64,000 nt of DNA, taken from assembly GCF_001403635.1 (NCBI RefSeq), contig NZ_LN879467.1:616769-680768 (forward strand). The letters are read 5' to 3'. The position numbers and the translations under genes were made by a program. Below are positions 1-64,000 of this stretch, piece by piece. Origin of the DNA: Clostridium massiliamazoniense. Lineage in GTDB: Bacteria; Bacillota; Clostridia; Clostridiales; Clostridiaceae. Under the pieces are notes generated by a model. That model saw nothing but the letters and a program-made list of their open reading frames with translations, searched no databases and was not told where the DNA came from. How positions within the stretch are numbered: the first letter of the stretch is position 1; each line of letters opens with the position of its first letter.

Positions 1-1
1 T

Positions 2-724
2 AATAAGTTAACTAATATATTAAAGAATCAGAATAAGCGAATAGAAAGTGAGAAAAATGAAATTAAGTCATTAATTTCAGATATAGCCCACCAGTTAAAA
101 ACTCCTTTGACCAACTTAAGAATGTATGGAGAATTTTTACAAGATGAAAATTTAAGTGAGGATGAAAGGAAAGAATTTAATGAAATAATTTTATTATCAT
201 TAAATAGGTTGAGTTTTTTAATCGAAAACATGATAAAGATGTCTAGATTAGAAAGTGGAGTAATACAATTGAAGCCAGAGTTAGCACCATTAAATGAGAC
301 ATTGTTTAATGCTTTAAAGAATGTACAAAAAAAGGCGAAAAATAAAAATATAAATATTGAAGTTCAAAAGGTGGAACAAGTTAATATAATCCATGATAAA
401 AAGTGGACAAGTGAAGCTATATTTAATGTTATAGAAAATGCAGTAAAATATACAAAAAGCAATGGTATGATAAAGATAAAAATAACAAATTATGAAATAT
501 TTTTAAGAGTAGATATTGAAGATAATGGAATGGGGATAAGTGAAGAAGAGTTACCAAAAATATTTACTAGATTTTATCGTGGTCAAAATGTTACAGAGGA
601 AGAGGGGCTAGGTATAGGCTTATATTTGACAAGAGAAATAATATCTAGACAAGGTGGATATATTAAGGTTTCTTCTAATGAAAAAGGAACAATTTTTTCT
701 TTATTCTTTAAAAAGGACATTTGA
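2..724 (+). CDS. Sensor histidine kinase, C-terminal part (gene starts before the window)
   Basis: This is the cytoplasmic kinase core of a two-component sensor. The reading frame is open from the first base, so the gene enters from the left. The H-box reads SDIAHQLKTPLTNL with the phospho-acceptor His encoded at 89-91. A dimerisation helix follows, then the N-box (ENAVKYTKSNG), the G1 box (EDNGMGISEEELPKIF) and the G2 box (GLGIGLYL), so the whole HATPase_c domain is present. The sensing and membrane part lies outside. The partner response regulator is not in this window and is probably upstream. An ATG at 107 lies after the catalytic His and cannot be the real start. Confidence 0.93.
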   Translation, partial: NKLTNILKNQNKRIESEKNEIKSLISDIAHQLKTPLTNLRMYGEFLQDENLSEDERKEFNEIILLSLNRLSFLIENMIKMSRLESGVIQLKPELAPLNETLFNALKNVQKKAKNKNINIEVQKVEQVNIIHDKKWTSEAIFNVIENAVKYTKSNGMIKIKITNYEIFLRVDIEDNGMGISEEELPKIFTRFYRGQNVTEEEGLGIGLYLTREIISRQGGYIKVSSNEKGTIFSLFFKKDI

Positions 725-823
725 TAGATAGATTAATTTAACATGTTTAGAATGAAATAAATTAAAATTTAACTATAGAGTTTAAAGCTTAATTTAAATT
801 AAGTAATAAATATTAGAATAAAT

Positions 824-857
824 AAAAATGACAAGGGATATCCCTTGCCATTTTATT
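824..857. terminator. Bidirectional intrinsic terminator
   Basis: A hairpin centred on the palindrome aagggatatccctt is flanked by A-rich and T-rich tracts. It lies between the end of the histidine kinase gene and the convergent secreted-protein gene and can serve both. Confidence 0.75.
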
Positions 858-868
858 TATTATATAGA

Positions 869-1837
869 TTAAGCACCTTGCTCTGCTTTATATACTTGGG
901 TGTTAGTTGCTGATGGAACTGGGAATATAGGAGCTAAATAATGTTCTTGGGCAACATAAATGCGTCCTGTAAGTGATATGTAAAATGGTTCATTTGGTTC
1001 ATATTCAACTTCATAATAAGTTTCACCATTTATAATTTTTGTGTTGCTTAAGTTTATTGTTATATTTTTAGTAAAGTTATTCAAATTATTATTTAAAATA
1101 TTATTATTTGTTCCAGAAATACAAATACTATCAGCATAGGTAATTGCTATCTTTCTTAACATATTGCTTATATCATTTGAAGTTAAATTATTAGGGTTAT
1201 TTGGATTAAATGACACTTGTCCATTTAAAAATGCATTAAAAGATATTTTATTACCATATTCATTCATAAACCCAACAAAGTTTTCACAAGAAAAGTTACC
1301 AGATTTATTTGGGAAAGGTGGAACTCCAGCCATAAAATAATTAGTTTCTGGAATAATATTATTGAATATAGCGTAATATTTTTCGCCATTAACTATAGAA
1401 TAATAGTTTGGATTTATTATTAAAGTTGCTGAACCAGAACCAAAAAAATAGCTTTCAGATTTGCATATATTGTAAATTGTATTTAATTCATCATTAGTAA
1501 AGTTAGGTGAAACAGTAAAAGGGGTAGTATTAGTAATATTAGTAGAATTGCTTCTATTATTGTGAGCAATAGTATTATTGTTAGTATCTAAGTTATTTTT
1601 ACTTGTAGAATTATTAATAGGACTAGATTTTAGATTATTAGTCATATTAACATTTTGATTAGAACTGTTAATAGAACTGTTATTTTGTTGTGAATTGTTA
1701 GTTGAGTTGTTGTTTTGTGTTGTTACAGTTCCATTACTATTAAAGTTTTGATTATTTTCCTTTGATGCAGCATAAGCATAAGAACCACCAAATGCAATAA
1801 TAGCTAATGTTATTAATGATATTATAGCTTTTTTCAT
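869..1837 (-). CDS. Secreted Asn/Ser/Thr-rich protein of unknown function
   Basis: The start is set at the ATG ending at 1837, preceded by the ribosome site AAGGAG; the in-frame extension to 1900 has none. The 322-aa product opens with a signal peptide (MKKAIISLITLAIIAFGGSY, then an AYA-A cleavage site). Residues about 25-110 are low-complexity Asn, Ser and Thr, typical of an extracellular linker. The C-terminal 200 residues look folded, with Tyr- and Asn-rich segments and two Cys, but match no family I recognise. It is transcribed alone and converges on the kinase gene. I do not assign a function. Confidence 0.72.
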   Translation of the reverse strand: MKKAIISLITLAIIAFGGSYAYAASKENNQNFNSNGTVTTQNNNSTNNSQQNNSSINSSNQNVNMTNNLKSSPINNSTSKNNLDTNNNTIAHNNRSNSTNITNTTPFTVSPNFTNDELNTIYNICKSESYFFGSGSATLIINPNYYSIVNGEKYYAIFNNIIPETNYFMAGVPPFPNKSGNFSCENFVGFMNEYGNKISFNAFLNGQVSFNPNNPNNLTSNDISNMLRKIAITYADSICISGTNNNILNNNLNNFTKNITINLSNTKIINGETYYEVEYEPNEPFYISLTGRIYVAQEHYLAPIFPVPSATNTQVYKAEQGA

Positions 1838-2032
1838 TTTTATTTCTCCTTTGTTTAAAATACCGAAGTAAATTATAGCATATTTGTAAAGAGTATGCAT
1901 TTATTTTTATAAATAATTTAAATTAAGACAAATTAACTAAGAAGTTTTATTCTATAATAACTAGAAGAAATTTATTAACATTAGCTAATATGCTATAATA
2001 AAGCTATTAATTTTAAGGAGATAGAACTATTT

Positions 2033-2458
2033 ATGATAAGAAAATCAGAAAATAAAGATGTAAATAAAATAATGACTATATGGAAAGAAAGTACTATAAA
2101 AGCGCATGATTTTATTGATAAACAATATTGGGAAGATAATTATGAAACTGTAAAAAATACATATTTACCAATATCAGAGACTTTTGTCTATGTTGATCAG
2201 GATAATATAAAGGGGTTTATTAGTGTAATAGAGAATGAATTTATAGGAGCTTTATTTATAGATGTAAATTACCAAGGAGAAGGAATTGGAAGCAAATTAA
2301 TAGATTATGTAAGTGAAAAATATGGAGACCTAGAATTAGCTGTTTATAAAGATAATGAAAAAGCCGTTAAATTTTATCAAGAAAAAGGATTTAAAATAGT
2401 TAAAGAACAAGAAACTGAAAATCCTAAATTTAAAGAATATATAATGAAAAAACATTAA
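2033..2458 (+). CDS. GNAT-family N-acetyltransferase (YjaB-like)
   Basis: A 141-aa single-domain acetyltransferase. The acetyl-CoA loop is visible as YQGEGIGSKLIDY (Q/RxxGxG/A), after the beta-4 strand IGALFIDV, and the C-terminal part AVYKDNEKAVKFYQEKGF is the usual beta5-alpha4 region. Length is normal for the family. The ATG at 2033 follows an AAGGAG-like site. It is monocistronic. Small GNATs of this type acetylate varied small molecules or protein N-termini; the substrate cannot be read from the sequence. Confidence 0.88.
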   Translation: MIRKSENKDVNKIMTIWKESTIKAHDFIDKQYWEDNYETVKNTYLPISETFVYVDQDNIKGFISVIENEFIGALFIDVNYQGEGIGSKLIDYVSEKYGDLELAVYKDNEKAVKFYQEKGFKIVKEQETENPKFKEYIMKKH

Positions 2459-2612
2459 ATTAATATGGTAAAAAATATTTTAAAATAGAAGAGGGCCATA
2501 TGGAGAATTAAAATTTTTATTTGTGATATAGTCAGAGCTATTAAGTTTATTAATAAAAATAAGTACTATGATTAGTTTATTTAAAAACGATATAGATTAG
2601 GAAGTGACAAAT

Positions 2613-2777
2613 ATGAAGAAATGTTTATTTTGTGGTGAAAACTTGGAAAATGATTACTTATCAAATAAGGTAGGATACTTTTGTAATGAAGAACATTTTG
2701 ATAAGTACTTAGAAGCTTTATCAGATGAAGAGTATATTAGAATTCAAAATTCTTTCTGTGTTTGTAGTGATGATTAA
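2613..2777 (+). CDS. Small Cys-rich (zinc-ribbon-like) protein, 54 aa
   Basis: A short open frame with an ATG at 2613 and a good ribosome site (AGGAAG, 7 bases upstream). The product begins MKKCLFCGENL, continues with GYFCNEEHFDKY and ends FCVCSDD. The CxxC and the later CxxxH could form one zinc site like those of TRASH or YHS fingers, and a CVC sits near the C-terminus. It is followed directly by a strong terminator, which supports it being a real single-gene transcript. Function is unknown; a metal-binding role is inference. Confidence 0.62.
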   Translation: MKKCLFCGENLENDYLSNKVGYFCNEEHFDKYLEALSDEEYIRIQNSFCVCSDD

Positions 2778-2797
2778 TTTTCATTGTATTATTAAAA

Positions 2798-2856
2798 GCT
2801 CCTTTTTAAGTAACTAAAAGATTGTCTAGATACTTAAAAGGAGTCTCTGATTTTTT
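2798..2856 (+). terminator. Intrinsic terminator after the 54-aa gene
   Basis: The arms ctcctttttaagta and tacttaaaaggag pair with one bulged base; the run gatttttt follows on the + strand. Confidence 0.75.
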
Positions 2857-2901
2857 AGAATATTAATAGTTTTAAGTCTGTAAAATACTTTGTGTATCCA
2901 A

Positions 2902-3400
2902 TTAAAGTATTTCAATTATTTCTTTTTCTTTTAGAGTTTCTTTTACATCTATAACTCTTTGATTAGAAGAGCCTCTGTATTTTAAACTTATGTTTCTATT
3001 TTTTATTTCAAATTTTCCATCTATTAAAAACATCAACTTCTTTTAATAATTCTAATCTTTTTGGATTATCTATAATTTGTTCAAAAGTATAACCAGACCA
3101 CATCCATATAGGTTTCTTTGTTTCTTTTTTTATTCTTCTTAATAGATTTAATAAAGTATTATCTTTAATTTGCTGCATTGGTTCTCCACCAAGAATATTA
3201 ACTCCTTTAACCATAGGATTCATAGTTAATTTAATAAATTCATCTTCAGTTTCTTTAGTAAAAGGTGTACCATAATTAAAGTTTTGTTGATCTTTATTAA
3301 AGCAGCCATTGCAATTATGAGTACAACCACTTACAAAAAGTGTTGTTCTAATATTTGGACCATTAGTAACATCTAATTTTCTAATTTGTGCATAATTCAT
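2902..3400 (-). pseudogene. nrdG: Anaerobic ribonucleotide reductase activating protein NrdG, interrupted by a frameshift
   Basis: NrdG is the radical SAM enzyme that installs the glycyl radical on NrdD. The start is the ATG ending at 3400 behind AGGAGG (MNYAQIRKLD), not the in-frame ATG ending at 3430. The radical SAM motif is SGCTHNCNGC (CxxxCxxC), followed by NILGGEPM. The continuous frame stops at 3008. Skipping one base of the five-A run at 3026-3030 restores a frame reading LIDGKFEIKNRNISLKYRG and then SSNQRVIDV, the normal NrdG C-terminus, ending at 2902. So one base too many in a homopolymer truncates the protein by about 40 residues. This may be a sequencing error, since nrdD is intact and the pair is needed for anaerobic growth. 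Confidence 0.85.
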
Positions 3401-3431
3401 TGCAAATCCTCCTAAGTAATTAGCTTTCAAT

Positions 3432-3506
3432 TATCTAAGAAACTGTATCTATTTGTCTTAAATTTATAGAAGATTGAAATATTATAGACACTAGTTATTA
3501 GATAAA
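3432..3506 (+). repeat. Family A dispersed repeat, 3' part
   Basis: The segment with ttatagaag at 3465-3473 and ctagttattagataaa at 3491-3506 matches the 3' half of the element at 16724-16855. It sits in the nrdD-nrdG spacer. Confidence 0.55.
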
Positions 3507-3510
3507 TAAT

Positions 3511-3545
3511 AAGTTCTAGCAAGAATAGCTTTCTTACCAGAACTT
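3511..3545 (-). terminator. Hairpin downstream of nrdD
   Basis: The arms aagttctagcaagaa and ttcttaccagaactt pair at 13 of 15 positions. The U-tract is weak, so it may only attenuate transcription from nrdD into nrdG. Confidence 0.5.
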
Positions 3546-3562
3546 AAGAGTTAGATTTTTTA

Positions 3563-5686
3563 TTATAAATGAAGAACTCTATCTCCAATTTCGGCTGTTC
3601 TACCTTTGTTCCAGAAATTGGTTCCAATATATCCACAAGTTCTTCTCATAACTTGCATTTCATCTTCATCATGATTGCCACAAGATGGACAATACCAACT
3701 TAAAGTTTCTTTATCTAATTGGATTTCACCAGTATATCCACATTTATAGCATATATCTGGCTTAGTATTAATTTCAGCATATTGGATGTTGTGGTATATA
3801 AAGTTTATTATACTTTCAACAGCTTCTACGTTTTTGCTCATATCAGGTACTTCTATATATGATATACAACCACCTAAAGAAATATCATGGAATTGAGATT
3901 CAAATTTTAATTTAGTGAAAGCATCAATTTCTTCACATACATGAACATGATAAGAATTAGTATAATATAATCTATCAGTTACATTTTTTATTTTTCCGAA
4001 TTTTGCAGTATCTATTCTACAGAATCTATATATTAAGCTTTCAGCAGGAGTTCCATATAAACTAAATCCTAGTCCAGTTTCTTCTTTCCATTGGCTGCAT
4101 TTAGCATTCATGTGATTCATAACTTCTAAAGCAAATTTTTCTCCTTCAGGAGTTGTGTGGCTTACTCCAAGCATTGCATAAGTTAATTCGCAAATACCAA
4201 CATAACCTAAAGATAAAGTAGAATAACCATCTTTTAATAATTTATCTATCTTTTCACCTTTTTCAAGTCTAGCTATTGCACCATATTGCCAATGGATTGG
4301 GCTTGCATCAGAGGTTATTCCAAGAAGCATTTTATGTCTAGTAAGTAGAGCATCCTTACATAAGTCTAATCTTTCATTGAAGATTTTCCAGAATAAATCC
4401 ATATTTCCTTGAGCTAAAATTCCGATCTGTGGTAAGTTCAGTGAAACAACACCTTGGTTAAATCTTCCGTACCATTTATAATCTCCATTGTTATCTTTAT
4501 ATGGAGAAAGATGTGAACGACAACCCATTGGAGGGAATGTATTTCCTTCATAATTTTTTTTCATCATCTTTGCAGATTGATAATCAGGAACCAATCTTTT
4601 AACTGTACACTTAGCAGCAAGTTTTGTTATATAGTCATATTTACCACCTTCAAGGCAATTATGTTCATCTAGTAGATAGATTAGTTTAGGGAATGCTTCA
4701 CCAATTTCTTGACCTTTATAGTTTTTCATTCCTTCTAATCTTTGCTTTATCATTTCTTCACATATTAAGGCCATTTCTTCTTCATATGGATGTCCTTCTT
4801 CTATTTCTAGGTAAATTGTTGAAAATGGAGCTTGTCCATTTGTTGTTTGTAAAGTTGAAAGTTGATATCTTATAGTTTGTATACCATCTTTAAGTTCTTT
4901 CATTTTTGTATCTAAAGCTAATTTTTTAGCTAGTTTTTCATCATTTAACATTTCAAAATAATGTTTATAAGCTTTTTCTTCTGTAACCTTAAGGTATTTA
5001 GCCAAATGTTTAATAGTGATACTTTGACCACCATATTGATTTGATGAAACTTGTGCTATGATTTGAGTTGCTACAGTACAAGCAGTACTAAATGATTTTG
5101 GTTCTTCAACTAATTTCTCATTAATAACAGTACAGTTAGCGAACATATCTTCTAAATTAACTAAACAACAGTTAAACATAGGTGATAAACTGTAGTCCAT
5201 ATCATGCCAATGGATAGCACCTTCGTCGTGTGCTTGGACTATGTAAGCAGGAATTAATTTTCTTCTTGAAATATCTTTAGATACTTCCCCTGCAATTAAA
5301 TCTCTTTGAGTCGCTGCAACTACGGGATTTTTATTAGAATTTTCATTCATAACATCTTCATTTTGTTTATTTAATAAATCTAAAATACTTTCATCTGTAG
5401 TATTAGTATTTCTTTTAAACTCTTGAACAGCTCTATATCCCTCATAAGCTTTAGCAGTTTCTACTTGTCCGTAATGAACTAATCTATCATATACATATTG
5501 TTCTATTTTATAAATAGTAGCTATTTCTTCATGTTTACTGAAAAAATTTTCACTATCGGTAGCTATTAAACTTGCTATATCTGGTAAATAAATACCACTA
5601 CCATTTTTCATAGCCTTTGAAATTGCCTCTTCTATTTTGCTTTTGTTAAAATCTACTGTGCTTCCATCCCTCTTTATGACTTCCAC
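3563..5686 (-). CDS. nrdD: Anaerobic ribonucleoside-triphosphate reductase (class III)
   Basis: Reduces NTPs to dNTPs without oxygen using a glycyl radical made by NrdG. An N-terminal ATP-cone (about residues 2-90, VIKRDGSTVDF onward) is the allosteric dATP/ATP site. The body carries the active-site regions, the C-terminus has two CxxC pairs (CYKCG and CPSCG) for the structural zinc, and the radical loop is RRTCGYIGTNFWNKGR. At 707 aa it is full length. I chose the GTG ending at 5686 because AGGAG lies 8 bases before it; the GTG ending at 5695 overlaps that site. It precedes nrdG in the usual nrdDG order. Confidence 0.97.
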   Translation of the reverse strand: MEVIKRDGSTVDFNKSKIEEAISKAMKNGSGIYLPDIASLIATDSENFFSKHEEIATIYKIEQYVYDRLVHYGQVETAKAYEGYRAVQEFKRNTNTTDESILDLLNKQNEDVMNENSNKNPVVAATQRDLIAGEVSKDISRRKLIPAYIVQAHDEGAIHWHDMDYSLSPMFNCCLVNLEDMFANCTVINEKLVEEPKSFSTACTVATQIIAQVSSNQYGGQSITIKHLAKYLKVTEEKAYKHYFEMLNDEKLAKKLALDTKMKELKDGIQTIRYQLSTLQTTNGQAPFSTIYLEIEEGHPYEEEMALICEEMIKQRLEGMKNYKGQEIGEAFPKLIYLLDEHNCLEGGKYDYITKLAAKCTVKRLVPDYQSAKMMKKNYEGNTFPPMGCRSHLSPYKDNNGDYKWYGRFNQGVVSLNLPQIGILAQGNMDLFWKIFNERLDLCKDALLTRHKMLLGITSDASPIHWQYGAIARLEKGEKIDKLLKDGYSTLSLGYVGICELTYAMLGVSHTTPEGEKFALEVMNHMNAKCSQWKEETGLGFSLYGTPAESLIYRFCRIDTAKFGKIKNVTDRLYYTNSYHVHVCEEIDAFTKLKFESQFHDISLGGCISYIEVPDMSKNVEAVESIINFIYHNIQYAEINTKPDICYKCGYTGEIQLDKETLSWYCPSCGNHDEDEMQVMRRTCGYIGTNFWNKGRTAEIGDRVLHL

Positions 5687-5764
5687 TAAAACCACTCCTA
5701 AACATATGATTACCTCACATACAACTAGTTGAGGTATTATTTATAATTATTATCGTCTTAAAAT

Positions 5765-5812
5765 ACACATCATATTGTACTATTATTTTGATAGATATAC
5801 AAGATATTGAAC
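5765..5812. promoter_or_regulatory. Two candidate NrdR boxes upstream of nrdD
   Basis: acacatcatattgtac (5765-5780) and atacaagatattgaac (5797-5812) match the NrdR consensus acaCwAtATaTwGtgt at 12 and 11 of 16 positions. They are 32 bases apart start to start, the three-turn spacing typical of paired NrdR boxes. NrdR represses ribonucleotide reductase genes when dATP is high. Individually weak; the spacing is the main support. Confidence 0.45.
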
Positions 5813-6484
5813 TGCAGATATTGTTAAATTTTAAGTAATATTCTTTTAAGTTCTTTCTTTTTCGTCATATAAATCTATAAAGGGATAAAAAATAGGGAAT
5901 ACATTATTATATATTTTTTAAGATAGAGATAAATTAAGGATTAATTAAGATAGAGTTAAAGGTTCATTTAAATTATTTGTTTTTTTTGAAAATAAAAAAT
6001 ATATCAACTGTTTATGAGAGAAAATATTTTCAAAAAATGACTTGATAAACAGTTAAAAAATAGTTAAATATATAAATTTTACGTTAATTACACAATGATT
6101 TTTTGTAAAGTAAAATTTATACTCTTATTTTAAACAGAAAAAATGTAAAAAAATAACTTTAAAATTATAAACATAATACTAGTAGTATTATGTTATTTAT
6201 ATAAAATTATTACTAAATTACTTTAAAAATTGTCTAATTAATAATAAGAATAATAGTTTCTAAAATTAGGTTTTATTTTTTTAAATATAAATAAAAAATA
6301 TATAAATAAAAATTACATTTAAAGTTTGGGGATTTATAAAATTAATTGATAAAATATAGTCAAGTTAAGAGGCTATATTTTGAGCCATATTTTATAATAA
6401 TCAATTTATAATGTAAGTTTATTTATAGTATAAAACTACATTTTAGTTATTAAATTAATTTACTTTTATTTGGAGGAATGTCAA
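5813..6484. other. Long AT-rich intergenic region before the carbonic anhydrase gene
   Basis: No credible coding sequence. It contains a 10-bp inverted repeat, aactgtttat (6006-6015) and ataaacagtt (6045-6054), enclosing the perfect palindrome gaaaatattttc (6020-6031). A segment near 5930-5975 (aagatagagttaaa) weakly resembles the family A repeat. Confidence 0.45.
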
Positions 6485-7249
6485 GTGAAAAAGGCGATAA
6501 TTGGAATAGTGATAGCTGCTGTTATAGCATGTGGAGGATATGGAATTTATAGAGGTGTAAGCAATAAAAAATCAACTGCAAAAGTTGCTTCACAACAATT
6601 AGATACAAAAGCAACTGCTAAGGCAGGGGCAACAGCTACAACGGCTACAACAACTACAAGTCATGGTGAGGCGAGTACTACAGTAACACCTGATCAAGCT
6701 TTAAATTTACTTAAAGAAGGAAATAAGAGATTTGTAGAAGATAAATCACAACCTAATAATGTTGATGCAAAGAGAAGAAAAGAACTTGAAAGTGGACAAC
6801 ATCCATATGCTACAATAGTTTCATGTTCAGATTCTAGAGTAACACCAGCCCTTGTATTTAATGCTGGACTTGGTGATATATTTGATGTAAGACTTGCAGG
6901 TGATGTTGTTGATGATTCAGCTTTAGGTTCAATAGAATATGCAGTAGATCATTTACATACACCTTTAATAGTTGTAATGGGACATGAAAAATGTGGTGCA
7001 GTAACAGCAGCTTATGATGATGTTGTTAAGGGACAAAAAGCACATGGCCATGTAGAAGACTTAGTTGATGAAATAAAACCAGCAATTAATAAGAACGGAA
7101 CTGTAGATGATGCAATCAGAAAGAATGCAGAAAATGTAGCTAATGAAATAGAAAAAGATCCAGTAGTTGCACAAGCAATTAAAGCAGGAAAATTAAAAGT
7201 AGTTACAGCTTACTACGATTTAGATGGAACAGTTCAATTTAATTCTTAA
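6485..7249 (+). CDS. Exported beta-class carbonic anhydrase
   Basis: Interconverts CO2 and bicarbonate with a zinc ion. The catalytic set is complete: Cys114 and Asp116/Arg118 in CSDSRVTP, then His167 and Cys170 in MGHEKCGA. The start is the GTG at 6485, 8 bases after GGAGG; the TTG at 6470 overlaps the ribosome site. The N-terminus MKKAIIGIVIAAVIAC is a signal sequence, and VIAC fits a lipobox with Cys16, so a membrane-anchored extracellular form is likely. Residues about 27-65 are an Ala/Thr-rich linker. Most bacterial beta-CAs are cytoplasmic, so export is notable. Single gene with its own terminator. Confidence 0.93.
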   Translation: MKKAIIGIVIAAVIACGGYGIYRGVSNKKSTAKVASQQLDTKATAKAGATATTATTTTSHGEASTTVTPDQALNLLKEGNKRFVEDKSQPNNVDAKRRKELESGQHPYATIVSCSDSRVTPALVFNAGLGDIFDVRLAGDVVDDSALGSIEYAVDHLHTPLIVVMGHEKCGAVTAAYDDVVKGQKAHGHVEDLVDEIKPAINKNGTVDDAIRKNAENVANEIEKDPVVAQAIKAGKLKVVTAYYDLDGTVQFNS

Positions 7250-7280
7250 AATAAAAAAATAAGATATTTAGTTTTTTAAT

Positions 7281-7330
7281 AAACCCTATATAAAATTACT
7301 TTTTAAACTTTATATAGGGTTCTTTTAATT
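7281..7330. terminator. Bidirectional intrinsic terminator
   Basis: aaccctatataaa pairs with tttatatagggtt, followed by cttttaattt. It lies between the convergent carbonic anhydrase and PNPOx-like genes. Confidence 0.82.
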
Positions 7331-7339
7331 TGTTAGATT

Positions 7340-7813
7340 TTATTTATTTCCTTTGTAAGATTTTCCTGTAATATGATCAATTGAAATTTTAATCACATTA
7401 GTTAAATGACTTGCTTTTCTTATATATTCTGCACCTTCACTTAAATATTCAGGAGAGTATTTACAAATGAATTTGTCTAAAGCTTTTTTCTTTTCAGCTT
7501 CAGTAGCTACACAAGCAGTTCCAAAGATTATAACACTATCATATTCTGTAGTAAATTTACTTGGCAAAACTTTAGTATTACTTACAATAGTAAATGATAC
7601 TTTGTTATTTTCATTTATATTTTCAATTTTATGTCCGGAAGTACTTCCGTGAAAATAAATTGAATCATCAATAAATACATAGCTAATAGGAACAGTATAT
7701 GGATAGCCATTTTTACTGATTGTTCCTAAAACCCCATATTCAGATTCTAAAAGTATTTTTTCAATTTCATTTTCTTTTAACGCTAAATTTATTTTTCTCA
7801 TTGAATGAAACAT
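7340..7813 (-). CDS. Pyridoxamine 5'-phosphate oxidase-like flavin-binding protein (NimA/YqiA-type)
   Basis: A 157-aa split-barrel flavin-binding protein. The N-terminal stretch YGVLGTISKNGYPYTVPISY is the family hallmark, followed by IYFHGSTSGHK. These proteins bind FMN, F420 or heme; some (NimA) reduce nitroimidazoles, most are uncharacterised. A GGGG tract lies 8 bases before the ATG ending at 7813. Monocistronic, convergent with the carbonic anhydrase gene. Substrate and cofactor are inference. Confidence 0.85.
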   Translation of the reverse strand: MFHSMRKINLALKENEIEKILLESEYGVLGTISKNGYPYTVPISYVFIDDSIYFHGSTSGHKIENINENNKVSFTIVSNTKVLPSKFTTEYDSVIIFGTACVATEAEKKKALDKFICKYSPEYLSEGAEYIRKASHLTNVIKISIDHITGKSYKGNK

Positions 7814-8254
7814 ATATAAACCCCATTTCTATTTAAATATATGGATATAATTAATTCTAGCATAAGTAATTATCTTGGATAAAGTTTAAGTATTTTAGGA
7901 TTTAATTTTAATATTTTTAATTAAGAATTAGTTTTATAATTCTTTTTATATTTTAATTACAACTAAATAAATTTTGTATATAAATAAGTAGAAAATCACT
8001 TTTTATGAAATTTAATTTATTTAAAACTTCATTAAAAGCTTCTTATCATAAGGTTTATATATGTGTGTGCAAAATAGAAAAGAAAAAATGATATTGTATC
8101 AAGTTTTATATAAATAAATCAAAAAATTATAATTGATTATTCAATCAATATTTAAAACAATACTTTTTTATTAAAATAATAAGCTGATATTTAGATTTTT
8201 AATTTTTATTTTAAAAGTAGTAAAAAATTTTAATTATTTTTAATATAAATATAT
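7814..8254. other. AT-rich intergenic region, no feature recognised
   Basis: Divergent spacer between the PNPOx-like gene and selO. I see no coding sequence or clear RNA element in this part. Confidence 0.5.
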
Positions 8255-8283
8255 ATGACTAATCTGATAAAGTTGAGTATAAT
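8255..8283 (+). promoter_or_regulatory. Sigma-A promoter of selO with a long leader
   Basis: ATGACT (8255-8260), a 17-base spacer and a perfect TATAAT (8278-8283). Transcription would begin near 8290, giving a leader of about 230 bases. The leader contains the pairing arms agaggt (8300-8305) and acctct (8337-8342), so it may be structured; it matches no riboswitch I know. Confidence 0.55.
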
Positions 8284-8523
8284 AGTCATATATAAATAAA
8301 GAGGTTGATTATTACATAATTAAGAGATAATAGAAGACCTCTAAATATTATATAAAAATTAAAATAAGCTTTTCGTAGAGTAAGAATAATATATTTTAAT
8401 ATAGCGAAAATTAAAAATGCTAGTTTATTTAAGAAGAGTATATCTAAATTAGGTTTTAATTTATTTTTAGATTGTATTTAACTTAAATATAATAATCAAT
8501 GAAAGGAGGATGGAAGAAGACCT

Positions 8524-9993
8524 ATGATAGAAAAAGAAGTAAGAGAAAGTGTATTTAATTTTGAAAATACTTATGCAAAGCTTCCTAATTTATTTTTTTC
8601 AGAACAAAAACCAACTATAGTTCCAGCACCTAAATTGGTTAAGCTCAATTATTCTTTAATAAATGATTTAGGATTAGATTCAAAGGCTTTAGAAAGTGAA
8701 TATGGAACTAATTTATTAGTAGGTAATGTTATTGAAGAGAATTCAAAACCTATTGCTAAGGCTTATGCAGGTCATCAATTTGGACATTTTACTATGTTAG
8801 GTGATGGAAGAGCAATTCTTTTAGGTGAGCATATAACACCAAAAGGAGAAAAATTTGATATTGAGCTTAAAGGTTCAGGGAGAACACCTTATTCAAGAGG
8901 TGGAGATGGAAAGGCTGCTTTAGGACCTATGCTTAGGGAATATATTATAAGTGAAGCTATGTATAATTTAAAAATACCAACTACTCGTAGTTTAGCTGTG
9001 GCTACTACAGGAGAACCTGTATTCAGAGAAGATACTCTCCAAGGAGCTATTTTAACTCGTGTGGCAAAGAGTCATATTCGTGTTGGAACTTTCCAGTATG
9101 CTGCAACATGGGGAACTAAGGAAGATCTTAAGGCATTAGCAGATTATACTTTACATAGACACTATGATGAATTTGAAAAAGAAGAAAACCCTTATGTTTT
9201 CTTACTTAAGGAAGTAATAAAAGCACAAGCAGAACTTATTTGCAAATGGCAATTAGTAGGGTTTATTCATGGTGTAATGAATACTGATAATATGACAATT
9301 AGTGGTGAGACTATTGATTATGGTCCATGTGCATTTATGGATACATATAACTCTGCAACAGTATTTAGCTCTATAGACCATTTTGGAAGATATGCTTATG
9401 GTAATCAACCTAATATTGGGGCATGGAATCTTGCTAGATTTGCAGAAACTTTAATACCATTATTAGATGATGACAAAGAGGAAGCTATAAAGATAGCACA
9501 AAATGAAATATCAAATTTCAGTGCAATTTTCAAAGAAAAGTGGCTTTCAGGAATGAGAGCTAAATTGGGATTCTTTAATGAAGCTGATGAAGATTTATAT
9601 ATAATCGAAGGGCTTTTATCAATGATGGAAAAATACAAGGTGGATTATACTAATACTTTTGTTGCTTTAACATCAGGTGAAATAGAAACTATGGAACTTT
9701 TTAATAAAGAAGAATTTAAAGTGTGGTATGATTTATGGGTAAAGAGATTAGAAAGACAAGAGCAATCAAAGGAAGAAATAAAGAAATTAATGGAGGAAAG
9801 TAATCCTATAGTGATTCCTCGTAATCATAGGGTTGAAGAAGCTTTAGAAGCAGCTGATGTTGGAGACTTTACTGTTATGGAAAAGCTTTTAGATGCTTTG
9901 TCAAGACCTTACGATTATTCAAGGGATGTTGATTATTATAAAGAACCTCCAAAACCAACAGAAACTCCATATAGAACTTACTGTGGAACATAA
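8524..9993 (+). CDS. selO: Protein adenylyltransferase SelO (YdiU/UPF0061)
   Basis: SelO is a pseudokinase that transfers AMP from ATP to protein hydroxyls in redox stress signalling. Clear family blocks are [20 protein letters not shown], then [20 protein letters not shown], and the metal-binding loop [20 protein letters not shown]. At 489 aa it is full length. The third-last residue is Cys487 (YRTYCGT), the position of selenocysteine in vertebrate SelO. The ATG at 8524 lies 14 bases after GGAGG, a rather long spacing. It is transcribed alone from the promoter at 8255. Confidence 0.96.
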
Positions 9994-10057
9994 AACTTAT
10001 AAAACTTAAAATAACTTAAACTTAATTTTAAACATAAACATAAATACAAATATATAG

Positions 10058-10097
10058 AAGCTTACTTTAGGAAATAAACTAAGGTAAGCTTTTTTTA
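10058..10097 (+). terminator. Intrinsic terminator after selO
   Basis: aagcttactttag pairs with ctaaggtaagctt (one G-U), followed by tttttt. Confidence 0.85.
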
Positions 10098-10248
10098 TTT
10101 AAGAGGATATGAGCAAAATATTTTCTATGTGATAATTATATTTAGAATTTAGTGATTAACGAAGTTAGATTATCCTTAAAATATTGTAATAAGAGGGCGT
10201 AAGAAACTATATATATTTTATGTAAGTATTTTTTTAGGAGATAAAATT

Positions 10249-10758
10249 TTGAATTGGTTATATGTTAAAAGTGTAGAGGAATTAAAAGAGTTTGGAAAGA
10301 TGAAGGATGTCAAAAAGCTTGTAAAAAAGGATTTAGCTGAGTTTTTTAAGAAGCAAAAATCAGCTGATAAAAATATAGTTGAAATGATTAAGATAACTAG
10401 TACTTCTTGGACTGGATTATACAATAAAATATGTGCCTTAAGAGAATTTATGAATACAATTAAGGTAGATAATTCTTTAAGAGAAAAAGATATTGTAAAT
10501 GAAAGCAAAACTAATGAAATAAAGTATTTTAAAAGTGAAGAGGATGAAATTATATTTTATCTTTTAGAAATGGAAGGTAAAAAAAGAAGTGAGAAGCTTG
10601 GAATTACAAGAGCTTGTTTTATTAATGAAAAAGAAGCGAAAAAGTGGAGGAATAGAATATCTAAAAAAATACATCCAGATAAAACTAATAATAAAGATGC
10701 TACAGAGGCTACAGCTAAGCTTAATCAATTATATAAAGAGATGATTGGTGATGCCTAA
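10249..10758 (+). CDS. Small protein with a C-terminal J-domain-like segment
   Basis: A 169-aa protein that starts at TTG 10249, 8 bases after AGGAG. The last 50 residues resemble helices II-III of a J-domain: ACFINEKEAKKWRNRISKKI, then HPDK at residues 142-145, then a helix ending LNQLYKEMIG. HPD is the motif that stimulates Hsp70 ATPase. The N-terminal 90 residues are Lys-rich and helical and match nothing I know. The stop codon overlaps the start of the HNH gene by 8 bases, so the two are co-translated. An Hsp70 adaptor role is inference; the domain may be degenerate. Confidence 0.7.
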   Translation: MNWLYVKSVEELKEFGKMKDVKKLVKKDLAEFFKKQKSADKNIVEMIKITSTSWTGLYNKICALREFMNTIKVDNSLREKDIVNESKTNEIKYFKSEEDEIIFYLLEMEGKKRSEKLGITRACFINEKEAKKWRNRISKKIHPDKTNNKDATEATAKLNQLYKEMIGDA

Positions 10759-11506
10759 GAAGAAAGTAGTAAAAAGTAAAGAAGTAGTGAAAGAGGGAGA
10801 AAAACTTCCTGCTATATTTCAATATGATATGAGTACCATATCCTTTAATAAGCCAGAAGCTTTTGATGGCGCTGATAAAAGAACAATTAAGAGTATAACT
10901 AATGCTTGTGAGAAATCCTTTGGTGATAAAAATACAGTTATTTATTTTGATTCTTCTTATGTTCATAGAATTTTAAGGACCAAAGATTATATAGCAAGAG
11001 AAGAGATTTTTAATTTAGATGATGATGAAAAAATTAATTGGGAAAATAAGATCTATGTTAGCTTAGGAGCTGTAATGAAATTAGTTAATAAGAAGTTAAG
11101 TTCTATAGGGACAGGAAAGACAAGAGATTATTTAACTTTTGTAGAACAATATCTAATAAGTATGAGAGATAATGATAAATTTATAAATATGAGGACAAAG
11201 TTAGAAAAAGATTGGCAAGATGAAGTAAATAAACTAAAAAATCAAAGAAAGAGGAAATACAAAATAAAATGTGATGAATTAACTGGAGAACCTTTAAAGA
11301 AAAATTGTCAATTTTCACATATAAGATCAAAGGCTATGTATAAGAATGTTTCTCTTGATATAAATAATGGCTTAATAGTTAATGCAGATACACATAATAT
11401 AATAACAGCTAAAAAAGTTACAAATGAAGATGAATTATTAAGCTTATGTAAGGACAAGGGCTGGGAAACTAGTTGGTATAATGAATATATTGTAATTATG
11501 AGATAA
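10751..11506 (+). CDS. HNH-type (His-Me finger) endonuclease-like protein
   Basis: A 251-aa product. The ATG at 10751 overlaps the upstream J-domain gene; a TTG and GTG just before it are less likely starts. The C-terminal third has an HNH arrangement: Cys174 in KCDELTGEP, His190 in FSHIRSK, Asn206 in INNGLIV and His215 in ADTHNII, a spacing of 15 and 8 residues that fits the fold. Only one Cys of the usual structural zinc pairs is present. The N-terminal 170 residues are basic (MPKKKVVKSK) and unassigned. Tight coupling to the J-domain gene suggests a common function, possibly defence; this is inference. Confidence 0.68.
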   Translation: MPKKKVVKSKEVVKEGEKLPAIFQYDMSTISFNKPEAFDGADKRTIKSITNACEKSFGDKNTVIYFDSSYVHRILRTKDYIAREEIFNLDDDEKINWENKIYVSLGAVMKLVNKKLSSIGTGKTRDYLTFVEQYLISMRDNDKFINMRTKLEKDWQDEVNKLKNQRKRKYKIKCDELTGEPLKKNCQFSHIRSKAMYKNVSLDINNGLIVNADTHNIITAKKVTNEDELLSLCKDKGWETSWYNEYIVIMR

Positions 11507-11553
11507 ACTAAGACTTAATTTAGATAGAGTTTTAATTCTAATTTTTAACTAAG
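11503..11553 (+). repeat. Family A dispersed repeat, 5' part
   Basis: Begins ataaactaagacttaatt and continues with agatagagtttt; over 38 bases it differs at about five positions from the copy at 16724. It starts at the stop codon of the HNH gene. Confidence 0.65.
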
Positions 11554-11554
11554 T

Positions 11555-11597
11555 ACCACTAAAGTATATTAATATAACTTTTGGTGGTTTTTTTATT
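11555..11597 (+). terminator. Intrinsic terminator after the J-domain/HNH pair
   Basis: accactaaag and acttttggtggt pair around an AT-rich centre, then ttttttta. It separates the pair from the deaminase-like gene. Confidence 0.75.
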
Positions 11598-11702
11598 GTA
11601 TTAAATTTTTAATTAATGACTTATTTTAATATTATATGTGAATTTGTAGGAAGTAGTATATAATATTGGATGTAATTTAATTTCAAAAGATAAGGGGATA
11701 GT

Positions 11703-12833
11703 ATGGAAGATTTACATAGGGATTATTATAAAAAAAAGAAAAGAAGGATTAAGATTAATGGAATTAAGGATTTTAAAGAGGCTTTGATTAATGAAGGTTA
11801 TAATATAAGTGGTATTAAAGCTGAAAATTTTAAAGAGGGGATTTCTAAGCTTTTCAGTATAGATAGTTTAGTAGTGGACAAGCTTTATAAGATTATGACT
11901 AAGGATAATATTACTTATAGAGCTAAGAGTATTGAGGATTTTATTGATTATATAGAAACTATTATGCTATATGAGGAAATGCATGAAAGATTATGTAATA
12001 AAATAAAAGAGATAGATAAGTTATATATAGAAAGAGTAGAGTACGAAAGAGTAGCAAGCTCTCAAGATAGCATAGATCATATGCTAGAAGCTATTGAAGA
12101 AGTAAAATCAAGTATGGTAAAAATAAGTGAACATGGAGTATTTAGAATTAATGCTTTAGAAGAAGAAATAGCTAAAAATTATTTATATGCCAAGGATATT
12201 GAGTTATTGAAGAAAATTATTCTTTCTAATAATAGAATATTAGAGGAAGACTATGATGAAGAAAATAGAATTAAAACAATAAGTTTTAATATTCCTGAAG
12301 TTATAAATCATGATTATATTCCTGTTAAAATTGGGACTTTAGAATATCATGAACATTTAAATAAGGATATTCCTAGAATGAAAAGATTAATAAAAAATAT
12401 AGATAAGTATATGGAAGACCATGAAGAGGGAAGGAACACATTTAAAATAAATCAAAGTTTAGCTCTTCAAGATTCTATAAATATAGCTTTAGCAATTTTT
12501 AATAATAGAGAATTTAAGGCTATTAGTGGAAGTAATGATATAGAAGATTATTGTAAGGCTCCAGCTTTAGAGGAAGCAAGATTTAAAAGTAATAAAGTTA
12601 ATAAATTAGGGAAATTAGGGGTTGGATATAATAGAGTTAATGATAGTGAAAAAAAGATTTTAGAAGAAATACATAGACTAATAGAAAAAAAGGAACTTAG
12701 TGATGAAGGGAAGCTTATTTTGTATAGTAAATGGGAACCTTGTCCAAGCTGTTGTTTTGTAATTAGTCAATTTTGTGAGAAGTACCCTAAAATAAAAATA
12801 GAAGTTGAGTATCATAAGAGCTATGGTGAATAA
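11703..12833 (+). CDS. Protein with a C-terminal deaminase-superfamily-like domain
   Basis: A 376-aa cytoplasmic protein. The first 240 residues are charged, helical and partly coiled coil and match no family I know. The last 70 residues resemble bacterial deaminases of toxin type: NDSEKKILEEIHRLI (Asp314-Ser315-Glu316), then LILYSKWEPCPSCCFVISQF with Cys347 and Cys350 in a PCxxC, then a KYPKIKIEV strand. The usual first zinc ligand (His or Cys in HxE/CxE) is not obvious; the equivalent here is DSE. No signal peptide or toxin-delivery domain is visible. It lies 196 bases after the J-domain/HNH pair and has its own terminator. Confidence 0.6.
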   Translation: MEDLHRDYYKKKKRRIKINGIKDFKEALINEGYNISGIKAENFKEGISKLFSIDSLVVDKLYKIMTKDNITYRAKSIEDFIDYIETIMLYEEMHERLCNKIKEIDKLYIERVEYERVASSQDSIDHMLEAIEEVKSSMVKISEHGVFRINALEEEIAKNYLYAKDIELLKKIILSNNRILEEDYDEENRIKTISFNIPEVINHDYIPVKIGTLEYHEHLNKDIPRMKRLIKNIDKYMEDHEEGRNTFKINQSLALQDSINIALAIFNNREFKAISGSNDIEDYCKAPALEEARFKSNKVNKLGKLGVGYNRVNDSEKKILEEIHRLIEKKELSDEGKLILYSKWEPCPSCCFVISQFCEKYPKIKIEVEYHKSYGE

Positions 12834-12857
12834 ATATTATTCACTATAGCTTTTTTA
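12819..12857 (+). terminator. Intrinsic terminator overlapping the end of the deaminase-like gene
   Basis: agctatggtgaata pairs with tattcactatagct, followed by tttttta; the stop codon lies in the loop side of the stem. Confidence 0.82.
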
Positions 12858-12897
12858 TATTTACATATATGTAATAAAAAGGTATATTATAAGTAAG

Positions 12898-12916
12898 AAT
12901 ATCGATAGTCGATATT
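12898..12916. promoter_or_regulatory. Operator palindrome upstream of the PadR gene
   Basis: aatatcga-tag-tcgatatt is a perfect 8-bp inverted repeat with a 3-base centre, 21 bases before the padR-type start. This position suits autoregulation by the PadR repressor. Confidence 0.7.
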
Positions 12917-12936
12917 TTAATATTTAGGGGGATATT

Positions 12937-13242
12937 ATGGCAAGAGAACAATTGCAAAATTTAACAGAGCCTATGTATTATATACTAATAGCATTACTAG
13001 AAGAACGGTGTGGTGTTGATATAATGTGGGCTGTTAATGAAATTTCAAGGGGGAGAGTTAAGGTTGGGCCAGGAACTTTATATGCTTTATTAAAAAGATT
13101 TGAAAAGGAAAAAATCATAGAAGAAACCACAGTGATATCAAGAAAAAGAAGCTATATAATTACAGAAAAGGGTAAGAAAATTTTAATGGAAGAGTATGAA
13201 AGATTAAAGATTTTAGTTGAGGATGGAAATAGAATATTTTAA
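12937..13242 (+). CDS. PadR-family transcriptional regulator
   Basis: A 101-aa winged-helix repressor. The family signature is clear: LTEPMYYILIALLEERCGVD (helix 1-2), then GRVKVGPGTLYALLKRFEKE (recognition helix), then the wing SRKRSYIITEKGKKIL. A GGGGG site precedes the ATG. The gene ends 13 bases before the DUF2812 gene, forming a two-gene operon that is a known pairing in Firmicutes. The palindrome at 12898 is its likely binding site. The inducing signal is unknown. Confidence 0.92.
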   Translation: MAREQLQNLTEPMYYILIALLEERCGVDIMWAVNEISRGRVKVGPGTLYALLKRFEKEKIIEETTVISRKRSYIITEKGKKILMEEYERLKILVEDGNRIF

Positions 13243-13255
13243 GGGGGGGAAATTT

Positions 13256-14347
13256 ATGAGAATAGGTAATACTAAGTTAGTTTTATATGATTTTATAGCT
13301 TTTGAATATAAAGGATTAGAATTGTATTTAAATAGAATGGCTTTAAAGGGATGGAAGTTGAAATCTATTAAAACAGGAGGCATTTTAAAGTTTAAAAAGA
13401 TAGAGCCTAAGAATATAAAGTATGTGGTAGATATAGTTGATGAAATTTCACTTTTAGATGGTAAGAATAGTGATTATGCTTTAGAATATAGAGAATATTG
13501 TGCTGAAGCAGGATGGGAGTTTGTATGTGAAAGAAATAAACTTCAAATTTATTGTGCTGAAGAATATAAAGAAAATATAGAAATACAAACTGATGAAGAA
13601 ATGAAATTTGAAAGTATCTATAAGGCTTCTTTAAAATATATTTTAATCACGCTAATTGCACCTATAATACTTTTTATTAATCAATATATAACTATTAAAA
13701 TAGATGAAGATGCATTATTTTTAGCTAGTAATATGGATATGATTTTAATGGCACTTATGGTAGTGATGTTTATAGAGGGAGGAGCAAATCTTACTAAATT
13801 TATAATTTGGTATAGAAAAGGTAGTAATGCATTGAAGAATGGGAAGAGAGTATCCTACGGGAATCCTTTGCTTTTAAGAACTAAGGTTATAGAATCAGAG
13901 ATTTTGCGACCTATGGGGTTAATAATTTTTGCTGGACTTATCTTTTTTGGTAATTTAAATAATAAGATTACTTTATATGTTATGGTGGGAAATATTATAA
14001 TTTTTTTATTATCAATAATTATATTTAATAAAGTTATGGATAATAAAATTACTAAGAAGAAGAAAATAATTATAGGTACAGCATCTATTACTATGCCAAT
14101 AACTATATTTTTAATTACCGTTGTCTATATTATATTCAATGGAAATATTGATTCAAATAAATTTAATAATGTTAATACACCTCTTATTTTAAGTGATTTT
14201 ACTAATAAAAGTTCTAAAGCTTATTATCTTGATATATTAATAGGAAAAAACAAAGTAATACAAATAAGAAATATTAATGAAAAATTTGCTGAAGAGGAAT
14301 TTTTAAATATGGTTTATGAAAAGGGATTAAAAGAGTTAAGTATATAA
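13256..14347 (+). CDS. DUF2812 membrane protein
   Basis: A 363-aa product starting at the ATG at 13256, behind a GGGGGGG tract; an earlier in-frame start at 13217 would overlap the padR gene. The first 110 residues are a soluble DUF2812 domain (LYLNRMALKGWKLKSI and a later YREYCAEAGWEFVCE). Four or five hydrophobic helices follow from about residue 125 to 300, with a C-terminal soluble tail. DUF2812 proteins are regularly the membrane partner of PadR regulators; their function is not established. Confidence 0.87.
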   Translation: MRIGNTKLVLYDFIAFEYKGLELYLNRMALKGWKLKSIKTGGILKFKKIEPKNIKYVVDIVDEISLLDGKNSDYALEYREYCAEAGWEFVCERNKLQIYCAEEYKENIEIQTDEEMKFESIYKASLKYILITLIAPIILFINQYITIKIDEDALFLASNMDMILMALMVVMFIEGGANLTKFIIWYRKGSNALKNGKRVSYGNPLLLRTKVIESEILRPMGLIIFAGLIFFGNLNNKITLYVMVGNIIIFLLSIIIFNKVMDNKITKKKKIIIGTASITMPITIFLITVVYIIFNGNIDSNKFNNVNTPLILSDFTNKSSKAYYLDILIGKNKVIQIRNINEKFAEEEFLNMVYEKGLKELSI

Positions 14348-14439
14348 TTTTTTGGAAATTATTATTTTTTGATATAGGATTATATATAGTATAATGAAGT
14401 GTAAAAATCAAAACTATTTATAGAAATTAGGAGAATTTT

Positions 14440-15000
14440 ATGGCTGATTATATAAAGACTTATTCAAAAATTAAATTTGCACCATTAGAACCAAAGGAAG
14501 AAGATATTTTAATTGATGATATAGCACATGCATTATCTCTTGTGTCTAGAGCAAATGGACATTTTGAAGAATTTTATTCAGTGGCACAACATTGTATATT
14601 CTGTTGTGAAGAAGCTTTAGCTAGAGGATATGGAAATAAGGTAGCATTAGCTTGTCTTTTACATGATGGAAGTGAAGCTTATCTTGCAGACATAACAAGA
14701 CCAGTAAAGAAAAATCTAGAAAAATACTTAGAAGTAGAAGAAGTTTTACAAGAAACTATTTATAAAAAGTTTATAGGAGAAGAATTAACAGCAGAGGAAA
14801 GAGCACAAATAAGTTCTGTAGATAATAGTTTATTATATTATGAATTCATACATTATATGGATGAAAAGCTTGAAATGGAGGCAGAACCATTAGTAAGTAA
14901 GCCAGATTTTAGATTTATGGAATTTAAAGAAGTTGAAAATCAATATAAGGAACTTCTTAAGAATTTAAGTAAAGTTATGGCTTTTGCTACTAATAATTAG
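14440..15000 (+). CDS. HD-domain phosphohydrolase (YfbR-like)
   Basis: A 186-aa HD-superfamily protein. Metal ligands are visible in order: His in SVAQHCIFCCE, the His-Asp pair in ACLLHDGSEAYLADI and a later Asp in SSVDNSLLYYE. The ADITRPVK stretch after the HD pair is shared with YfbR-type 5'-deoxynucleotidases. It may dephosphorylate dNMPs, but substrate is inference. GGAGAATTTT precedes the ATG. Single gene. Confidence 0.85.
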   Translation: MADYIKTYSKIKFAPLEPKEEDILIDDIAHALSLVSRANGHFEEFYSVAQHCIFCCEEALARGYGNKVALACLLHDGSEAYLADITRPVKKNLEKYLEVEEVLQETIYKKFIGEELTAEERAQISSVDNSLLYYEFIHYMDEKLEMEAEPLVSKPDFRFMEFKEVENQYKELLKNLSKVMAFATNN

Positions 15001-15052
15001 GATGTTAAATGGACAAGCTATTTAATGAGAAAAAAGAAGTTATCTTAATTAT

Positions 15053-15106
15053 ATAGCTAGATAAAAGCAGAGAGGATGTATTTGTAATTTGATACATCCT
15101 CTTTTA
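15053..15106. repeat. Family B repeat, copy 1 (terminator-like)
   Basis: agctagataaaagcagaga followed by a hairpin with arms gaggatgtat and atacatcctc and a cttttaa tail. The same unit recurs near 29437 and 42736. It sits between two convergent genes and would stop transcription of the HD gene. Confidence 0.8.
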
Positions 15107-15110
15107 AGGT

Positions 15111-15656
15111 TTAATATTTTTTCACCAATTCAGTTAAAGGTATAATAGAAGATTTATTTGTAAAAGAAACTACTTTTCCATAGGTTTCTAAAAATTCTTT
15201 GTTTTCATCTGTTAATGTTTTCGGGTCTTTTTTCTTAAGAGATGATTTTAGCACTGCCATCATTATTTTGTGTATAGGTGTTAATTTTTTATAGTTTACA
15301 TTTCCTCTAAAATGAAAAAATTTAATTTTTTCTATCATATCTTTATTAAAGATTTTTTCTATACTATTATTAAAGGCTCTAAGGTTTTCTTTAGCTGTTG
15401 GATCAGCAAGTCCACAGGTAAATACTATTATGTTTTTATTTTTTATTAGTTCAAAGTTTTTTACTATTAACTTTATTCCTTTTATACTACCAGCATAAAG
15501 CCCTCCACCATAGATTATGGTGTTATATTCTTTTAATTTACTTAAGTTGACTTTATCTCTTTCAAAAAGGTCAGCAGAAAGTTCTTCAGCTATCCATTGA
15601 GCATATTGTTTTGTAGAGCCATATTTAGAAGTATATATAACTACTATTTTATTCAA
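15111..15656 (-). CDS. Flavodoxin-domain protein
   Basis: A 181-aa FMN-binding flavodoxin-fold protein. The phosphate loop is YTSKYGSTKQYAQWIA, followed by the flavin-binding loops IYGGGLYAGSIKG and FTCGLADPT. It resembles HemG-type or flavodoxin-like quinone reductase proteins of clostridia. The start is a TTG ending at 15656, 9 bases after GGAGG. The family B repeat lies at its 3' end. The physiological electron partner is unknown. Confidence 0.87.
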   Translation of the reverse strand: MNKIVVIYTSKYGSTKQYAQWIAEELSADLFERDKVNLSKLKEYNTIIYGGGLYAGSIKGIKLIVKNFELIKNKNIIVFTCGLADPTAKENLRAFNNSIEKIFNKDMIEKIKFFHFRGNVNYKKLTPIHKIMMAVLKSSLKKKDPKTLTDENKEFLETYGKVVSFTNKSSIIPLTELVKKY

Positions 15657-15778
15657 TTTTTTAATCCTCCATAGAATTACTTAAGTAATATTTAAATTAT
15701 AAATATATAATACCATATTTTGGATAAATAAGTGATAATAAAATAGTTATTTATATAAAAAGAATTTTAAAACCTTTT

Positions 15779-15840
15779 TGTAAAGTTTACTTTACATATT
15801 TTGAGAATTAATTTATAATATATGTAAAGTTAGCTTTACA
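15779..15840 (+). promoter_or_regulatory. Promoter with two operator palindromes for the XRE/DUF2178 module
   Basis: TTTACA (15791-15796), a 17-base spacer and TATAAT (15814-15819) form a strong sigma-A promoter. Palindrome 1, tgtaaagtttactttaca (15779-15796), covers the -35. Palindrome 2, tgtaaagttagctttaca (15823-15840), covers the predicted start of transcription. Their centres are 44 bases apart, four helical turns. This is a classic autorepression layout. Confidence 0.82.
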
Positions 15841-15891
15841 TTATTGAAAATTAATAGTACAAAGATAATTGTATTTAAAGGTGGTGTTTAG

Positions 15892-16089
15892 TTGAAAAAT
15901 AAATTAGAAGAGATACGGAAAGAAAATGGGTATACTCAAGAGGAATTAGCAGAAAAATTAGGGGTATCAAGACAAACTATAAATTCTCTAGAAAAAGGGA
16001 AGTATAATCCATCAATTATATTAGCTTTTAAGATAGCTAAGTTTTTTAATTTATTCATAGAAGAGATTTTTATATATGAAGAGAATTAA
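15892..16089 (+). CDS. XRE-family HTH regulator, 65 aa
   Basis: A minimal Cro/C1-type helix-turn-helix: RKENGYTQEELAEKLGVSRQ followed by TINSLEKGKYNPSIILAFKI and a short hydrophobic tail. It starts at TTG 15892 behind GGTGG. It is followed after 73 bases by a small membrane protein, a common pairing in Firmicutes. The palindromes at 15779-15840 are its likely operators. Confidence 0.93.
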   Translation: MKNKLEEIRKENGYTQEELAEKLGVSRQTINSLEKGKYNPSIILAFKIAKFFNLFIEEIFIYEEN

Positions 16090-16162
16090 TTTGTCTTTAG
16101 TGAAAAGGGATTATAATTAAGGGATAATAGTTAGATATATTAAATTAAGGGGAGAATTTAAT

Positions 16163-16585
16163 TTGAAAAAAAGAGAAAGAGTAATCAGTTTGACGAGTAT
16201 TATAATTGGTGTTATTTTTTTAGCTATTGTATTCATTGTATTTGGGGAAAGCAGATTTAATAATGTATCAGGTGTTTTATTAGGGAGTGGAACTTGTTTT
16301 TTAACCTATGGAGTAGGATATTTTATAAAGAGTAGAAGATTTAAAAAATACCCTAGTGTTAAAAGAAAATTAGATATAGATAAAAATGATGAGAGAAATA
16401 TTATGATAAAGGAGAAATCTCAATCTAAATCAAATAATATAACTTTTTATTTGATGATTTTTTTATTGATTATATCAATATTCTTTAAACTTCCTAGTAT
16501 AGTTAAGGTAATATTAGGGATTTTAATAGTTTTCAATATTATTTTAGATATAGTTTTATATAGACATTATCAAAAGTATTTATAG
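16163..16585 (+). CDS. Small four-helix membrane protein (DUF2178-like)
   Basis: A 140-aa protein with hydrophobic helices near residues 8-27, 35-53, 93-109 and 112-132. Between the pairs lies KNDERNIMIKEKSQSKSNN, which resembles the DERxxxIxxKA motif of DUF2178 proteins. The start is TTG 16163, 8 bases after GGGGAG. It forms an operon with the XRE regulator upstream. The role of this family is unknown. Confidence 0.75.
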   Translation: MKKRERVISLTSIIIGVIFLAIVFIVFGESRFNNVSGVLLGSGTCFLTYGVGYFIKSRRFKKYPSVKRKLDIDKNDERNIMIKEKSQSKSNNITFYLMIFLLIISIFFKLPSIVKVILGILIVFNIILDIVLYRHYQKYL

Positions 16586-16591
16586 AATTTT

Positions 16592-16636
16592 TAAACCTTC
16601 AATGATTCTAAAAAGATGGAAACATTGGAGGTTTAA
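16592..16636 (+). terminator. Hairpin terminator after the XRE module
   Basis: taaaccttcaatg pairs with cattggaggttta. The following tract (atatatta) is weak in U. Confidence 0.6.
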
Positions 16637-16723
16637 TATATTACAAAAAAATTAATAATATGTAACTAAAATGAAGAAAAATTTATTATTACCATATAGT
16701 ATGATAAATTTGACAACTAAATA

Positions 16724-16855
16724 TAAACTAAGACTTAATTCAGATGGAGTTTTCACTCTAGTTAAATTTTAGTAGTTCTTATCTAGGAATTTATGTCTGT
16801 TTATTTCTAACCTATAGAAGTTTGGATTACTATAGACATTAGTTATTAGATAAAG
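16724..16855 (+). repeat. Family A dispersed repeat, near-complete copy
   Basis: About 130 bases from ataaactaagacttaatt to agttattagataaa. A reverse-oriented copy lies at 33258-33384, a 5' part at 11503 and a 3' part at 3432. It occupies most of the 303-base spacer before the SH3 protein gene. Confidence 0.7.
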
Positions 16856-16888
16856 TAACAGGACTATATAATAGGGAGGATAATACAA

Positions 16889-18712
16889 ATGAAAAAGATT
16901 GCTATATTAGGATTAATAACAACAGCAGCTGTTGGAACTTCTGTTTCATCTGCAATTATTCATAACAATAATAATGATAATAATCATCAGATTAAGAATA
17001 ATAAAACACTATTATCAGGAGTAAAGTTAGGTATAAAAACTAATCGAGCTGTAGTTATTAATGGTAATGATAGATTGAACTTATATGGAACAAGCAATGG
17101 AAAAGGAATTGTTTCTAACTTATCTGCGGGAGAAATGCTTACAGTTTTAGGTGGAAATAAAAATTTTACAAAGGTTGAGGTTCAAGAAACAGGAATTGTA
17201 GGTTATATATCTAATAGTAATATTAAGAATATATATAATGCTGAAAATATTGAAATGTCTACTTTAGAGGGAAGTGGAACCATAGTTAATGTAAGTACAG
17301 CAGTTAATTTAAGAGCGGGGGCTGGAATAAATTCTTCAGTTATTAAAGAAATTAAAGGTGGAAGTTCAGTATCTATATTAGGAAAACAAGGACAATGGTA
17401 TAAAATCAATGCAAATGGAAGTGTTGGATATATATATGGTGACTATGTAAGCCTTAATGTGGGAGGGAACATATCAAAAAATAATGATACATCATTAATT
17501 AATAGTAGCGTTAAAAATACTTCCATTTCAAAAAATCTAAATACATCCAATATTGCAAAGGGAGAAATAGGTTCTTTAAATGGAGAAAAACCTGCTAATA
17601 GAAATATAAAAGTATTAGGAAAAACTAGTACAAATACAGAGAAAAATCAATTAGAGGAAGTAGGAAGTAAAGAAAAATTAAATACTGTTACTTCTAATAA
17701 GAATATAAGCAAGGAAAAGAATATAACTAGTGGTAATTTAGAAGGAAATAATGTAAAGAAAAATTCAGAAAGTAAAGAGGGGACTGAAAAGAATAAAACA
17801 GCTTATATAACTAATGTCAAAGTTAATAGTGCGCCGATTTTCTATGTATCAATGGATGGAGAAAAAACTTCTTGGCAGTTAGAAAATGGACAAAAAGTTA
17901 TGGTATTAGGGGAAGATCATAATAACTACAAAATAAAAGTTATTGATTCTGGAATTACAGGTTATGTAAATAAGAATAATATTACTTTTAAGAACAATGA
18001 AAATGATATACATCCAAATGATAATAAATTACTTTCAAGTTATTTTGGAACGTGGACAGTTGGAAAACAAATAGGTTACATGATTGGAGAAGGTGGATAT
18101 TTTAAATCTTACGAGGGGAACAAATTAGTAATGACAAAGGATATGTTTTCATTTATGGGGACAACTATAAAGGATCCAAATTACTATATAGTAAATATGG
18201 GTGTTGGAGAATACTTTGGAAATTCGAAATATGATAAATTTGGTGATTTAAAAACTAATAAATATGGTGAATTAGAAGTACTAGCAGTATTACCTAGCTC
18301 AGAAAAAGTAACTAATAAGGAATTCTTAAATAAAATTCAGTGTAATCCTTCTGGAATTTTAATATCAGGAGACAGTCTTGTTACTTTTGGAGGAGGAACT
18401 AATAATGCATCACTTAATGAATGTTTAAGAGGAGATGTTAAAGTTAAGGTTCCAAAGGTAGATTTAAGTAAGTATATTGGAAAGTTAGCCTTTGTTAATG
18501 AAAATAATTGTTATATATATAAAGATTCTAATGTAAATTCAGAAAATAGTTCAGTTAAGTATGGTTCCTATGGAACAATTGAAAAGATAGATGGAAATTG
18601 GGTATATTTAAAGGCTTCAGGAAAAGGTGAAAGTTTAACAGGCTGGATGGAATTAAGCGATTTAAGATTAATAAATAGAACTGATGCTCAACTTCAAAAT
18701 AGTGATAAATAA
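16889..18712 (+). CDS. Secreted multi-SH3b-domain protein
   Basis: A 607-aa exported protein with the signal peptide MKKIAILGLITTAAVGTSVS. Bacterial SH3-type repeats are visible near residues 47-110 (LNLYGTSNGKGIVSNL), 128-188 (VNLRAGAGINSSVIKEI, the best match), 308-370 and, more divergent, 533-597 (ending GWMELSDLRLIN). Residues 190-305 are an Asn/Ser/Lys-rich linker. A region of about 380-520 is unassigned. SH3b domains usually bind peptidoglycan, so a cell-wall-associated role is likely, but no hydrolase domain is visible. AGGGAGG precedes the ATG. Confidence 0.82.
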   Translation: MKKIAILGLITTAAVGTSVSSAIIHNNNNDNNHQIKNNKTLLSGVKLGIKTNRAVVINGNDRLNLYGTSNGKGIVSNLSAGEMLTVLGGNKNFTKVEVQETGIVGYISNSNIKNIYNAENIEMSTLEGSGTIVNVSTAVNLRAGAGINSSVIKEIKGGSSVSILGKQGQWYKINANGSVGYIYGDYVSLNVGGNISKNNDTSLINSSVKNTSISKNLNTSNIAKGEIGSLNGEKPANRNIKVLGKTSTNTEKNQLEEVGSKEKLNTVTSNKNISKEKNITSGNLEGNNVKKNSESKEGTEKNKTAYITNVKVNSAPIFYVSMDGEKTSWQLENGQKVMVLGEDHNNYKIKVIDSGITGYVNKNNITFKNNENDIHPNDNKLLSSYFGTWTVGKQIGYMIGEGGYFKSYEGNKLVMTKDMFSFMGTTIKDPNYYIVNMGVGEYFGNSKYDKFGDLKTNKYGELEVLAVLPSSEKVTNKEFLNKIQCNPSGILISGDSLVTFGGGTNNASLNECLRGDVKVKVPKVDLSKYIGKLAFVNENNCYIYKDSNVNSENSSVKYGSYGTIEKIDGNWVYLKASGKGESLTGWMELSDLRLINRTDAQLQNSDK

Positions 18713-18728
18713 TATAATTGAAAATTAA

Positions 18729-18775
18729 AAAACATAGGTAGTATGAATTTTAAGAAATACTTACCTATGTTTTAG
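18729..18775. terminator. Bidirectional intrinsic terminator
   Basis: aaaacataggta pairs with tacctatgtttt (inner stem with bulges), with A- and T-rich flanks, between two convergent genes. Confidence 0.8.
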
Positions 18776-18778
18776 ACT

Positions 18779-19192
18779 CTATATAGATTTTGCTGAAAGC
18801 ATTTCTGTATAGAGTTTTTTTACTGCTGGAATATCAGCAGGTGCCCAGTTTAATGTTTTTAAGTATTCAATAGGCATCCAAAGTAATTTGGCATGTTCAT
18901 TAGCTATTGGTTGTCCTTTTATTAATTTACATTTTACAGCTATTAAGTTAACTATAACTTTTTCATATTCATGAGTATTTTCATGAAATTCTGATATAAA
19001 TTCAATATGGCAATTTAGCTCTTCTTTAATTTCTCTAACTATAGCATCATCTATACTTTCATTTTCTTCAACTTTTCCACCGGGAAATTCCCATAGTTTA
19101 GACATTGACATTTCTTTAGAGCGAAGAGCACAAAGAATTTCAGCATTTTCATTTTCTATTATTGCAGCTACAACTTTAATAGTTTTTTTCAT
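18779..19192 (-). CDS. Nudix hydrolase, MutT-type
   Basis: A 137-aa Nudix enzyme, the size of 8-oxo-dGTP diphosphatase. The Nudix box GGKVEENESIDDAIVREIKE followed by EL fits GX5EX7REUXEEXGU with Glu residues for Mg binding. The N-terminal VVAAIIENENAEILCALRS is the usual first strand pair. It probably sanitises oxidised nucleotides; CTP pyrophosphohydrolase is an alternative. GAGGTG precedes the ATG. Confidence 0.9.
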   Translation of the reverse strand: MKKTIKVVAAIIENENAEILCALRSKEMSMSKLWEFPGGKVEENESIDDAIVREIKEELNCHIEFISEFHENTHEYEKVIVNLIAVKCKLIKGQPIANEHAKLLWMPIEYLKTLNWAPADIPAVKKLYTEMLSAKSI

Positions 19193-19311
19193 AAAATCAC
19201 CTCTTTAGAATATAGAATTTACTGTATAAAATTTTAAATTTACTATAATTAATAGTAACATAAACTGAAATTTAATTCAGATAAAAAATGGTAGGGAGCT
19301 TTTAAAGCATA

Positions 19312-20475
19312 TTAAATTTCAATTAAGAATGTAGCAATAACGCCTAAGAATAATATTATAGCACCGACAATAAATGAGATTAAGAAACCAAAATCATTAA
19401 TTGTATAAGTAGATAATATAGGGGCCAAACTAGTTCCTAAAAATAATATAAAAGTATGTAAAGAAAGAGCATTAGCTCTATGGTTGCCACCAAGCAATCC
19501 AATAATAGAAATAAGACTAGGAACCGCTAGTGCTATGCCAAGGACAAATAATATACTTAGTATGGTAAGAAGTGCTATATTATTTGTGAATCCAAGGAGT
19601 GCAAAGGAAACAACTGATAATAGAATAGAAAACCTTAAAACTGGTATATTATTAAATCTTTTAATTAATTTATTAGAAAGAGGAGAAAAGAACATTCCAA
19701 TAATACCTATAAAATTTATATACACTACATCATTATTATCTAGATTAAAAGTAACTAATAAATCATTAAGTGATGTATACATATAAACAAATGATAGTAG
19801 TATAACAAAGGATATAATATAGGCAAATCTTAGATTTTTAATTTTTATAACATTTTTTAAATCCTTAAAATTATTAGCTATGGACATATTAGGATTAGCA
19901 ATAGGAACAGCTGGAATAAAAATATATAATATTATAAAAGTTAAAATATATATAAATGAAAATAAAAAGAATATATATTTCCAATTAAAATAGTTTGATA
20001 GTATCATACTAACATCTTGCCCTAAAATACCAGCCATTAAAAATCCAGTACTGATGAAACTTATAGCTAAAACTTTTCTATCATTAGGGAAAAAATCCAT
20101 TATATAAGCCAAAGCAACTGGTGAAAAAGTAGCTGCTGCTAGTCCTTGTAAAGCTCTAAAAATTATTAAAAGAGTTAGATTATTACTGAATCCTGCAAGT
20201 AATGAAAAAATTGATAAAAATATAAGTCCAAGCAAAATAATTTTTTTTCTACCATATTTATTAGAGAGTGCTCCGTAAAATAAGCAACCAATAGCAAAGA
20301 ATATTGAAAAGATACTGCTTGTTAGTGTTGCATTAGAAGTATTAGTACTAAAGTAAGTTGAGAAAGTATGTATTAAGGGGATTGTCATATATAAAGATGA
20401 CATTACAACAATACCACCCCAAAGAAGAAGCAACATTACTAAGTTATAATTTTTGTCTTTAGTTTTATTAATCAT
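19312..20475 (-). CDS. MFS transporter, probable drug efflux
   Basis: A 387-aa major facilitator with 12 predicted helices. The loop 2-3 signature is YGALSNKYGRKKIILLG, and RALQGLAAATFSP lies in the fourth helix region. The protein resembles DHA1-type efflux proteins. A 32-bp palindrome lies 30 bases upstream of the start and probably binds a repressor; no such regulator gene is adjacent. AAAGG precedes the ATG ending at 20475. The substrate is unknown. Confidence 0.88.
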   Translation of the reverse strand: MINKTKDKNYNLVMLLLLWGGIVVMSSLYMTIPLIHTFSTYFSTNTSNATLTSSIFSIFFAIGCLFYGALSNKYGRKKIILLGLIFLSIFSLLAGFSNNLTLLIIFRALQGLAAATFSPVALAYIMDFFPNDRKVLAISFISTGFLMAGILGQDVSMILSNYFNWKYIFFLFSFIYILTFIILYIFIPAVPIANPNMSIANNFKDLKNVIKIKNLRFAYIISFVILLSFVYMYTSLNDLLVTFNLDNNDVVYINFIGIIGMFFSPLSNKLIKRFNNIPVLRFSILLSVVSFALLGFTNNIALLTILSILFVLGIALAVPSLISIIGLLGGNHRANALSLHTFILFLGTSLAPILSTYTINDFGFLISFIVGAIILFLGVIATFLIEI

Positions 20476-20504
20476 AATTTTAAATACCTTTCTTGAATTT
20501 ATAA

Positions 20505-20536
20505 TGTAACAATAGTTACATGTAACTATTGTTACA
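20505..20536. promoter_or_regulatory. 32-bp perfect palindrome, operator of the MFS gene
   Basis: The two 16-base halves, tgtaacaatagttaca and tgtaactattgttaca, are exact reverse complements, and each half is itself nearly palindromic. This suggests two adjacent repressor sites of TetR or MarR type overlapping the MFS promoter. Confidence 0.78.
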
Positions 20537-20588
20537 AATTTATTTAAATTATATTCTTTAAAAAGGAATGTGTCAATAAGAATTCAAT

Positions 20589-20627
20589 AAAAAAACTATG
20601 AAGTTATAATAACTCCATAGTTTTTTA
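20589..20627 (-). terminator. Intrinsic terminator of the ChrB-N-like gene
   Basis: aaaactatgaagttat pairs with ataactccatagtttt with a mismatch; a seven-T run follows on the - strand. Confidence 0.8.
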
Positions 20628-21161
20628 GATATTTTCTTTTTTATAGACTAAGGATGCAAAAAGAGATACTTTATTTTCTATTTCTTCTAAAAAGAGTTCA
20701 GCATCTTTAGCATTAGAATTATTAAAATAATCTCTGTTTTTTATTTTCTTTAGCCATAATTTTAATTTTTTCAAACTTCCTTCAACTTCTTCAAGCTCAG
20801 AGAAATTAAAATTATTTTCATTTATTTCTGTATCAACCTCGTAAATTAGATGTTTACAATTTTTGATAAATTCATCATACTCGCTGAATGATTGGTTTGT
20901 AAATTCAGATATTATATCATTTTCATCAGATTCATTAATAAATTGAAGTTTGCTAAGTGTTGATTTCCCATCAAAAGAATCTTTTACTAATTTATCTAAT
21001 TTATTTAATTTAGTTAAGATATCATCTCTATTTGGCAATAGGGCAACACCTTGTTGTAAATAGATAGCTCCTAAATTTTTTAATGACCTCCAAATATAAA
21101 CTCTATTTTTAGAAGGTTCACTAGGAATTTTATAGCTAAATGATAAAAATTCTATAGACAT
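20625..21161 (-). CDS. ChrB N-terminal-domain-like protein
   Basis: A 178-aa protein. The N-terminus FLSFSYKIPSEPSKNRVYIW and LGAIYLQQGVALLPNRDD match the N-terminal domain of chromate-resistance protein ChrB, here as a stand-alone protein. The rest is helical and acidic, with no ChrB C-terminal domain. I chose the second ATG, ending at 21161, because AAAGGA lies 8 bases before it and only 2 bases before the first. Its function without ChrA is unknown. It follows mltG on the same strand but behind a terminator. Confidence 0.72.
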   Translation of the reverse strand: MSIEFLSFSYKIPSEPSKNRVYIWRSLKNLGAIYLQQGVALLPNRDDILTKLNKLDKLVKDSFDGKSTLSKLQFINESDENDIISEFTNQSFSEYDEFIKNCKHLIYEVDTEINENNFNFSELEEVEGSLKKLKLWLKKIKNRDYFNNSNAKDAELFLEEIENKVSLFASLVYKKENI

Positions 21162-21299
21162 TTTCATGTTCCTTTCTAAGCTCTATAAATTCAATTAAAG
21201 TAATAGTAAAGTCTATACTCTATTATAACACATAGGTTTTTACCTAGAAGCATTTTATATAAAGAAACTATAGAGAGAGAATCATATGATTTATATATA

Positions 21300-21338
21300 G
21301 AAAAATTGGGAGGAATAAATTCTATTCTCCCAATTTAA
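21300..21338 (-). terminator. Intrinsic terminator of mltG
   Basis: aaattgggag pairs with ctcccaattt around a 14-base loop, with a T-rich tail on the - strand. Confidence 0.8.
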
Positions 21339-21355
21339 GTTAACTATTTAATTAA

Positions 21356-22366
21356 TTATTTTATTATCTTACTTTTTTCTTTTAAGAAATCATTATAGTT
21401 ATTTGTGAAGTATTTTTGATTTCCATTTAAAATGTAGTAAAGATAATTTGTATTGTCTGATTTTAATGCAGCTTCAATAGCTTTCTCTCCAGGGTTACAG
21501 ATTGGACCTATTGGTAAACCTTTATGAATATAAGTATTATAAGGTGAATCAATCTTTAAATCTTTATCATATACTTTGTCCACATGTTTACCTAAAGCAT
21601 ATATTACAGTAGCATCCATTTGTAGAGGCATTCCTGCTTTTAATCTATTATCAATTACTGATGATATAAGTTTCATATCATTAAAGTTTTTTCCTTCACT
21701 TTGTATGATAGAGGCCTTTGTAACTACGGTTTCTATTTGAGCTGGAGTTATTTTGACACCAGTTTCTTTCATTGATTGATTCAAACCTAAAACAAACATA
21801 TTTATCATATTTTGAATTATATCATTAATATTTTCACCTTTAGTGAATTTATAGGTTGTAGGGAAGAGATATCCTTCTAATTGATATCTTTTGCCATTAA
21901 CTTTCTTGATGAATTGAGGTAATGGATAATTCTCAATATCTTTTAAAATTTCTTCTTGTGATCCAAATCCAAATTTAGATAATTTAGTTGCAATTTGGTC
22001 AACTGTATAACCCTCAGGTATGACAACATCTATGACATTAGGGTTTTGCTCATTTAAGATATTTAAAAATTGTCCTAAAGTAACACCACCTTTTATTGTA
22101 TAATCACCAGGAGTTAATCTAACCTTTGTTCCACTCATAGATATATCTAATTTAGCTAAATCACTATGATTAATAACCCCTTCATTAGATAAATTATCAA
22201 TTAACGTAGAAATATTTTCATTACTATCAATTGAAAAACTTATGTTACCTTTAGTGTTAAAAGGAGTTTTACTAACTGATTTAGTCATTAAAGAAATTAT
22301 AGCTATAATTACTATAATAATTATTACTATTATTCCTCCAATAATTAGTTTCTTCTTATGTTTCAT
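21356..22366 (-). CDS. mltG: Endolytic murein transglycosylase MltG (YceG-like)
   Basis: Cleaves nascent glycan strands at the membrane and so sets glycan length. The 336-aa product has one N-terminal helix (residues 7-27) and an extracellular YceG domain. Family blocks are VIPEGYTVDQIATKLSKFGF, LEGYLFPTTYKF, and the catalytic region ASIIQSEGKN with Glu224, then PYNTYIHKGLPIGPICNPG. AGGTGGAATT precedes the ATG. It is single here, not in the yrrL/yrrK cluster seen in many Firmicutes. Confidence 0.95.
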   Translation of the reverse strand: MKHKKKLIIGGIIVIIIIVIIAIISLMTKSVSKTPFNTKGNISFSIDSNENISTLIDNLSNEGVINHSDLAKLDISMSGTKVRLTPGDYTIKGGVTLGQFLNILNEQNPNVIDVVIPEGYTVDQIATKLSKFGFGSQEEILKDIENYPLPQFIKKVNGKRYQLEGYLFPTTYKFTKGENINDIIQNMINMFVLGLNQSMKETGVKITPAQIETVVTKASIIQSEGKNFNDMKLISSVIDNRLKAGMPLQMDATVIYALGKHVDKVYDKDLKIDSPYNTYIHKGLPIGPICNPGEKAIEAALKSDNTNYLYYILNGNQKYFTNNYNDFLKEKSKIIK

Positions 22367-22572
22367 TTTAATTCCACCTATTCTATTTATATGTTATATA
22401 TAGATATATTACTATAAGATGTAAATAATAGCTATTATAATTTTTATTATAAAAAAAGAACCTTATAAAGTAGAGTATTTAACAATAGGCTATATATTAT
22501 TTTGAAGTGTTTTTATTTATATTTATAATTACAATAATAAAGTTTTAATATGATAAAATTGTAGAATGATAG

Positions 22573-22733
22573 AAAATTAAAATAAAGGAAAAAGAAATAA
22601 AAAAACTTCTTAAGATACCAATGAATAAGGAAATACATTTAGTTACATCATTGGGCTATTATGAAAATACTTCTCCAAGGAAAAGGGAAGAAAGCAATTA
22701 GAAGAAATTCTTGATTTTAATGAATATAAATAG
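22573..22733 (+). pseudogene. C-terminal remnant of a nitroreductase-family protein
   Basis: From 22573 one frame reads EIKKLLKIPMNKEIHLVTSL then GYYENTSPRKRE and stops; a shifted frame continues RKQLEEILDFNEYK to a stop at 22731. Together they look like the end of a nitroreductase (SLGY..E..PRKR..LEEIL.FN.Y). No catalytic body or start remains. The family assignment rests on about 45 residues. Confidence 0.65.
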
Positions 22734-22759
22734 ACTAACTTTTAAATAAAAAATAGGGA

Positions 22760-23347
22760 TTAATGATTGGAGTATAAATCACCAGATTTAAAGTTTACAA
22801 TTATTTTATCTATTACAGGAGTTAAATCTTCTTCTAGTTCTTTAGGATATTTTAGAGTAAAGCTATTTATAGACTTTGGGCCTACTACACTATATTTGCA
22901 GTAGGCTTCATTTTCTTCAGAACCTGCAATTATGTAGTAATTTTCAATTAGATATTTGTAAGTTACATTTCTACTTTCCTTCAAATTTCTTTCAAAAGCA
23001 AGTCTTGGAGTTTCATTAAGTGTATTATTAGAGCCAAATGCATATAAAGAAATAGTAGAGGTTTCATTTTTTAAAGTAATTGAATTATCATCATTGGAGC
23101 ATATTTTTTTTGTAAGAAAAGCTGGATATTCTAAAGAAAATCCATATTTAGTATTAGTATAAGTTTTATATTCTAGAGTATTGTTTTCTTCTATAGTTTT
23201 TTGAGTAATAGAATTTTTAGGAGAAAAACAATTTTTAGAAGGGCACAATAAAGTCATTAAGAATTCCATTAAAGATACAACTACTATAGTTATAAGTACT
23301 AGAATAATTGAAAGTTTTTTATTTTGCTTCTCTAATTTATCATCCAT
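22760..23347 (-). CDS. Membrane-anchored extracellular protein of unknown function
   Basis: A 195-aa protein with one N-terminal helix (about residues 12-34) and an extracellular domain. The phrase YTNTKYGFSLEYPAFLTKK is the start typical of PsbP-like or DUF1795-type domains in many exported proteins. Four Cys lie at and after the helix. AAGGAG precedes the ATG. No neighbour suggests a role. Confidence 0.7.
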   Translation of the reverse strand: MDDKLEKQNKKLSIILVLITIVVVSLMEFLMTLLCPSKNCFSPKNSITQKTIEENNTLEYKTYTNTKYGFSLEYPAFLTKKICSNDDNSITLKNETSTISLYAFGSNNTLNETPRLAFERNLKESRNVTYKYLIENYYIIAGSEENEAYCKYSVVGPKSINSFTLKYPKELEEDLTPVIDKIIVNFKSGDLYSNH

Positions 23348-23673
23348 AAATTTTTCTCCTTTCTCATTAGCACATGAGATATTATTTATAGTTTTTCAAT
23401 TTATAATTTGAATTATACAGAGAAAAATGAACTTCATTTTACAATTAATTCCTGTAACATTCCAATTGTTTAGAATCTAAGATAAGGAGGTACAGATTAT
23501 TGTAATTGATAATTTTATATGAATATTTTACACCATTGATAGTAATTTGTTTGAGGAAATATAATGAATGTAGGGAAAAATGTATAATAGAGGAATAATT
23601 ATAATAATATATTATCCTTAGACATTATATGTACATATAATAATAGAAAGAAATTTTTTGTGAGGAAATATTT
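23348..23673. other. Spacer upstream of the spore cortex-lytic gene
   Basis: No gene seen. An AAGGAGGT at 23484-23491 is not followed by a usable frame. CATATAATA at 23634-23642 fits the -10 pattern of mother-cell sporulation sigma factors, but I see no convincing -35. Confidence 0.35.
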
Positions 23674-24945
23674 ATGGCTAATAGTGGCAGACTTAAAGTC
23701 CATTGTTTTCTTGGGAATACTTATTTACCAATATCTGATGTGAAGATTTTGATATATTATGCAGATACAACAAGGAATACTCAAGAGCTAGTTAAAGTTG
23801 TAAATACTAATAGAGAGGGCTATGTTGATAATATTGAACTAGAGGTTCCAGATACTTTTAGTAGTTCTGGAGAACCTACATTACTTTACGGAGTTTATAA
23901 TTTAGAGTTAAGTAGAGATGGATATAGAAGTCTCATAGTTAGAGGAGTGCAGGTTTTTCCAAATAGGATAGCAATTCAAAGATGTTATTTAGAAAAAGGA
24001 TTTCCTCATGCTTGTAGTAAAGTGTTTATTGAAATTCCAGAGCATAAACAGATTAAGCAACAATGTTCAAAGATAGCACCACAATCTTTAACTACTTTAA
24101 GACTTAAAAAGGAAGAAAAACATTCTAAAAAAAGTAAAAGTGATAAAAATATGAGAGTTTTAAGCTCTGTGGAAGTTCCATCAGTTATAACAGTGCATGC
24201 TGGAGATCCTTATAATAAGTTAGCTCCAAATTATACTTTAGATTTTGTTGATTATATAAAAAATGTTGGTTCTTCTGAACTTTATCCAACTTGGAATTCA
24301 GATTCTTTAAGAGCAAATATTTATTGCATAGTATCTTTTGCACTAAATAGAGTTTATACAGAATGGTATAGAAGTCAAGGGTTTGATTTCGATATAACTA
24401 GCGATACAGCTTATGATCAAGCTTTCAATTATGGAAGAAATACCTATAATACTATTAATGTAATTGCTGATCAGCTTTTTAAAAATTATTTGCAGAGACC
24501 AGGAGAAGAAGCACCATTTTTATCTGAATTTTGTAATGGCACAACAAGTACATGTCCAGGATGGTTAAGTCAATGGGGAAGTCAATATCTAGGCGAAAAT
24601 GGTTATACTCCTTATGAAATTTTGACTTATTATTATGGAAGTAATTTGAATATATTGGAGGCGCAAACTGTAAAGGGATATCCAGTATCATTTCCAGGGT
24701 ATCCTATAGGTTTATGGATGGAAGGTAATAGTGTAAAAGCTATACAAAACCAATTAAATGAAATTGCAGTGCATTATCCAGCAATACCTAAGTTGACTGT
24801 AGATGGAATATATGGTCCTAAAACAGAAAACTCAGTAAAGATATTCCAAGGAATTTTTGACTTGCCAAACACAGGTATTGTAAATAGTGCAACTTGGTAT
24901 TCGATTTCAAGGGTTTATGTAGGAGTTACAGGAATAGCAAATTAG
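23674..24945 (+). CDS. SleC-like spore cortex-lytic protein (SpoIID-like and peptidoglycan-binding domains)
   Basis: A 423-aa protein. Residues 1-110 are a beta-rich pre-region (LKVHCFLGNTYLPISDVKIL). After a basic linker comes the enzyme core from about 170 (ITVHAGDPYNKLAPNYTLDF, then SELYPTWNSDSLRANIYCIV, SDTAYDQAFNYGRNTYNTI and CPGWLSQWGSQYLGENGYTP), the arrangement of clostridial cortex-lytic SleC. The C-terminal 75 residues are a peptidoglycan-binding domain (VDGIYGPKTENSVKIFQ). No classical signal peptide is visible, as for other spore-deposited SleC proteins. The csp protease genes are not adjacent, so this may be a paralogue. GAGG precedes the ATG. Confidence 0.78.
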   Translation: MANSGRLKVHCFLGNTYLPISDVKILIYYADTTRNTQELVKVVNTNREGYVDNIELEVPDTFSSSGEPTLLYGVYNLELSRDGYRSLIVRGVQVFPNRIAIQRCYLEKGFPHACSKVFIEIPEHKQIKQQCSKIAPQSLTTLRLKKEEKHSKKSKSDKNMRVLSSVEVPSVITVHAGDPYNKLAPNYTLDFVDYIKNVGSSELYPTWNSDSLRANIYCIVSFALNRVYTEWYRSQGFDFDITSDTAYDQAFNYGRNTYNTINVIADQLFKNYLQRPGEEAPFLSEFCNGTTSTCPGWLSQWGSQYLGENGYTPYEILTYYYGSNLNILEAQTVKGYPVSFPGYPIGLWMEGNSVKAIQNQLNEIAVHYPAIPKLTVDGIYGPKTENSVKIFQGIFDLPNTGIVNSATWYSISRVYVGVTGIAN

Positions 24946-25007
24946 GGTGATTTAGTTCTAAATATTTAATATAGCACAACTAAAATATGAGACTTATTTA
25001 AAAGTAT

Positions 25008-25047
25008 GAGGCTGTTTATTTTCTATTTACAGAAAATAAACAGCCTC
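25008..25047. other. Perfect 17-bp-stem hairpin
   Basis: gaggctgtttattttct and its exact complement are separated by the 6-base loop atttac. There is no U-tract directly after it on either strand, so it may be a terminator with a poor tail or an RNA-stabilising or protein-binding element. Confidence 0.6.
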
Positions 25048-25107
25048 TAGCTATGGGATAAAGATATTTTTCATATATATCTAACTTTTATTTTATATTT
25101 AAATTTA

Positions 25108-25224
25108 TTATAACCAAAGTTTACAAAGGGAAATTAATTCTACAGCTATAATAGTTAATGATACTATTATAAAAGTATTTTTAATTTTTCCTCTTTTTTT
25201 TATATTAATATTTTTTATAAACAT
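25108..25224 (-). CDS. Possible small single-pass membrane peptide, 38 aa
   Basis: An ATG ending at 25224 lies 9 bases after AGAGG. The peptide is a basic N-terminus (MFIKNINIKKRGKIKN) followed by a hydrophobic stretch (TFIIVSLTIIAVELISL) and CKLWL. This layout is typical of small membrane peptides. Random occurrence in AT-rich DNA cannot be excluded. Confidence 0.33.
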   Translation of the reverse strand: MFIKNINIKKRGKIKNTFIIVSLTIIAVELISLCKLWL

Positions 25225-25406
25225 AAATAAAGACCTCTTTTTTTATTTCTATATATCCAAATATAATAATAATGTATTTCTATGAAAAGTAAAAACATTG
25301 TATATGAATTTCTTTTGAATTTCTATGTATAAATATTTAAATAAAATCACAAAATTAAATAAAAATGATGTTTTAGGATATGTGATTTTAAAGGAGAATA
25401 CAAAAG

Positions 25407-26705
25407 ATGAGAATATTTAGACGACAAAGTGCAGAAATATATACATCTAAGGAAGAAAAAAAGCATAGAACTTTAGGAGTATTTGATTTAACCTTATTGA
25501 GTATAGGCGCTGTTATTGGTACTGGAGTATTAGTTTTACCAGGGGTAGTAGCTGCAACTATGGCTGGACCTGGTGAAGTATTTTCTTATATTATAGCAGG
25601 AATAGCGGCATTTTTTGTGGTTTTGTGCTATGCAGAATTTGCATCATCTATACCTAGTGCAGGAGGGTCCTATACCTATGCATATGTTTCTTTAGGAGAA
25701 ATAGTTGGATATCTTGTTGGAAGTACAGTTGTTGTTGGATATATAGTTTCATTAGCTTTAGTTTCCAATGGATGGGCATCTTATTTTTATGAAGTGCTTA
25801 AAGAATTTGATATAGTTTTGCCTTTATGGATGACAGCAATACCGAGCTTAGGTGGAATTATCAATTTGCCAGCTACCCTAGTAGTTCTTTTAATGACTTA
25901 TATTTTATCAAGGGGAACACAGGAAAGTAAGTTATTTAATAATATTATAGTGCTTATAAAACTAGCAATAATATTAATTTTTTTAGTGATAGGTTTTTTT
26001 AATTATAATAGTGAAAATCTAAAGGTACTTTTGCCAAATGGCATTTCAGGAGTTTTTTCAGGAGCGGCAGTATTATTTTTAGCATATACAGGTTTTGATG
26101 TAACTGCATCAGCAGCAGAGGAAACAAAGAATCCACAGAAGACAATGCCAAGAGCATTAATATTATCAATAAGCATATGCATAATAATATATTGTTTAGT
26201 TGCCATAGTTCTTGTATCTATGGTTAATTATAGTGAATTAAACCAAGCAGATGCTTTAGCTTATGCATTATATAAGGTTGGACAAAATTTTGGAGCTTTA
26301 ATATTATCTATAGGAGCTATACTTGGAATATTATCTATAATATTTGGTATTGCCTTTGGCGTATCTAGAATATTAGCTACTTTAAGTAAAGATGGATTAG
26401 TACCAAAAATATTTGAAAAGGAAAATAAAAAAGGTGTTCCCTATGTGGCACTATGGTTTTCTGGAGGAGTAGGAGCATTACTTGCTGGGTTTATAAATTT
26501 AAATATACTTGCAAATTTTACTTCTATGGCATTATTATTTGCATACCTTATGGTTTCATTAGGACTTATAGCTTTTAGAAGAAATAATCCAATTTTTAAA
26601 AGGGGATTTAAAACACCATTAGTTCCTTTAACACCAATAATATCAATATTGTGTTGTGGATTTTTAATGTTTAGTTTGCCTAGAGAAACATTATTATATA
26701 AGTAA
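25407..26705 (+). CDS. APC-family amino acid permease, C-terminally short
   Basis: A 432-aa amino acid-polyamine-organocation transporter. The substrate-binding turn of helix 1 is IGAVIGTGVLVLPG, and YTGFDVTASAAEETKNPQKT in the helix 6-7 region is a strong family signature. About 11 helices are present. Homologues of this subfamily run on after LPRET with one more helix; here the frame stops after ETLLYK, 9 bases before the convergent HD-GYP gene. AAGGAG precedes the ATG. The substrate is unknown. Confidence 0.9.
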   Translation: MRIFRRQSAEIYTSKEEKKHRTLGVFDLTLLSIGAVIGTGVLVLPGVVAATMAGPGEVFSYIIAGIAAFFVVLCYAEFASSIPSAGGSYTYAYVSLGEIVGYLVGSTVVVGYIVSLALVSNGWASYFYEVLKEFDIVLPLWMTAIPSLGGIINLPATLVVLLMTYILSRGTQESKLFNNIIVLIKLAIILIFLVIGFFNYNSENLKVLLPNGISGVFSGAAVLFLAYTGFDVTASAAEETKNPQKTMPRALILSISICIIIYCLVAIVLVSMVNYSELNQADALAYALYKVGQNFGALILSIGAILGILSIIFGIAFGVSRILATLSKDGLVPKIFEKENKKGVPYVALWFSGGVGALLAGFINLNILANFTSMALLFAYLMVSLGLIAFRRNNPIFKRGFKTPLVPLTPIISILCCGFLMFSLPRETLLYK

Positions 26706-26714
26706 TAGATTCCT

Positions 26715-27821
26715 TTAAAATTCAATAGCACATATAACGAGAGAAAGTTCTTGAGATAAATCTATAATAGAACCTATTCTACTTTCTATGGGGCTTTCTA
26801 TGATTTCTAAACATGGTCTTAAGGGATAAAACTGATGTAATTTTAAAACACATCCTATTTCACCGTTACTAAGTTTGACAAGAGTTCCTTTAGAGTATGG
26901 AAAGAGAACCTTAGCAAATACTTTTGTTACTTCAAAATCAAACATTATATTAGCATTAGAAAGTATAAATTCAAAGGCTTCACTAGGACACATTGCTCTT
27001 TTATAAGGTCTATTAGAGGTAAGGGCATCGTAAACATCTGCCACTGCAACTATTTTAGACAAGAAAGCTATTTCATCGCTTTTCAAACCAAGTGGATAGC
27101 CACTTCCATCAACTTTTTCATGATGCTGCACAATTATATTTCTGCAATTTTTGTTGATGTTATCATTTGTTAGGACATAATCAAATCCTTTTTTAGGATG
27201 AGTTTTAATTATTTCAAATTCTTCATCAGTAAGTTTACCTGGTTTTTGGATAATTTCTTTTCCTACAAAAATTTTCCCCAAATCATGTAATAGTGCTCCA
27301 ATACATAAATCTATTAAATCTTTTTTTGGAAGATTAAAGCCCGTGCCTATTACTGTTGAAATTAATGCTACATTAACGCTATGTTGATAGGTATAGGCAT
27401 CCATTGTTTTTATATCAACAAGACCAACTAATAGATTTTTGTTAGATATGACACTATCATAAAGTTCTTCAGCTAATTCTTCTATGGATTTTAAATAATT
27501 TTCTTTTTGTTCAATGAGCTTCATTTTATCCTTAAAACTACAATGAGAAGATTCAGAAGATATTCTGCTAAAGGTACTAAAAACATCTTTCACTAATAAT
27601 ATAGATTTTTGTTTAAGTTCAGGCGAAATAATTTCTTCTATTTCTTTATCCGTATAGTTATCTGTTATATAAAGTGAGTAAATTTTTAAATTTTTAATTC
27701 TATTTATTAAGGATTTTCTTAATTTAGTACCTTTTCTTAATAATATTCTTCCTTCAGTGTCATAAATAGTTTTTGATAAATAGCAGCCTTCAGGAACAGA
27801 TTCAATTGGAACTAAACGCAT
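26715..27821 (-). CDS. HD-GYP domain protein, probable c-di-GMP phosphodiesterase
   Basis: A 368-aa cytoplasmic protein. The N-terminal 130 residues are a DUF3391-like region (GCYLSKTIYDTEGRILLRKG). The catalytic domain shows HSVNVALISTVIG, the HD pair in ALLHDLGKIFV, IKTHPKKGFDYVL, then IVQHHEKVDGSGYPLGL containing HHE and GYP, and VAVADVYDALTSNRPYKRA. All metal ligands are present. No receiver domain is fused. The gene reads away from the preceding intergenic region and is single. Confidence 0.93.
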   Translation of the reverse strand: MRLVPIESVPEGCYLSKTIYDTEGRILLRKGTKLRKSLINRIKNLKIYSLYITDNYTDKEIEEIISPELKQKSILLVKDVFSTFSRISSESSHCSFKDKMKLIEQKENYLKSIEELAEELYDSVISNKNLLVGLVDIKTMDAYTYQHSVNVALISTVIGTGFNLPKKDLIDLCIGALLHDLGKIFVGKEIIQKPGKLTDEEFEIIKTHPKKGFDYVLTNDNINKNCRNIIVQHHEKVDGSGYPLGLKSDEIAFLSKIVAVADVYDALTSNRPYKRAMCPSEAFEFILSNANIMFDFEVTKVFAKVLFPYSKGTLVKLSNGEIGCVLKLHQFYPLRPCLEIIESPIESRIGSIIDLSQELSLVICAIEF

Positions 27822-28175
27822 TTACAACCTCTTTAAAGAATAATAATTTATTAAAAAATACATGAATTAATATTGCTCTATATGTTTATCGTATGATAAA
27901 TGTGGTTTCTTTAATTTTTTTCATCATTATATTCAAATTTTAAAAATCAATAGAATGTAATTAATATATTTTTAACTTTAGTTTCTAATGTAATTTTAAA
28001 TTTTACTATTGTTATTGTTTACATTTGATATTCTCATAGTTATTCTTTAGAGATATAACAATCATGATTATTTTGTTGTTGAAATATATACTTTTTGGTG
28101 AAAATAGCATATAATTTCTATTAGAGTAATGAAGAAAATATGGATTTTTTAGGTTTACAAATGAGGAGGAGAAAA
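27822..28175. other. Divergent AT-rich intergenic region
   Basis: Between the HD-GYP gene and the 71-aa gene. I see no gene and no clear operator. An in-frame ATG at 28140 is ignored because AGGAGG precedes the ATG at 28176. Confidence 0.45.
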
Positions 28176-28391
28176 ATGATTTTAGATGTTAATGGAATAA
28201 AGTTAGATGTAGAATATAGTATTACTGAAAATGGTAGAGTATTAATTTCTAAGGTAAAAAAAGAAGATAAAGTATTAGAGTCAAATTCAAGAGGTGAGTA
28301 TTTGATGATGACATTAAATAACATGTACTTCACCGTAAAAAGAGAGCAAATAATAAAAGCTTTACCTGAATATAGTACAGACCTTTGGTAA
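28176..28391 (+). CDS. Conserved-looking small protein, 71 aa, unknown
   Basis: The ATG at 28176 lies behind a perfect AGGAGG. The product begins MILDVNGIKLDVEYSITENG and ends IIKALPEYSTDLW; it looks like a compact beta-rich cytoplasmic protein with no Cys or membrane helix. It is followed by a hairpin and a long palindrome. I do not recognise the family. Confidence 0.65.
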   Translation: MILDVNGIKLDVEYSITENGRVLISKVKKEDKVLESNSRGEYLMMTLNNMYFTVKREQIIKALPEYSTDLW

Positions 28392-28488
28392 AACAAAAAA
28401 CATCATCTTGTAGAGTGAAAAATATAAATTTGATTTAATTTACATTTACACTTTATAAAGGTAGTACATATTGTATATATAATTTTTA

Positions 28489-28552
28489 GGGTGTCTATAG
28501 CAAAGGACACCATTTTCTATTTAAATTTTCTATTTAAATAGAAAATTTAAAT
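28489..28552. terminator. Hairpin terminator followed by a 34-bp perfect palindrome
   Basis: ggtgtc (28489-28494) pairs with gacacc (28506-28511), then attttct. From 28519 to 28552 lies an exact 34-bp palindrome with centre ctatttaaatag. The first is a terminator for the 71-aa gene; the second may be a second terminator or an operator for the next gene. Confidence 0.65.
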
Positions 28553-28603
28553 GATAAATGCATATATATATAAGGAGGAAAAATTTATAGAGGATGATTT
28601 GAG

Positions 28604-29338
28604 TTGGAAATAGTATACCCTAATGAATTTTTAAATTTTATAGGAAATGATGAGAGTTATAGAGAGGATGAATACTTAAGAAGTAAAAAGAAAATATCTA
28701 GGCGAGCTTACAGAGAGTGTTTATTAGATCCTTGTGATGTAACAATGCTTATTATAGATGAACAACCACAAATGTTTTTTGGTATAGAAAGTAATTCTAG
28801 ATTAAATGTAATGAATAATATTGTAGGGTTAGTAAAAGCAGCAAAGATATTCAATATTCCTGTAATATTAACTACTGTCGCAGAAAAAGAATTTTCAGGA
28901 CCTATTTATTCAAAAATTCAAAAATTATGTCCGAGACAAGTTCCTATAAATAGATCAACTTTAAATGCTTGGGAAGATGAAAGGGTTAGACGTGCAGTTT
29001 GTGAGACTGGTAGAAAAAAATTAATTATAGCAGGGTTATGGACTGAAGTTTGCGTGACACTACCTACATTATCTGCAATTTGTGATGGATATGAAGTATA
29101 TGTTGTTACAGATGCTAGTGCAGGTAGTTCAAAGGAAGCACATGAAATGGCTATTAATAGAATGATGCAATGTAAGGCTAAAATGGTAACTTGGCAGGCG
29201 GTTTTATTAGAATTTCAAAGGGATTGGAATAATAAAGAAACTTATGATGCTGTAACTAAAGTTATAAGAGAACATGGTGGGGCTTATGGCCTTGGAATTG
29301 AATATGTAAAAGAAATGTTTAGCAAATGTAGAGAATAA
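28604..29338 (+). CDS. Isochorismatase-family cysteine hydrolase
   Basis: A 244-aa alpha/beta hydrolase of the isochorismatase-like family. Catalytic Asp is in VTMLIIDEQPQMF and the nucleophilic Cys in LWTEVCVTLPTLSA, with the usual cis-peptide region before it; the following VVTDASAGSSKEAHEMAINRM is typical of YcaC-type members. The third catalytic residue, normally Lys, falls near RSTLNAWED and is not certain. The start is TTG 28604, 9 bases after GAGGA. Substrate unknown. Confidence 0.88.
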   Translation: MEIVYPNEFLNFIGNDESYREDEYLRSKKKISRRAYRECLLDPCDVTMLIIDEQPQMFFGIESNSRLNVMNNIVGLVKAAKIFNIPVILTTVAEKEFSGPIYSKIQKLCPRQVPINRSTLNAWEDERVRRAVCETGRKKLIIAGLWTEVCVTLPTLSAICDGYEVYVVTDASAGSSKEAHEMAINRMMQCKAKMVTWQAVLLEFQRDWNNKETYDAVTKVIREHGGAYGLGIEYVKEMFSKCRE

Positions 29339-29436
29339 TATTTAGAGGGGTTATCAAATCAGCACCTTAATTTATATTACTTTTATAAATGTATTTTTTC
29401 GGCTACCGAGATATCTAAGGTACAAAATGATGAACT

Positions 29437-29490
29437 TATTAGATAAAAGGCAGAGAGGATGTATTTGTAATTGGATACATTCTCTCTATT
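29437..29490. repeat. Family B repeat, copy 2 (terminator-like)
   Basis: ttattagataaaaggcagag followed by arms gaggatgtat and atacattctc and ttatt. Bases 29395-29411 (ttttttcggctaccgag) also match sequence just before copy 3, so the full unit may be longer, with an insertion here. Confidence 0.75.
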
Positions 29491-29576
29491 ATTAAAATAC
29501 AGTTCAGTAAGAAAACTTTAAATTTTATTTAAATTAAGTTTATGTTTTAGCTGTTTAGAAAGATATTTTTATGAGC

Positions 29577-30725
29577 TTACATTGCAGCTTTGTAGATAGC
29601 AATAATTTCTTCTTTGCTACCTTTTCTAGGGTTAGTTAAAGAACAAGCATCCTTTAATGCATTTGTTGCAAGAATTTCAAAGTCAGATTCCTTAACACCA
29701 AGTTCTTTAAGTCCACTTGGAATTCCAACTTTAACTGATAATTCTTTTATTAATTTTATGCAAAGAGCAGCACCTTCTTGTGGAGATAGCCCCTCTATGT
29801 TTCCACCTAGTATTTTGGCAACTTTAGCTAATCTTTCAGCTGACACAGTACTATTGAATTCTTGAACATGAGGTAATAATATAGCATTACATACACCATG
29901 AGGTAAATTATAGAATCCACCTAATTGGTGAGCCATTGAGTGAACATATCCAAGAGATGCATTATTAAATGCCATTCCTCCAAGATATTCAGCATAAGCC
30001 ATCATATCTCTAGCTTCAATATCTTCACCATTTTCAACAGCTCTAACTAAGTATTGACTTATAAGCTCAATTGATTTTTCAGCACAAGCATCTGTAATAG
30101 GAGTAGCTATAGTTGAAACATAAGCTTCAATTGAGTGTGTTAAAGCATCCATACCTGTTGAAGCAGTTAACGATTTAGGCATAGCAATCATTAAAAGAGG
30201 ATCATTAACAGCCATTAGAGGTGTTAAGTGTTTATCAACTAAAGACATTTTAATGTGTCTTTCTTCATCTGTTATAATAGCGAATAAAGTCATTTCACTA
30301 CCTGTACCAGCAGTAGTATTTATGCTAACTAAAGGTAATTGAGGTTTTTTTGATTTATCTATTCCTTCGTAATCTTTTATTTCACCACCATTTGTAGCAA
30401 GTAGGGCAATTCCTTTAGAACAATCATGAGCAGAACCACCACCTAAAGAAATTATAAAATCACAATTATTTTCTTTTAATTTCTTTAATCCATTATTAAC
30501 ATTTGTAACTGTAGGGTTAGGTGAAGTTTCATCATATATACTGAATGAAATATTATTCTCTTCTAACATTCTAGTTATTTTAGATACTAAACCTATTTTA
30601 TTAAGAACTTTATCTGTAACTATAAGGCAATTTTTAAATCCTAATTTTGCTATTTCTGTTCCTGCAGTTTTAAGACAATCAGGTCCCATTAAACTAGTTT
30701 GTGGCATAAAAAATTTATAATCCAT
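29577..30725 (-). CDS. Iron-containing alcohol dehydrogenase (group III)
   Basis: A 382-aa NAD(P)-dependent dehydrogenase. The dinucleotide site is [17 protein letters not shown] with [11 protein letters not shown] after it. Metal ligands appear in [31 protein letters not shown] and the preceding Asp. It resembles 1,3-propanediol dehydrogenase, lactaldehyde reductase and butanol dehydrogenase types; which alcohol is used cannot be told. AGGAGG precedes the ATG. It probably regenerates NAD during fermentation. Single gene. Confidence 0.93.
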
Positions 30726-31093
30726 TTTAAAACCTCCTAAGATGTCAATTTTATTTTGAGTATTTAAAGGTCTAAAAGATTTAATTGATAGTTAAAACTT
30801 TAACAATACTCTCTATGCCTTTATTTTAGTTCATAACACTCCTTAAAACTATCTCATTTTTGTTAATAAATGTTGCATTTTTTACATTATGTATATATTG
30901 ATAATATTATTTTGATTTTGTAGAATAATTAACTAAATATTCAATTATATATAATCAATTTTTCTATAACTTTATTGAAAAAATATATATTATACTAGAA
31001 TAATAGGGAAAAGGATTTTTTTAAGTTAAGCTTAGGGTATGGATATTATTCATGAAATAAAGTTTGGGAATTATTATTATTATACATTATAGG
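30726..31093. other. Divergent AT-rich intergenic region
   Basis: No gene or RNA element recognised between the alcohol dehydrogenase gene and the promoter at 31094. Confidence 0.45.
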
Positions 31094-31122
31094 TTGACAT
31101 ATATTAAATTTTAAAGTAATAT
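31094..31122 (+). promoter_or_regulatory. Sigma-A promoter
   Basis: A perfect TTGACA (31094-31099), 17 bases and TAATAT (31117-31122), about 55 bases before the coiled-coil gene. Confidence 0.6.
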
Positions 31123-31178
31123 AAAATACAAATTATAAAGAGGAAGTGATTTTTATTAAAAGTCTAAAGGAATTGAGA

Positions 31179-31670
31179 ATGACTATTAATGATAAAGAAG
31201 CTGATTTATATTCTAAAACTAATGAACTTAGAGAATACTATAAAACAGTTATACACATTTTGCCAGATAAAAGTGAGCAAATTATAAACGATACTGGAGA
31301 TAAATTTGCCTCTTTATTCAATGAAATAAAAATCTTAGAAGAAGAAATAGTTAGATTAAAGTTAATTCTTCAAGATTATAACTCACAGAAAATAATAGAA
31401 ATAGATGGTGATAAAAGAAGTATTTTAGATATTCTTGCTGAATTAAGATCTGTAAGACATAGAATGGAATTTTTAGAAGAATTAATAAAAATAAGACCAT
31501 CAATAAGAAGAATAGATATTCAAAATAGTGAAAACTATTACTATGAGAAGTCTAATTTAAATTATGATGTTAAAAATATAGTAAAAGAAAGAGATAAACT
31601 AAGAAGTTTAGCTAATAAATATGAAGCAATAATTGATGGTTATAATTCAAAGGAAATAATTAATATGTAG
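31179..31670 (+). CDS. Coiled-coil protein, possibly DIP1984-like
   Basis: A 163-aa helical protein. I chose the ATG at 31179 because AAAGGA lies 7 bases before it; an in-frame GTG at 31146 overlaps its own ribosome site. The order is helix, IIEIDGDKRSILDILAELRS, RHRMEFLEELI, then a Tyr-rich loop and KNIVKERDKLRSLANKYEAI. The pattern of an ID-G-x3-S-x2-D-x-LAE block followed by a helical hairpin resembles DIP1984-family proteins; the match is tentative. Function unknown. Confidence 0.65.
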   Translation: MTINDKEADLYSKTNELREYYKTVIHILPDKSEQIINDTGDKFASLFNEIKILEEEIVRLKLILQDYNSQKIIEIDGDKRSILDILAELRSVRHRMEFLEELIKIRPSIRRIDIQNSENYYYEKSNLNYDVKNIVKERDKLRSLANKYEAIIDGYNSKEIINM

Positions 31671-31679
31671 CCTGTGTAT

Positions 31680-31706
31680 TCTATGTTTTTAGACATAGTT
31701 TTATAT
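31680..31706 (+). terminator. Short hairpin after the coiled-coil gene
   Basis: ctatgt pairs with acatag, followed by ttttatat, 10 bases past the stop codon. The stem is short. Confidence 0.45.
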
Positions 31707-31910
31707 AGAGTATATCACTTTAAATATTTTAATGAAATTAAATTTGGGAGTAACATTAAGTTTTACACATTTCACAATTAACATTTTTTTATTTTTACCA
31801 AGTTACAAGTCATATTTTAATTTGATTATATAATTAATTTTTAAAGTAAAGCAAACATTAAAATACAAAATGGGAGTTAGCTTAAAATTTTCAAAAAGTG
31901 ATATACAGAA

Positions 31911-31963
31911 AAAAGAGACTATTTTAAAAGAGAATTTTTTCTCCATTGAAATAGTCTTTTTTA
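31911..31963. terminator. Intrinsic terminator, probably bidirectional
   Basis: aaaagagactatttt pairs with aaatagtctttttt around a 23-base loop, between convergent genes. The flanking 31707-31910 holds nothing I can assign. Confidence 0.8.
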
Positions 31964-31996
31964 TTTATCTAACTTTTATTTAAGTTTATGAAATTA

Positions 31997-32572
31997 TTAT
32001 TTTTTTGTTCCATATACTATATAAATATGTTCTTCATCTGTTACATTTTTAATAGTGAAAGAAGAACTTATTAATTCAGCTACTTCCGAAGCTGGTTTAA
32101 GACCTAATGAAATTTCATTAGCAGTTCTTTTATGATGGTCGTTTAAAGGCTTTCTTCCCATACCATGGCAAATTACAAGTTGACCATCTTTATTTAATAG
32201 TGTTGAAATATGATTAATAAATTTTTCTGGTTCTAGGAAATGAGGAAATGCATTATATATAATTATAAAATCGAATTTCTCATCTTTTATGTTAAATATG
32301 TTTTCACATAAAAACGTTATTCTAAAATCATCATATTTACTTTTAGCTTTTTCTATCATTTTTTCAGATAAATCTACAGCTAAAATTGAATTTGGATTAT
32401 GAGGTAATAAAAATTCTTCTAATACACCAGTGCCGCAAGCTATATCTAATATTTTTGAATTATCTTTAAGCTCTGCTGTTTTTAAAATTCTTTCTATTTT
32501 CTCAGGATCGCCCTTTGATTGGTTATCCCAATCTGCTGCTAAGTTGTTAAAAAATTCTTTCATTTTATCCAT
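31997..32572 (-). CDS. Class I SAM-dependent methyltransferase
   Basis: A 191-aa Rossmann methyltransferase. Motif I is ILDIACGTGVLEEF, followed by the acidic motif II SILAVDLSEKMIEKAK and FDFIIIYNAFPHF. The start at the ATG ending at 32572 overlaps the stop of the ECF transporter gene (ATGGATAA), so the two are translationally coupled. A later HHKRTANEI stretch is shared with methyltransferases that sit beside ECF transporters. The transported compound may be the methylated substrate, but this is inference. Confidence 0.87.
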   Translation of the reverse strand: MDKMKEFFNNLAADWDNQSKGDPEKIERILKTAELKDNSKILDIACGTGVLEEFLLPHNPNSILAVDLSEKMIEKAKSKYDDFRITFLCENIFNIKDEKFDFIIIYNAFPHFLEPEKFINHISTLLNKDGQLVICHGMGRKPLNDHHKRTANEISLGLKPASEVAELISSSFTIKNVTDEEHIYIVYGTKK

Positions 32573-33089
32573 TATAAACACCAGCTTTCTTTAAAACTCT
32601 ATATAAATAAGGGACTATAATCCATTGTAGTATTATTCCAGGTAAACCTATAACGAAAACTACGAAAAGTAAATGGAAAAACTTATGCGTAGGAAGCCCC
32701 ATAAATATTACAAATAAACCAGCATAAAGTAAGTTACCTATAATTTCTGCAATAATTAAGTTTAAGAAACTATTTATTTTATTTCTAAGTAATCCAGTTA
32801 TAAGCCCCATTGCTCCTAATTGGAATAACATAGTTAAAGCAATTGGTAATGGTGGCATACCTGTTAGGAAACTAGATATTATAGGAGTAAAGACACCTAG
32901 AGCTAGTCCGTATCTCCAACCTAATATAAGACCACCTAATAATACTGTTAAATCCATTGGTGAAAAAATAGTTCCCATTTCTCTACCGAAAGCTGTGAAA
33001 AAATGTGGTAAAATTAGTCCTATAGCTAATAGCAATCCAGCTGATGTAAGATTTCTTGCTAAGCCATTTTTTGTTGTTGAGTTATTCAT
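32565..33089 (-). CDS. ECF transporter S component
   Basis: A 174-aa membrane protein with about six helices. Features typical of vitamin-type S components are GREMGTIFSPMDLTVLLGGL in the loop and helix 2-3 area and FLTGMPPLPIALTMLFQLGA. S components bind one micronutrient and dock onto a shared EcfAA'T module, which is not in this window. The ligand cannot be told from sequence. It is first in a two-gene operon with a methyltransferase; GGAG precedes the ATG. Confidence 0.88.
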   Translation of the reverse strand: MNNSTTKNGLARNLTSAGLLLAIGLILPHFFTAFGREMGTIFSPMDLTVLLGGLILGWRYGLALGVFTPIISSFLTGMPPLPIALTMLFQLGAMGLITGLLRNKINSFLNLIIAEIIGNLLYAGLFVIFMGLPTHKFFHLLFVVFVIGLPGIILQWIIVPYLYRVLKKAGVYNG

Positions 33090-33118
33090 AATTTTCTCCT
33101 ATGTATAATTGGTTTGTT

Positions 33119-33138
33119 ATTGATAATATCTTATCAAT
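33119..33138. promoter_or_regulatory. Palindrome upstream of the ECF/methyltransferase operon
   Basis: attgataa-tatc-ttatcaat is a perfect 8-bp inverted repeat 30 bases upstream of the start; a TATAAT on the - strand lies just beyond it. A repressor site is likely. Confidence 0.5.
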
Positions 33139-33257
33139 TAATATTATATTACTAAGTAAAAATTAATGCAATATTTAAATAAAATTCATAAAAAATTAAC
33201 AATTGAGATAAAATTAATCTAATTTGATTAAAATATTAATTATAAAAGCTATACCTA

Positions 33258-33384
33258 TTTTATCTAATAACTAGAGGTGTAATATTCATATCTCCTACTT
33301 AACAGGAGATAGACTTATGTGTATTTCTAGTAGAAGTTGATTAAGAATTTAGATAGAGTTAAAATTTCATTTTAATTAAGTCTA
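33258..33384 (-). repeat. Family A dispersed repeat, reverse copy
   Basis: Read on the - strand it runs from agacttaatt to agttattagataaa like the copy at 16724, with many internal differences. It contains a short strong hairpin, atctcct/aggagat at 33290-33310. Confidence 0.6.
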
Positions 33385-33804
33385 GCTTTATTTAGGTATA
33401 GCCTCAAATAGAGAACTTTAAATTAAGTGAAATATCACTTTAATAAATAAAGTAAGAATATTTAAAGAGAATTATTTTTTCATAGATTGTTATAAAGCTG
33501 TCATTTGTTGATAAATATAATAAAATGTAAAAAATATTTTAACTTTATTGAATTATTAATTAAATAGAATTAAAGAAAATTTTATTTAAATGATTATATG
33601 TTATAATAATAAATTTATAAAATAGAATGGTTTTTAAGAAAATTGTGTTTATTATAATTATTAGACCTATTTAAATAAATAATTTAAGATTAAATTAGGT
33701 TATATTAATAAAATTAAAGGAGAAGATGAGTGTTATAGGCATGAGTGTTAGAAGAGTTAATATTATTAATGTAACTTTAATTTTATAAAGAAAAGGTGAG
33801 ACTT
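33385..33804 (+). other. Leader region of the amidohydrolase gene with a possible 20-aa ORF
   Basis: AT-rich, no gene over 25 codons. An ATG at 33726 behind GGAG opens a 20-codon frame (MSVIGMSVRRVNIINVTLIL) ending at 33788, just before the amidohydrolase start; it could be a leader peptide. The spacing to the ribosome site is only 3 bases, so support is weak. Confidence 0.3.
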
Positions 33805-34986
33805 ATGAAATATTACTTTAAAAATTTGAATTTAATTGATGGAACAGGAAAAGATATTATAGAAAAAACTAATATGTTAGTTGAAAATAATAAGTTAAAG
33901 TATATAGGCAAGGATATTAAAGTAGAAAATGACTTTGAAGTTATAGATTTGGAAGGGAAGTATGTTATTCCAGGAATTATAGATTGTCATGTTCATTCTT
34001 TTGTAGAGACTAGTGGAAAGATAAATCCATTGACAACTATGAATAATCCAGTGTTTCTAACAGCAATAGCTATGAAAAATTTAGAAGAGTTATTAAAGTC
34101 AGGGGTTACCTATATAAGAGATGTTGGAGCTATTAATGGATATGATATAAAGTTAAGAGAATTATTAAAAATGGGGTATATAAAAGGACCAGGAATGAAG
34201 TGTTGTGGACAAGTGATAACTATGACAGGAGGACATATGCATTTTATGGGGAGAGAAGCAGATGGAGAGGATGAAGTTAGAAAAGCTACAAGAGAAGCAA
34301 TAAAAATGGGAGCAGATTTTATTAAAATGGCTGCATCAGGGGGAGTTTTAACTGCGGGTAATGATGTAACAACCTATCAATTTAATGAAGATGAAATAAG
34401 AGCTGCTGTAATTGAAGCTCATAAAGCAAAGAAAAAAGTTGCTACTCATTCACATAGTGTAATGGCTATAAAAAATTCAATTTTAGCTGGAGTAGACAGT
34501 ATAGAACATGGTTCTTTAATGGATGAAGAGTGTATAAATATGATGTTAGAAAATGGTACATACTTAGTTCCAACACTTAAAGCTTCTTACAGTATAATAA
34601 AAGCAGGTGAAGAAAATAGTTTGGCTAAAAAAGAGGGTTATGAAAAAGCAATGATGTTATTTGAACATCAAAAAGCAAATTTTAAAAAAGCTTATGATAC
34701 TGGTGTTAAAATAGCAATGGGAACAGATTCAGGAGTTCCTGGTAATAAATTTGGAGAAAGTGCTATAGAACTTGAACTAATGGTTCAATGCGGTATGAGT
34801 GAGAGTGATGCAATAAAAGCGGCAACAAAAACTTCATCAGAGCTTTTAGAGATAAATGATGAGTATGGAACAATAGAAGAAGGAAAGTTTGCTGATTTTA
34901 TTGTATTGAGTGAAAATCCTCTAAAAAATATAAAAGTGCTTCAGAAACCTTTAATGGTTTATAGACATGGGGAATTAGTTAAATAA
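33805..34986 (+). CDS. Amidohydrolase-family metal-dependent hydrolase (imidazolonepropionase/prolidase type)
   Basis: A 393-aa TIM-barrel amidohydrolase. Metal ligands are visible in order: HVH in PGIIDCHVHSF, the carbamylated Lys in ADFIKMAASGG, His in KKVATHSHSVMA, His in SIEHGSLMD and Asp in AMGTDSGVPG. It belongs to the group that includes Xaa-Pro dipeptidases and imidazolonepropionase-like enzymes; no histidine-degradation genes are adjacent, so the substrate is open. The ATG at 33805 follows AAAGGTGA. Single gene. Confidence 0.9.
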   Translation: MKYYFKNLNLIDGTGKDIIEKTNMLVENNKLKYIGKDIKVENDFEVIDLEGKYVIPGIIDCHVHSFVETSGKINPLTTMNNPVFLTAIAMKNLEELLKSGVTYIRDVGAINGYDIKLRELLKMGYIKGPGMKCCGQVITMTGGHMHFMGREADGEDEVRKATREAIKMGADFIKMAASGGVLTAGNDVTTYQFNEDEIRAAVIEAHKAKKKVATHSHSVMAIKNSILAGVDSIEHGSLMDEECINMMLENGTYLVPTLKASYSIIKAGEENSLAKKEGYEKAMMLFEHQKANFKKAYDTGVKIAMGTDSGVPGNKFGESAIELELMVQCGMSESDAIKAATKTSSELLEINDEYGTIEEGKFADFIVLSENPLKNIKVLQKPLMVYRHGELVK

Positions 34987-35161
34987 ATGGATATTAGCTA
35001 TCTGATAAATAGTTTGTTATATAAATTTTCTAAAATATCAATGAATATACTTGATAAAGGGAGAAGTGGGATATAAGATAAGTAAGGAAATATATACTGA
35101 GACTTAATTTAAGGGGAATTTTTCTTAATAGAATGATTTCAGTGTAGTATAGGAGGCTTTT

Positions 35162-36064
35162 ATGAAGAAGATTTATTGTATAGGAGAATTATTAATAGAC
35201 TTTGTATCAACTGATGGAAATAATTATAGTAAAAAACCAGGAGGAGCTCCAGCAAATGTAGCTGTAGCAGTTAGTAAACTAGAGGGTCAATCATATTTTT
35301 TAGGAGCAGTTGGTGAGGATAACTTTGGAGATTACTTAGAAGAGGTATTAAAAGAAAATAAAGTTAATTGTGATTATCTAAAGAAAGTAGGAAAAACAAC
35401 TTTAGCTATTGTAACTTTAGATAAATCAGGAGAAAGAGCTTTTAATTTTTATAGAGGGTCTGATGGAGAATATATTTTAGATAATAAAATTAATATAGGA
35501 AAAAATAGCATAGTACACTTTGGTTCAGCTACAGGGTTTTTAGAAGGAAAACTTAGGGATAGTTATTATAAACTTCTAGATAGAGCTTATGAAAGTGGAG
35601 CTATAATAAGTTTTGATCCAAATTATCGAAATATGCTAATAGATAATAGATTTTTAAAAGAGTTTATTAATCACTGTGAAAACTTTATGAAAAAAGCAGA
35701 CTTTATAAAAATAAGTGATGAAGAAGTAATGTTATTAACAGAAGAAAATAACCTAGAAAAAGCTATTGAAGTTTTAAAGTCTAGAAATTACAAAGCTGTA
35801 ATAGCCATAACTCTTGGAAAAGAAGGTACTATGGTTATAGAAAATAATAATAGCTATAAAGTTGCTTCTATTAATATAGAGCAGAAAGATTCAACAGGAG
35901 CAGGAGATGCTTTTGTTGGAGGAGTTTTATATATGTTAAGCAAAAGAGAAGATATAACTTATAAGGAAGCTATAGAATTTGGAAATAAAGTAGGAGCTAT
36001 AACCTGTGAAAATTATGGAGCTATACCATCAATTCCAACCTTAAAAGAAGTTAAGAGTAGATAA
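35162..36064 (+). CDS. PfkB-family carbohydrate kinase (fructokinase-like)
   Basis: A 300-aa ribokinase-fold sugar kinase. The N-terminal signature is GGAPANVAVAVSKLEGQSYF and the C-terminal one DSTGAGDAFVGGVL, with the catalytic Asp in GAGD. Substrate side residues such as YRGSDGEY resemble fructokinases. No sugar transporter or hydrolase gene is adjacent. AGGAGG precedes the ATG. Confidence 0.92.
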   Translation: MKKIYCIGELLIDFVSTDGNNYSKKPGGAPANVAVAVSKLEGQSYFLGAVGEDNFGDYLEEVLKENKVNCDYLKKVGKTTLAIVTLDKSGERAFNFYRGSDGEYILDNKINIGKNSIVHFGSATGFLEGKLRDSYYKLLDRAYESGAIISFDPNYRNMLIDNRFLKEFINHCENFMKKADFIKISDEEVMLLTEENNLEKAIEVLKSRNYKAVIAITLGKEGTMVIENNNSYKVASINIEQKDSTGAGDAFVGGVLYMLSKREDITYKEAIEFGNKVGAITCENYGAIPSIPTLKEVKSR

Positions 36065-36155
36065 TAGAATTTTAAATAATGTTTGTATAAAGTATAATAG
36101 ATAAATTATTTAAAATAACAAAGAGAAAGTATTCTAGAAGATTAACTTATTATGC

Positions 36156-36187
36156 AAAAAAAGAGGGGGTTTTCCTCTTTTTATTTT
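36156..36187. terminator. Bidirectional intrinsic terminator
   Basis: aaaaagagg pairs with cctcttttt around gggtttt, with T-rich tail, between the convergent kinase and RsiV-like genes. Confidence 0.85.
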
Positions 36188-36195
36188 TATTAATT

Positions 36196-37017
36196 TTATT
36201 TGATATTATTAATAACATCATTTGGTATAGTAAATTCCACAATCCCCATATATCCTGGAGATACTTCATATTCGTTAAATGATATAACTAGCTCACCTTT
36301 AGTATTTATATAGAAGTTTTGATTTTCTTTTATTTTAGTAAAGTTATCAAAATTAATAGATTCGTCGTCTATAAAATATATTTTTTGAGGATCTTTTTTC
36401 ATTTCATTTTTCATTTGTTCTTTTATATTTTCAGAAATTACATCAATATAGTTTTTACCAGCAAAAATTCCTTTTAGTGATAAAACAGTATTATTTTTTT
36501 TATCTATAGTATAGTATTTTACAGTATTGTATCCAGAAGCTTCTATTTCCTCAGTAGCAATTTTTAATACCATATATTTATTATTATTTACTATAATATC
36601 GTAATCAGAAGAGATGTATATTTTTCCTTTATTATTAATTATTTTATTAAATAATTCTTTCCCTTCTTTTTCAAATTCTTTATTAAGCGTAAATTCTAAT
36701 TCCTTATTTGTTAATCCTACTATCTTTGGTATGGAAATATTTCCATTTTTATTTGTGGATTCAATTTTATAATTAGTGAAATCAATTATATTAATAATTC
36801 CACTTATTATTGGAACTTTCTTTAAATTGCTTGCGAATACCTCATTAATATTAATTCCAATTATTAATATTAGAATTACAATTGAACATACTCCTATTTT
36901 TTTTAGTGATGTTAAATTTTTATTTTCTTTTTTAGAAAGAGAAAAATTTTCAGTTAAATTTATTATGATAATTTTAAGATGATATATTAGTCTTATATTT
37001 TTGTAACTTCTTTTCAT
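36196..37017 (-). CDS. RsiV-like membrane protein (DUF4163/DUF3298 ectodomain)
   Basis: A 273-aa protein with a 38-residue basic N-terminus, one helix (about 41-60) and an extracellular domain. The region after the helix, NLKKVPIISGIINIID, and the domain with INNKGKIYISSDYDIIVNNN and FNEYEVSPGYMGIVEFTIP fit the RsiV/DUF3298 family, whose members are lysozyme-sensing anti-sigma factors. The cytoplasmic part is short and no ECF sigma gene is adjacent, so an anti-sigma role is doubtful. AAGAGGT precedes the ATG. Confidence 0.78.
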   Translation of the reverse strand: MKRSYKNIRLIYHLKIIIINLTENFSLSKKENKNLTSLKKIGVCSIVILILIIGININEVFASNLKKVPIISGIINIIDFTNYKIESTNKNGNISIPKIVGLTNKELEFTLNKEFEKEGKELFNKIINNKGKIYISSDYDIIVNNNKYMVLKIATEEIEASGYNTVKYYTIDKKNNTVLSLKGIFAGKNYIDVISENIKEQMKNEMKKDPQKIYFIDDESINFDNFTKIKENQNFYINTKGELVISFNEYEVSPGYMGIVEFTIPNDVINNIK

Positions 37018-37086
37018 AATTTTACCTCTTAGAACTGTAATTATATATTTAATTTTTTATTATAGGTATGATGTTGTTTTATTATA

Positions 37087-37554
37087 TTATTTTTTAAATT
37101 TTTGACGTTCATATCTTTCTTTGCCTTCTTCATAAGCTAATTTTTCTTCATCTGTTTCAATTATTAGCTCAGGAACAAGTGTTGGTTTTCCATTTTCATC
37201 TAAGGCAACCATAGTGAAGTAGGCAGTTAATGCTCTATTTCTTCTACAGGCTCCAACACATTCTAAACTTTCCACTTCAACAACAACTTTAACTTGCATT
37301 GAAGATTTACCAACATAAACAACTTGTGCAGTACAAGTAAGAAGGTCACCAATAAAAATAGGAAGATGAAACTCTAGTTCATCAACTCTTGCTGTTACTG
37401 TATTAGTATTAGCGTATCTTCTTGATGAGGCATAGGCAGTTGAATCCATTATTTTCATAACTTCACCACCGTGCATATTTCCAGCTATATTTGCTTTATG
37501 TGGCCAAACAACTTCGCTCACTACTATTTTGGAATCTATAGATCTTTTTTGCAT
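37087..37554 (-). CDS. Hotdog-fold acyl-CoA thioesterase (YkhA/YciA type)
   Basis: A 155-aa acyl-CoA hydrolase. The family signature is NMHGGEVMKIMDSTAYASSR, with the active-site His-Gly-Gly and Asp. HLPIFIGDLLTCTAQVVYVG and SMQVKVVVEVE form the following strands. It hydrolyses acyl-CoAs, probably for CoA recycling. AGGAGG precedes the ATG. Single gene. Confidence 0.93.
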   Translation of the reverse strand: MQKRSIDSKIVVSEVVWPHKANIAGNMHGGEVMKIMDSTAYASSRRYANTNTVTARVDELEFHLPIFIGDLLTCTAQVVYVGKSSMQVKVVVEVESLECVGACRRNRALTAYFTMVALDENGKPTLVPELIIETDEEKLAYEEGKERYERQKFKK

Positions 37555-37794
37555 ATAAATATCCTCCTTAAAATATTATCTGTAATAGTTAAAAATAAAT
37601 ATTATTTCAATTTTATATTGAGTTATAATAAATATTTTTTCTAATTTTGAAAAAATTATACTTGTTTTAAAAAAGGTATATTTTATATTGATAATTTTAG
37701 TTATTGGAATATAAATCTAAGGAATAAACTTTATTTATATGGAAAATAATAGTAATATTATAATTAGATTTAGGAATAGAGGGGTAATATAGTT

Positions 37795-38514
37795 ATGGAA
37801 GGAATTGAGAGTGTAAAAAGGGCTAATGAGTTTAAAGAAGGACTTAAAAAGGGCATACCTATTGGTCTTGGATATATATCAGTATCTATAACCTTTGGAA
37901 TGTTAGCAGTGAGAGGTGGCTTAGATATTGGCACTGCTGTACTAATATCTATGACTAATTTAACTTCAGCAGGACAGTTTGCTGGAATAGACTTAATACT
38001 TAATAATGCAATATACATAGAACTTGCATTAACAACATTTATTATAAATATAAGATATTCTTTAATGTCCTTCGCTATTTCACAAAGATTAGAAAAGGTT
38101 TCTCTATTAAAGCGGATGATTTTAAGTTTTGGAATAACAGATGAAACTTATGCTTTAGCATCTCTTGAAATGGGAAAATTAAGCTATAAATTTATGTTGG
38201 GTTTAATAACTTGCCCCTATTTAGGATGGGTTATTGGAACTTTTATTGGAGCAATAAGTACAGCTTTTATGCCAGTAAAGTTACAAGATTCTTTAGGAAT
38301 AGCCTTATATGGAATGTTTTTAGCTATAATAATTCCAGCAAGTAGAAGGGATAATGCTGTATTAAAGGCTATTGTAATTTCCTCTTTAATGAGTATAGGC
38401 TTTTTTTACTTCCCAGTATTAAAAAATATATCTGGTGGATTTTCAATAATAATATGCTCTATAGTTGGTGCTATGATTATGGCTAAATTAAAACCAGTTA
38501 AGGAGGAAAAGTAA
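37795..38514 (+). CDS. azlC: AzlC-family branched-chain amino acid exporter, large subunit
   Basis: A 239-aa membrane protein of about seven helices. Signature blocks are IPIGLGYISVSITFGMLAVR and LTSAGQFAGIDLILNNAIYI, then NIRYSLMSFAISQRLE. With AzlD it exports branched-chain amino acids and analogues. The stop overlaps the azlD start (TAATG), giving tight coupling. GGGGTAATA precedes the ATG. No Lrp-type regulator (AzlB) is adjacent. Confidence 0.93.
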   Translation: MEGIESVKRANEFKEGLKKGIPIGLGYISVSITFGMLAVRGGLDIGTAVLISMTNLTSAGQFAGIDLILNNAIYIELALTTFIINIRYSLMSFAISQRLEKVSLLKRMILSFGITDETYALASLEMGKLSYKFMLGLITCPYLGWVIGTFIGAISTAFMPVKLQDSLGIALYGMFLAIIIPASRRDNAVLKAIVISSLMSIGFFYFPVLKNISGGFSIIICSIVGAMIMAKLKPVKEEK

Positions 38515-38819
38515 TGTATTTAATGATATCTTTAATAATTTTAGCTGTAGTTACTTATATACTAAGAGGTGTTCCTTTAATAATAAATAAACAAATTGAA
38601 TCTAATTACATTAAGTCAGTATTATATTATATGCCCTATTGTGTTTTAGGGGTTATGACATTTCCAAGTGTAATATATAGCACGAGTAATGTTGTATTTT
38701 CAGTAATTGGAGCAATTGTGGGAATAATTTTAGCTTATAAGGGAAAAAGTTTGATTAAGGTTGCTATGGCAAGTGTTGTAGTCATATATTTATTGAATAT
38801 TTTATCTGAAATTTATTAA
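38514..38819 (+). CDS. azlD: AzlD-family branched-chain amino acid exporter, small subunit
   Basis: A 101-aa protein with four hydrophobic helices; TYILRGVPLIINK and YYMPYCVLGVMTFPSVIY are characteristic of AzlD. AAGGAGG lies inside the end of azlC, 7 bases before the ATG. It forms the transporter with AzlC. Confidence 0.93.
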   Translation: MYLMISLIILAVVTYILRGVPLIINKQIESNYIKSVLYYMPYCVLGVMTFPSVIYSTSNVVFSVIGAIVGIILAYKGKSLIKVAMASVVVIYLLNILSEIY

Positions 38820-38847
38820 TTCATATTAAGGAATAAAGGATTATAAG

Positions 38848-38910
38848 AAATGCATAAGAATTATGTTCATTAGTTTTTTGTAGCTAATGAACATAATTCT
38901 TATGCATTTT
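38848..38910 (+). terminator. Very long-stem terminator of azlCD
   Basis: A perfect 26-bp stem (arms 38848-38873 and 38884-38909) closes a 10-base loop that includes tttttt, followed by tttatttg. The stem is much longer than a usual terminator. Confidence 0.8.
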
Positions 38911-39370
38911 ATTTGTAAATTTATTACATAAAATATTTAAAGAAATTTAGTTGATTATTTAAAAATATACATATAAAAAGTCTAAAATTTTATTACTATT
39001 ATAAAAGTTCATAAAGTTAAAGGAAAGTAAAAAAATTATATTTTTTTTATAAATATGCATAGAATAAGTAATTTTTACGAAAAAATGAATTATTTATGTA
39101 TAAAGTATGAAGATGAATGATGAAAATATGACTAATTTTATTATTTTAAGTGGTTTAATATTTTTTCTTAAAGTTATATGCTTAGTTCAAGAACAATAAC
39201 TTAAAAAGCAATTATTTTATGATCAATATTACCAATCAGATGATATAAAGTAATTAAAGTGTTTATGGAGAGAGGTCAAGCCTGTTTAGTAATAGTTATG
39301 ATAAAATAAATTTCTTTTAAAATTGTCCTTAAACTTATATAGTTAGACTTTTTTAGGGAGGAAATTTGTT
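38911..39370 (+). other. Intergenic region before gapN with a possible 30-aa ORF
   Basis: Mostly featureless AT-rich DNA. A frame from ATG 39107 to 39199 encodes a 30-aa peptide with a hydrophobic centre (NFIILSGLIFFLKVICLV) but has no clear ribosome site. Confidence 0.3.
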
Positions 39371-40810
39371 ATGACTAAAATTTACAGAAACATAGTAGAT
39401 GGAAAAGAATATGAAAGACAAAATGAGAAATTTATAGAAATTCATTCACCTATAGATGGATCATTATTGGGTAAAGTTGTGGCTATGAGTCAAAGTGATA
39501 TTGACCGTGTTATGGAAGTATCTAAGAAGAGACAAGAAGAGTGGGCAGCTGTTCCAGTTAATGAAAAGGCAGAAATTCTTTATAAAGTTTCTAATTTATT
39601 GATTGAATGTAAAGAAGAATTTGGAACTCTTTTAGCTAAAGAAGTTGCAAAGTCTAAAAATAGTGCTATAGGTGAAGTAATTAGAACTGCTGATTTATTA
39701 AGATTTACAGCGGATGTAGCTAAATCAATGGAAGGTAGAAGTATTTTAGGAGATAAGTTCCCAGGATTTAAGAAAAATAAATTAACTATGGTTATAAGAG
39801 AACCATTAGGAACAGTTTTAGCTATATCACCTTTTAACTATCCAGTTAATTTAGCAGCTTCAAAAATTGGACCAGCTATAATGGCAGGTAATACAGTAGT
39901 ATTTAAACCAGCTACACAAGGAGCTTTAAGTGGTATTTATTTAGCAGAAATATTCCATAAAGCTGGACTTCCAGCAGGCGTTTTAAACACTGTAACTGGT
40001 AAAGGTAGTGAAATTGGAGATTATTGTGTATGTCATAAAGATATAGACTTCATAAACTTCACAGGAAGTTCAGAAATAGGAAGAAGAATTTCTAATATAA
40101 CAGAAATGAAACCATTATTAATGGAATTAGGTGGTAAGGATGCAGCTATAGTTTTAGAAGATGCTGACTTAGATTTAACAGCTAAAAATATAGTTTCAGG
40201 AGCTTTTTCATATTCAGGTCAAAGATGTACAGCCATCAAAAGAGTGTTAGTTGTAGATGAAGTAGCAGATAAACTAGTTGAAAAAATAAGTGAAAAAATG
40301 AAAGGTCTTAAAATTGGTAATCCAGTATTAGTTCCAGATGCTGATATAGTGCCTTTAATAGATAGTAAGGCTGCTGATTATGTTCAAGACCTTATTGAAG
40401 ATGCAAAATCTAAAGGTGCAAAATTACTTACTGGTGGACATAGAGAAGCTAATATAATTTATCCTACTTTATTTGATTATGTAACATCAAATATGAGGTT
40501 AGCTTGGGAAGAACCATTTGGACCAGTTCTACCAATAATAAGAGTTAAATCTTTAGAGGAAGCTATTAAATTAGCTAATGAATCTGAATATGGATTACAA
40601 TCATCAGTATTTACTAAAGACGTTGATAAGGCTTTTGAAGTTGCCTTAAAACTACAAGTTGGTACAGTACAAGTGAATAATAAAACTGAAAGAGGACCAG
40701 ATCACTTCCCATTCTTAGGAGTTAAATCATCAGGTATGGGAACTCAAGGTATTAGAAATTCAATTGAATCAATGTCAAGACCAAAGGGTATAGTTCTTAA
40801 TCTACATTAA
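39371..40810 (+). CDS. gapN: NADP-dependent non-phosphorylating glyceraldehyde-3-phosphate dehydrogenase
   Basis: Oxidises glyceraldehyde-3-phosphate directly to 3-phosphoglycerate and makes NADPH, bypassing GapA and Pgk. The 479-aa aldehyde dehydrogenase has NFTGSSEIGRRI (cofactor), the general base Glu in LMELGGKDAAIV and catalytic Cys286 in YSGQRCTAIKRVL. The GapN type is indicated by the N-terminal NIVDGKEYER and the C-terminal RGPDHFPFLGVKSSGMGTQG. GGGAGG precedes the ATG. It is followed 77 bases on by a flavin reductase. Confidence 0.95.
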   Translation: MTKIYRNIVDGKEYERQNEKFIEIHSPIDGSLLGKVVAMSQSDIDRVMEVSKKRQEEWAAVPVNEKAEILYKVSNLLIECKEEFGTLLAKEVAKSKNSAIGEVIRTADLLRFTADVAKSMEGRSILGDKFPGFKKNKLTMVIREPLGTVLAISPFNYPVNLAASKIGPAIMAGNTVVFKPATQGALSGIYLAEIFHKAGLPAGVLNTVTGKGSEIGDYCVCHKDIDFINFTGSSEIGRRISNITEMKPLLMELGGKDAAIVLEDADLDLTAKNIVSGAFSYSGQRCTAIKRVLVVDEVADKLVEKISEKMKGLKIGNPVLVPDADIVPLIDSKAADYVQDLIEDAKSKGAKLLTGGHREANIIYPTLFDYVTSNMRLAWEEPFGPVLPIIRVKSLEEAIKLANESEYGLQSSVFTKDVDKAFEVALKLQVGTVQVNNKTERGPDHFPFLGVKSSGMGTQGIRNSIESMSRPKGIVLNLH

Positions 40811-40887
40811 GGTTTAAATATTTTATTTAATCAAAGTATTATATCTTATAGTTTGAGAAAGCGTGAATGGTAGAGAGGTGAGTTATT

Positions 40888-41655
40888 ATGAATAAAGTGC
40901 AAGTTGTAGAAGCTCAAGGTACTGTAGAGCCTTGGAAAGGATTTAAAGACTTTACAGTAAAGAAGAAAGTAATAGAGAGTGAAGAGATATTTACTCTTTA
41001 CTTAGAGCCAACAGATGGCGGGAAGGTTGTTTTGCCAAAGGCAGGACAATTTATAGGTATAAAAGTAAAGAGCGAAGATGAAGAAATGAAAAAAGTTATA
41101 AGAATGTATAGCTTATCAATGAAGCCAAATGAAGATTATTATAGAGTGAGTATAAAGTTAGTTGAGGGTGGAAAAATGACTAACTATTTATTAAATAACA
41201 TAAATGAAGGAGATATATTAGAGGTAACTCCACCAAAAGGACTTTTTACTTTAAATAAAGAAAAAGTGGATAAACCTTTGATTTTATTAGGTGGTGGAAT
41301 TGGAGTAACTCCTGTATTATCCATGTTATATGATGTTGTTGGAACTAGAGATAATGTTCACTTTGTTTATTCATTAAGAAATATGAAAGTTGAGTGTTTC
41401 CTAAAAGAAATTAAAGATTATAGGGAAAAAGGCTTAATAAATGCTAATATATTCTTTACAAGACCTTTAGAAAATGAAGTTGAAGGAAAAGACTTTGATA
41501 GAAAAGGTCGTATAACAAAAGAATGGATAGCTGAGAACTTACCATTAGATGGAGAGTTTTACTTCTGTGGAAATAAAGGATTTACTGAACTTGTACAAAA
41601 TTCTTTATTAGAATTAGGAGTTGAAAAAGATAATATACACTTTGAGTTTTTCTAA
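40888..41655 (+). CDS. Ferredoxin-NADP reductase-like flavoprotein
   Basis: A 255-aa protein with an FAD-binding beta barrel (residues 20-135, RMYSLSMKPN is the RxYS flavin motif) and an NAD(P) domain (LLGGGIGVTPVLSMLY, later FYFCGNKGF). It resembles the reductase half of flavohemoglobin without the globin and lacks the 2Fe-2S domain. The gene follows gapN in the same direction with a gap of 77 bases and no terminator. Its electron acceptor is unknown; GAGGTGA precedes the ATG. Confidence 0.87.
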   Translation: MNKVQVVEAQGTVEPWKGFKDFTVKKKVIESEEIFTLYLEPTDGGKVVLPKAGQFIGIKVKSEDEEMKKVIRMYSLSMKPNEDYYRVSIKLVEGGKMTNYLLNNINEGDILEVTPPKGLFTLNKEKVDKPLILLGGGIGVTPVLSMLYDVVGTRDNVHFVYSLRNMKVECFLKEIKDYREKGLINANIFFTRPLENEVEGKDFDRKGRITKEWIAENLPLDGEFYFCGNKGFTELVQNSLLELGVEKDNIHFEFF

Positions 41656-41680
41656 AAGCTTAATAAAATAATATATAAGT

Positions 41681-41733
41681 AATAAGGCTGTTTTAAAGAT
41701 GATTAACTATCGCTTTGAAGCAGTCTTATTTAA
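41681..41733 (+). terminator. Intrinsic terminator after the gapN pair
   Basis: aataaggctgttttaaag pairs with ctttgaagcagtcttatt, with G-U pairs and a bulge, followed by taattt. Confidence 0.65.
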
Positions 41734-42093
41734 TTTAAGAGAGTAACTTTTATTAATTTTTTTAGTAGATATATATTTGAATGTTCAAAACCTACACTTT
41801 AAAATAAATTAAACTAATTTTGATGCAATTTTGTAAAAATTTCAAATTCAATAAAAAATACAGCAATAACAAAATAGCTTAAATATTTTTGAATCTTATT
41901 GTATTTTATTTCCTGTTATGTTAAAGTTAGTATTGAAATATTGATTATTCAAAGGATACTAAAAATAAATAAGTTTTTAAAGAAAGTTATTGCAACAAGT
42001 CTTGATAATACAATATTAACTTAATTTATATAATTATTATAAATATATAATAAAAAACATAAAATATATTATTAATAAGGGAGAAAACAAAAT
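41734..42093. other. AT-rich intergenic region, nothing recognised
   Basis: No gene, RNA element or strong palindrome was seen before the VanZ-like gene. Confidence 0.5.
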
Positions 42094-42669
42094 ATGAGTC
42101 TAGGTTTATACTATGATGTTAGAAATGTTGTATTGGATAATATTTTTCAAGTTTTAGTAATATCAATACCTATATACTTAATATTTTTATTAATTAATAA
42201 AAGTATATGCAAAAAAACATATGTAAAAAAATATATGTATATTGTAGAATTTGCTCTAATCGGTTATATCATTAGTGTCTTAATTATAACAGAAGTATTT
42301 TCATCTAATTTATTTAATGCAACCTTTAAATTAACCCCTAATCTAATACCTTTAATAACCACTTTAACAGATTTAATTCAATATCCTGGTTCTGTGCTTT
42401 TTCAAGTTATTTTAAATATGATATTCTTTATTCCTTTTGGATTTATATTGATGTTTTTTTCTATAAATGAATATAAACTAATAAAAATATTAAGTAGTGC
42501 TTTTATTTTTTCAAGTATAGTAGAAATGGCTCAATATTTTTCGGGAAGATATGCTGATATTGATGATGTTATATGGAATACACTAGGTGCATTAGTAGGA
42601 ATTATAATATTTAAATTATTACAAAAAATATTTAAGTCTAAATTTTCAAAAATTAATTTTCAAGTCTAA
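42094..42669 (+). CDS. VanZ-family membrane protein
   Basis: A 191-aa protein with five helices. The VanZ-like signature is FIPFGFILMFF, EMAQYFSGRYADIDDVIWNT and LGALVGIIIF in order. VanZ proteins give low teicoplanin resistance in enterococci; relatives in clostridia have no known role. GGGAG precedes the ATG. Ends before a family B terminator repeat. Confidence 0.88.
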   Translation: MSLGLYYDVRNVVLDNIFQVLVISIPIYLIFLLINKSICKKTYVKKYMYIVEFALIGYIISVLIITEVFSSNLFNATFKLTPNLIPLITTLTDLIQYPGSVLFQVILNMIFFIPFGFILMFFSINEYKLIKILSSAFIFSSIVEMAQYFSGRYADIDDVIWNTLGALVGIIIFKLLQKIFKSKFSKINFQV

Positions 42670-42735
42670 TTATAGAAGTATTATACAAATGAGTGTAGAT
42701 TGATAAAGAATAAATTATCATTACTTTTTTTCATC

Positions 42736-42798
42736 TGCCGAGATAGCTAGATAAAAGGCAGGGAGGATGTATCTGTAATTTGGTACATCCTCTTTTTT
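42736..42798. repeat. Family B repeat, copy 3 (terminator-like)
   Basis: ccgagatagctagataaaag, gcaggga, then arms gaggatgtat and gtacatcctc (one G-U-type change) and a strong tttttt tail. It follows the VanZ gene and would end its transcript. Confidence 0.82.
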
Positions 42799-42908
42799 CA
42801 TGTATGGATAGTTGATAGGGGATTATTAAAAGAGGAGGAAAAGTATATTATTGTTATTACTTAAGTATAATTAAAAGAATAATTCTACTTAAAGGAGACA
42901 CTTAAATA

Positions 42909-44444
42909 ATGATTAAAGATATAATTACATTATTTATGAGCAAAAGGGAATTTTTTGTAGAGCTTCTCTTAGAACACTTAGGTATTTCATTAATATCTAT
43001 AATTATTGCAAGCTGTATTGGATTGATTATAGGAATAATAGTTAGTGAAAAGGAAAAAAGCTCAAAATTTATTTTAGGAATAATTAATTTCCTTTACACA
43101 ATTCCATCAATATCTCTCTTAGGTTTTTTAATTCCCTTTTCAGGGATAGGGAATAAAACAGCTATAATTGCTTTAACAATTTATGCACTTTTACCTATGG
43201 TTAGAAATACTTATACAGGTATAAGTAATGTTGATAAGAGGCTTATAGAAGCAGCAGAGGGAATGGGGAGTACAAAGATGCAAATACTGTTTAAGTTAAA
43301 GTTACCTTTAGCTGTGCCAGTAATAATGTCTGGATTACGTAATATGGCAACTATGACCATAGCTCTTGGTGGTATTGCTTCTTTTATAGGGGCAGGAGGT
43401 TTAGGGGTAGCCATTTATAGAGGAATAACAACAAATAATTCAATAATGACCATAACAGGAAGCTTATTAATAGCATTTTTAGCTTTAGGAGTAGATTTTA
43501 TTTTAGGAGTAATTGAGAGGGCTTTCTGTAAAAGAAAAACACTTAGGAATAATAAAAAAACAAGTACTTTAATTTTAATAGGACTAATAATCATAGTAGT
43601 TTTAGGAGCTTCTATGAATATTGGAAAAAAAGACAGTATTAACATAGGAACTAAACCAATGACAGAGCAATATATAATTAGTTCTATGTTAAAGGAGGTT
43701 ATTGAACAAGAAACAGACTTAAGTGTAAATTTAACACAAGGTGTAGGAGGAGGAACAGCTAATATTATGCCAGCAATGGAAAAGGGTGAATTTCATATGT
43801 ATCCAGAGTATACCTGTACAGGATGGAATATGGTGTTAAAACATGAGGGCTTTTATGATGAAACTATGTATGAAAAATTAAAGGAAGAATATAAGGAAAA
43901 ATATAATTTTACTTGGACTGGTATTTGGGGATTCAATGATTCTTTTGGTTTAGCAGTTAGAAAAGATATTGCTGAAAAATATAACTTAAAAACTTATTCA
44001 GACCTTGCAAAAATATCAGATAAACTTACTTTTGGAGCTGAATATGATTTTTATGAAAGACCAGATGGGTATAAAGCTTTTTGTGAAAAATATGGGTTTA
44101 ATTTTAAAGATACAAAAGACTTAGATATAGGACTAAAGTATAAGGCAATCAATGAAGGTAAGGTTGACGTTATGGATGTATTTACTACAGATGGACAACT
44201 ATCCAATGCTGAAGTTGTAGTTTTAGAAGATGATAAAAACTTTTTTTCTTCATCTATGTGTGCTATGGTTGTAAGAAATGATATTTTAGAAAAGTATCCA
44301 GAGCTTAATGACGTATTTAAGAAAATAGAGGGAATTTTAAATGATGAAAAGATGGCTGAACTAAATTATGAAGTAGAAACTAAAGGTAGAGAAGCAGAAG
44401 AGGTGGCTCATGAATTTTTAGTTGATTTAGGAATTATTAAATAA
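42909..44444 (+). CDS. Osmoprotectant ABC transporter, permease fused to substrate-binding protein (OpuB/OpuC type)
   Basis: A 511-aa fusion. Residues 1-205 are a binding-protein-dependent permease with the EAA loop EAAEGMGSTKMQILFKLKLP. After a helix (about 215-235), residues 245-510 form the OpuAC-type glycine betaine/choline/carnitine-binding domain (MTEQYIISSMLKEVIEQ, MYPEYTCTGWN, KVDVMDVFTTDGQL). Aromatic residues for quaternary-ammonium binding are present. The ATPase gene follows after 11 bases. A role in osmotic or choline uptake is likely. Confidence 0.94.
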   Translation: MIKDIITLFMSKREFFVELLLEHLGISLISIIIASCIGLIIGIIVSEKEKSSKFILGIINFLYTIPSISLLGFLIPFSGIGNKTAIIALTIYALLPMVRNTYTGISNVDKRLIEAAEGMGSTKMQILFKLKLPLAVPVIMSGLRNMATMTIALGGIASFIGAGGLGVAIYRGITTNNSIMTITGSLLIAFLALGVDFILGVIERAFCKRKTLRNNKKTSTLILIGLIIIVVLGASMNIGKKDSINIGTKPMTEQYIISSMLKEVIEQETDLSVNLTQGVGGGTANIMPAMEKGEFHMYPEYTCTGWNMVLKHEGFYDETMYEKLKEEYKEKYNFTWTGIWGFNDSFGLAVRKDIAEKYNLKTYSDLAKISDKLTFGAEYDFYERPDGYKAFCEKYGFNFKDTKDLDIGLKYKAINEGKVDVMDVFTTDGQLSNAEVVVLEDDKNFFSSSMCAMVVRNDILEKYPELNDVFKKIEGILNDEKMAELNYEVETKGREAEEVAHEFLVDLGIIK

Positions 44445-44455
44445 GGGGTTTGCAT

Positions 44456-45232
44456 ATGGAGTGTATAATCAAATTTGAAAATATAAAAAAGATTTATGGA
44501 AATAAGGTTATTATTGAAAATTTTAATCTTGATATAAATAAAGGTGAATTTTTAACTGTTATAGGTAGTTCAGGATGTGGGAAAACAACAATATTAAAAA
44601 TGATAAACGGATTAGTAAAAGCTGAATCGGGAAATATTTTCATTAAAGGAAAAAATATAGACAATGAAGATATTATATCTTTACGAAGAAATATAGGTTA
44701 TGCAATACAAGGTTCTGTATTATTTCCTCATATGACAGTGGAAAAAAATATAGCTTATGTACCAAATCTTTTAAATAAAAAAGATAAAACTAAAACTATA
44801 AATGCAGTGGAAAAATGGATAAATATAGTGAGACTTGATGAGGATATGCTAAAAAGATATCCAGATGAATTGTCAGGAGGACAGCAGCAAAGAGTGGGAA
44901 TAGCAAGGGCTTTAGCAGCTTCCCCAGATATACTTTTAATGGATGAGCCTTTTGGTGCTGTTGATGAAATAACTAAAATGCAGCTTCAAGAAGAAATAAT
45001 GAGAATTCATAGAGAAACTGGAATAACAATTATATTTGTAACACATGATATTTCAGAGGCTATTAAATTAGGTACGAAAGTATTAGTAATGAATGAAGGG
45101 AAAATAGAACAATACGGTACCAGTAAAGAAATATTAAAGAATCCAGCTACAGACTTTGTTAAAAAATTAATAGATAGGGAAATGAGAATTTATGAACTAT
45201 TAGATGATAAACAATCACAGAGTGAGAGTTAA
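44456..45232 (+). CDS. Osmoprotectant ABC transporter ATP-binding protein
   Basis: A 258-aa ATPase of the OpuCA/ProV type. Walker A is GSSGCGKTT, the signature LSGGQQQRVGIARAL and Walker B ILLMDEPFGAVDE with the switch His in VTHD. It lacks the CBS domains found in longer OpuCA proteins. I chose ATG 44456, 7 bases after AGGGG, over the TTG at 44450. It is the last gene of the operon. Confidence 0.94.
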   Translation: MECIIKFENIKKIYGNKVIIENFNLDINKGEFLTVIGSSGCGKTTILKMINGLVKAESGNIFIKGKNIDNEDIISLRRNIGYAIQGSVLFPHMTVEKNIAYVPNLLNKKDKTKTINAVEKWINIVRLDEDMLKRYPDELSGGQQQRVGIARALAASPDILLMDEPFGAVDEITKMQLQEEIMRIHRETGITIIFVTHDISEAIKLGTKVLVMNEGKIEQYGTSKEILKNPATDFVKKLIDREMRIYELLDDKQSQSES

Positions 45233-45330
45233 AACATTATAATTCATTAGATGATTATTTCAAATAATGGTAAAATATACAATGATATGTTAATATTATT
45301 GTATATTTTATATTAAAAGGGGCGTTATCA

Positions 45331-45918
45331 ATGAAGAAGATTTTGATTAGTTTTTTGACTATTGTTTTATGTACAACCTTAGTAAGTTGTGGTGAAAATA
45401 ATAAATCAACAAAGAGTTCTTCAGAAAAGAGTACAGTTGAAGAGGTTAATAATAAGGATAATAAACCAGAGGAAAAGGAAGAACAGAATAAAAATAATGA
45501 TACTATAAACAATAAGGATAATGAAAATAAAGAAACTTCTAATGAAAAAGGTAGTTATAACAAAGAGATATTATCTGAATTTAAAAATTTAGTTAAGTTA
45601 TTAAGTGAGTTTGGACAAAAAACAATGGATGTTACTACAGATGGAACTATTTCAGAGGGAGAAGAAAAAGAGGTTTTAGAAACAGTAACTAAAATAAGTA
45701 AAATAGTAGAAAGTATAGAGACTTTAAATAAAGAAAGTACAGATAAAGAATTTAAAACATTGACAAATAGCTTTGTGGAAAAGATGAAGCTTTATAGTGA
45801 AAACTTTGTAGGAGGTCTTAATAAAGATCCTGGAAAGCTAACAAGTGCAACACAATATTTTAATGAAGCTGGAAATTTAGCATCAAAGGCTATAATGAGA
45901 GCAATGGAGCTCAATTAA
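45331..45918 (+). CDS. Lipoprotein of unknown function
   Basis: A 195-aa lipoprotein: MKKILISFLTIVLCTTLVSC ends in the lipobox LVSC with Cys20. A linker of Asn, Lys and Glu runs to about residue 75. The C-terminal 120 residues form a helical domain (ILSEFKNLVKLLSEFGQK) with no family I know. GGGGCG precedes the ATG. It has its own terminator. Confidence 0.78.
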   Translation: MKKILISFLTIVLCTTLVSCGENNKSTKSSSEKSTVEEVNNKDNKPEEKEEQNKNNDTINNKDNENKETSNEKGSYNKEILSEFKNLVKLLSEFGQKTMDVTTDGTISEGEEKEVLETVTKISKIVESIETLNKESTDKEFKTLTNSFVEKMKLYSENFVGGLNKDPGKLTSATQYFNEAGNLASKAIMRAMELN

Positions 45919-45932
45919 ATTTAATTTTTAGA

Positions 45933-45983
45933 AGCAACCTTTAATTATTGAAAAAATAACAATAATTAAGGGTTGTTTATTTT
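45933..45983 (+). terminator. Intrinsic terminator after the lipoprotein gene
   Basis: aacctttaattattg pairs with caataattaagggtt, followed by gtttattttt. Confidence 0.85.
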
Positions 45984-46097
45984 TAATAAGCTTTAGGAAT
46001 ACTCTTAAGTTAAACTTAATTTAATGTCATAAATTTTAAAACTTATTCTTTATTTTTACAGATGTAAAATTTAATTATTACTTTTGGAAAAAAATAC

Positions 46098-46155
46098 TTG
46101 AAAATAGTTTTCAATTAATGTATATTGAATTATGATGAAAATGATTATCATTTAG
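46098..46155. promoter_or_regulatory. Two Fur-like boxes upstream of the ABC transporter pair
   Basis: ttgaaaatagttttcaa (46098-46114) and gaaaatgattatcatttag (46137-46155, with the exact 7-1-7 palindrome aaatgat-t-atcattt). Both fit the Fur 7-1-7 consensus TGATAATnATTATCA. Repression in iron-rich conditions is the likely result. Confidence 0.75.
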
Positions 46156-46178
46156 CTTACGTTATGGAGGGGAAAATT

Positions 46179-47975
46179 ATGATGATAAATAAAAGGCTTA
46201 TAAGCCTTTGTGAGGATTCAAAGAAGTATGTAGGATTAACTGTACTGGTTAATTGGTTAGCTGTTTTATGCAATATAGGTATAGTAATTTTTATTGGTAA
46301 TTTTATTAATAAAGTTTATTTAGGAGAAAAGCTAGACTTATCTAATGGTATTTTTACAGCATTAATGTCCTTTAAGGTTATAGGAAATTTATCTCTTTTT
46401 AGTGTTTTAGTTCTTATAGTAGCATTACTTTTTATTAGATATATGAGTAATAAACTTTACGCAAGATTTTCAAATTTAGCTTCAGCAAATGCAAGATGCA
46501 CTTTAAGGGATGTAATTTATAGAAAGTTATTAAAGCTTGGATTAGATTATACTTCTGTAGAAAGCACATCTGCAATTGTCCAAGTTTCTGTTGAGGGTGT
46601 AGAACAGTTAGAAGTTTATTTTGGAAGATACCTACCACAATTCTTTTATTCACTTTTAGTTCCAATAACTTTATTTGTATTTATGAGTTTTATTTCAGTG
46701 AAGGCAGCTTTAGTATTTATGCTTTCAGTACCTCTTATCCCAATTTCAATTATTGCAATTATGAAAATAGCAAAAAGAATTTTAAAGGATTATTGGAAAT
46801 CCTATTCTGATTTAGGGGGTACTTTTTTAGAAAACCTTCAAGGGTTAACAACTTTAAAAGTTTTTAATATAGATGAAGAAAGACATAAAAAGATGAATCT
46901 TGAAGCTGAAAATTTTAGAAAAATAACTATGAAGGTTTTAAGCATGCAATTAAATTCTATTACAATAATGGATTTAGTAGCTTTTGGAGGAAGTGCTGCT
47001 GGAATAATTGTAGGATTAATTCAATTTAGTAGAGGAGAATTATTAGTTGGAAGTTTACTTATAATAATTTTACTTTCTTCAGAATTTTTTATTCCATTAA
47101 GACTTTTAGGATCTTATTTTCATATAGCTATGAATGGAATGGCAGCAAGTGATAGAATATTTTCTCTTTTAGATGCAGAGGAGAGAGTAAAAAATACTAA
47201 TGAAAATATTAATGTAGGAAATAAAGATGTTGAAGTTACTTTAAAGGATGTTGACTTTAGTTATGATGGGAAAAGAAAAGTTCTAAAAAATATTAACTTG
47301 ACTGTAATTAAGGGGGGAGTAACAGCTATAGTTGGTGAAAGTGGATCAGGAAAAAGTACTGTAGCTTCTCTTATTTTAAATAATTATAAAGTTAATTCAG
47401 GAGAAGTTTTGCTTAATGGTATAAATATAGATAACTTATCAATGGAAAATATTTATGAACATATTGCTATAGTATCAACTAATAGTTACATCTTTAATGG
47501 TAGTATTCTAGACAACTTAATAATAGCTAACAAAAAGGCCAGCCAAGAAGAGATAAATGAAGCATTAAAAACAGCTAGGTTATATGACTTTGTAGAAGGT
47601 TTAAGAGATGGTTTATTAACAGATGTAGGACAAGGTGGTAGTTCATTATCAGGTGGACAAAAGCAAAGGTTAGCTTTAGCTAGAGCTATATTAGCAAATA
47701 GAGATATGATTATATTTGATGAAGCAACTTCAAATATAGATGTGGAAAGTGAAGAAGGAATTTGGGATGCTATATATGAAATTTCTAAGGAAAAAACCAT
47801 ATTAGTTATATCACATAGATTAGCTAATGTTAAGGATGCTAAGACAATATATGTTATGAAAAGTGGTGAAATAGTTCAATCAGGAAGTCACAATGAATTA
47901 ATGACGAAGGAAGGACACTATTATAACATGGTAAGAAAACAAAATGATTTAGAATTAATAAGGGAGGTTGTTTAA
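46179..47975 (+). CDS. ABC transporter of exporter fold, subunit 1 (CydD-like), Fur-controlled
   Basis: A 598-aa half-transporter: six-helix membrane domain (1-320) and ATPase domain. Walker A GESGSGKST, signature LSGGQKQRLALARA, Walker B MIIFDEATSN. The membrane part resembles CydD. I chose ATG 46179 behind GGAGGGG; the in-frame TTG/ATG upstream lies over the Fur box. It pairs with the next gene, one base away. Its promoter carries Fur-like boxes, which points to iron or heme rather than cytochrome assembly. Direction of transport is open. Confidence 0.87.
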   Translation: MMINKRLISLCEDSKKYVGLTVLVNWLAVLCNIGIVIFIGNFINKVYLGEKLDLSNGIFTALMSFKVIGNLSLFSVLVLIVALLFIRYMSNKLYARFSNLASANARCTLRDVIYRKLLKLGLDYTSVESTSAIVQVSVEGVEQLEVYFGRYLPQFFYSLLVPITLFVFMSFISVKAALVFMLSVPLIPISIIAIMKIAKRILKDYWKSYSDLGGTFLENLQGLTTLKVFNIDEERHKKMNLEAENFRKITMKVLSMQLNSITIMDLVAFGGSAAGIIVGLIQFSRGELLVGSLLIIILLSSEFFIPLRLLGSYFHIAMNGMAASDRIFSLLDAEERVKNTNENINVGNKDVEVTLKDVDFSYDGKRKVLKNINLTVIKGGVTAIVGESGSGKSTVASLILNNYKVNSGEVLLNGINIDNLSMENIYEHIAIVSTNSYIFNGSILDNLIIANKKASQEEINEALKTARLYDFVEGLRDGLLTDVGQGGSSLSGGQKQRLALARAILANRDMIIFDEATSNIDVESEEGIWDAIYEISKEKTILVISHRLANVKDAKTIYVMKSGEIVQSGSHNELMTKEGHYYNMVRKQNDLELIREVV

Positions 47976-47976
47976 A

Positions 47977-49647
47977 ATGGAAAGAAGATCTGGCCTTCAA
48001 ATCATGAAGAGATTAATTTTAGAATTAAAGCCTTTAATAGCTATTATGTTTATAACCATAACCATGGGAGTTTTAGGATTTCTAGCAGCAATATCCATAG
48101 GAACCTTTGGAGCAGTAGCTATAGGTGCTTTTATTGGAGAAATTACTTTTATAAGCGTTAAGGGTGCTGTAATTTTAATGATAGTTAGTGCATTATTAAG
48201 AGGTTTTTTAAGATATGGAGAACAACTATCAGGACATTATATTGCTTTTAAAATACTTTATATACTTAGAGATAAAATATTTCATAAGTTAAGAAAGTTA
48301 GCTCCAGCTAAGTTAGAAGGGCAAGAAAAAGGAAAATTAATTTCAATAATAACTTCAGATATTGAACTTCTAGAAGTGTTTTATGCTCATACTATAGCTC
48401 CAATAGCTATTGCCATAATAACAAATACAATAATTTCAATAATTTTATATATGATAAGCCCATATTTTGGAGTTTTATCAGCTATTTTCTTCTTAATAGT
48501 AGGGTTAGTTATACCTTATTTTTCATCAAGTTTAGGAAAAGATGCAGGAATGGAATATAGAAATATGTTCGGGGAATGCAATAACTATGTTTTAGATTCC
48601 TTAAGAGGAATAAAAGAAGTATTACAATTTAAAAATGGAGAAGAGAGATTAGAAGAAATTAATAATAAATCTCGTAAGATCAATAAAAGCTTAGAGAAAC
48701 TTAAAGAACATGAAGGATTAATAAGAGCAATTACAGATTTAACTATTATGATTGCAATATTAACCTTTGTAGGAGTTGGATTTTATGAATATTCCTTAGG
48801 AAATATTACTTTTACAGCTATGATTTTAGGTATAGTAATTATAGCATCTTCCTTTGGTCCAGTAGTAGCTTTAAGTAATTTATCTAATACACTGCTTCAA
48901 ACATTTGCATCAGCAGAAAGATTGTTTAACTTATTAGATGAAGAGCCATTAGTATTAGAAGTTGAAGAGGGCAAAACTATTAAAGCTCATTCTATTAACT
49001 ATAATAAGGTTGACTTTTCTTATCCAAATAGAGAGGAAAAGATATTTAGTGATGCCACTGTTAATATTCAAAAAGGAGATAAAATAGCCTTAGCTGGTGA
49101 AAGTGGAATAGGTAAAAGTACCTTTGTTAAATTACTTATGAGATTTTGGGATGTTAATAAAGGTGAAATAAAAATAGGAAAAGAAGATATAAAAGGAATA
49201 GAAACAACTTCTTTAAGAAATTCACAGGTATTAGTAAGTCAAGAAACATATTTATTTAATGAATCTATATTAGATAATATAAAAATAGGAAATTTAAATG
49301 CAACTAGAGAAGAGGTTGAAATGGCTGCTAAAAAAGCATCTGTAGATAAATTTATAAAATCTTTACCTAAGGGATATGACACAAAAGTAGGAGAACTTGG
49401 TTCTAATTTATCATCAGGTGAAAGACAAAGAATTGGATTAGCAAGAGCCTTTTTAAGTAATGGTGAAATACTTATATTAGATGAACCAACAAGTAATTTA
49501 GATACTTTAAATGAAGGGGAAATATTAAAGTCTATAAAAGAGAACTGTGATGATAAGACTATAGTTTTAATTACTCATAGAAAATCAACTACAACAATTT
49601 GTGATAAAACTTATAAATTACAACAAGGAAAGCTTGTGCTTAGTTAA
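47977..49647 (+). CDS. ABC transporter of exporter fold, subunit 2 (CydC-like)
   Basis: A 556-aa half-transporter that should form a heterodimer with the previous product. Walker A is GESGIGKST, the signature LSSGERQRIGLARA (variant SSGE) and Walker B ILILDEPTSN. I chose ATG 47977, 9 bases after GGGAGG, over the TTG at 47968 that overlaps the upstream stop. The two genes form one iron-regulated operon by position. Confidence 0.87.
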   Translation: MERRSGLQIMKRLILELKPLIAIMFITITMGVLGFLAAISIGTFGAVAIGAFIGEITFISVKGAVILMIVSALLRGFLRYGEQLSGHYIAFKILYILRDKIFHKLRKLAPAKLEGQEKGKLISIITSDIELLEVFYAHTIAPIAIAIITNTIISIILYMISPYFGVLSAIFFLIVGLVIPYFSSSLGKDAGMEYRNMFGECNNYVLDSLRGIKEVLQFKNGEERLEEINNKSRKINKSLEKLKEHEGLIRAITDLTIMIAILTFVGVGFYEYSLGNITFTAMILGIVIIASSFGPVVALSNLSNTLLQTFASAERLFNLLDEEPLVLEVEEGKTIKAHSINYNKVDFSYPNREEKIFSDATVNIQKGDKIALAGESGIGKSTFVKLLMRFWDVNKGEIKIGKEDIKGIETTSLRNSQVLVSQETYLFNESILDNIKIGNLNATREEVEMAAKKASVDKFIKSLPKGYDTKVGELGSNLSSGERQRIGLARAFLSNGEILILDEPTSNLDTLNEGEILKSIKENCDDKTIVLITHRKSTTTICDKTYKLQQGKLVLS

Positions 49648-49666
49648 TTTTAATTATTAGTTACTG

Positions 49667-49702
49667 GCAATACTCTCACTAAAAAAAATGAAGAGTATTG
49701 CA
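49667..49702 (+). terminator. Hairpin after the ABC pair
   Basis: gcaatactct pairs with agagtattgc; the tail attgtaac is poor in U, so termination may be partial. Confidence 0.55.
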
Positions 49703-49748
49703 TTGTAACTACATTAAAGAGAGTAATAGGTAAACTATAAGATTATAT

Positions 49749-49775
49749 TGATAATGATAATTAATTGAAAATTAA
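49749..49775. promoter_or_regulatory. Fur-like box upstream of the YgbA-YbaN-NEAT operon
   Basis: tgataatgataatta (49749-49763) matches the Fur consensus at 12 or 13 of 15 positions, followed by the palindrome ttaattgaaaattaa. Confidence 0.6.
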
Positions 49776-49833
49776 TGTATGGATAAAATTTTAAATTAAA
49801 AAAATAAATTATCTAATAAATGAGGTGTTTAGC

Positions 49834-50133
49834 GTGGGTAGAATTGAAAGGGAAAAAAGAACTATAGAATTAATGATAAATATTTATTGTAGAAAAAAAC
49901 ATAAAACAGAGAAAGGCGAACTTTGTGAGCAGTGTAAGGAGTTATTAGAATATGCAAATAAGAGATTAACTTATTGTAAGTTCGGGGATAATAAATCTAC
50001 ATGTTCAAGATGTCCAATTCATTGTTATAAAAAGGATATGAAGATTAAAGTGAAAGAGGTTATGAGATTTTCAGGACCTAGGTTAATTATATACAGTCCA
50101 ATTGAATTTATTAAACATTTATTTAATTTGTAA
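49834..50133 (+). CDS. Nitrous oxide-stimulated promoter family protein (YgbA-like)
   Basis: A 99-aa protein starting at GTG 49834 behind GAGGTG. The family pattern is RTIELMINIYCRKKH, LCEQCKELLEYANKRL, then YCKFGD and TCSRCPIHCYKKDMK, with about seven Cys that may bind a metal or cluster, and RYSGPR-like RFSGPRLIIY near the end. Despite the name its biochemical role is unknown. It is the first gene of a Fur-controlled operon with a YbaN-like and a NEAT protein, and the same pairing with YbaN is seen elsewhere. Confidence 0.85.
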   Translation: MGRIEREKRTIELMINIYCRKKHKTEKGELCEQCKELLEYANKRLTYCKFGDNKSTCSRCPIHCYKKDMKIKVKEVMRFSGPRLIIYSPIEFIKHLFNL

Positions 50134-50158
50134 ACTAAGTTTAATGGAGGAGTAAGTT

Positions 50159-50560
50159 ATGGGGAAATTTAAAAAATTCATTTATATAGCTATAGGATTA
50201 GTAGCTTTTGCTTTAGGAGCTCTAGGAGTAATGTTACCAGTATTACCAACCACACCATTTTTACTTTTAGCTTCTTTTTGCTTTGCTAAGGGGTCTAAAA
50301 GGTTTGAGATTTGGTTTACTAACACAAAGATTTATAAAAAGCATTTAGAAAGTTTTGTTAAAGAGAAAGCTATGACTTTAAAACAAAAAGTTTGTTTATT
50401 GGCTTTTGCTGATACTATGATAGCCTTTCCACTTATTATTCTAGATAACATTTATATAAAAGTATTTTTAATTATATTGGTGCTCTTTAAATTCTATTAT
50501 TTTATATTCAAAATAAAAACTATTGAAGTAGACAAGAAAAAAGTTAAAAAAATTAAATAA
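50159..50560 (+). CDS. YbaN-family (DUF454) inner-membrane protein
   Basis: A 133-aa protein with three or four helices. The DUF454 signature is ALGVMLPVLPTTPFLLLASF, then CFAKGSKRFEIWF and KEKAMTLKQK. It lies 25 bases after the YgbA-like gene and 20 before the NEAT gene. DUF454 proteins are often near iron and heme genes; function is unknown. GGAGG precedes the ATG. Confidence 0.9.
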   Translation: MGKFKKFIYIAIGLVAFALGALGVMLPVLPTTPFLLLASFCFAKGSKRFEIWFTNTKIYKKHLESFVKEKAMTLKQKVCLLAFADTMIAFPLIILDNIYIKVFLIILVLFKFYYFIFKIKTIEVDKKKVKKIK

Positions 50561-50580
50561 TAAAAATTGGGGGATTTTTA

Positions 50581-52374
50581 ATGAAAAGAAAAGCTTTAGC
50601 AGTTATTTTAGCTACAACTATTACGGTGGGGTATTTACCTGTAGAGACCTTAGCAAGTGAGGGAGTAGAAATAGAAAATACAATAGAGAAAAGAAGTAAA
50701 AATTATAAAGAGGGAACTTATACAGTTGAAAATAAGGTATATAAGATAGATGCAGATAGTAATTCAGCAGCAAGAAACTATGTGGATAATCAATCTATTG
50801 TAAAAATAAGTGGAAATAGCATTACTACTACTATTGATTTTACAGAGAAAAAATTAATGAGTAATATAAAGATTAAGGTTAATGGACAAAGTGTTGATTA
50901 TAAGTCCACTGATATAGATGAGAAGAAATTGAGATTAGAACTTTCATTAAATTCTTTAGATGATAAAATAGAAGTTTCAAGTACAATTAATACAGGGTTT
51001 TTCAAAATGGATGTTTCTTTTAGAGTAGTACTTGATAAATCAAGTATTCCACTTGCACCAGAAGAAAGTCCAGAGACAAAACCAGAAGAAAATCCAGAGA
51101 TAAAACCAGAAGAAAAGCCCGAAACAGATTCAGAGGAAAAGCCAGAAAATAAACCAGAAGGTGATGAGGATTATGTTGAAGAAGAAAATAATGGTGGAAA
51201 GGAAGAGAATGTTACAGAAGGAATGAACAAGCCTACTGGAGGTAATGTAAATAATGGGGATACTTCAAATATAACTACTCCCTCTACAGCACCACAACAA
51301 CCACAAATATCTGTAGATAAAGAAAGTAAAATATATAAGATTAAAAATGAAATAATTACTAGTAGTGCTATTGGATACAGTGCCGCTAGAGCATCAGTAA
51401 ACAATATTTCTTATTTAGAAGAAATTAATGGAGAAAAATATATAACTTTAGGTTTATCACAACTTAACCTTATGAACAATATAAGATTAACTGTGGATGG
51501 AAAAAAAGTTAATTATGAGGTTGTTAGAAAAGATGACAGTAAGCATGCTATGGATATAAGATTTAAAGTTTCTAGTATAAATTCAGATGTTAAAATTACA
51601 GCTTATATTGAAATGACTTCTATGGATATTTCCTTTGGAATAGATTTTTTAGAAAATACAATGGAGTTAATAAGTAAGTCTGAAGCTAGCAAATCTTTAG
51701 GAAGTTCTAATGCAGGAAAAACTTTAGAAATAAGTGCTGCTAAGGAAAGAAGTGCAGAGGAAGGTGAAAATAGTGAAGAAAAAATAGATGAAGAAACTAA
51801 AACTGAAATTCCAGAGGCAAAGGAATATTTTAAGAAATACACTATAGAAAATGATATAGTAAGTAATAGCTCTATGGGAAAATTAATGACTAGAAAATAT
51901 TTAGATAAAATAAGTATATTAGAAGAAATAGATGGGAAGTTTTATCTTACATTAAAGTTCTCAGGAACTACAGCTATGGAAAATATAAAGATAAAAGTAA
52001 ATGGCATAGAAACTAAATATGAAGTTATAGCAAGTAATGAGGATGAGGGTGTAAAGGCATTTAGATTTGAAATCTCAAATATAAAAGATGATATAAGAGT
52101 ATATATGTTTATAAAACCAGTAAAAATGAATATAGACTTTGGGGTAACTCTTTTAGAGGAAAGTAAAAAACTTATAGAAGAAGGTGTTATATCTGAAGAA
52201 AATAAAGTAGATTCTTCAAACAAGCTATTAAATACTTTAGTAAACTCTAATAATAATGGTGGGATAAGTCAAAGTAAAATAATAGGTACAACAGTAGCAG
52301 TAACTGTTCCATTAGTATTATTAATAGAAGGAATAATTACATTAATAAGAAGAAAAGTTAAGAAAAATAAATAG
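50581..52374 (+). CDS. Surface protein with three NEAT-like (heme-binding) domains
   Basis: A 597-aa cell-surface protein: signal peptide (MKRKALAVILATTITVGYLP), NEAT-like domains at about 41-152, 249-357 and 415-525, Pro/Glu repeats (PEESPETKPEENPEIKPEEK and on, about 160-200), and a C-terminal helix (about 573-592) with a basic RRKVKKNK tail. There is no LPXTG, so it is probably held by the helix. Each domain has the run of strands seen in NEAT modules (MSNIKIKVNGQSVDY, MNNIRLTVDGKKVNYEV, MENIKIKVNGIETKYEV). In place of YxxxY each has MxxxF (Met143, Met348, Met516). Expected to bind heme or hemoproteins under iron limitation. Confidence 0.83.
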   Translation: MKRKALAVILATTITVGYLPVETLASEGVEIENTIEKRSKNYKEGTYTVENKVYKIDADSNSAARNYVDNQSIVKISGNSITTTIDFTEKKLMSNIKIKVNGQSVDYKSTDIDEKKLRLELSLNSLDDKIEVSSTINTGFFKMDVSFRVVLDKSSIPLAPEESPETKPEENPEIKPEEKPETDSEEKPENKPEGDEDYVEEENNGGKEENVTEGMNKPTGGNVNNGDTSNITTPSTAPQQPQISVDKESKIYKIKNEIITSSAIGYSAARASVNNISYLEEINGEKYITLGLSQLNLMNNIRLTVDGKKVNYEVVRKDDSKHAMDIRFKVSSINSDVKITAYIEMTSMDISFGIDFLENTMELISKSEASKSLGSSNAGKTLEISAAKERSAEEGENSEEKIDEETKTEIPEAKEYFKKYTIENDIVSNSSMGKLMTRKYLDKISILEEIDGKFYLTLKFSGTTAMENIKIKVNGIETKYEVIASNEDEGVKAFRFEISNIKDDIRVYMFIKPVKMNIDFGVTLLEESKKLIEEGVISEENKVDSSNKLLNTLVNSNNNGGISQSKIIGTTVAVTVPLVLLIEGIITLIRRKVKKNK

Positions 52375-52384
52375 ATAAGGGTGC

Positions 52385-52431
52385 GAGTTGTAGTAAGTTA
52401 GGACATTGTAATTTACTACAACTTATTTTTT
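52385..52431 (+). terminator. Intrinsic terminator after the NEAT operon
   Basis: agttgtagtaa pairs with ttactacaact, followed by tattttttatt. Confidence 0.85.
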
Positions 52432-52478
52432 ATTAATCTTAACTTTTAAAGTACTTGAAGATATATTAATATATATAA

Positions 52479-52566
52479 GTGAGATTTAATATAAAAGCTT
52501 TTAAAAAGTTTAGTTTACTTTAAGGAAGCTATGAAGTTAAACTAGAAATTTAAAGATGAATCTCAC
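52479..52566 (+). other. Possible structured leader before the MATE gene
   Basis: gtgagatt (52479-52486) can pair with aatctcac (52559-52566), enclosing further arms near agtttagttt and aagttaaact. It matches no riboswitch class I can name and may be chance. Confidence 0.3.
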
Positions 52567-52677
52567 ATAAGTTTATCTATGACCATAAGCAGAATGAATT
52601 TGATTTTTCTTTAAAAATTATAATAGTTAATGGTTATAAGATGAATAGGTAGAAAATAAAAGGAGGACTAAGGATAA

Positions 52678-54045
52678 GTGGAAGATAGTTTGCTAATAGA
52701 AAAAGAATGGCTACTATTTGTTAAATATACCATACCTAGTGTTTTGAGTATGATAGGATTTTCATTGTATATTTTGGCAGATACTTATTTTGTAGCTAAT
52801 GGTGTAGGGGCTATTGGACTAAGTGCTTTAAATATAGCTATTCCTGTTTATGGATTTATGGCAGCTATAGCTATTTTACTAGGCATGGGTGGATCAACAC
52901 TATTTTCTATATATAGAGGAAAGGGGGATTTTGATTCAGCAAATGATGTGTTTTCAATGTCTATGTTCAATTGTGCTGTTGTAAGCACAGTAATTTTATT
53001 ACTAGGAATTTTTGCTTCAAAATATATTGCTATTTTATTAGGGGCAAGTGGGATAATCTTAGATTATGTTGAAGTATATCTTAAGGTTATTATGATTTTA
53101 TGTCCTTTAATGATTTTTAGTAATGTATTAATAAATTTTGTAAGAAATGATGGAAAGCCTAAAGTAGCTATGGTAGCTATGATTATAGGAACTGCTTTAA
53201 ATATAGCATGTGATTATATTTTTATTTACATATTCAAATGGGGAATGTTTGGAGCTGCTTTAGCAACCTCATTTTCTCCAATTATAAGTCTTATTATAGG
53301 TTTATATTTTATAAAAAATAGTACATTAAAGCTAAAGAAATTTAAGTACAAGTATTCCATGCTAAAAGAAAGTATACATTGTGGTATTTCTAGCTTCTTA
53401 TCAGAGGTATCTATTTCTGTAGTAATATTAATATTTAATATTGTCATTTTAGATATTAGTGGTGAAATGGCTGTTGCAGCTTATGGAATAATTACTAACA
53501 TAGCTTTAGTATGTCTTTGTATGTTTAATGGACTTGCACAAGGTATGCAGCCTATAATAAGTACTAACTTTGGAAATAACAAGAGAACAAGAATGCTAAA
53601 GGTTTTAAAAATGGGGATTATTGTAGCTTTGATTTTAGGAATAATATTTTACGTTGTTGGAATGGTATATCCTAAAGAAATAACAGAAGCTTTTAATGGC
53701 CAAGATTCAGCTATATTAACTAATTTAACTGTAAATGGAATAAGAATATATTTTATAGCATTTATATTTATGGGAGTAAATATAGTAATTTTATCTTTTT
53801 ATCAATCAATAATGAAAGCAAAAGAAGCTTTTATATTATCTGTATTAAGAGGATTTTTATTAATAGTAGTATTATTACTAATTTTAACACCTCTTTGGGG
53901 CATGAATGGAGTTTGGTTAGTAGTGCCAATAACAGAGTTAATAACTTTAGTGTTAAGTTCTATTTCCTTAATAAAATACTTAAATAGTGAGAAAAATCTT
54001 AGTATTGAAGTAGATTATAAGAAAAGTGAGGTAGTAAGTAAATAG
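52678..54045 (+). CDS. MATE-family multidrug/Na+ antiporter
   Basis: A 455-aa transporter with 12 helices in two halves: MIGFSLYILADTYFVANGVG opens the first and FNGLAQGMQPIISTNFGNN lies in the second, a typical MATE feature. It resembles MepA/NorM-like pumps. The start is GTG 52678, 11 bases after GGAGG. It follows the NEAT operon but behind a terminator, so joint regulation is not implied. Confidence 0.92.
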   Translation: MEDSLLIEKEWLLFVKYTIPSVLSMIGFSLYILADTYFVANGVGAIGLSALNIAIPVYGFMAAIAILLGMGGSTLFSIYRGKGDFDSANDVFSMSMFNCAVVSTVILLLGIFASKYIAILLGASGIILDYVEVYLKVIMILCPLMIFSNVLINFVRNDGKPKVAMVAMIIGTALNIACDYIFIYIFKWGMFGAALATSFSPIISLIIGLYFIKNSTLKLKKFKYKYSMLKESIHCGISSFLSEVSISVVILIFNIVILDISGEMAVAAYGIITNIALVCLCMFNGLAQGMQPIISTNFGNNKRTRMLKVLKMGIIVALILGIIFYVVGMVYPKEITEAFNGQDSAILTNLTVNGIRIYFIAFIFMGVNIVILSFYQSIMKAKEAFILSVLRGFLLIVVLLLILTPLWGMNGVWLVVPITELITLVLSSISLIKYLNSEKNLSIEVDYKKSEVVSK

Positions 54046-54081
54046 TTAAGGAAAATAGGAAGTAAAGAAGAGTGTAAACGA

Positions 54082-54111
54082 TTGACAAAAGCTGTGAGAA
54101 CATGGTATTAT
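54082..54111 (+). promoter_or_regulatory. Sigma-A promoter of deoB
   Basis: A perfect TTGACA (54082-54087), 18 bases and TATTAT (54106-54111), about 90 bases before the deoB start. Confidence 0.72.
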
Positions 54112-54207
54112 CTGTTTATAGAATTAGACAAATATAGACAAGTTAATAAAATTAAGAGTAATAAAAAAGTTTAAATAGTATAAGAATATTTAATGAGGTG
54201 AATTGAG

Positions 54208-55398
54208 ATGAAAAAATATAATAGAGTTTTTACAATAGTAATTGATTCATTAGGTATTGGAGAAATGGAAGACTCAAAGAATTTTGGAGATATAGGTGTA
54301 GATACATTAGGTAGTATAGCTAAATCAGTGGATTCTTTTAATATTCCTAATCTACAAAAAATGGGTATAGCAAATCTTCATAAAATAGAGCATGTTAAGG
54401 AAGTAGAAAAACCTTTAGGTTATCAAATGAAGTTAAAAGAAGCAAGTGTAGGTAAAGACACTATGACTGGTCATTGGGAAATGATGGGCTTACATATAAC
54501 TAAAGCTTTTAAAACTTTTACAGATACAGGATTCCCAAAAGAACTATTAGATGAATTATCAGCTAGAACTGGTCATGAAATAGTAGGAAATAAAAGTGCT
54601 AGTGGAACTGAAATTCTAGATGAATTAGGAGAGCATCAAATACAAACTGGAGATATGATAGTTTATACATCAGCAGACTCTGTTCTTCAAATTTGTGGTC
54701 ATGAAGAAACTTTTGGGTTAGATGAACTGTATAGATGCTGTGAAATTGCAAGAGACTTAACAATGAAAGATGAGTGGAAAGTTGGAAGAGTAATAGCTAG
54801 ACCATATGTTGGAAATAAAAAGGGAGAATTTAAACGTACATCAAATAGACATGATTATGCTTTAAAACCATATGGAAGAACAGTTCTTAATGAGTTAAAA
54901 GATAATGGCTTTGATGTAATCTCAGTAGGAAAAATAAGTGATATATTTGATGGTGAAGGAATAACAGAATCAAATAAATCTAAAAGTTCAGTTCATGGAA
55001 TGGAACAAACTTTAGAGATAATGGATAGAGATTTCAAAGGATTATGCTTTGTAAACTTAGTTGATTTTGATGCTTTATGGGGACATAGAAGAAATCCACA
55101 AGGATATGCTAAAGAGTTAGAAATGTTTGATGTTAATTTAGGTAAAGTTTTAGATAAATTAAATGATGACGATTTATTAATAATAACAGCAGACCATGGA
55201 AATGACCCAACATATAAAGGAACAGATCATACAAGAGAATATGTTCCATTTTTAGCTTACTCACCTTCAATGAAAGGTAACGGAGTTTTAGGAATTAAAG
55301 ATAGCTTTGCTACAATAGGAGCAACTATAGCTAATAACTTTAATCTTAAAATGCCTGAAAATACAATAGGAGAATCTGTTTTAGAAGAATTAAAATAG
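54208..55398 (+). CDS. deoB: Phosphopentomutase
   Basis: Interconverts ribose- or deoxyribose-1-phosphate and the 5-phosphates in nucleoside salvage. The 396-aa alkaline-phosphatase-fold enzyme has all its Mn sites: [13 protein letters not shown], the Thr nucleophile in [29 protein letters not shown] and [26 protein letters not shown] precedes the ATG. It stands alone; no deoD, deoC or pdp gene lies beside it. Confidence 0.97.
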
Positions 55399-55419
55399 AA
55401 AAATATATTTAAATGAAAA

Positions 55420-55476
55420 TTAGAACCTATACAATAGACCTTTGTAAAAGGATACTATAGTATAGGTTCTTTTTAT
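55420..55476 (+). terminator. Intrinsic terminator after deoB
   Basis: agaacctatac pairs with gtataggttct, followed by ttttatat. Confidence 0.85.
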
Positions 55477-55564
55477 ATAATTTAGAAAATTTAAGTATTG
55501 TATTTAAGTAATCTTAAAAGAACTGACTAAAGGTAGCCAGTTCTTGAAAGTTTAAAAGTATCAA

Positions 55565-56323
55565 TTATTTATAATTTTCACAAACTATGATAAATCTGTG
55601 TTCAATACTTTCTATATATCCGTAAGTATTTAGATCTTCATTTAATTTATACAATTCTTCAAAACAATTATCTACAGAGAAATTTGGAAATTCCCATTCA
55701 ATAATTTTTGCAAAATAAATTATTGCTCCAATATCTTTAAAACGTAAGTGAGGAAAATATTCTTTTGCATATAAAATTTTAAAAGAGTTTTGCTCTAATT
55801 CTTCTAACTTATTACTTAGAGTATTTTCTGGAAACAAAGGCTTGAAATCTTTTATTAATGCTTTAGATAATACTTCATTATTTTGTCCACCGACTTGTTG
55901 AGTAATGAGAATTCCATTTGGCTTTAATATTCTTCTTATTTCTTTAATATCAAAAGATGAATGTCTATTAATAACTATATCAAAACTATTATCATCAAAA
56001 GGTAAATGTGTATCAGTAAATATTTGTTTTACAGTAATTCCTAATGGTTCTAATTTTTCTTTGCATAATTTTACATTGGGTTCCCACATTTCTGTAACAG
56101 ATGTATTATTATAAGGGTGATTCAAGGATAATAAAAATTCACCACCACCAGTTCCCATATCCAGTAGTTTATAGTTTGGATTTAAGTATTTTTTTAATAT
56201 ATCTCTATAATTCCAAGGTAATTTTTCAGTGACCCATTTATTTTCTAAATAAGAAAAGTTCCACCCTTTAAATGTAATATTCTCTTCTTTTCTCCATGCT
56301 TCTCTTAACTTACTATAATTCAT
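55565..56323 (-). CDS. Class I SAM-dependent methyltransferase
   Basis: A 252-aa enzyme. Motif I is YKLLDMGTGGGEFLLSL, then VTEMWEPNVKLCKEKL and FDIVINRHSSFDIKEIRRIL (post-II strand with RILKPNG). The C-terminal part is specific to a family of uncharacterised clostridial/bacillar methyltransferases. GAGGGAC precedes the ATG. Substrate unknown. It heads a short accessory-looking stretch on the - strand with an M50 peptidase and a decayed IS. Confidence 0.87.
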   Translation of the reverse strand: MNYSKLREAWRKEENITFKGWNFSYLENKWVTEKLPWNYRDILKKYLNPNYKLLDMGTGGGEFLLSLNHPYNNTSVTEMWEPNVKLCKEKLEPLGITVKQIFTDTHLPFDDNSFDIVINRHSSFDIKEIRRILKPNGILITQQVGGQNNEVLSKALIKDFKPLFPENTLSNKLEELEQNSFKILYAKEYFPHLRFKDIGAIIYFAKIIEWEFPNFSVDNCFEELYKLNEDLNTYGYIESIEHRFIIVCENYK

Positions 56324-56361
56324 AACTGTCCCTCTTTTCTTTTTATTTATTTACTAGAAAT

Positions 56362-56436
56362 TTGGTGCAGCCACCTGATAGTATATTTAAATTTAATCTT
56401 GGTACAATCTACTATCAGTTATTATAACTGCACCAA
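56362..56436. repeat. 75-base two-part inverted repeat
   Basis: ttggtgcag (56362-56370) and ctgatagta (56375-56383) pair exactly with ctgcaccaa (56428-56436) and tactatcag (56410-56418), leaving unequal internal loops of 4 and 9 bases. There is no U-tract. It lies in the upstream region of the methyltransferase gene. Confidence 0.55.
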
Positions 56437-56584
56437 GAAATTAATTCGATTTTTTCTCATTTTGAGAATTCACCTACTTTCAAATCCTATTTATATATTA
56501 GTTATTCAATATTATATTAACATAATTTTACATAATATTAAATCAAAGTATTTGAATATTGATATAGTTTTTATAATAAACAAA

Positions 56585-57307
56585 TTATATTTTACAATCA
56601 TCAATTATAATTTTTGGAACTTTTCCTTTTATTTTTTCCATATTTGACAATTGCATATCTGCTTCATCTAATTTATTATTTCTCATTGCGTTTTTATAAG
56701 AACAATAATATCCATAATAGTTTAATTCATAATCCTTTGAATCAAGCAATGGAACTATCAATATTTCTGGAAATAAAACATCCTCTCCATCAAATATAGT
56801 AATTTCACTTAGTTGGAAAATAGACATTTCTTCTAATTGTTCTTGACCACCATTTTTTAATCTCTTATATCTTGTTCCATCATTATATAATAATCCTGTT
56901 TTCATTTTCATCGGAATTATACACATAATCCCCATTGCAATTGGCATTAAGCTCAACATTAATAAAATAATATTTTTAGTATGGAAAAATAGAGGCAACA
57001 TCAAAATTCCAAATATTATTGAAGTAAGAGGTCCTGCAAGCAATATTCTTGCCCATACCTTAATATTATCTTCTGATTTCTTAATGGGAAATGTTCCTCC
57101 AACACCACACCAAAGAGTAATATTTTTTTCTATTCCAATCTTTAATTTAGAATTTATATTTTCTCTATAAATCTTAATTGGTCCGACAACCAACATAAAC
57201 AATTTCCAATGATTAATTAATCCATAAATAATGTGTCCAAGTTCATGAATTAAAGCTGATATAAAATAACAACCAATTATACTTATTATCAAAACAATAT
57301 ATTTCAT
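56585..57307 (-). CDS. M50-family (site-2 protease-like) membrane metallopeptidase
   Basis: A 240-aa protein. The first helix carries the zinc motif ISALIHELGHIIYGL (HExxH). Further helices span about 84-105, 106-120 and 122-135. The C-terminal soluble part is helical and acidic. The second M50 motif (NxxPxxxLDG) is not evident; the closest stretch is MKMKTGLLYNDGTRYKRL, with an Asp that may be the third zinc ligand. AGGAGG precedes the ATG. Bacteriocin-linked and peptide-processing relatives exist, but no such partner is adjacent. Confidence 0.8.
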   Translation of the reverse strand: MKYIVLIISIIGCYFISALIHELGHIIYGLINHWKLFMLVVGPIKIYRENINSKLKIGIEKNITLWCGVGGTFPIKKSEDNIKVWARILLAGPLTSIIFGILMLPLFFHTKNIILLMLSLMPIAMGIMCIIPMKMKTGLLYNDGTRYKRLKNGGQEQLEEMSIFQLSEITIFDGEDVLFPEILIVPLLDSKDYELNYYGYYCSYKNAMRNNKLDEADMQLSNMEKIKGKVPKIIIDDCKI

Positions 57308-57344
57308 TATTATATTATCCTCCTTACAAATTTTTATTTATGCT

Positions 57345-58351
57345 ACCAGCGGGATTGTTACTCTATTTGATAAGTCTCTGCACTTGTCTGTTTTTAAGAT
57401 GCCTAATACAAAGGTTGAGAAGATGTTTCTCTTTTCTATATCACTTTCTTTGGTATAGTTTATAAGATTATTCCATATAAGGTAAGTTATTCAAATATTT
57501 AGTGGAAACATCATTAAAACCTCTCATAAAACGTTTTAATTGACTATGAAAACTATTTTATATGTTGAATGTTATAAATACCTTTCTTTGTCTTATCCCG
57601 TTTTTAATTGTATCAACTCAATAGTAATAGAATTTGTAAATCTAACATAAGAGTTCATCTTATCTGTTACAAAGGTAGAGTTACTCTTAATTCTACCATC
57701 ATAAATATGGTGTAAATCTTTTGTTGATACTCTACCAGTATTGGTGATTTTGGCAATTGATAAACCATTCCTATTTACTGCACAAGGGACACATACTTTT
57801 TCAGGTGATAAACCTCTTATATGCGTAGAATGACTACGCTTATATGCCTTGCGTGAAAGGATAAAATTCTTGCTCTTGCTATGATTTCCTTTGTACGAAA
57901 TTGCGAAAAAGGTTTTGCCTGTTTCTATTATACCATCTCATTTAACATTATTTTACATATTATGAAGTGTATCTAAAATTTTATATCTCCAAATAAATGC
58001 TGTATTTCTATGAATATCACAAACTATCGTAGTTTTTCTGAGAGATAATCCATTCATCATGCAATCAATATATTTTTCCCACAATCCTTACACACGTATC
58101 TTTGAGTACCATCTTTTCTATGCACATTACGAATAATATGAATACAACCACAAAGAGAACATATACGACCATTTGTAAATCTCCCTTTGGGGTAATTATC
58201 TTTCTACTATTATTATTGCACTTTCTAGCAAAACAAGCCATTTGTTGTGACAGAGCCTTAATTTTTTATTTTTATCATCTAGTAATGTTACTTTAACTTT
58301 AGTTAGTACTGGAGCTAAAGCGATTAAAATGATTTCCTATTCTTTCTTCAT
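57345..58351 (-). mobile_element. Decayed IS1595-type (ISXO2-like) transposase
   Basis: Joined - strand fragments form a zinc-ribbon transposase: a start-like MKKE near 58351, then NGRICSLCGCIHIIRN with KDGTQRYVCKDCGK (two CxxC), YIDCMMNGLSLRKT with VCDIHRNTAFIWRYKILDT, then AYKRSHSTHIRGLSPEKVCV and FHSQLKRFMRGFNDVSTKYL. At least four frameshifts or stops and an internal deletion interrupt it. I could not fix the terminal inverted repeats, so the borders are those of the gene remnant. Confidence 0.82.
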
Positions 58352-58492
58352 ATTTTTATTTCCCTTTTTTATGCATAATATAGTGTTAGTGTTTATTAAA
58401 TTATACATTAATTGTAATTTAATACTATCATTTTTTAGTTTTATTAATATACTTTTTACACATAAGTTGATTTGTTATTTTTAAAATATTTA

Positions 58493-58532
58493 TTGAAAAA
58501 AATGGATTATTAGTATATAATTAGCATACTAA
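58493..58532 (+). promoter_or_regulatory. Promoter and MarR operator
   Basis: TTGAAA (58493-58498), 17 bases and TATAAT (58516-58521). The inverted repeat ttagtat (58510-58516) and atactaa (58526-58532) covers the -10, so the MarR protein downstream can repress its own operon. Confidence 0.78.
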
Positions 58533-58551
58533 CTATTTAAGGGAGGAGATA

Positions 58552-58977
58552 ATGAGTGTGGATATCAATTTAAGTTTGCTTATTAAGATAGTTGGAAAGA
58601 ATTTTGATAAATGCTTAAATAATAGAGTTAGTGGTTTAGATCTTACTTCATCACAATGTAAAATACTTGGATTTTTGCATCTTAATGATGGAAAAGAAGT
58701 TAATCCTATTGATATTGAAAGAGAATTTAAATTAAAAAAACCAACAGTAACAGGGCTTTTAAAAAGATTAGAAGAAAAAGGGTTCATATCTTTAGAGCAT
58801 AGTAGTAAAGATAAAAGATATAAGCAAATTATTTTAACTGAAAAAAGTAGAGAGCACCATGAACTAATGAAAAAGAACATTTTAGAAGTTGAAGAAATAA
58901 TGTATAAAGGGATAACAGAAAAAGATAAAGAAGAAATGAAGAGAATACTACAAATTATAATAAAAAATACAATGTAA
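58552..58977 (+). CDS. MarR-family transcriptional regulator
   Basis: A 141-aa winged-helix dimer. Helix-turn-helix is NPIDIEREFKLKKPTVTGLL, the wing SKDKRYKQIILTEKSREHHE. GGGAGGAGA precedes the ATG. It lies 72 bases before two ABC genes, the usual layout of MarR-controlled multidrug pumps. The inducing ligand is unknown. Confidence 0.94.
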   Translation: MSVDINLSLLIKIVGKNFDKCLNNRVSGLDLTSSQCKILGFLHLNDGKEVNPIDIEREFKLKKPTVTGLLKRLEEKGFISLEHSSKDKRYKQIILTEKSREHHELMKKNILEVEEIMYKGITEKDKEEMKRILQIIIKNTM

Positions 58978-59049
58978 TTAAACCCAAGGTTAATTAAAAG
59001 GCATTTAAAGAAGTCATATTGATAATTAACGGGGGTATAGGAGGTTAGT

Positions 59050-60780
59050 ATGGTAAAGACTTTATTATCACAGGTTAAAGAATTTAAAAAGGATTCTATT
59101 ATGACACCAATTTATGTGATTTTAGAAGTTGTTATGGAGGTTATTATACCTTTAATGATGGCATCTATAATTGATGAAGGTGTTAATAAAGGAGACTTAA
59201 AACATGTAATCTATACGGGAATAGCTATGATTTTAATGGCTTTTTTAGCTTTAGTTTTTGGTGCACTTGCAGGAAAAAGTGCTGCTCGGGCATCAACAGG
59301 TTTCTCAAAAAATTTAAGAAAGGCTATGTATGAAAATATTCAAAGTTTTTCATTTTCAAATATAGATAAATATTCTACAGCAGGATTGGTTACTAGGTTA
59401 ACTACTGATGTTACTAATGTTCAAAACTCTTATCAAATGATTATAAGAATGTGTACAAGAGCACCAATTATGCTTATTTCATCAATGATAATGGCTATGG
59501 TCATAGGTGGAAGACTAGCATTTATATTTTTAGGAGTTACATTTCTTTTAGCTTTAGGATTAGCTTATATTATAAAAAAAGCGTATCCAGTTTTTATGGA
59601 AGTTTTTAAGAAGTATGATGATTTAAATAGAAATGTTCAAGAAAATGTAAGCGCAATTCGTGTAGTTAAGGCTTATGTTAGGGAAGAACATGAAATTAAA
59701 AAATTTAATAATGCAAGCTTAAAGTTGTATAACTTATTTGTAAAAGCTGAGAAAGTATTAGTTTTAAATATGCCTATGATGCAAATGGCCATGTATACTT
59801 GTATATTATTAATTTCTTGGTTTGGTGCAAAAATGATAGTATCAAAAACTTTAACAACAGGTGAGTTAATGAGTTTGTTTTCTTATATTTTAGGTATATT
59901 AATGAGCCTTATGATGCTTTCTATGATATTTGTTATGGTTACAATGTCAAAGGCATCAGCTGAGCGTATTGTTGAAGTTATAAATGAAAAATCAAACTTG
60001 AATAATGGAATTAATCCAATAAAAAAAGTGCCAGATGGTTCTATAGAGTTTAATAATGTTAATTTTTCTTATAAGGATGATGATAACTATGTTTTAAGAA
60101 ATATTAACTTTAAAATAAATTCTGGTGAAACTATTGGAATTATAGGGGGAACAGGTAGTGCTAAATCATCCTTAGTTCAATTAATTCCTAGATTATATGA
60201 TGTTTCTACTGGTGAGGTTGAGGTTGGAGGAATATCTGTAAAATCCTACGATTTAGAATCACTTAGAAATGAAGTAGCTATGGTTCTTCAAAAGAATGTA
60301 TTATTTTCAGGAACTATTAAGGAAAACATACGTTGGGGAAAAAAAGATGCTACAGATGAAGAAATTAAAAGAGTTTGTGAATTAGCTCAGGCGGATGAGT
60401 TTATTCAAGGCTTTCCTAAGGGGTATGATACTTATATTGAGCAAGGAGGAAGTAATGTTTCAGGAGGACAAAAACAAAGACTTTGTATAGCTAGAGCCTT
60501 ACTTAAAAAGCCAAAAATATTAATATTAGATGATTCAACAAGTGCTGTAGATACAAAAACAGATAGTCTTATACGTAAAGCATTTAAGGAGGAAATTGGA
60601 GATACAACAAAGATTATAATTGCTCAAAGAATAACTTCAATACAGGATGCAGATAGAATTATAGTGTTAAATGAAGGAGAAATTGAGAATATAGGAACTC
60701 ATGAGGAATTACTAGAGAAGAGTCCTATTTATAAGGATGTATATCAATCACAAATGAAGGGGGCTGAAAAGATTGGTTAA
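59050..60780 (+). CDS. Heterodimeric multidrug ABC transporter, subunit 1 (BmrC/YheI type)
   Basis: A 576-aa half-transporter. Walker A is GGTGSAKSS (Ala for the usual Gly/Ser), the signature VSGGQKQRLCIARA and Walker B ILILDDSTSAVD with Asp where catalytic Glu is normal. The degenerate site is expected of one partner in heterodimeric exporters such as BmrCD. The gene overlaps or abuts the next one, and both follow the MarR gene. AGGAGG precedes the ATG. Confidence 0.93.
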   Translation: MVKTLLSQVKEFKKDSIMTPIYVILEVVMEVIIPLMMASIIDEGVNKGDLKHVIYTGIAMILMAFLALVFGALAGKSAARASTGFSKNLRKAMYENIQSFSFSNIDKYSTAGLVTRLTTDVTNVQNSYQMIIRMCTRAPIMLISSMIMAMVIGGRLAFIFLGVTFLLALGLAYIIKKAYPVFMEVFKKYDDLNRNVQENVSAIRVVKAYVREEHEIKKFNNASLKLYNLFVKAEKVLVLNMPMMQMAMYTCILLISWFGAKMIVSKTLTTGELMSLFSYILGILMSLMMLSMIFVMVTMSKASAERIVEVINEKSNLNNGINPIKKVPDGSIEFNNVNFSYKDDDNYVLRNINFKINSGETIGIIGGTGSAKSSLVQLIPRLYDVSTGEVEVGGISVKSYDLESLRNEVAMVLQKNVLFSGTIKENIRWGKKDATDEEIKRVCELAQADEFIQGFPKGYDTYIEQGGSNVSGGQKQRLCIARALLKKPKILILDDSTSAVDTKTDSLIRKAFKEEIGDTTKIIIAQRITSIQDADRIIVLNEGEIENIGTHEELLEKSPIYKDVYQSQMKGAEKIG

Positions 60781-60790
60781 AGGGAATGCT

Positions 60791-62722
60791 ATGAGACAGG
60801 GAATGAGAGGACCTAAAGCTATGGGAAAAGGTGCAAGACCAGCTTTAGAAAATCCTATGGGGATAATTAAAAGACTTGGTGGATATATACTGAAAAAATA
60901 TAAATTTTACTGCTTTTTAGTAGTTGTATTAATAATATTTTCTTCACTTACTAATGTTGCTGGTACTCTTTTTATGAAAAATCTTATTGATGATTTTATA
61001 TTACCATTTATAGCTAAAGAAAATCCTGATTTTTCAAAGCTTGCATATGCACTTGTAGTTATGGCTATGATTTATTATTCGGGGGTTATTGCTATTTATG
61101 TTTATAATCGTATTATGGTAAAAGTATCTCAAGGGACTTTAAAAGATATAAGAGATGATTTATTTAAGCATATGGAGACACTTCCAATAAGATATTTTGA
61201 TACAAATGCTCATGGTGATATTATGAGTGTTTATACAAATGATACAGATACTTTAAGACAGATGATAAGTCAAAGTATACCTCAATTAATAGCTTCTATA
61301 ATTGCTATTATTAGTGTTACAATTTCTATGATTATTTTAAGTATACCTCTTACAATAGTGACATTTATTATGGCAGCTCTTATGATATATGTTACTAAGT
61401 TTGTAGCTACTAAAAGTGGTAAGTACTTTATGGAACAACAAACAAACTTAGGAAAAATCAATGGATATATTGAAGAAATGATGGAAGGACAAAAGGTTGT
61501 AAAAGTATTTTGTCATGAGGATGAAAGTTTAGAAAAATTTGATGAACTAAACAATAAATTATTTGAAAGTGCTAATAATGCCAATAGTTACGCAAATATA
61601 CTTATGCCTGTTATGATGAATTTAGGAAATATAAATTATGTTGTAACAGCTATAATTGGATCAGCTCTTGCTATATTTGGTTTTGGTGGATTTACTCTTG
61701 GAGCCTTAGCATCATTTTTACAATTTAATAAGAGTTTTAGTCAACCAATAGCACAGGTATCAATGCAATTAAATTCAGTGGTAATGGCACTTGCTGGAGC
61801 AGATAGAGTGTTTAAATTATTAGATGAAAAGTCAGAGGCTGACAATGGTTATGTTGAGTTAGTAAATGCTAGAATAAATGAAAATAATGAAATAGAAGAA
61901 GTTGAGAAGAGAACAGGAATTTGGGCTTGGAAACACTATCATAAAGATGATGGTACTACAACTTATACTAAATTAGAGGGTGATGTAGTATTTGATAAGG
62001 TTGATTTTGGATATAATGAAGAAAAAGTAATTTTACATGATATAGAGTTATATGCAAAACCGGGTCAAAAAATAGCCTTTGTTGGTGCAACAGGAGCAGG
62101 AAAAACTACTATAACAAATTTAATCAATAGATTTTATGATATTCAAGACGGTAAGATTCGTTATGATGGAATAAATATTAATAAAATTAAGAAAGAGGAT
62201 TTGAGACGTTCTCTTGGTATAGTACTTCAAGATACACATCTATTTACAGGAACAGTAATGGATAATATAAGATATGGAAAATTGGATGCTACAGATGAAG
62301 AAGTAATAGCAGCAGCGAAACTTGCTAATGCTGATTATTTTGTAAGACATTTGCCAGATGGTTATAATACTGTATTAACAGGGGATGGAGGTAATCTATC
62401 ACAAGGACAAAGACAATTATTAGCTATAGCTAGAGCGGCAGTTGCTAACCCACCAGTGTTAATATTAGATGAGGCAACATCAAGTATAGATACTCGTACA
62501 GAAAAAATAGTACAAGAAGGTATGGATAGATTGATGGAGGGAAGAACTGTATTTGTAATAGCTCATAGATTATCAACTATAAAAAATTCAGATGTGATTA
62601 TGGTGTTAGATAAAGGAAGAATAATAGAAAGAGGAAACCATAATAGTTTAATAGATAAAAAAGGAACCTATTATCAATTATACACAGGTTCAAGTGTAGG
62701 ATTAGGTGACCTTGAAGTATAA
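60791..62722 (+). CDS. Heterodimeric multidrug ABC transporter, subunit 2 (BmrD/YheH type)
   Basis: A 643-aa half-transporter with a Met/Gly-rich N-terminus (MRQGMRGPKAMGKG) and about 40 extra residues between membrane and ATPase domains. Walker A GATGAGKTT, signature LSQGQRQLLAIARA, Walker B VLILDEATSSID with the catalytic Glu, so this subunit supplies the canonical ATP site. I chose ATG 60791 behind AAAGGGA; a TTG at 60773 overlapping the upstream stop is the alternative. Confidence 0.93.
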   Translation: MRQGMRGPKAMGKGARPALENPMGIIKRLGGYILKKYKFYCFLVVVLIIFSSLTNVAGTLFMKNLIDDFILPFIAKENPDFSKLAYALVVMAMIYYSGVIAIYVYNRIMVKVSQGTLKDIRDDLFKHMETLPIRYFDTNAHGDIMSVYTNDTDTLRQMISQSIPQLIASIIAIISVTISMIILSIPLTIVTFIMAALMIYVTKFVATKSGKYFMEQQTNLGKINGYIEEMMEGQKVVKVFCHEDESLEKFDELNNKLFESANNANSYANILMPVMMNLGNINYVVTAIIGSALAIFGFGGFTLGALASFLQFNKSFSQPIAQVSMQLNSVVMALAGADRVFKLLDEKSEADNGYVELVNARINENNEIEEVEKRTGIWAWKHYHKDDGTTTYTKLEGDVVFDKVDFGYNEEKVILHDIELYAKPGQKIAFVGATGAGKTTITNLINRFYDIQDGKIRYDGININKIKKEDLRRSLGIVLQDTHLFTGTVMDNIRYGKLDATDEEVIAAAKLANADYFVRHLPDGYNTVLTGDGGNLSQGQRQLLAIARAAVANPPVLILDEATSSIDTRTEKIVQEGMDRLMEGRTVFVIAHRLSTIKNSDVIMVLDKGRIIERGNHNSLIDKKGTYYQLYTGSSVGLGDLEV

Positions 62723-62825
62723 ATATAATTAGAGTATAAAGATTGTGGTGCTTAATAATAGAACTATTTTTTATATACAGATAGGATGTAAAAAAAATAA
62801 ATACTATTATGCTCTTTAAAGATAA

Positions 62826-62872
62826 AGGGATTATCTATAAGTAGGAATTTTATTCTACTTTAAGATAGTCCC
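62826..62872 (+). terminator. Terminator after the ABC operon
   Basis: agggattatct pairs with agatagtccct, with an inner stem aagtagga/ttctactt, then ctctgtctttt. It probably also serves the convergent gene. Confidence 0.75.
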
Positions 62873-62880
62873 TCTGTCTT

Positions 62881-63666
62881 TTAATATAGAGGTATCATTG
62901 GATTATTTGGATTAATTGTCCGCTTATGAAAAGGATTATGAATCATTGCTTTTTTGAATAATGTAGGATATTCTTCTTGAAGATGTTTCATATAAATAAC
63001 CCATGTTTGAGTCATTAGCTTATATAAAATGCTAAAGTCTTCTTTAATATGTTCTCTATTAAATGTGTCATATTCTGTATGTACATAAATATCTTGAAGC
63101 TCTTCTCTTATATGAAATATAGCAACAGCCATTTCTGAAAAAAGTTCATGCTCCATAAGTGTAGGGTTTGTTATTATTGAAATTAAAAAATCTTTATTAT
63201 CATTAATAATATTAGACACTTTTCTTAAAGAAATAGCATCAATATCTACATCAAATTGATGGTTATTTATAACTGAATTAAATTTTTTAAATTCTGATGG
63301 TCCCCAATTTTTATTTATATGTGCCTCATCTGACAATACCTTAATATTCTTATCATATCTAGCAAATTTCTCTAATAATTCTGTTCCAAACTCTGAGAAA
63401 AAAACTCCTTCTATCATTATAAGTTTTTCTATTTTATGATATTTATTTCTTCTTTCAAAGAGGGTATCAATGACAAAAGCTGTTAAGAAGACGTTCAATG
63501 GAATAAAGGCTATGTTAGAACATAATAGGGATAAAGCTCTATCTAAGTCATTGAAAACATGAGTTTGGATGAAGAATAAAATTAAGGATAAAGAAAGCAG
63601 TACAATTCCTGTAATAATAGGTTCTCTATATTTTTTTTTAGTTCTAATTTTCTTGTTTTCTTTCAT
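62881..63666 (-). CDS. Two-helix membrane protein of unknown function
   Basis: A 261-aa protein with a basic N-terminus (KENKKIRTKKKYREP), two helices (about 16-34 and 47-66) and a cytoplasmic helical domain of about 190 residues (RRNKYHKIEKLIMIEGVFFS). No motif I recognise. Its own spacer on the 5' side shows no neighbour in an operon. Not assigned. Confidence 0.75.
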   Translation of the reverse strand: MKENKKIRTKKKYREPIITGIVLLSLSLILFFIQTHVFNDLDRALSLLCSNIAFIPLNVFLTAFVIDTLFERRNKYHKIEKLIMIEGVFFSEFGTELLEKFARYDKNIKVLSDEAHINKNWGPSEFKKFNSVINNHQFDVDIDAISLRKVSNIINDNKDFLISIITNPTLMEHELFSEMAVAIFHIREELQDIYVHTEYDTFNREHIKEDFSILYKLMTQTWVIYMKHLQEEYPTLFKKAMIHNPFHKRTINPNNPMIPLY

Positions 63667-64000
63667 TTGTTTAATATCATCCTTTTTAGTATTTAAAGCT
63701 TGTGAAATTAAATTAAGAAGAGTTATTTAAGTAAATTTTAAAATTGTTCTTTGGATTAGGTTTACTATGGAACTTTAGTTAATTTGTAAATAAGCTTTAT
63801 TATACTGTAAAATTTACATCATCTTAGAAAATAATTCAATGTGATGAAATTAATATTTTTTATTATATATAATAATAAAAATGACTTTTTTTGAGTGAAT
63901 AATTATAAGTCTAAGTGGATTAATAAGAAATAGCCTAAAATATTAAAAGTTTTAACACTTAAACATTGAGGTAAATATACTTTTGTTTCAATTAAATACG
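63667..64000. other. AT-rich end of the window, nothing recognised
   Basis: Upstream region of the previous gene. No gene start, RNA or repeat seen. Confidence 0.5.

Follow-up and report, generated by a model that had tools for sequence, protein, structure and literature searches.

A conserved gene pair encoding a J-like protein and an HNH nuclease, with a putative function in mobile defence

A gene for a J-like protein and an overlapping gene for a two-domain HNH nuclease in Clostridium massiliamazoniense form a real and conserved module, undescribed within the scope that we searched, whose parts are of known types but newly combined and whose function is putative. The pair lies in a window of 64,000 nucleotides (the whole stretch of DNA analysed here). 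Nuclease relatives occupy 15 distinct loci, the window among them; at 14 of these, the gene immediately upstream, in the same orientation, codes for a relative of the J-like protein. The open-access literature searched (subscription papers being outside its scope) held no description of the pair, and no library model describing it was found. The interpretation that we prefer, and to which we give about an even chance, is a mobile two-gene module whose J-like protein controls the HNH nuclease within a complex and whose DNA cleavage serves as defence.

The gene pair in the window

The pair and its signals are laid out as follows.

10056..10093, + strand: hairpin terminator ahead of the pair and behind the SelO gene, a 15-pair stem followed by a T run
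10236..10240, + strand: AGGAG, likely ribosome-binding site in the sequence, 8 nt before the TTG of the J gene
10249..10758, + strand: J-like protein gene, 169 aa from a TTG start; an open reading frame that matches phrog_17986 (E 1.4e-17) and whose relatives adjoin the nuclease at 13 other loci
10249..10515, + strand: N-terminal helical region, residues 1-89 of the J-like protein, from the predicted model and alignments; variable, and absent from short members
10516..10755, + strand: J-like domain, residues 90-169
10672..10683, + strand: HPDK motif, read from the sequence
10751..11506, + strand: two-domain HNH nuclease gene, 251 aa from an ATG; an open reading frame with relatives at 14 other loci
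10820..11191, + strand: BRO-N/KilA-N/APSES-like domain, nuclease residues 24-147
11210..11503, + strand: HNH domain, nuclease residues 154-251, with H190 at 11318-11320 and H215 at 11393-11395
11555..11588, + strand: probable terminator behind the pair, a stem and then seven T

The two reading frames share 8 nt, as a sequence-only reading of this DNA had claimed, and the HPDK motif that it placed in the first protein is there as well; the nuclease frame has an alternative TTG start at 10745, which would yield 253 aa. The same reading set the pair between terminators, which holds firmly on one side: the upstream hairpin is strong (-18.8 kcal/mol, shuffle z -5.8), whereas the downstream one is visible but weak (z -1.3, equalled by 22 of 200 shuffles) and absent from the terminator-scan list. 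The gene directly 3' of the pair (11703-12833, + strand) encodes 376 aa that end in a toxin-deaminase domain of the BURPS668_1122 type (PF14424, E 1.7e-34). A single operon of this gene and the pair was considered and dropped, as a terminator-like hairpin lies between them.

The surroundings of the window copy are ordinary and include genes for SelO, the toxin-deaminase-family protein, a PadR regulator and others; no mobile element was recognised by eye near the pair, and across the window Rfam gave no match and ARAGORN no tRNA. The GC content of the pair (26.7%) equals that of the window (26.8%), so that composition gives no hint of recent import.

Conservation and distribution of the pair

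Besides the window, the 15 nuclease loci comprise Acetoanaerobium (L001), two Klebsiella plasmids (L002, L003), an Alcanivorax MAG (L017), Vibrio owensii (L018), the genomes G277 (L023), G440 (L033), G486 (L034), G1115 (L055 and L056) and G507 (L057), a phage contig (L025, also L027), a Cupriavidus plasmid (L047), and a Vibrio/Photobacterium plasmid group (L004) of nine records counted once. The J and nuclease genes overlap by 4-11 nt in 12 of the 14 pairs, with start codons taken as annotated or first in frame, and are separated by gaps of 2 nt in L023 and 6 nt in L057. Because the arrangement is kept in distant bacteria at 14 of the 15 loci, chance adjacency of a J gene and a nuclease gene was dropped as an explanation. 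The neighbourhood survey that the earlier reading had proposed as its check thus finds the pair conserved, and the joint function that it had proposed for the two proteins is well supported by this adjacency together with the J-profile surveys described below.

Genome G1115 holds two diverged pairs, in each of which the J gene lies beside its own nuclease gene. Across 11 intact pairs, the identity matrices of the J-like proteins and the nucleases correlate with r 0.77, a value reached by 3 of 20000 permutations; leaving out the near relatives L017 and L018 lowers this to r 0.36 over 9 pairs (61 of 20000). An earlier run with fewer pairs gave r 0.79 over 9 (30 of 20000) and r 0.38 over 7 (232 of 5040).

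At two loci, the nuclease region behind the J gene is split into two genes, one for an N-domain protein and one for an HNH protein. This three-gene form (L034:6414-8023 and L057:8442-9937) runs J, N-domain-only protein, HNH protein; in L057 the match of the HNH protein itself to the nuclease profile also begins at position 49, a hint that an N-domain subunit has been duplicated. The J-like protein of the same locus (L057:8442-8852) has a hydrophobic N-terminal segment, judged by eye, and is perhaps membrane-anchored.

The departures from the paired state bear on a toxin–antitoxin or addiction module, with the HNH protein as toxin, the J-like protein as antitoxin and maintenance of the mobile element, rather than defence, as the benefit. 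A small upstream gene that overlaps a nuclease gene is typical of type II modules, and gene order and overlap fit that type here; plasmids and a phage carry the pair. The sole nuclease copy without a J gene, on the Cupriavidus plasmid beside a RES gene, matches the nuclease profile only from position 55, so that its N-domain is shortened, and the single broken nuclease frame (L033) retains its J gene. This is the pattern expected of a toxin and its neutraliser, with one case behind each of the two asymmetries. The J-like protein, however, shows no visible DNA-binding fold, and the pair occurs in few genomes (2 of 398), whereas addiction modules are often abundant. We consider an addiction module rather unlikely.

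Searches of genome collections point to a rare module with a patchy distribution, such as mobile cargo would show. The nuclease profile was matched in 2 of 398, 1 of 61, 3 of 197, 1 of 78, 1 of 369 and 2 of 244 genomes, in samples that overlap in part, include their own centres and all started from proteobacterial centres; these counts are lower bounds, since G507 was missed by the nuclease profile and found by the J profile. Among the 398 Pseudomonadota genomes, the J profile gave 11 matches, two of which had E below 1e-30 and were both paired. The other nine (E 9e-8 to 9e-4) were set aside as ordinary CbpA/DnaJ-type proteins, being ORFs of 313-377 aa with HPD in all nine and a G/F-like run in seven. 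In the 197 Vibrionaceae genomes, all four J-profile matches at E 1e-8 or better were paired. One genome (G002) belongs to both samples and is the centre of both, which makes five distinct strong J matches, every one of them paired.

No relative was confirmed in viral_contigs with the single window proteins, and nuclease-profile scans of that collection returned nothing or only the phage contig already found; a J-profile scan of it gave eight loci that were rejected as generic J-domain matches, seven of them in ORFs of 295-300 aa. A DNA pattern scan retrieved the phage contig and one unrelated contig (L024), and the two Klebsiella pairs, searched at the DNA level, had no match in E. coli genomes. 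Megablast of positions 2000-22000 of the window against plasmids likewise gave none.

Relatives of the J-like protein also occur without the nuclease, in nine Fusobacterium records, of which five are phages and four belong to a plasmid collection. The nuclease profile found no nuclease in the four of these records on which it was run, and no Fusobacterium record was matched by tblastn with the window nuclease. These solitary genes are short where located in Fusobacterium phages and a plasmid (L006:514-750, L007:6733-6969, L008:5938-6237), and the proteins of L006 and L008 (78 and 99 aa) are without HPD. The J-like protein can evidently live alone, whereas the nuclease is hardly ever found alone (1 of 15 loci). 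Homologues found apart as often as together, named beforehand as an outcome against a joint function, were hence not seen for the nuclease, but solitary J genes do exist. For an addiction module, such genes would be orphan antitoxins.

Folds and motifs of the two proteins

Structure prediction, also proposed by the sequence-only reading, returned J-like and HNH folds in models of moderate confidence. The J-like fold of the first protein is supported at that level: its J-domain is backed by a nine-member profile as well as by the predicted structure, while its match to the Pfam DnaJ family (PF00226) is sub-threshold (E 6.9e-4; 20.1 bits, where the cut-off is 27.8). In the predicted model of residues 1-89, pLDDT is mostly 60-82 and falls below 50 at residues 74-92. 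Against PADLOC-DB 2.0.0, the protein gave one weak match, PDC-M19A (E 1e-3), over residues 19-111, mostly ahead of the J-domain.

The protein shares with DnaJ/Hsp40 proteins the helical J fold, a basic helix ahead of HPD and, in 6 of 14 paired members, the HPD motif itself. It differs from them in that PF00226 is matched at E 0.1 or better by just three of nine members, no further chaperone domain was seen, the gene is coupled to a nuclease, a tryptophan is conserved in an A-K-x-W region, and HPD is often lost. HPD is intact in 6 of the 14 paired J-like proteins (the window copy among them), altered to HSD in four and lost in four, whereas the A-K-x-W tryptophan is retained in 13.

HPD is required for stimulation of Hsp70, and a J-like protein that serves as the nuclease's own co-chaperone, delivering DnaK either for folding or loading of the enzyme or to a DNA target, would suit the J-domain fold and the six intact motifs. 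All eight proteins with an altered or lost motif are still paired, however, and recruitment of Hsp70 cannot be the shared function when HPD is intact in just 6 of 14; the earlier claim that the J-domain recruits Hsp70 does not hold in general, and we regard the co-chaperone explanation as quite unlikely. Frequent change or loss of HPD with retention of the tryptophan speaks for an adaptor more than for a protein that must recruit Hsp70.

The C-terminal domain of the nuclease is supported as an HNH fold by moderate-confidence models, with a predicted beta-beta-alpha finger of strands 187-190 and 207-210 and helix 212-220. The residues H190, N206 and H215, singled out from the window sequence, are all present there; the 11 intact single-gene relatives all keep H190 and H215, but six of them have N206. 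This beta-beta-alpha element with its invariant histidines is shared with the HNH (His-Me finger) nucleases, the matches to Cas9 HNH, VcaM4I and colicin E7 being at the level of domain fold or weak profile. Unlike these, the window-type HNH domain lies C-terminal to a BRO-N-like domain and has a J partner. None of nine nuclease members matched a Pfam HNH family at E 0.1, and PADLOC-DB 2.0.0 held no model for any of the nine at the same threshold.

The N-terminal domain of the nuclease, overlooked by the earlier reading, appears in the models to resemble BRO-N/KilA-N domains and is probably DNA-binding. Residues 24-147 appear to share the arrangement of BRO-N/KilA-N/APSES-like domains (granulovirus Orf22 4ye7, Mbp1, DdrC); unlike those, the domain is joined to HNH, and no family match was found for it at the sequence level.

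The N-domain also resembles antirepressors and, in part, MerR regulators. This agrees with a phage or host regulatory pair, in which a DNA-binding protein without catalysis acts as antirepressor or regulator and the J-like protein is its ligand, as does the replacement by S or A, in 4 of 11 relatives, of the residue ahead of the base-like histidine that we take to be the usual first metal ligand. The invariance of H190 and H215 in all 11 intact single-gene copies argues against such a pair, which we consider very unlikely.

The fusion of HNH to a phage-type domain, and the occurrence of single pairs at varied sites with neighbours that differ among loci, could likewise be read as a selfish, homing-type element, that is, a self-spreading HNH endonuclease with the J-like protein as passenger or cofactor. 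The J gene is conserved alongside the nuclease, however, and the free-standing phage homing endonucleases known to us differ in having HNH first and no J partner, so that this origin appears highly improbable.

Genomic contexts and proposed function

On the phage contig, the genes for a repressor (with HTH and S24 peptidase domains), the J-like protein, the nuclease and a serine recombinase follow each other on one strand, and an HTH protein gene with YqaJ and RecT genes runs in the opposite direction. In Streptococcus thermophilus phages, the lysogeny module carries the superinfection-exclusion gene ltp next to and behind the integrase gene (PMC3952083). The likeness to ltp of TP-J34 lies in cargo placed beside an integrase in a temperate-phage lysogeny module; the difference is that Ltp is a surface lipoprotein (PMC3952083) preventing DNA injection, whereas the cargo here is a predicted nuclease pair. 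The repressor beside the phage pair, and an HTH regulator gene behind the pair of the Vibrio plasmid group, would also suit a regulatory pair.

Neighbours of defence type occur at some loci only, and we claim no enrichment of them from a scan of 111 of 112 neighbours with capped family counts. The Vibrio plasmid copy adjoins a SIR2 gene and L034 adjoins AbiH; a K. pneumoniae plasmid (L003) carries an FRG gene upstream of the pair and UvrD, multiubiquitin and ThiF genes downstream, and the tns genes of a Tn7-like element begin about 9.5 kb from the pair. On a Klebsiella plasmid (L048:19642-25481), a UvrD-like helicase gene with a GajB-model match is followed by multiubiquitin, ThiF and DUF6527 genes, near Tn7-like tns genes. 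A DndB/DpdB-like gene lies 2.7 kb away in L017, TraF and TraG genes lie beside L033, and a tyrosine recombinase gene beside L057. The two loci of G1115 have ordinary-looking neighbours, except that a tRNA, a C4 RNA and a DUF3987 protein are encoded a few kb from the L056 pair. The tRNA and the C4 RNA were the only Rfam matches on nine loci, and the stretch concerned (L056:11220-16335; tRNA, large protein that is probably the DUF3987 match, C4 antisense RNA) suggests a P4-like satellite at a tRNA.

The lysogeny-module position and the AbiH, SIR2 and FRG neighbours at three loci make a defence role plausible, and it is this phage position and these defence-type neighbours at some loci that favour defence over pure addiction, at about an even chance overall. 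In the mobile defence module that we propose, overlapping translation would make both proteins together, and the J-like protein and the nuclease would, we infer, act as one physical complex. The J-like protein may bind and control the nuclease, either holding it inactive or directing it; infection or foreign DNA would then release or target the nuclease, and its cleavage of DNA, the presumed substrate, would stop the invader or the cell. Against a mobile defence module stand the solitary J genes of the nine Fusobacterium records, the window copy among ordinary genes, and the restriction of defence neighbours to some loci.

A precedent for linking a J protein to defence is bNACHT25, whose sensing of phage depends on host DnaJ, so that a J protein can act upstream of an effector nuclease (PMC12169576). 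That system connects a J-domain protein with an effector nuclease in defence against phage, as proposed here; it relies, however, on the host's own DnaJ and has a NACHT protein as sensor (PMC12169576), whereas the present J-like protein is encoded with the predicted nuclease and the defence is putative. A variant of the proposal, which we hold to be unlikely, makes the J-like protein a decoy of host DnaJ: phage proteins that seize DnaK/DnaJ would bind the decoy and so release the HNH nuclease. The solitary J relatives of Fusobacterium phages, HPD-less in those read, could under the decoy variant be inhibitors that keep the nuclease silent.

The rare and widely scattered mobile pair, found in bacteria, plasmids and a phage, is possibly an undescribed anti-phage or toxin–antitoxin-like system. 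If our proposal is true, it would represent an undescribed nuclease module whose control resides in a chaperone-adaptor fold, and the connection now emerging between DnaJ and the sensing of phage, known from bNACHT25, would gain a self-contained and transferable two-gene system. The partial loss of HPD would then offer a direct test of whether J folds have been reused as nuclease regulators without Hsp70.
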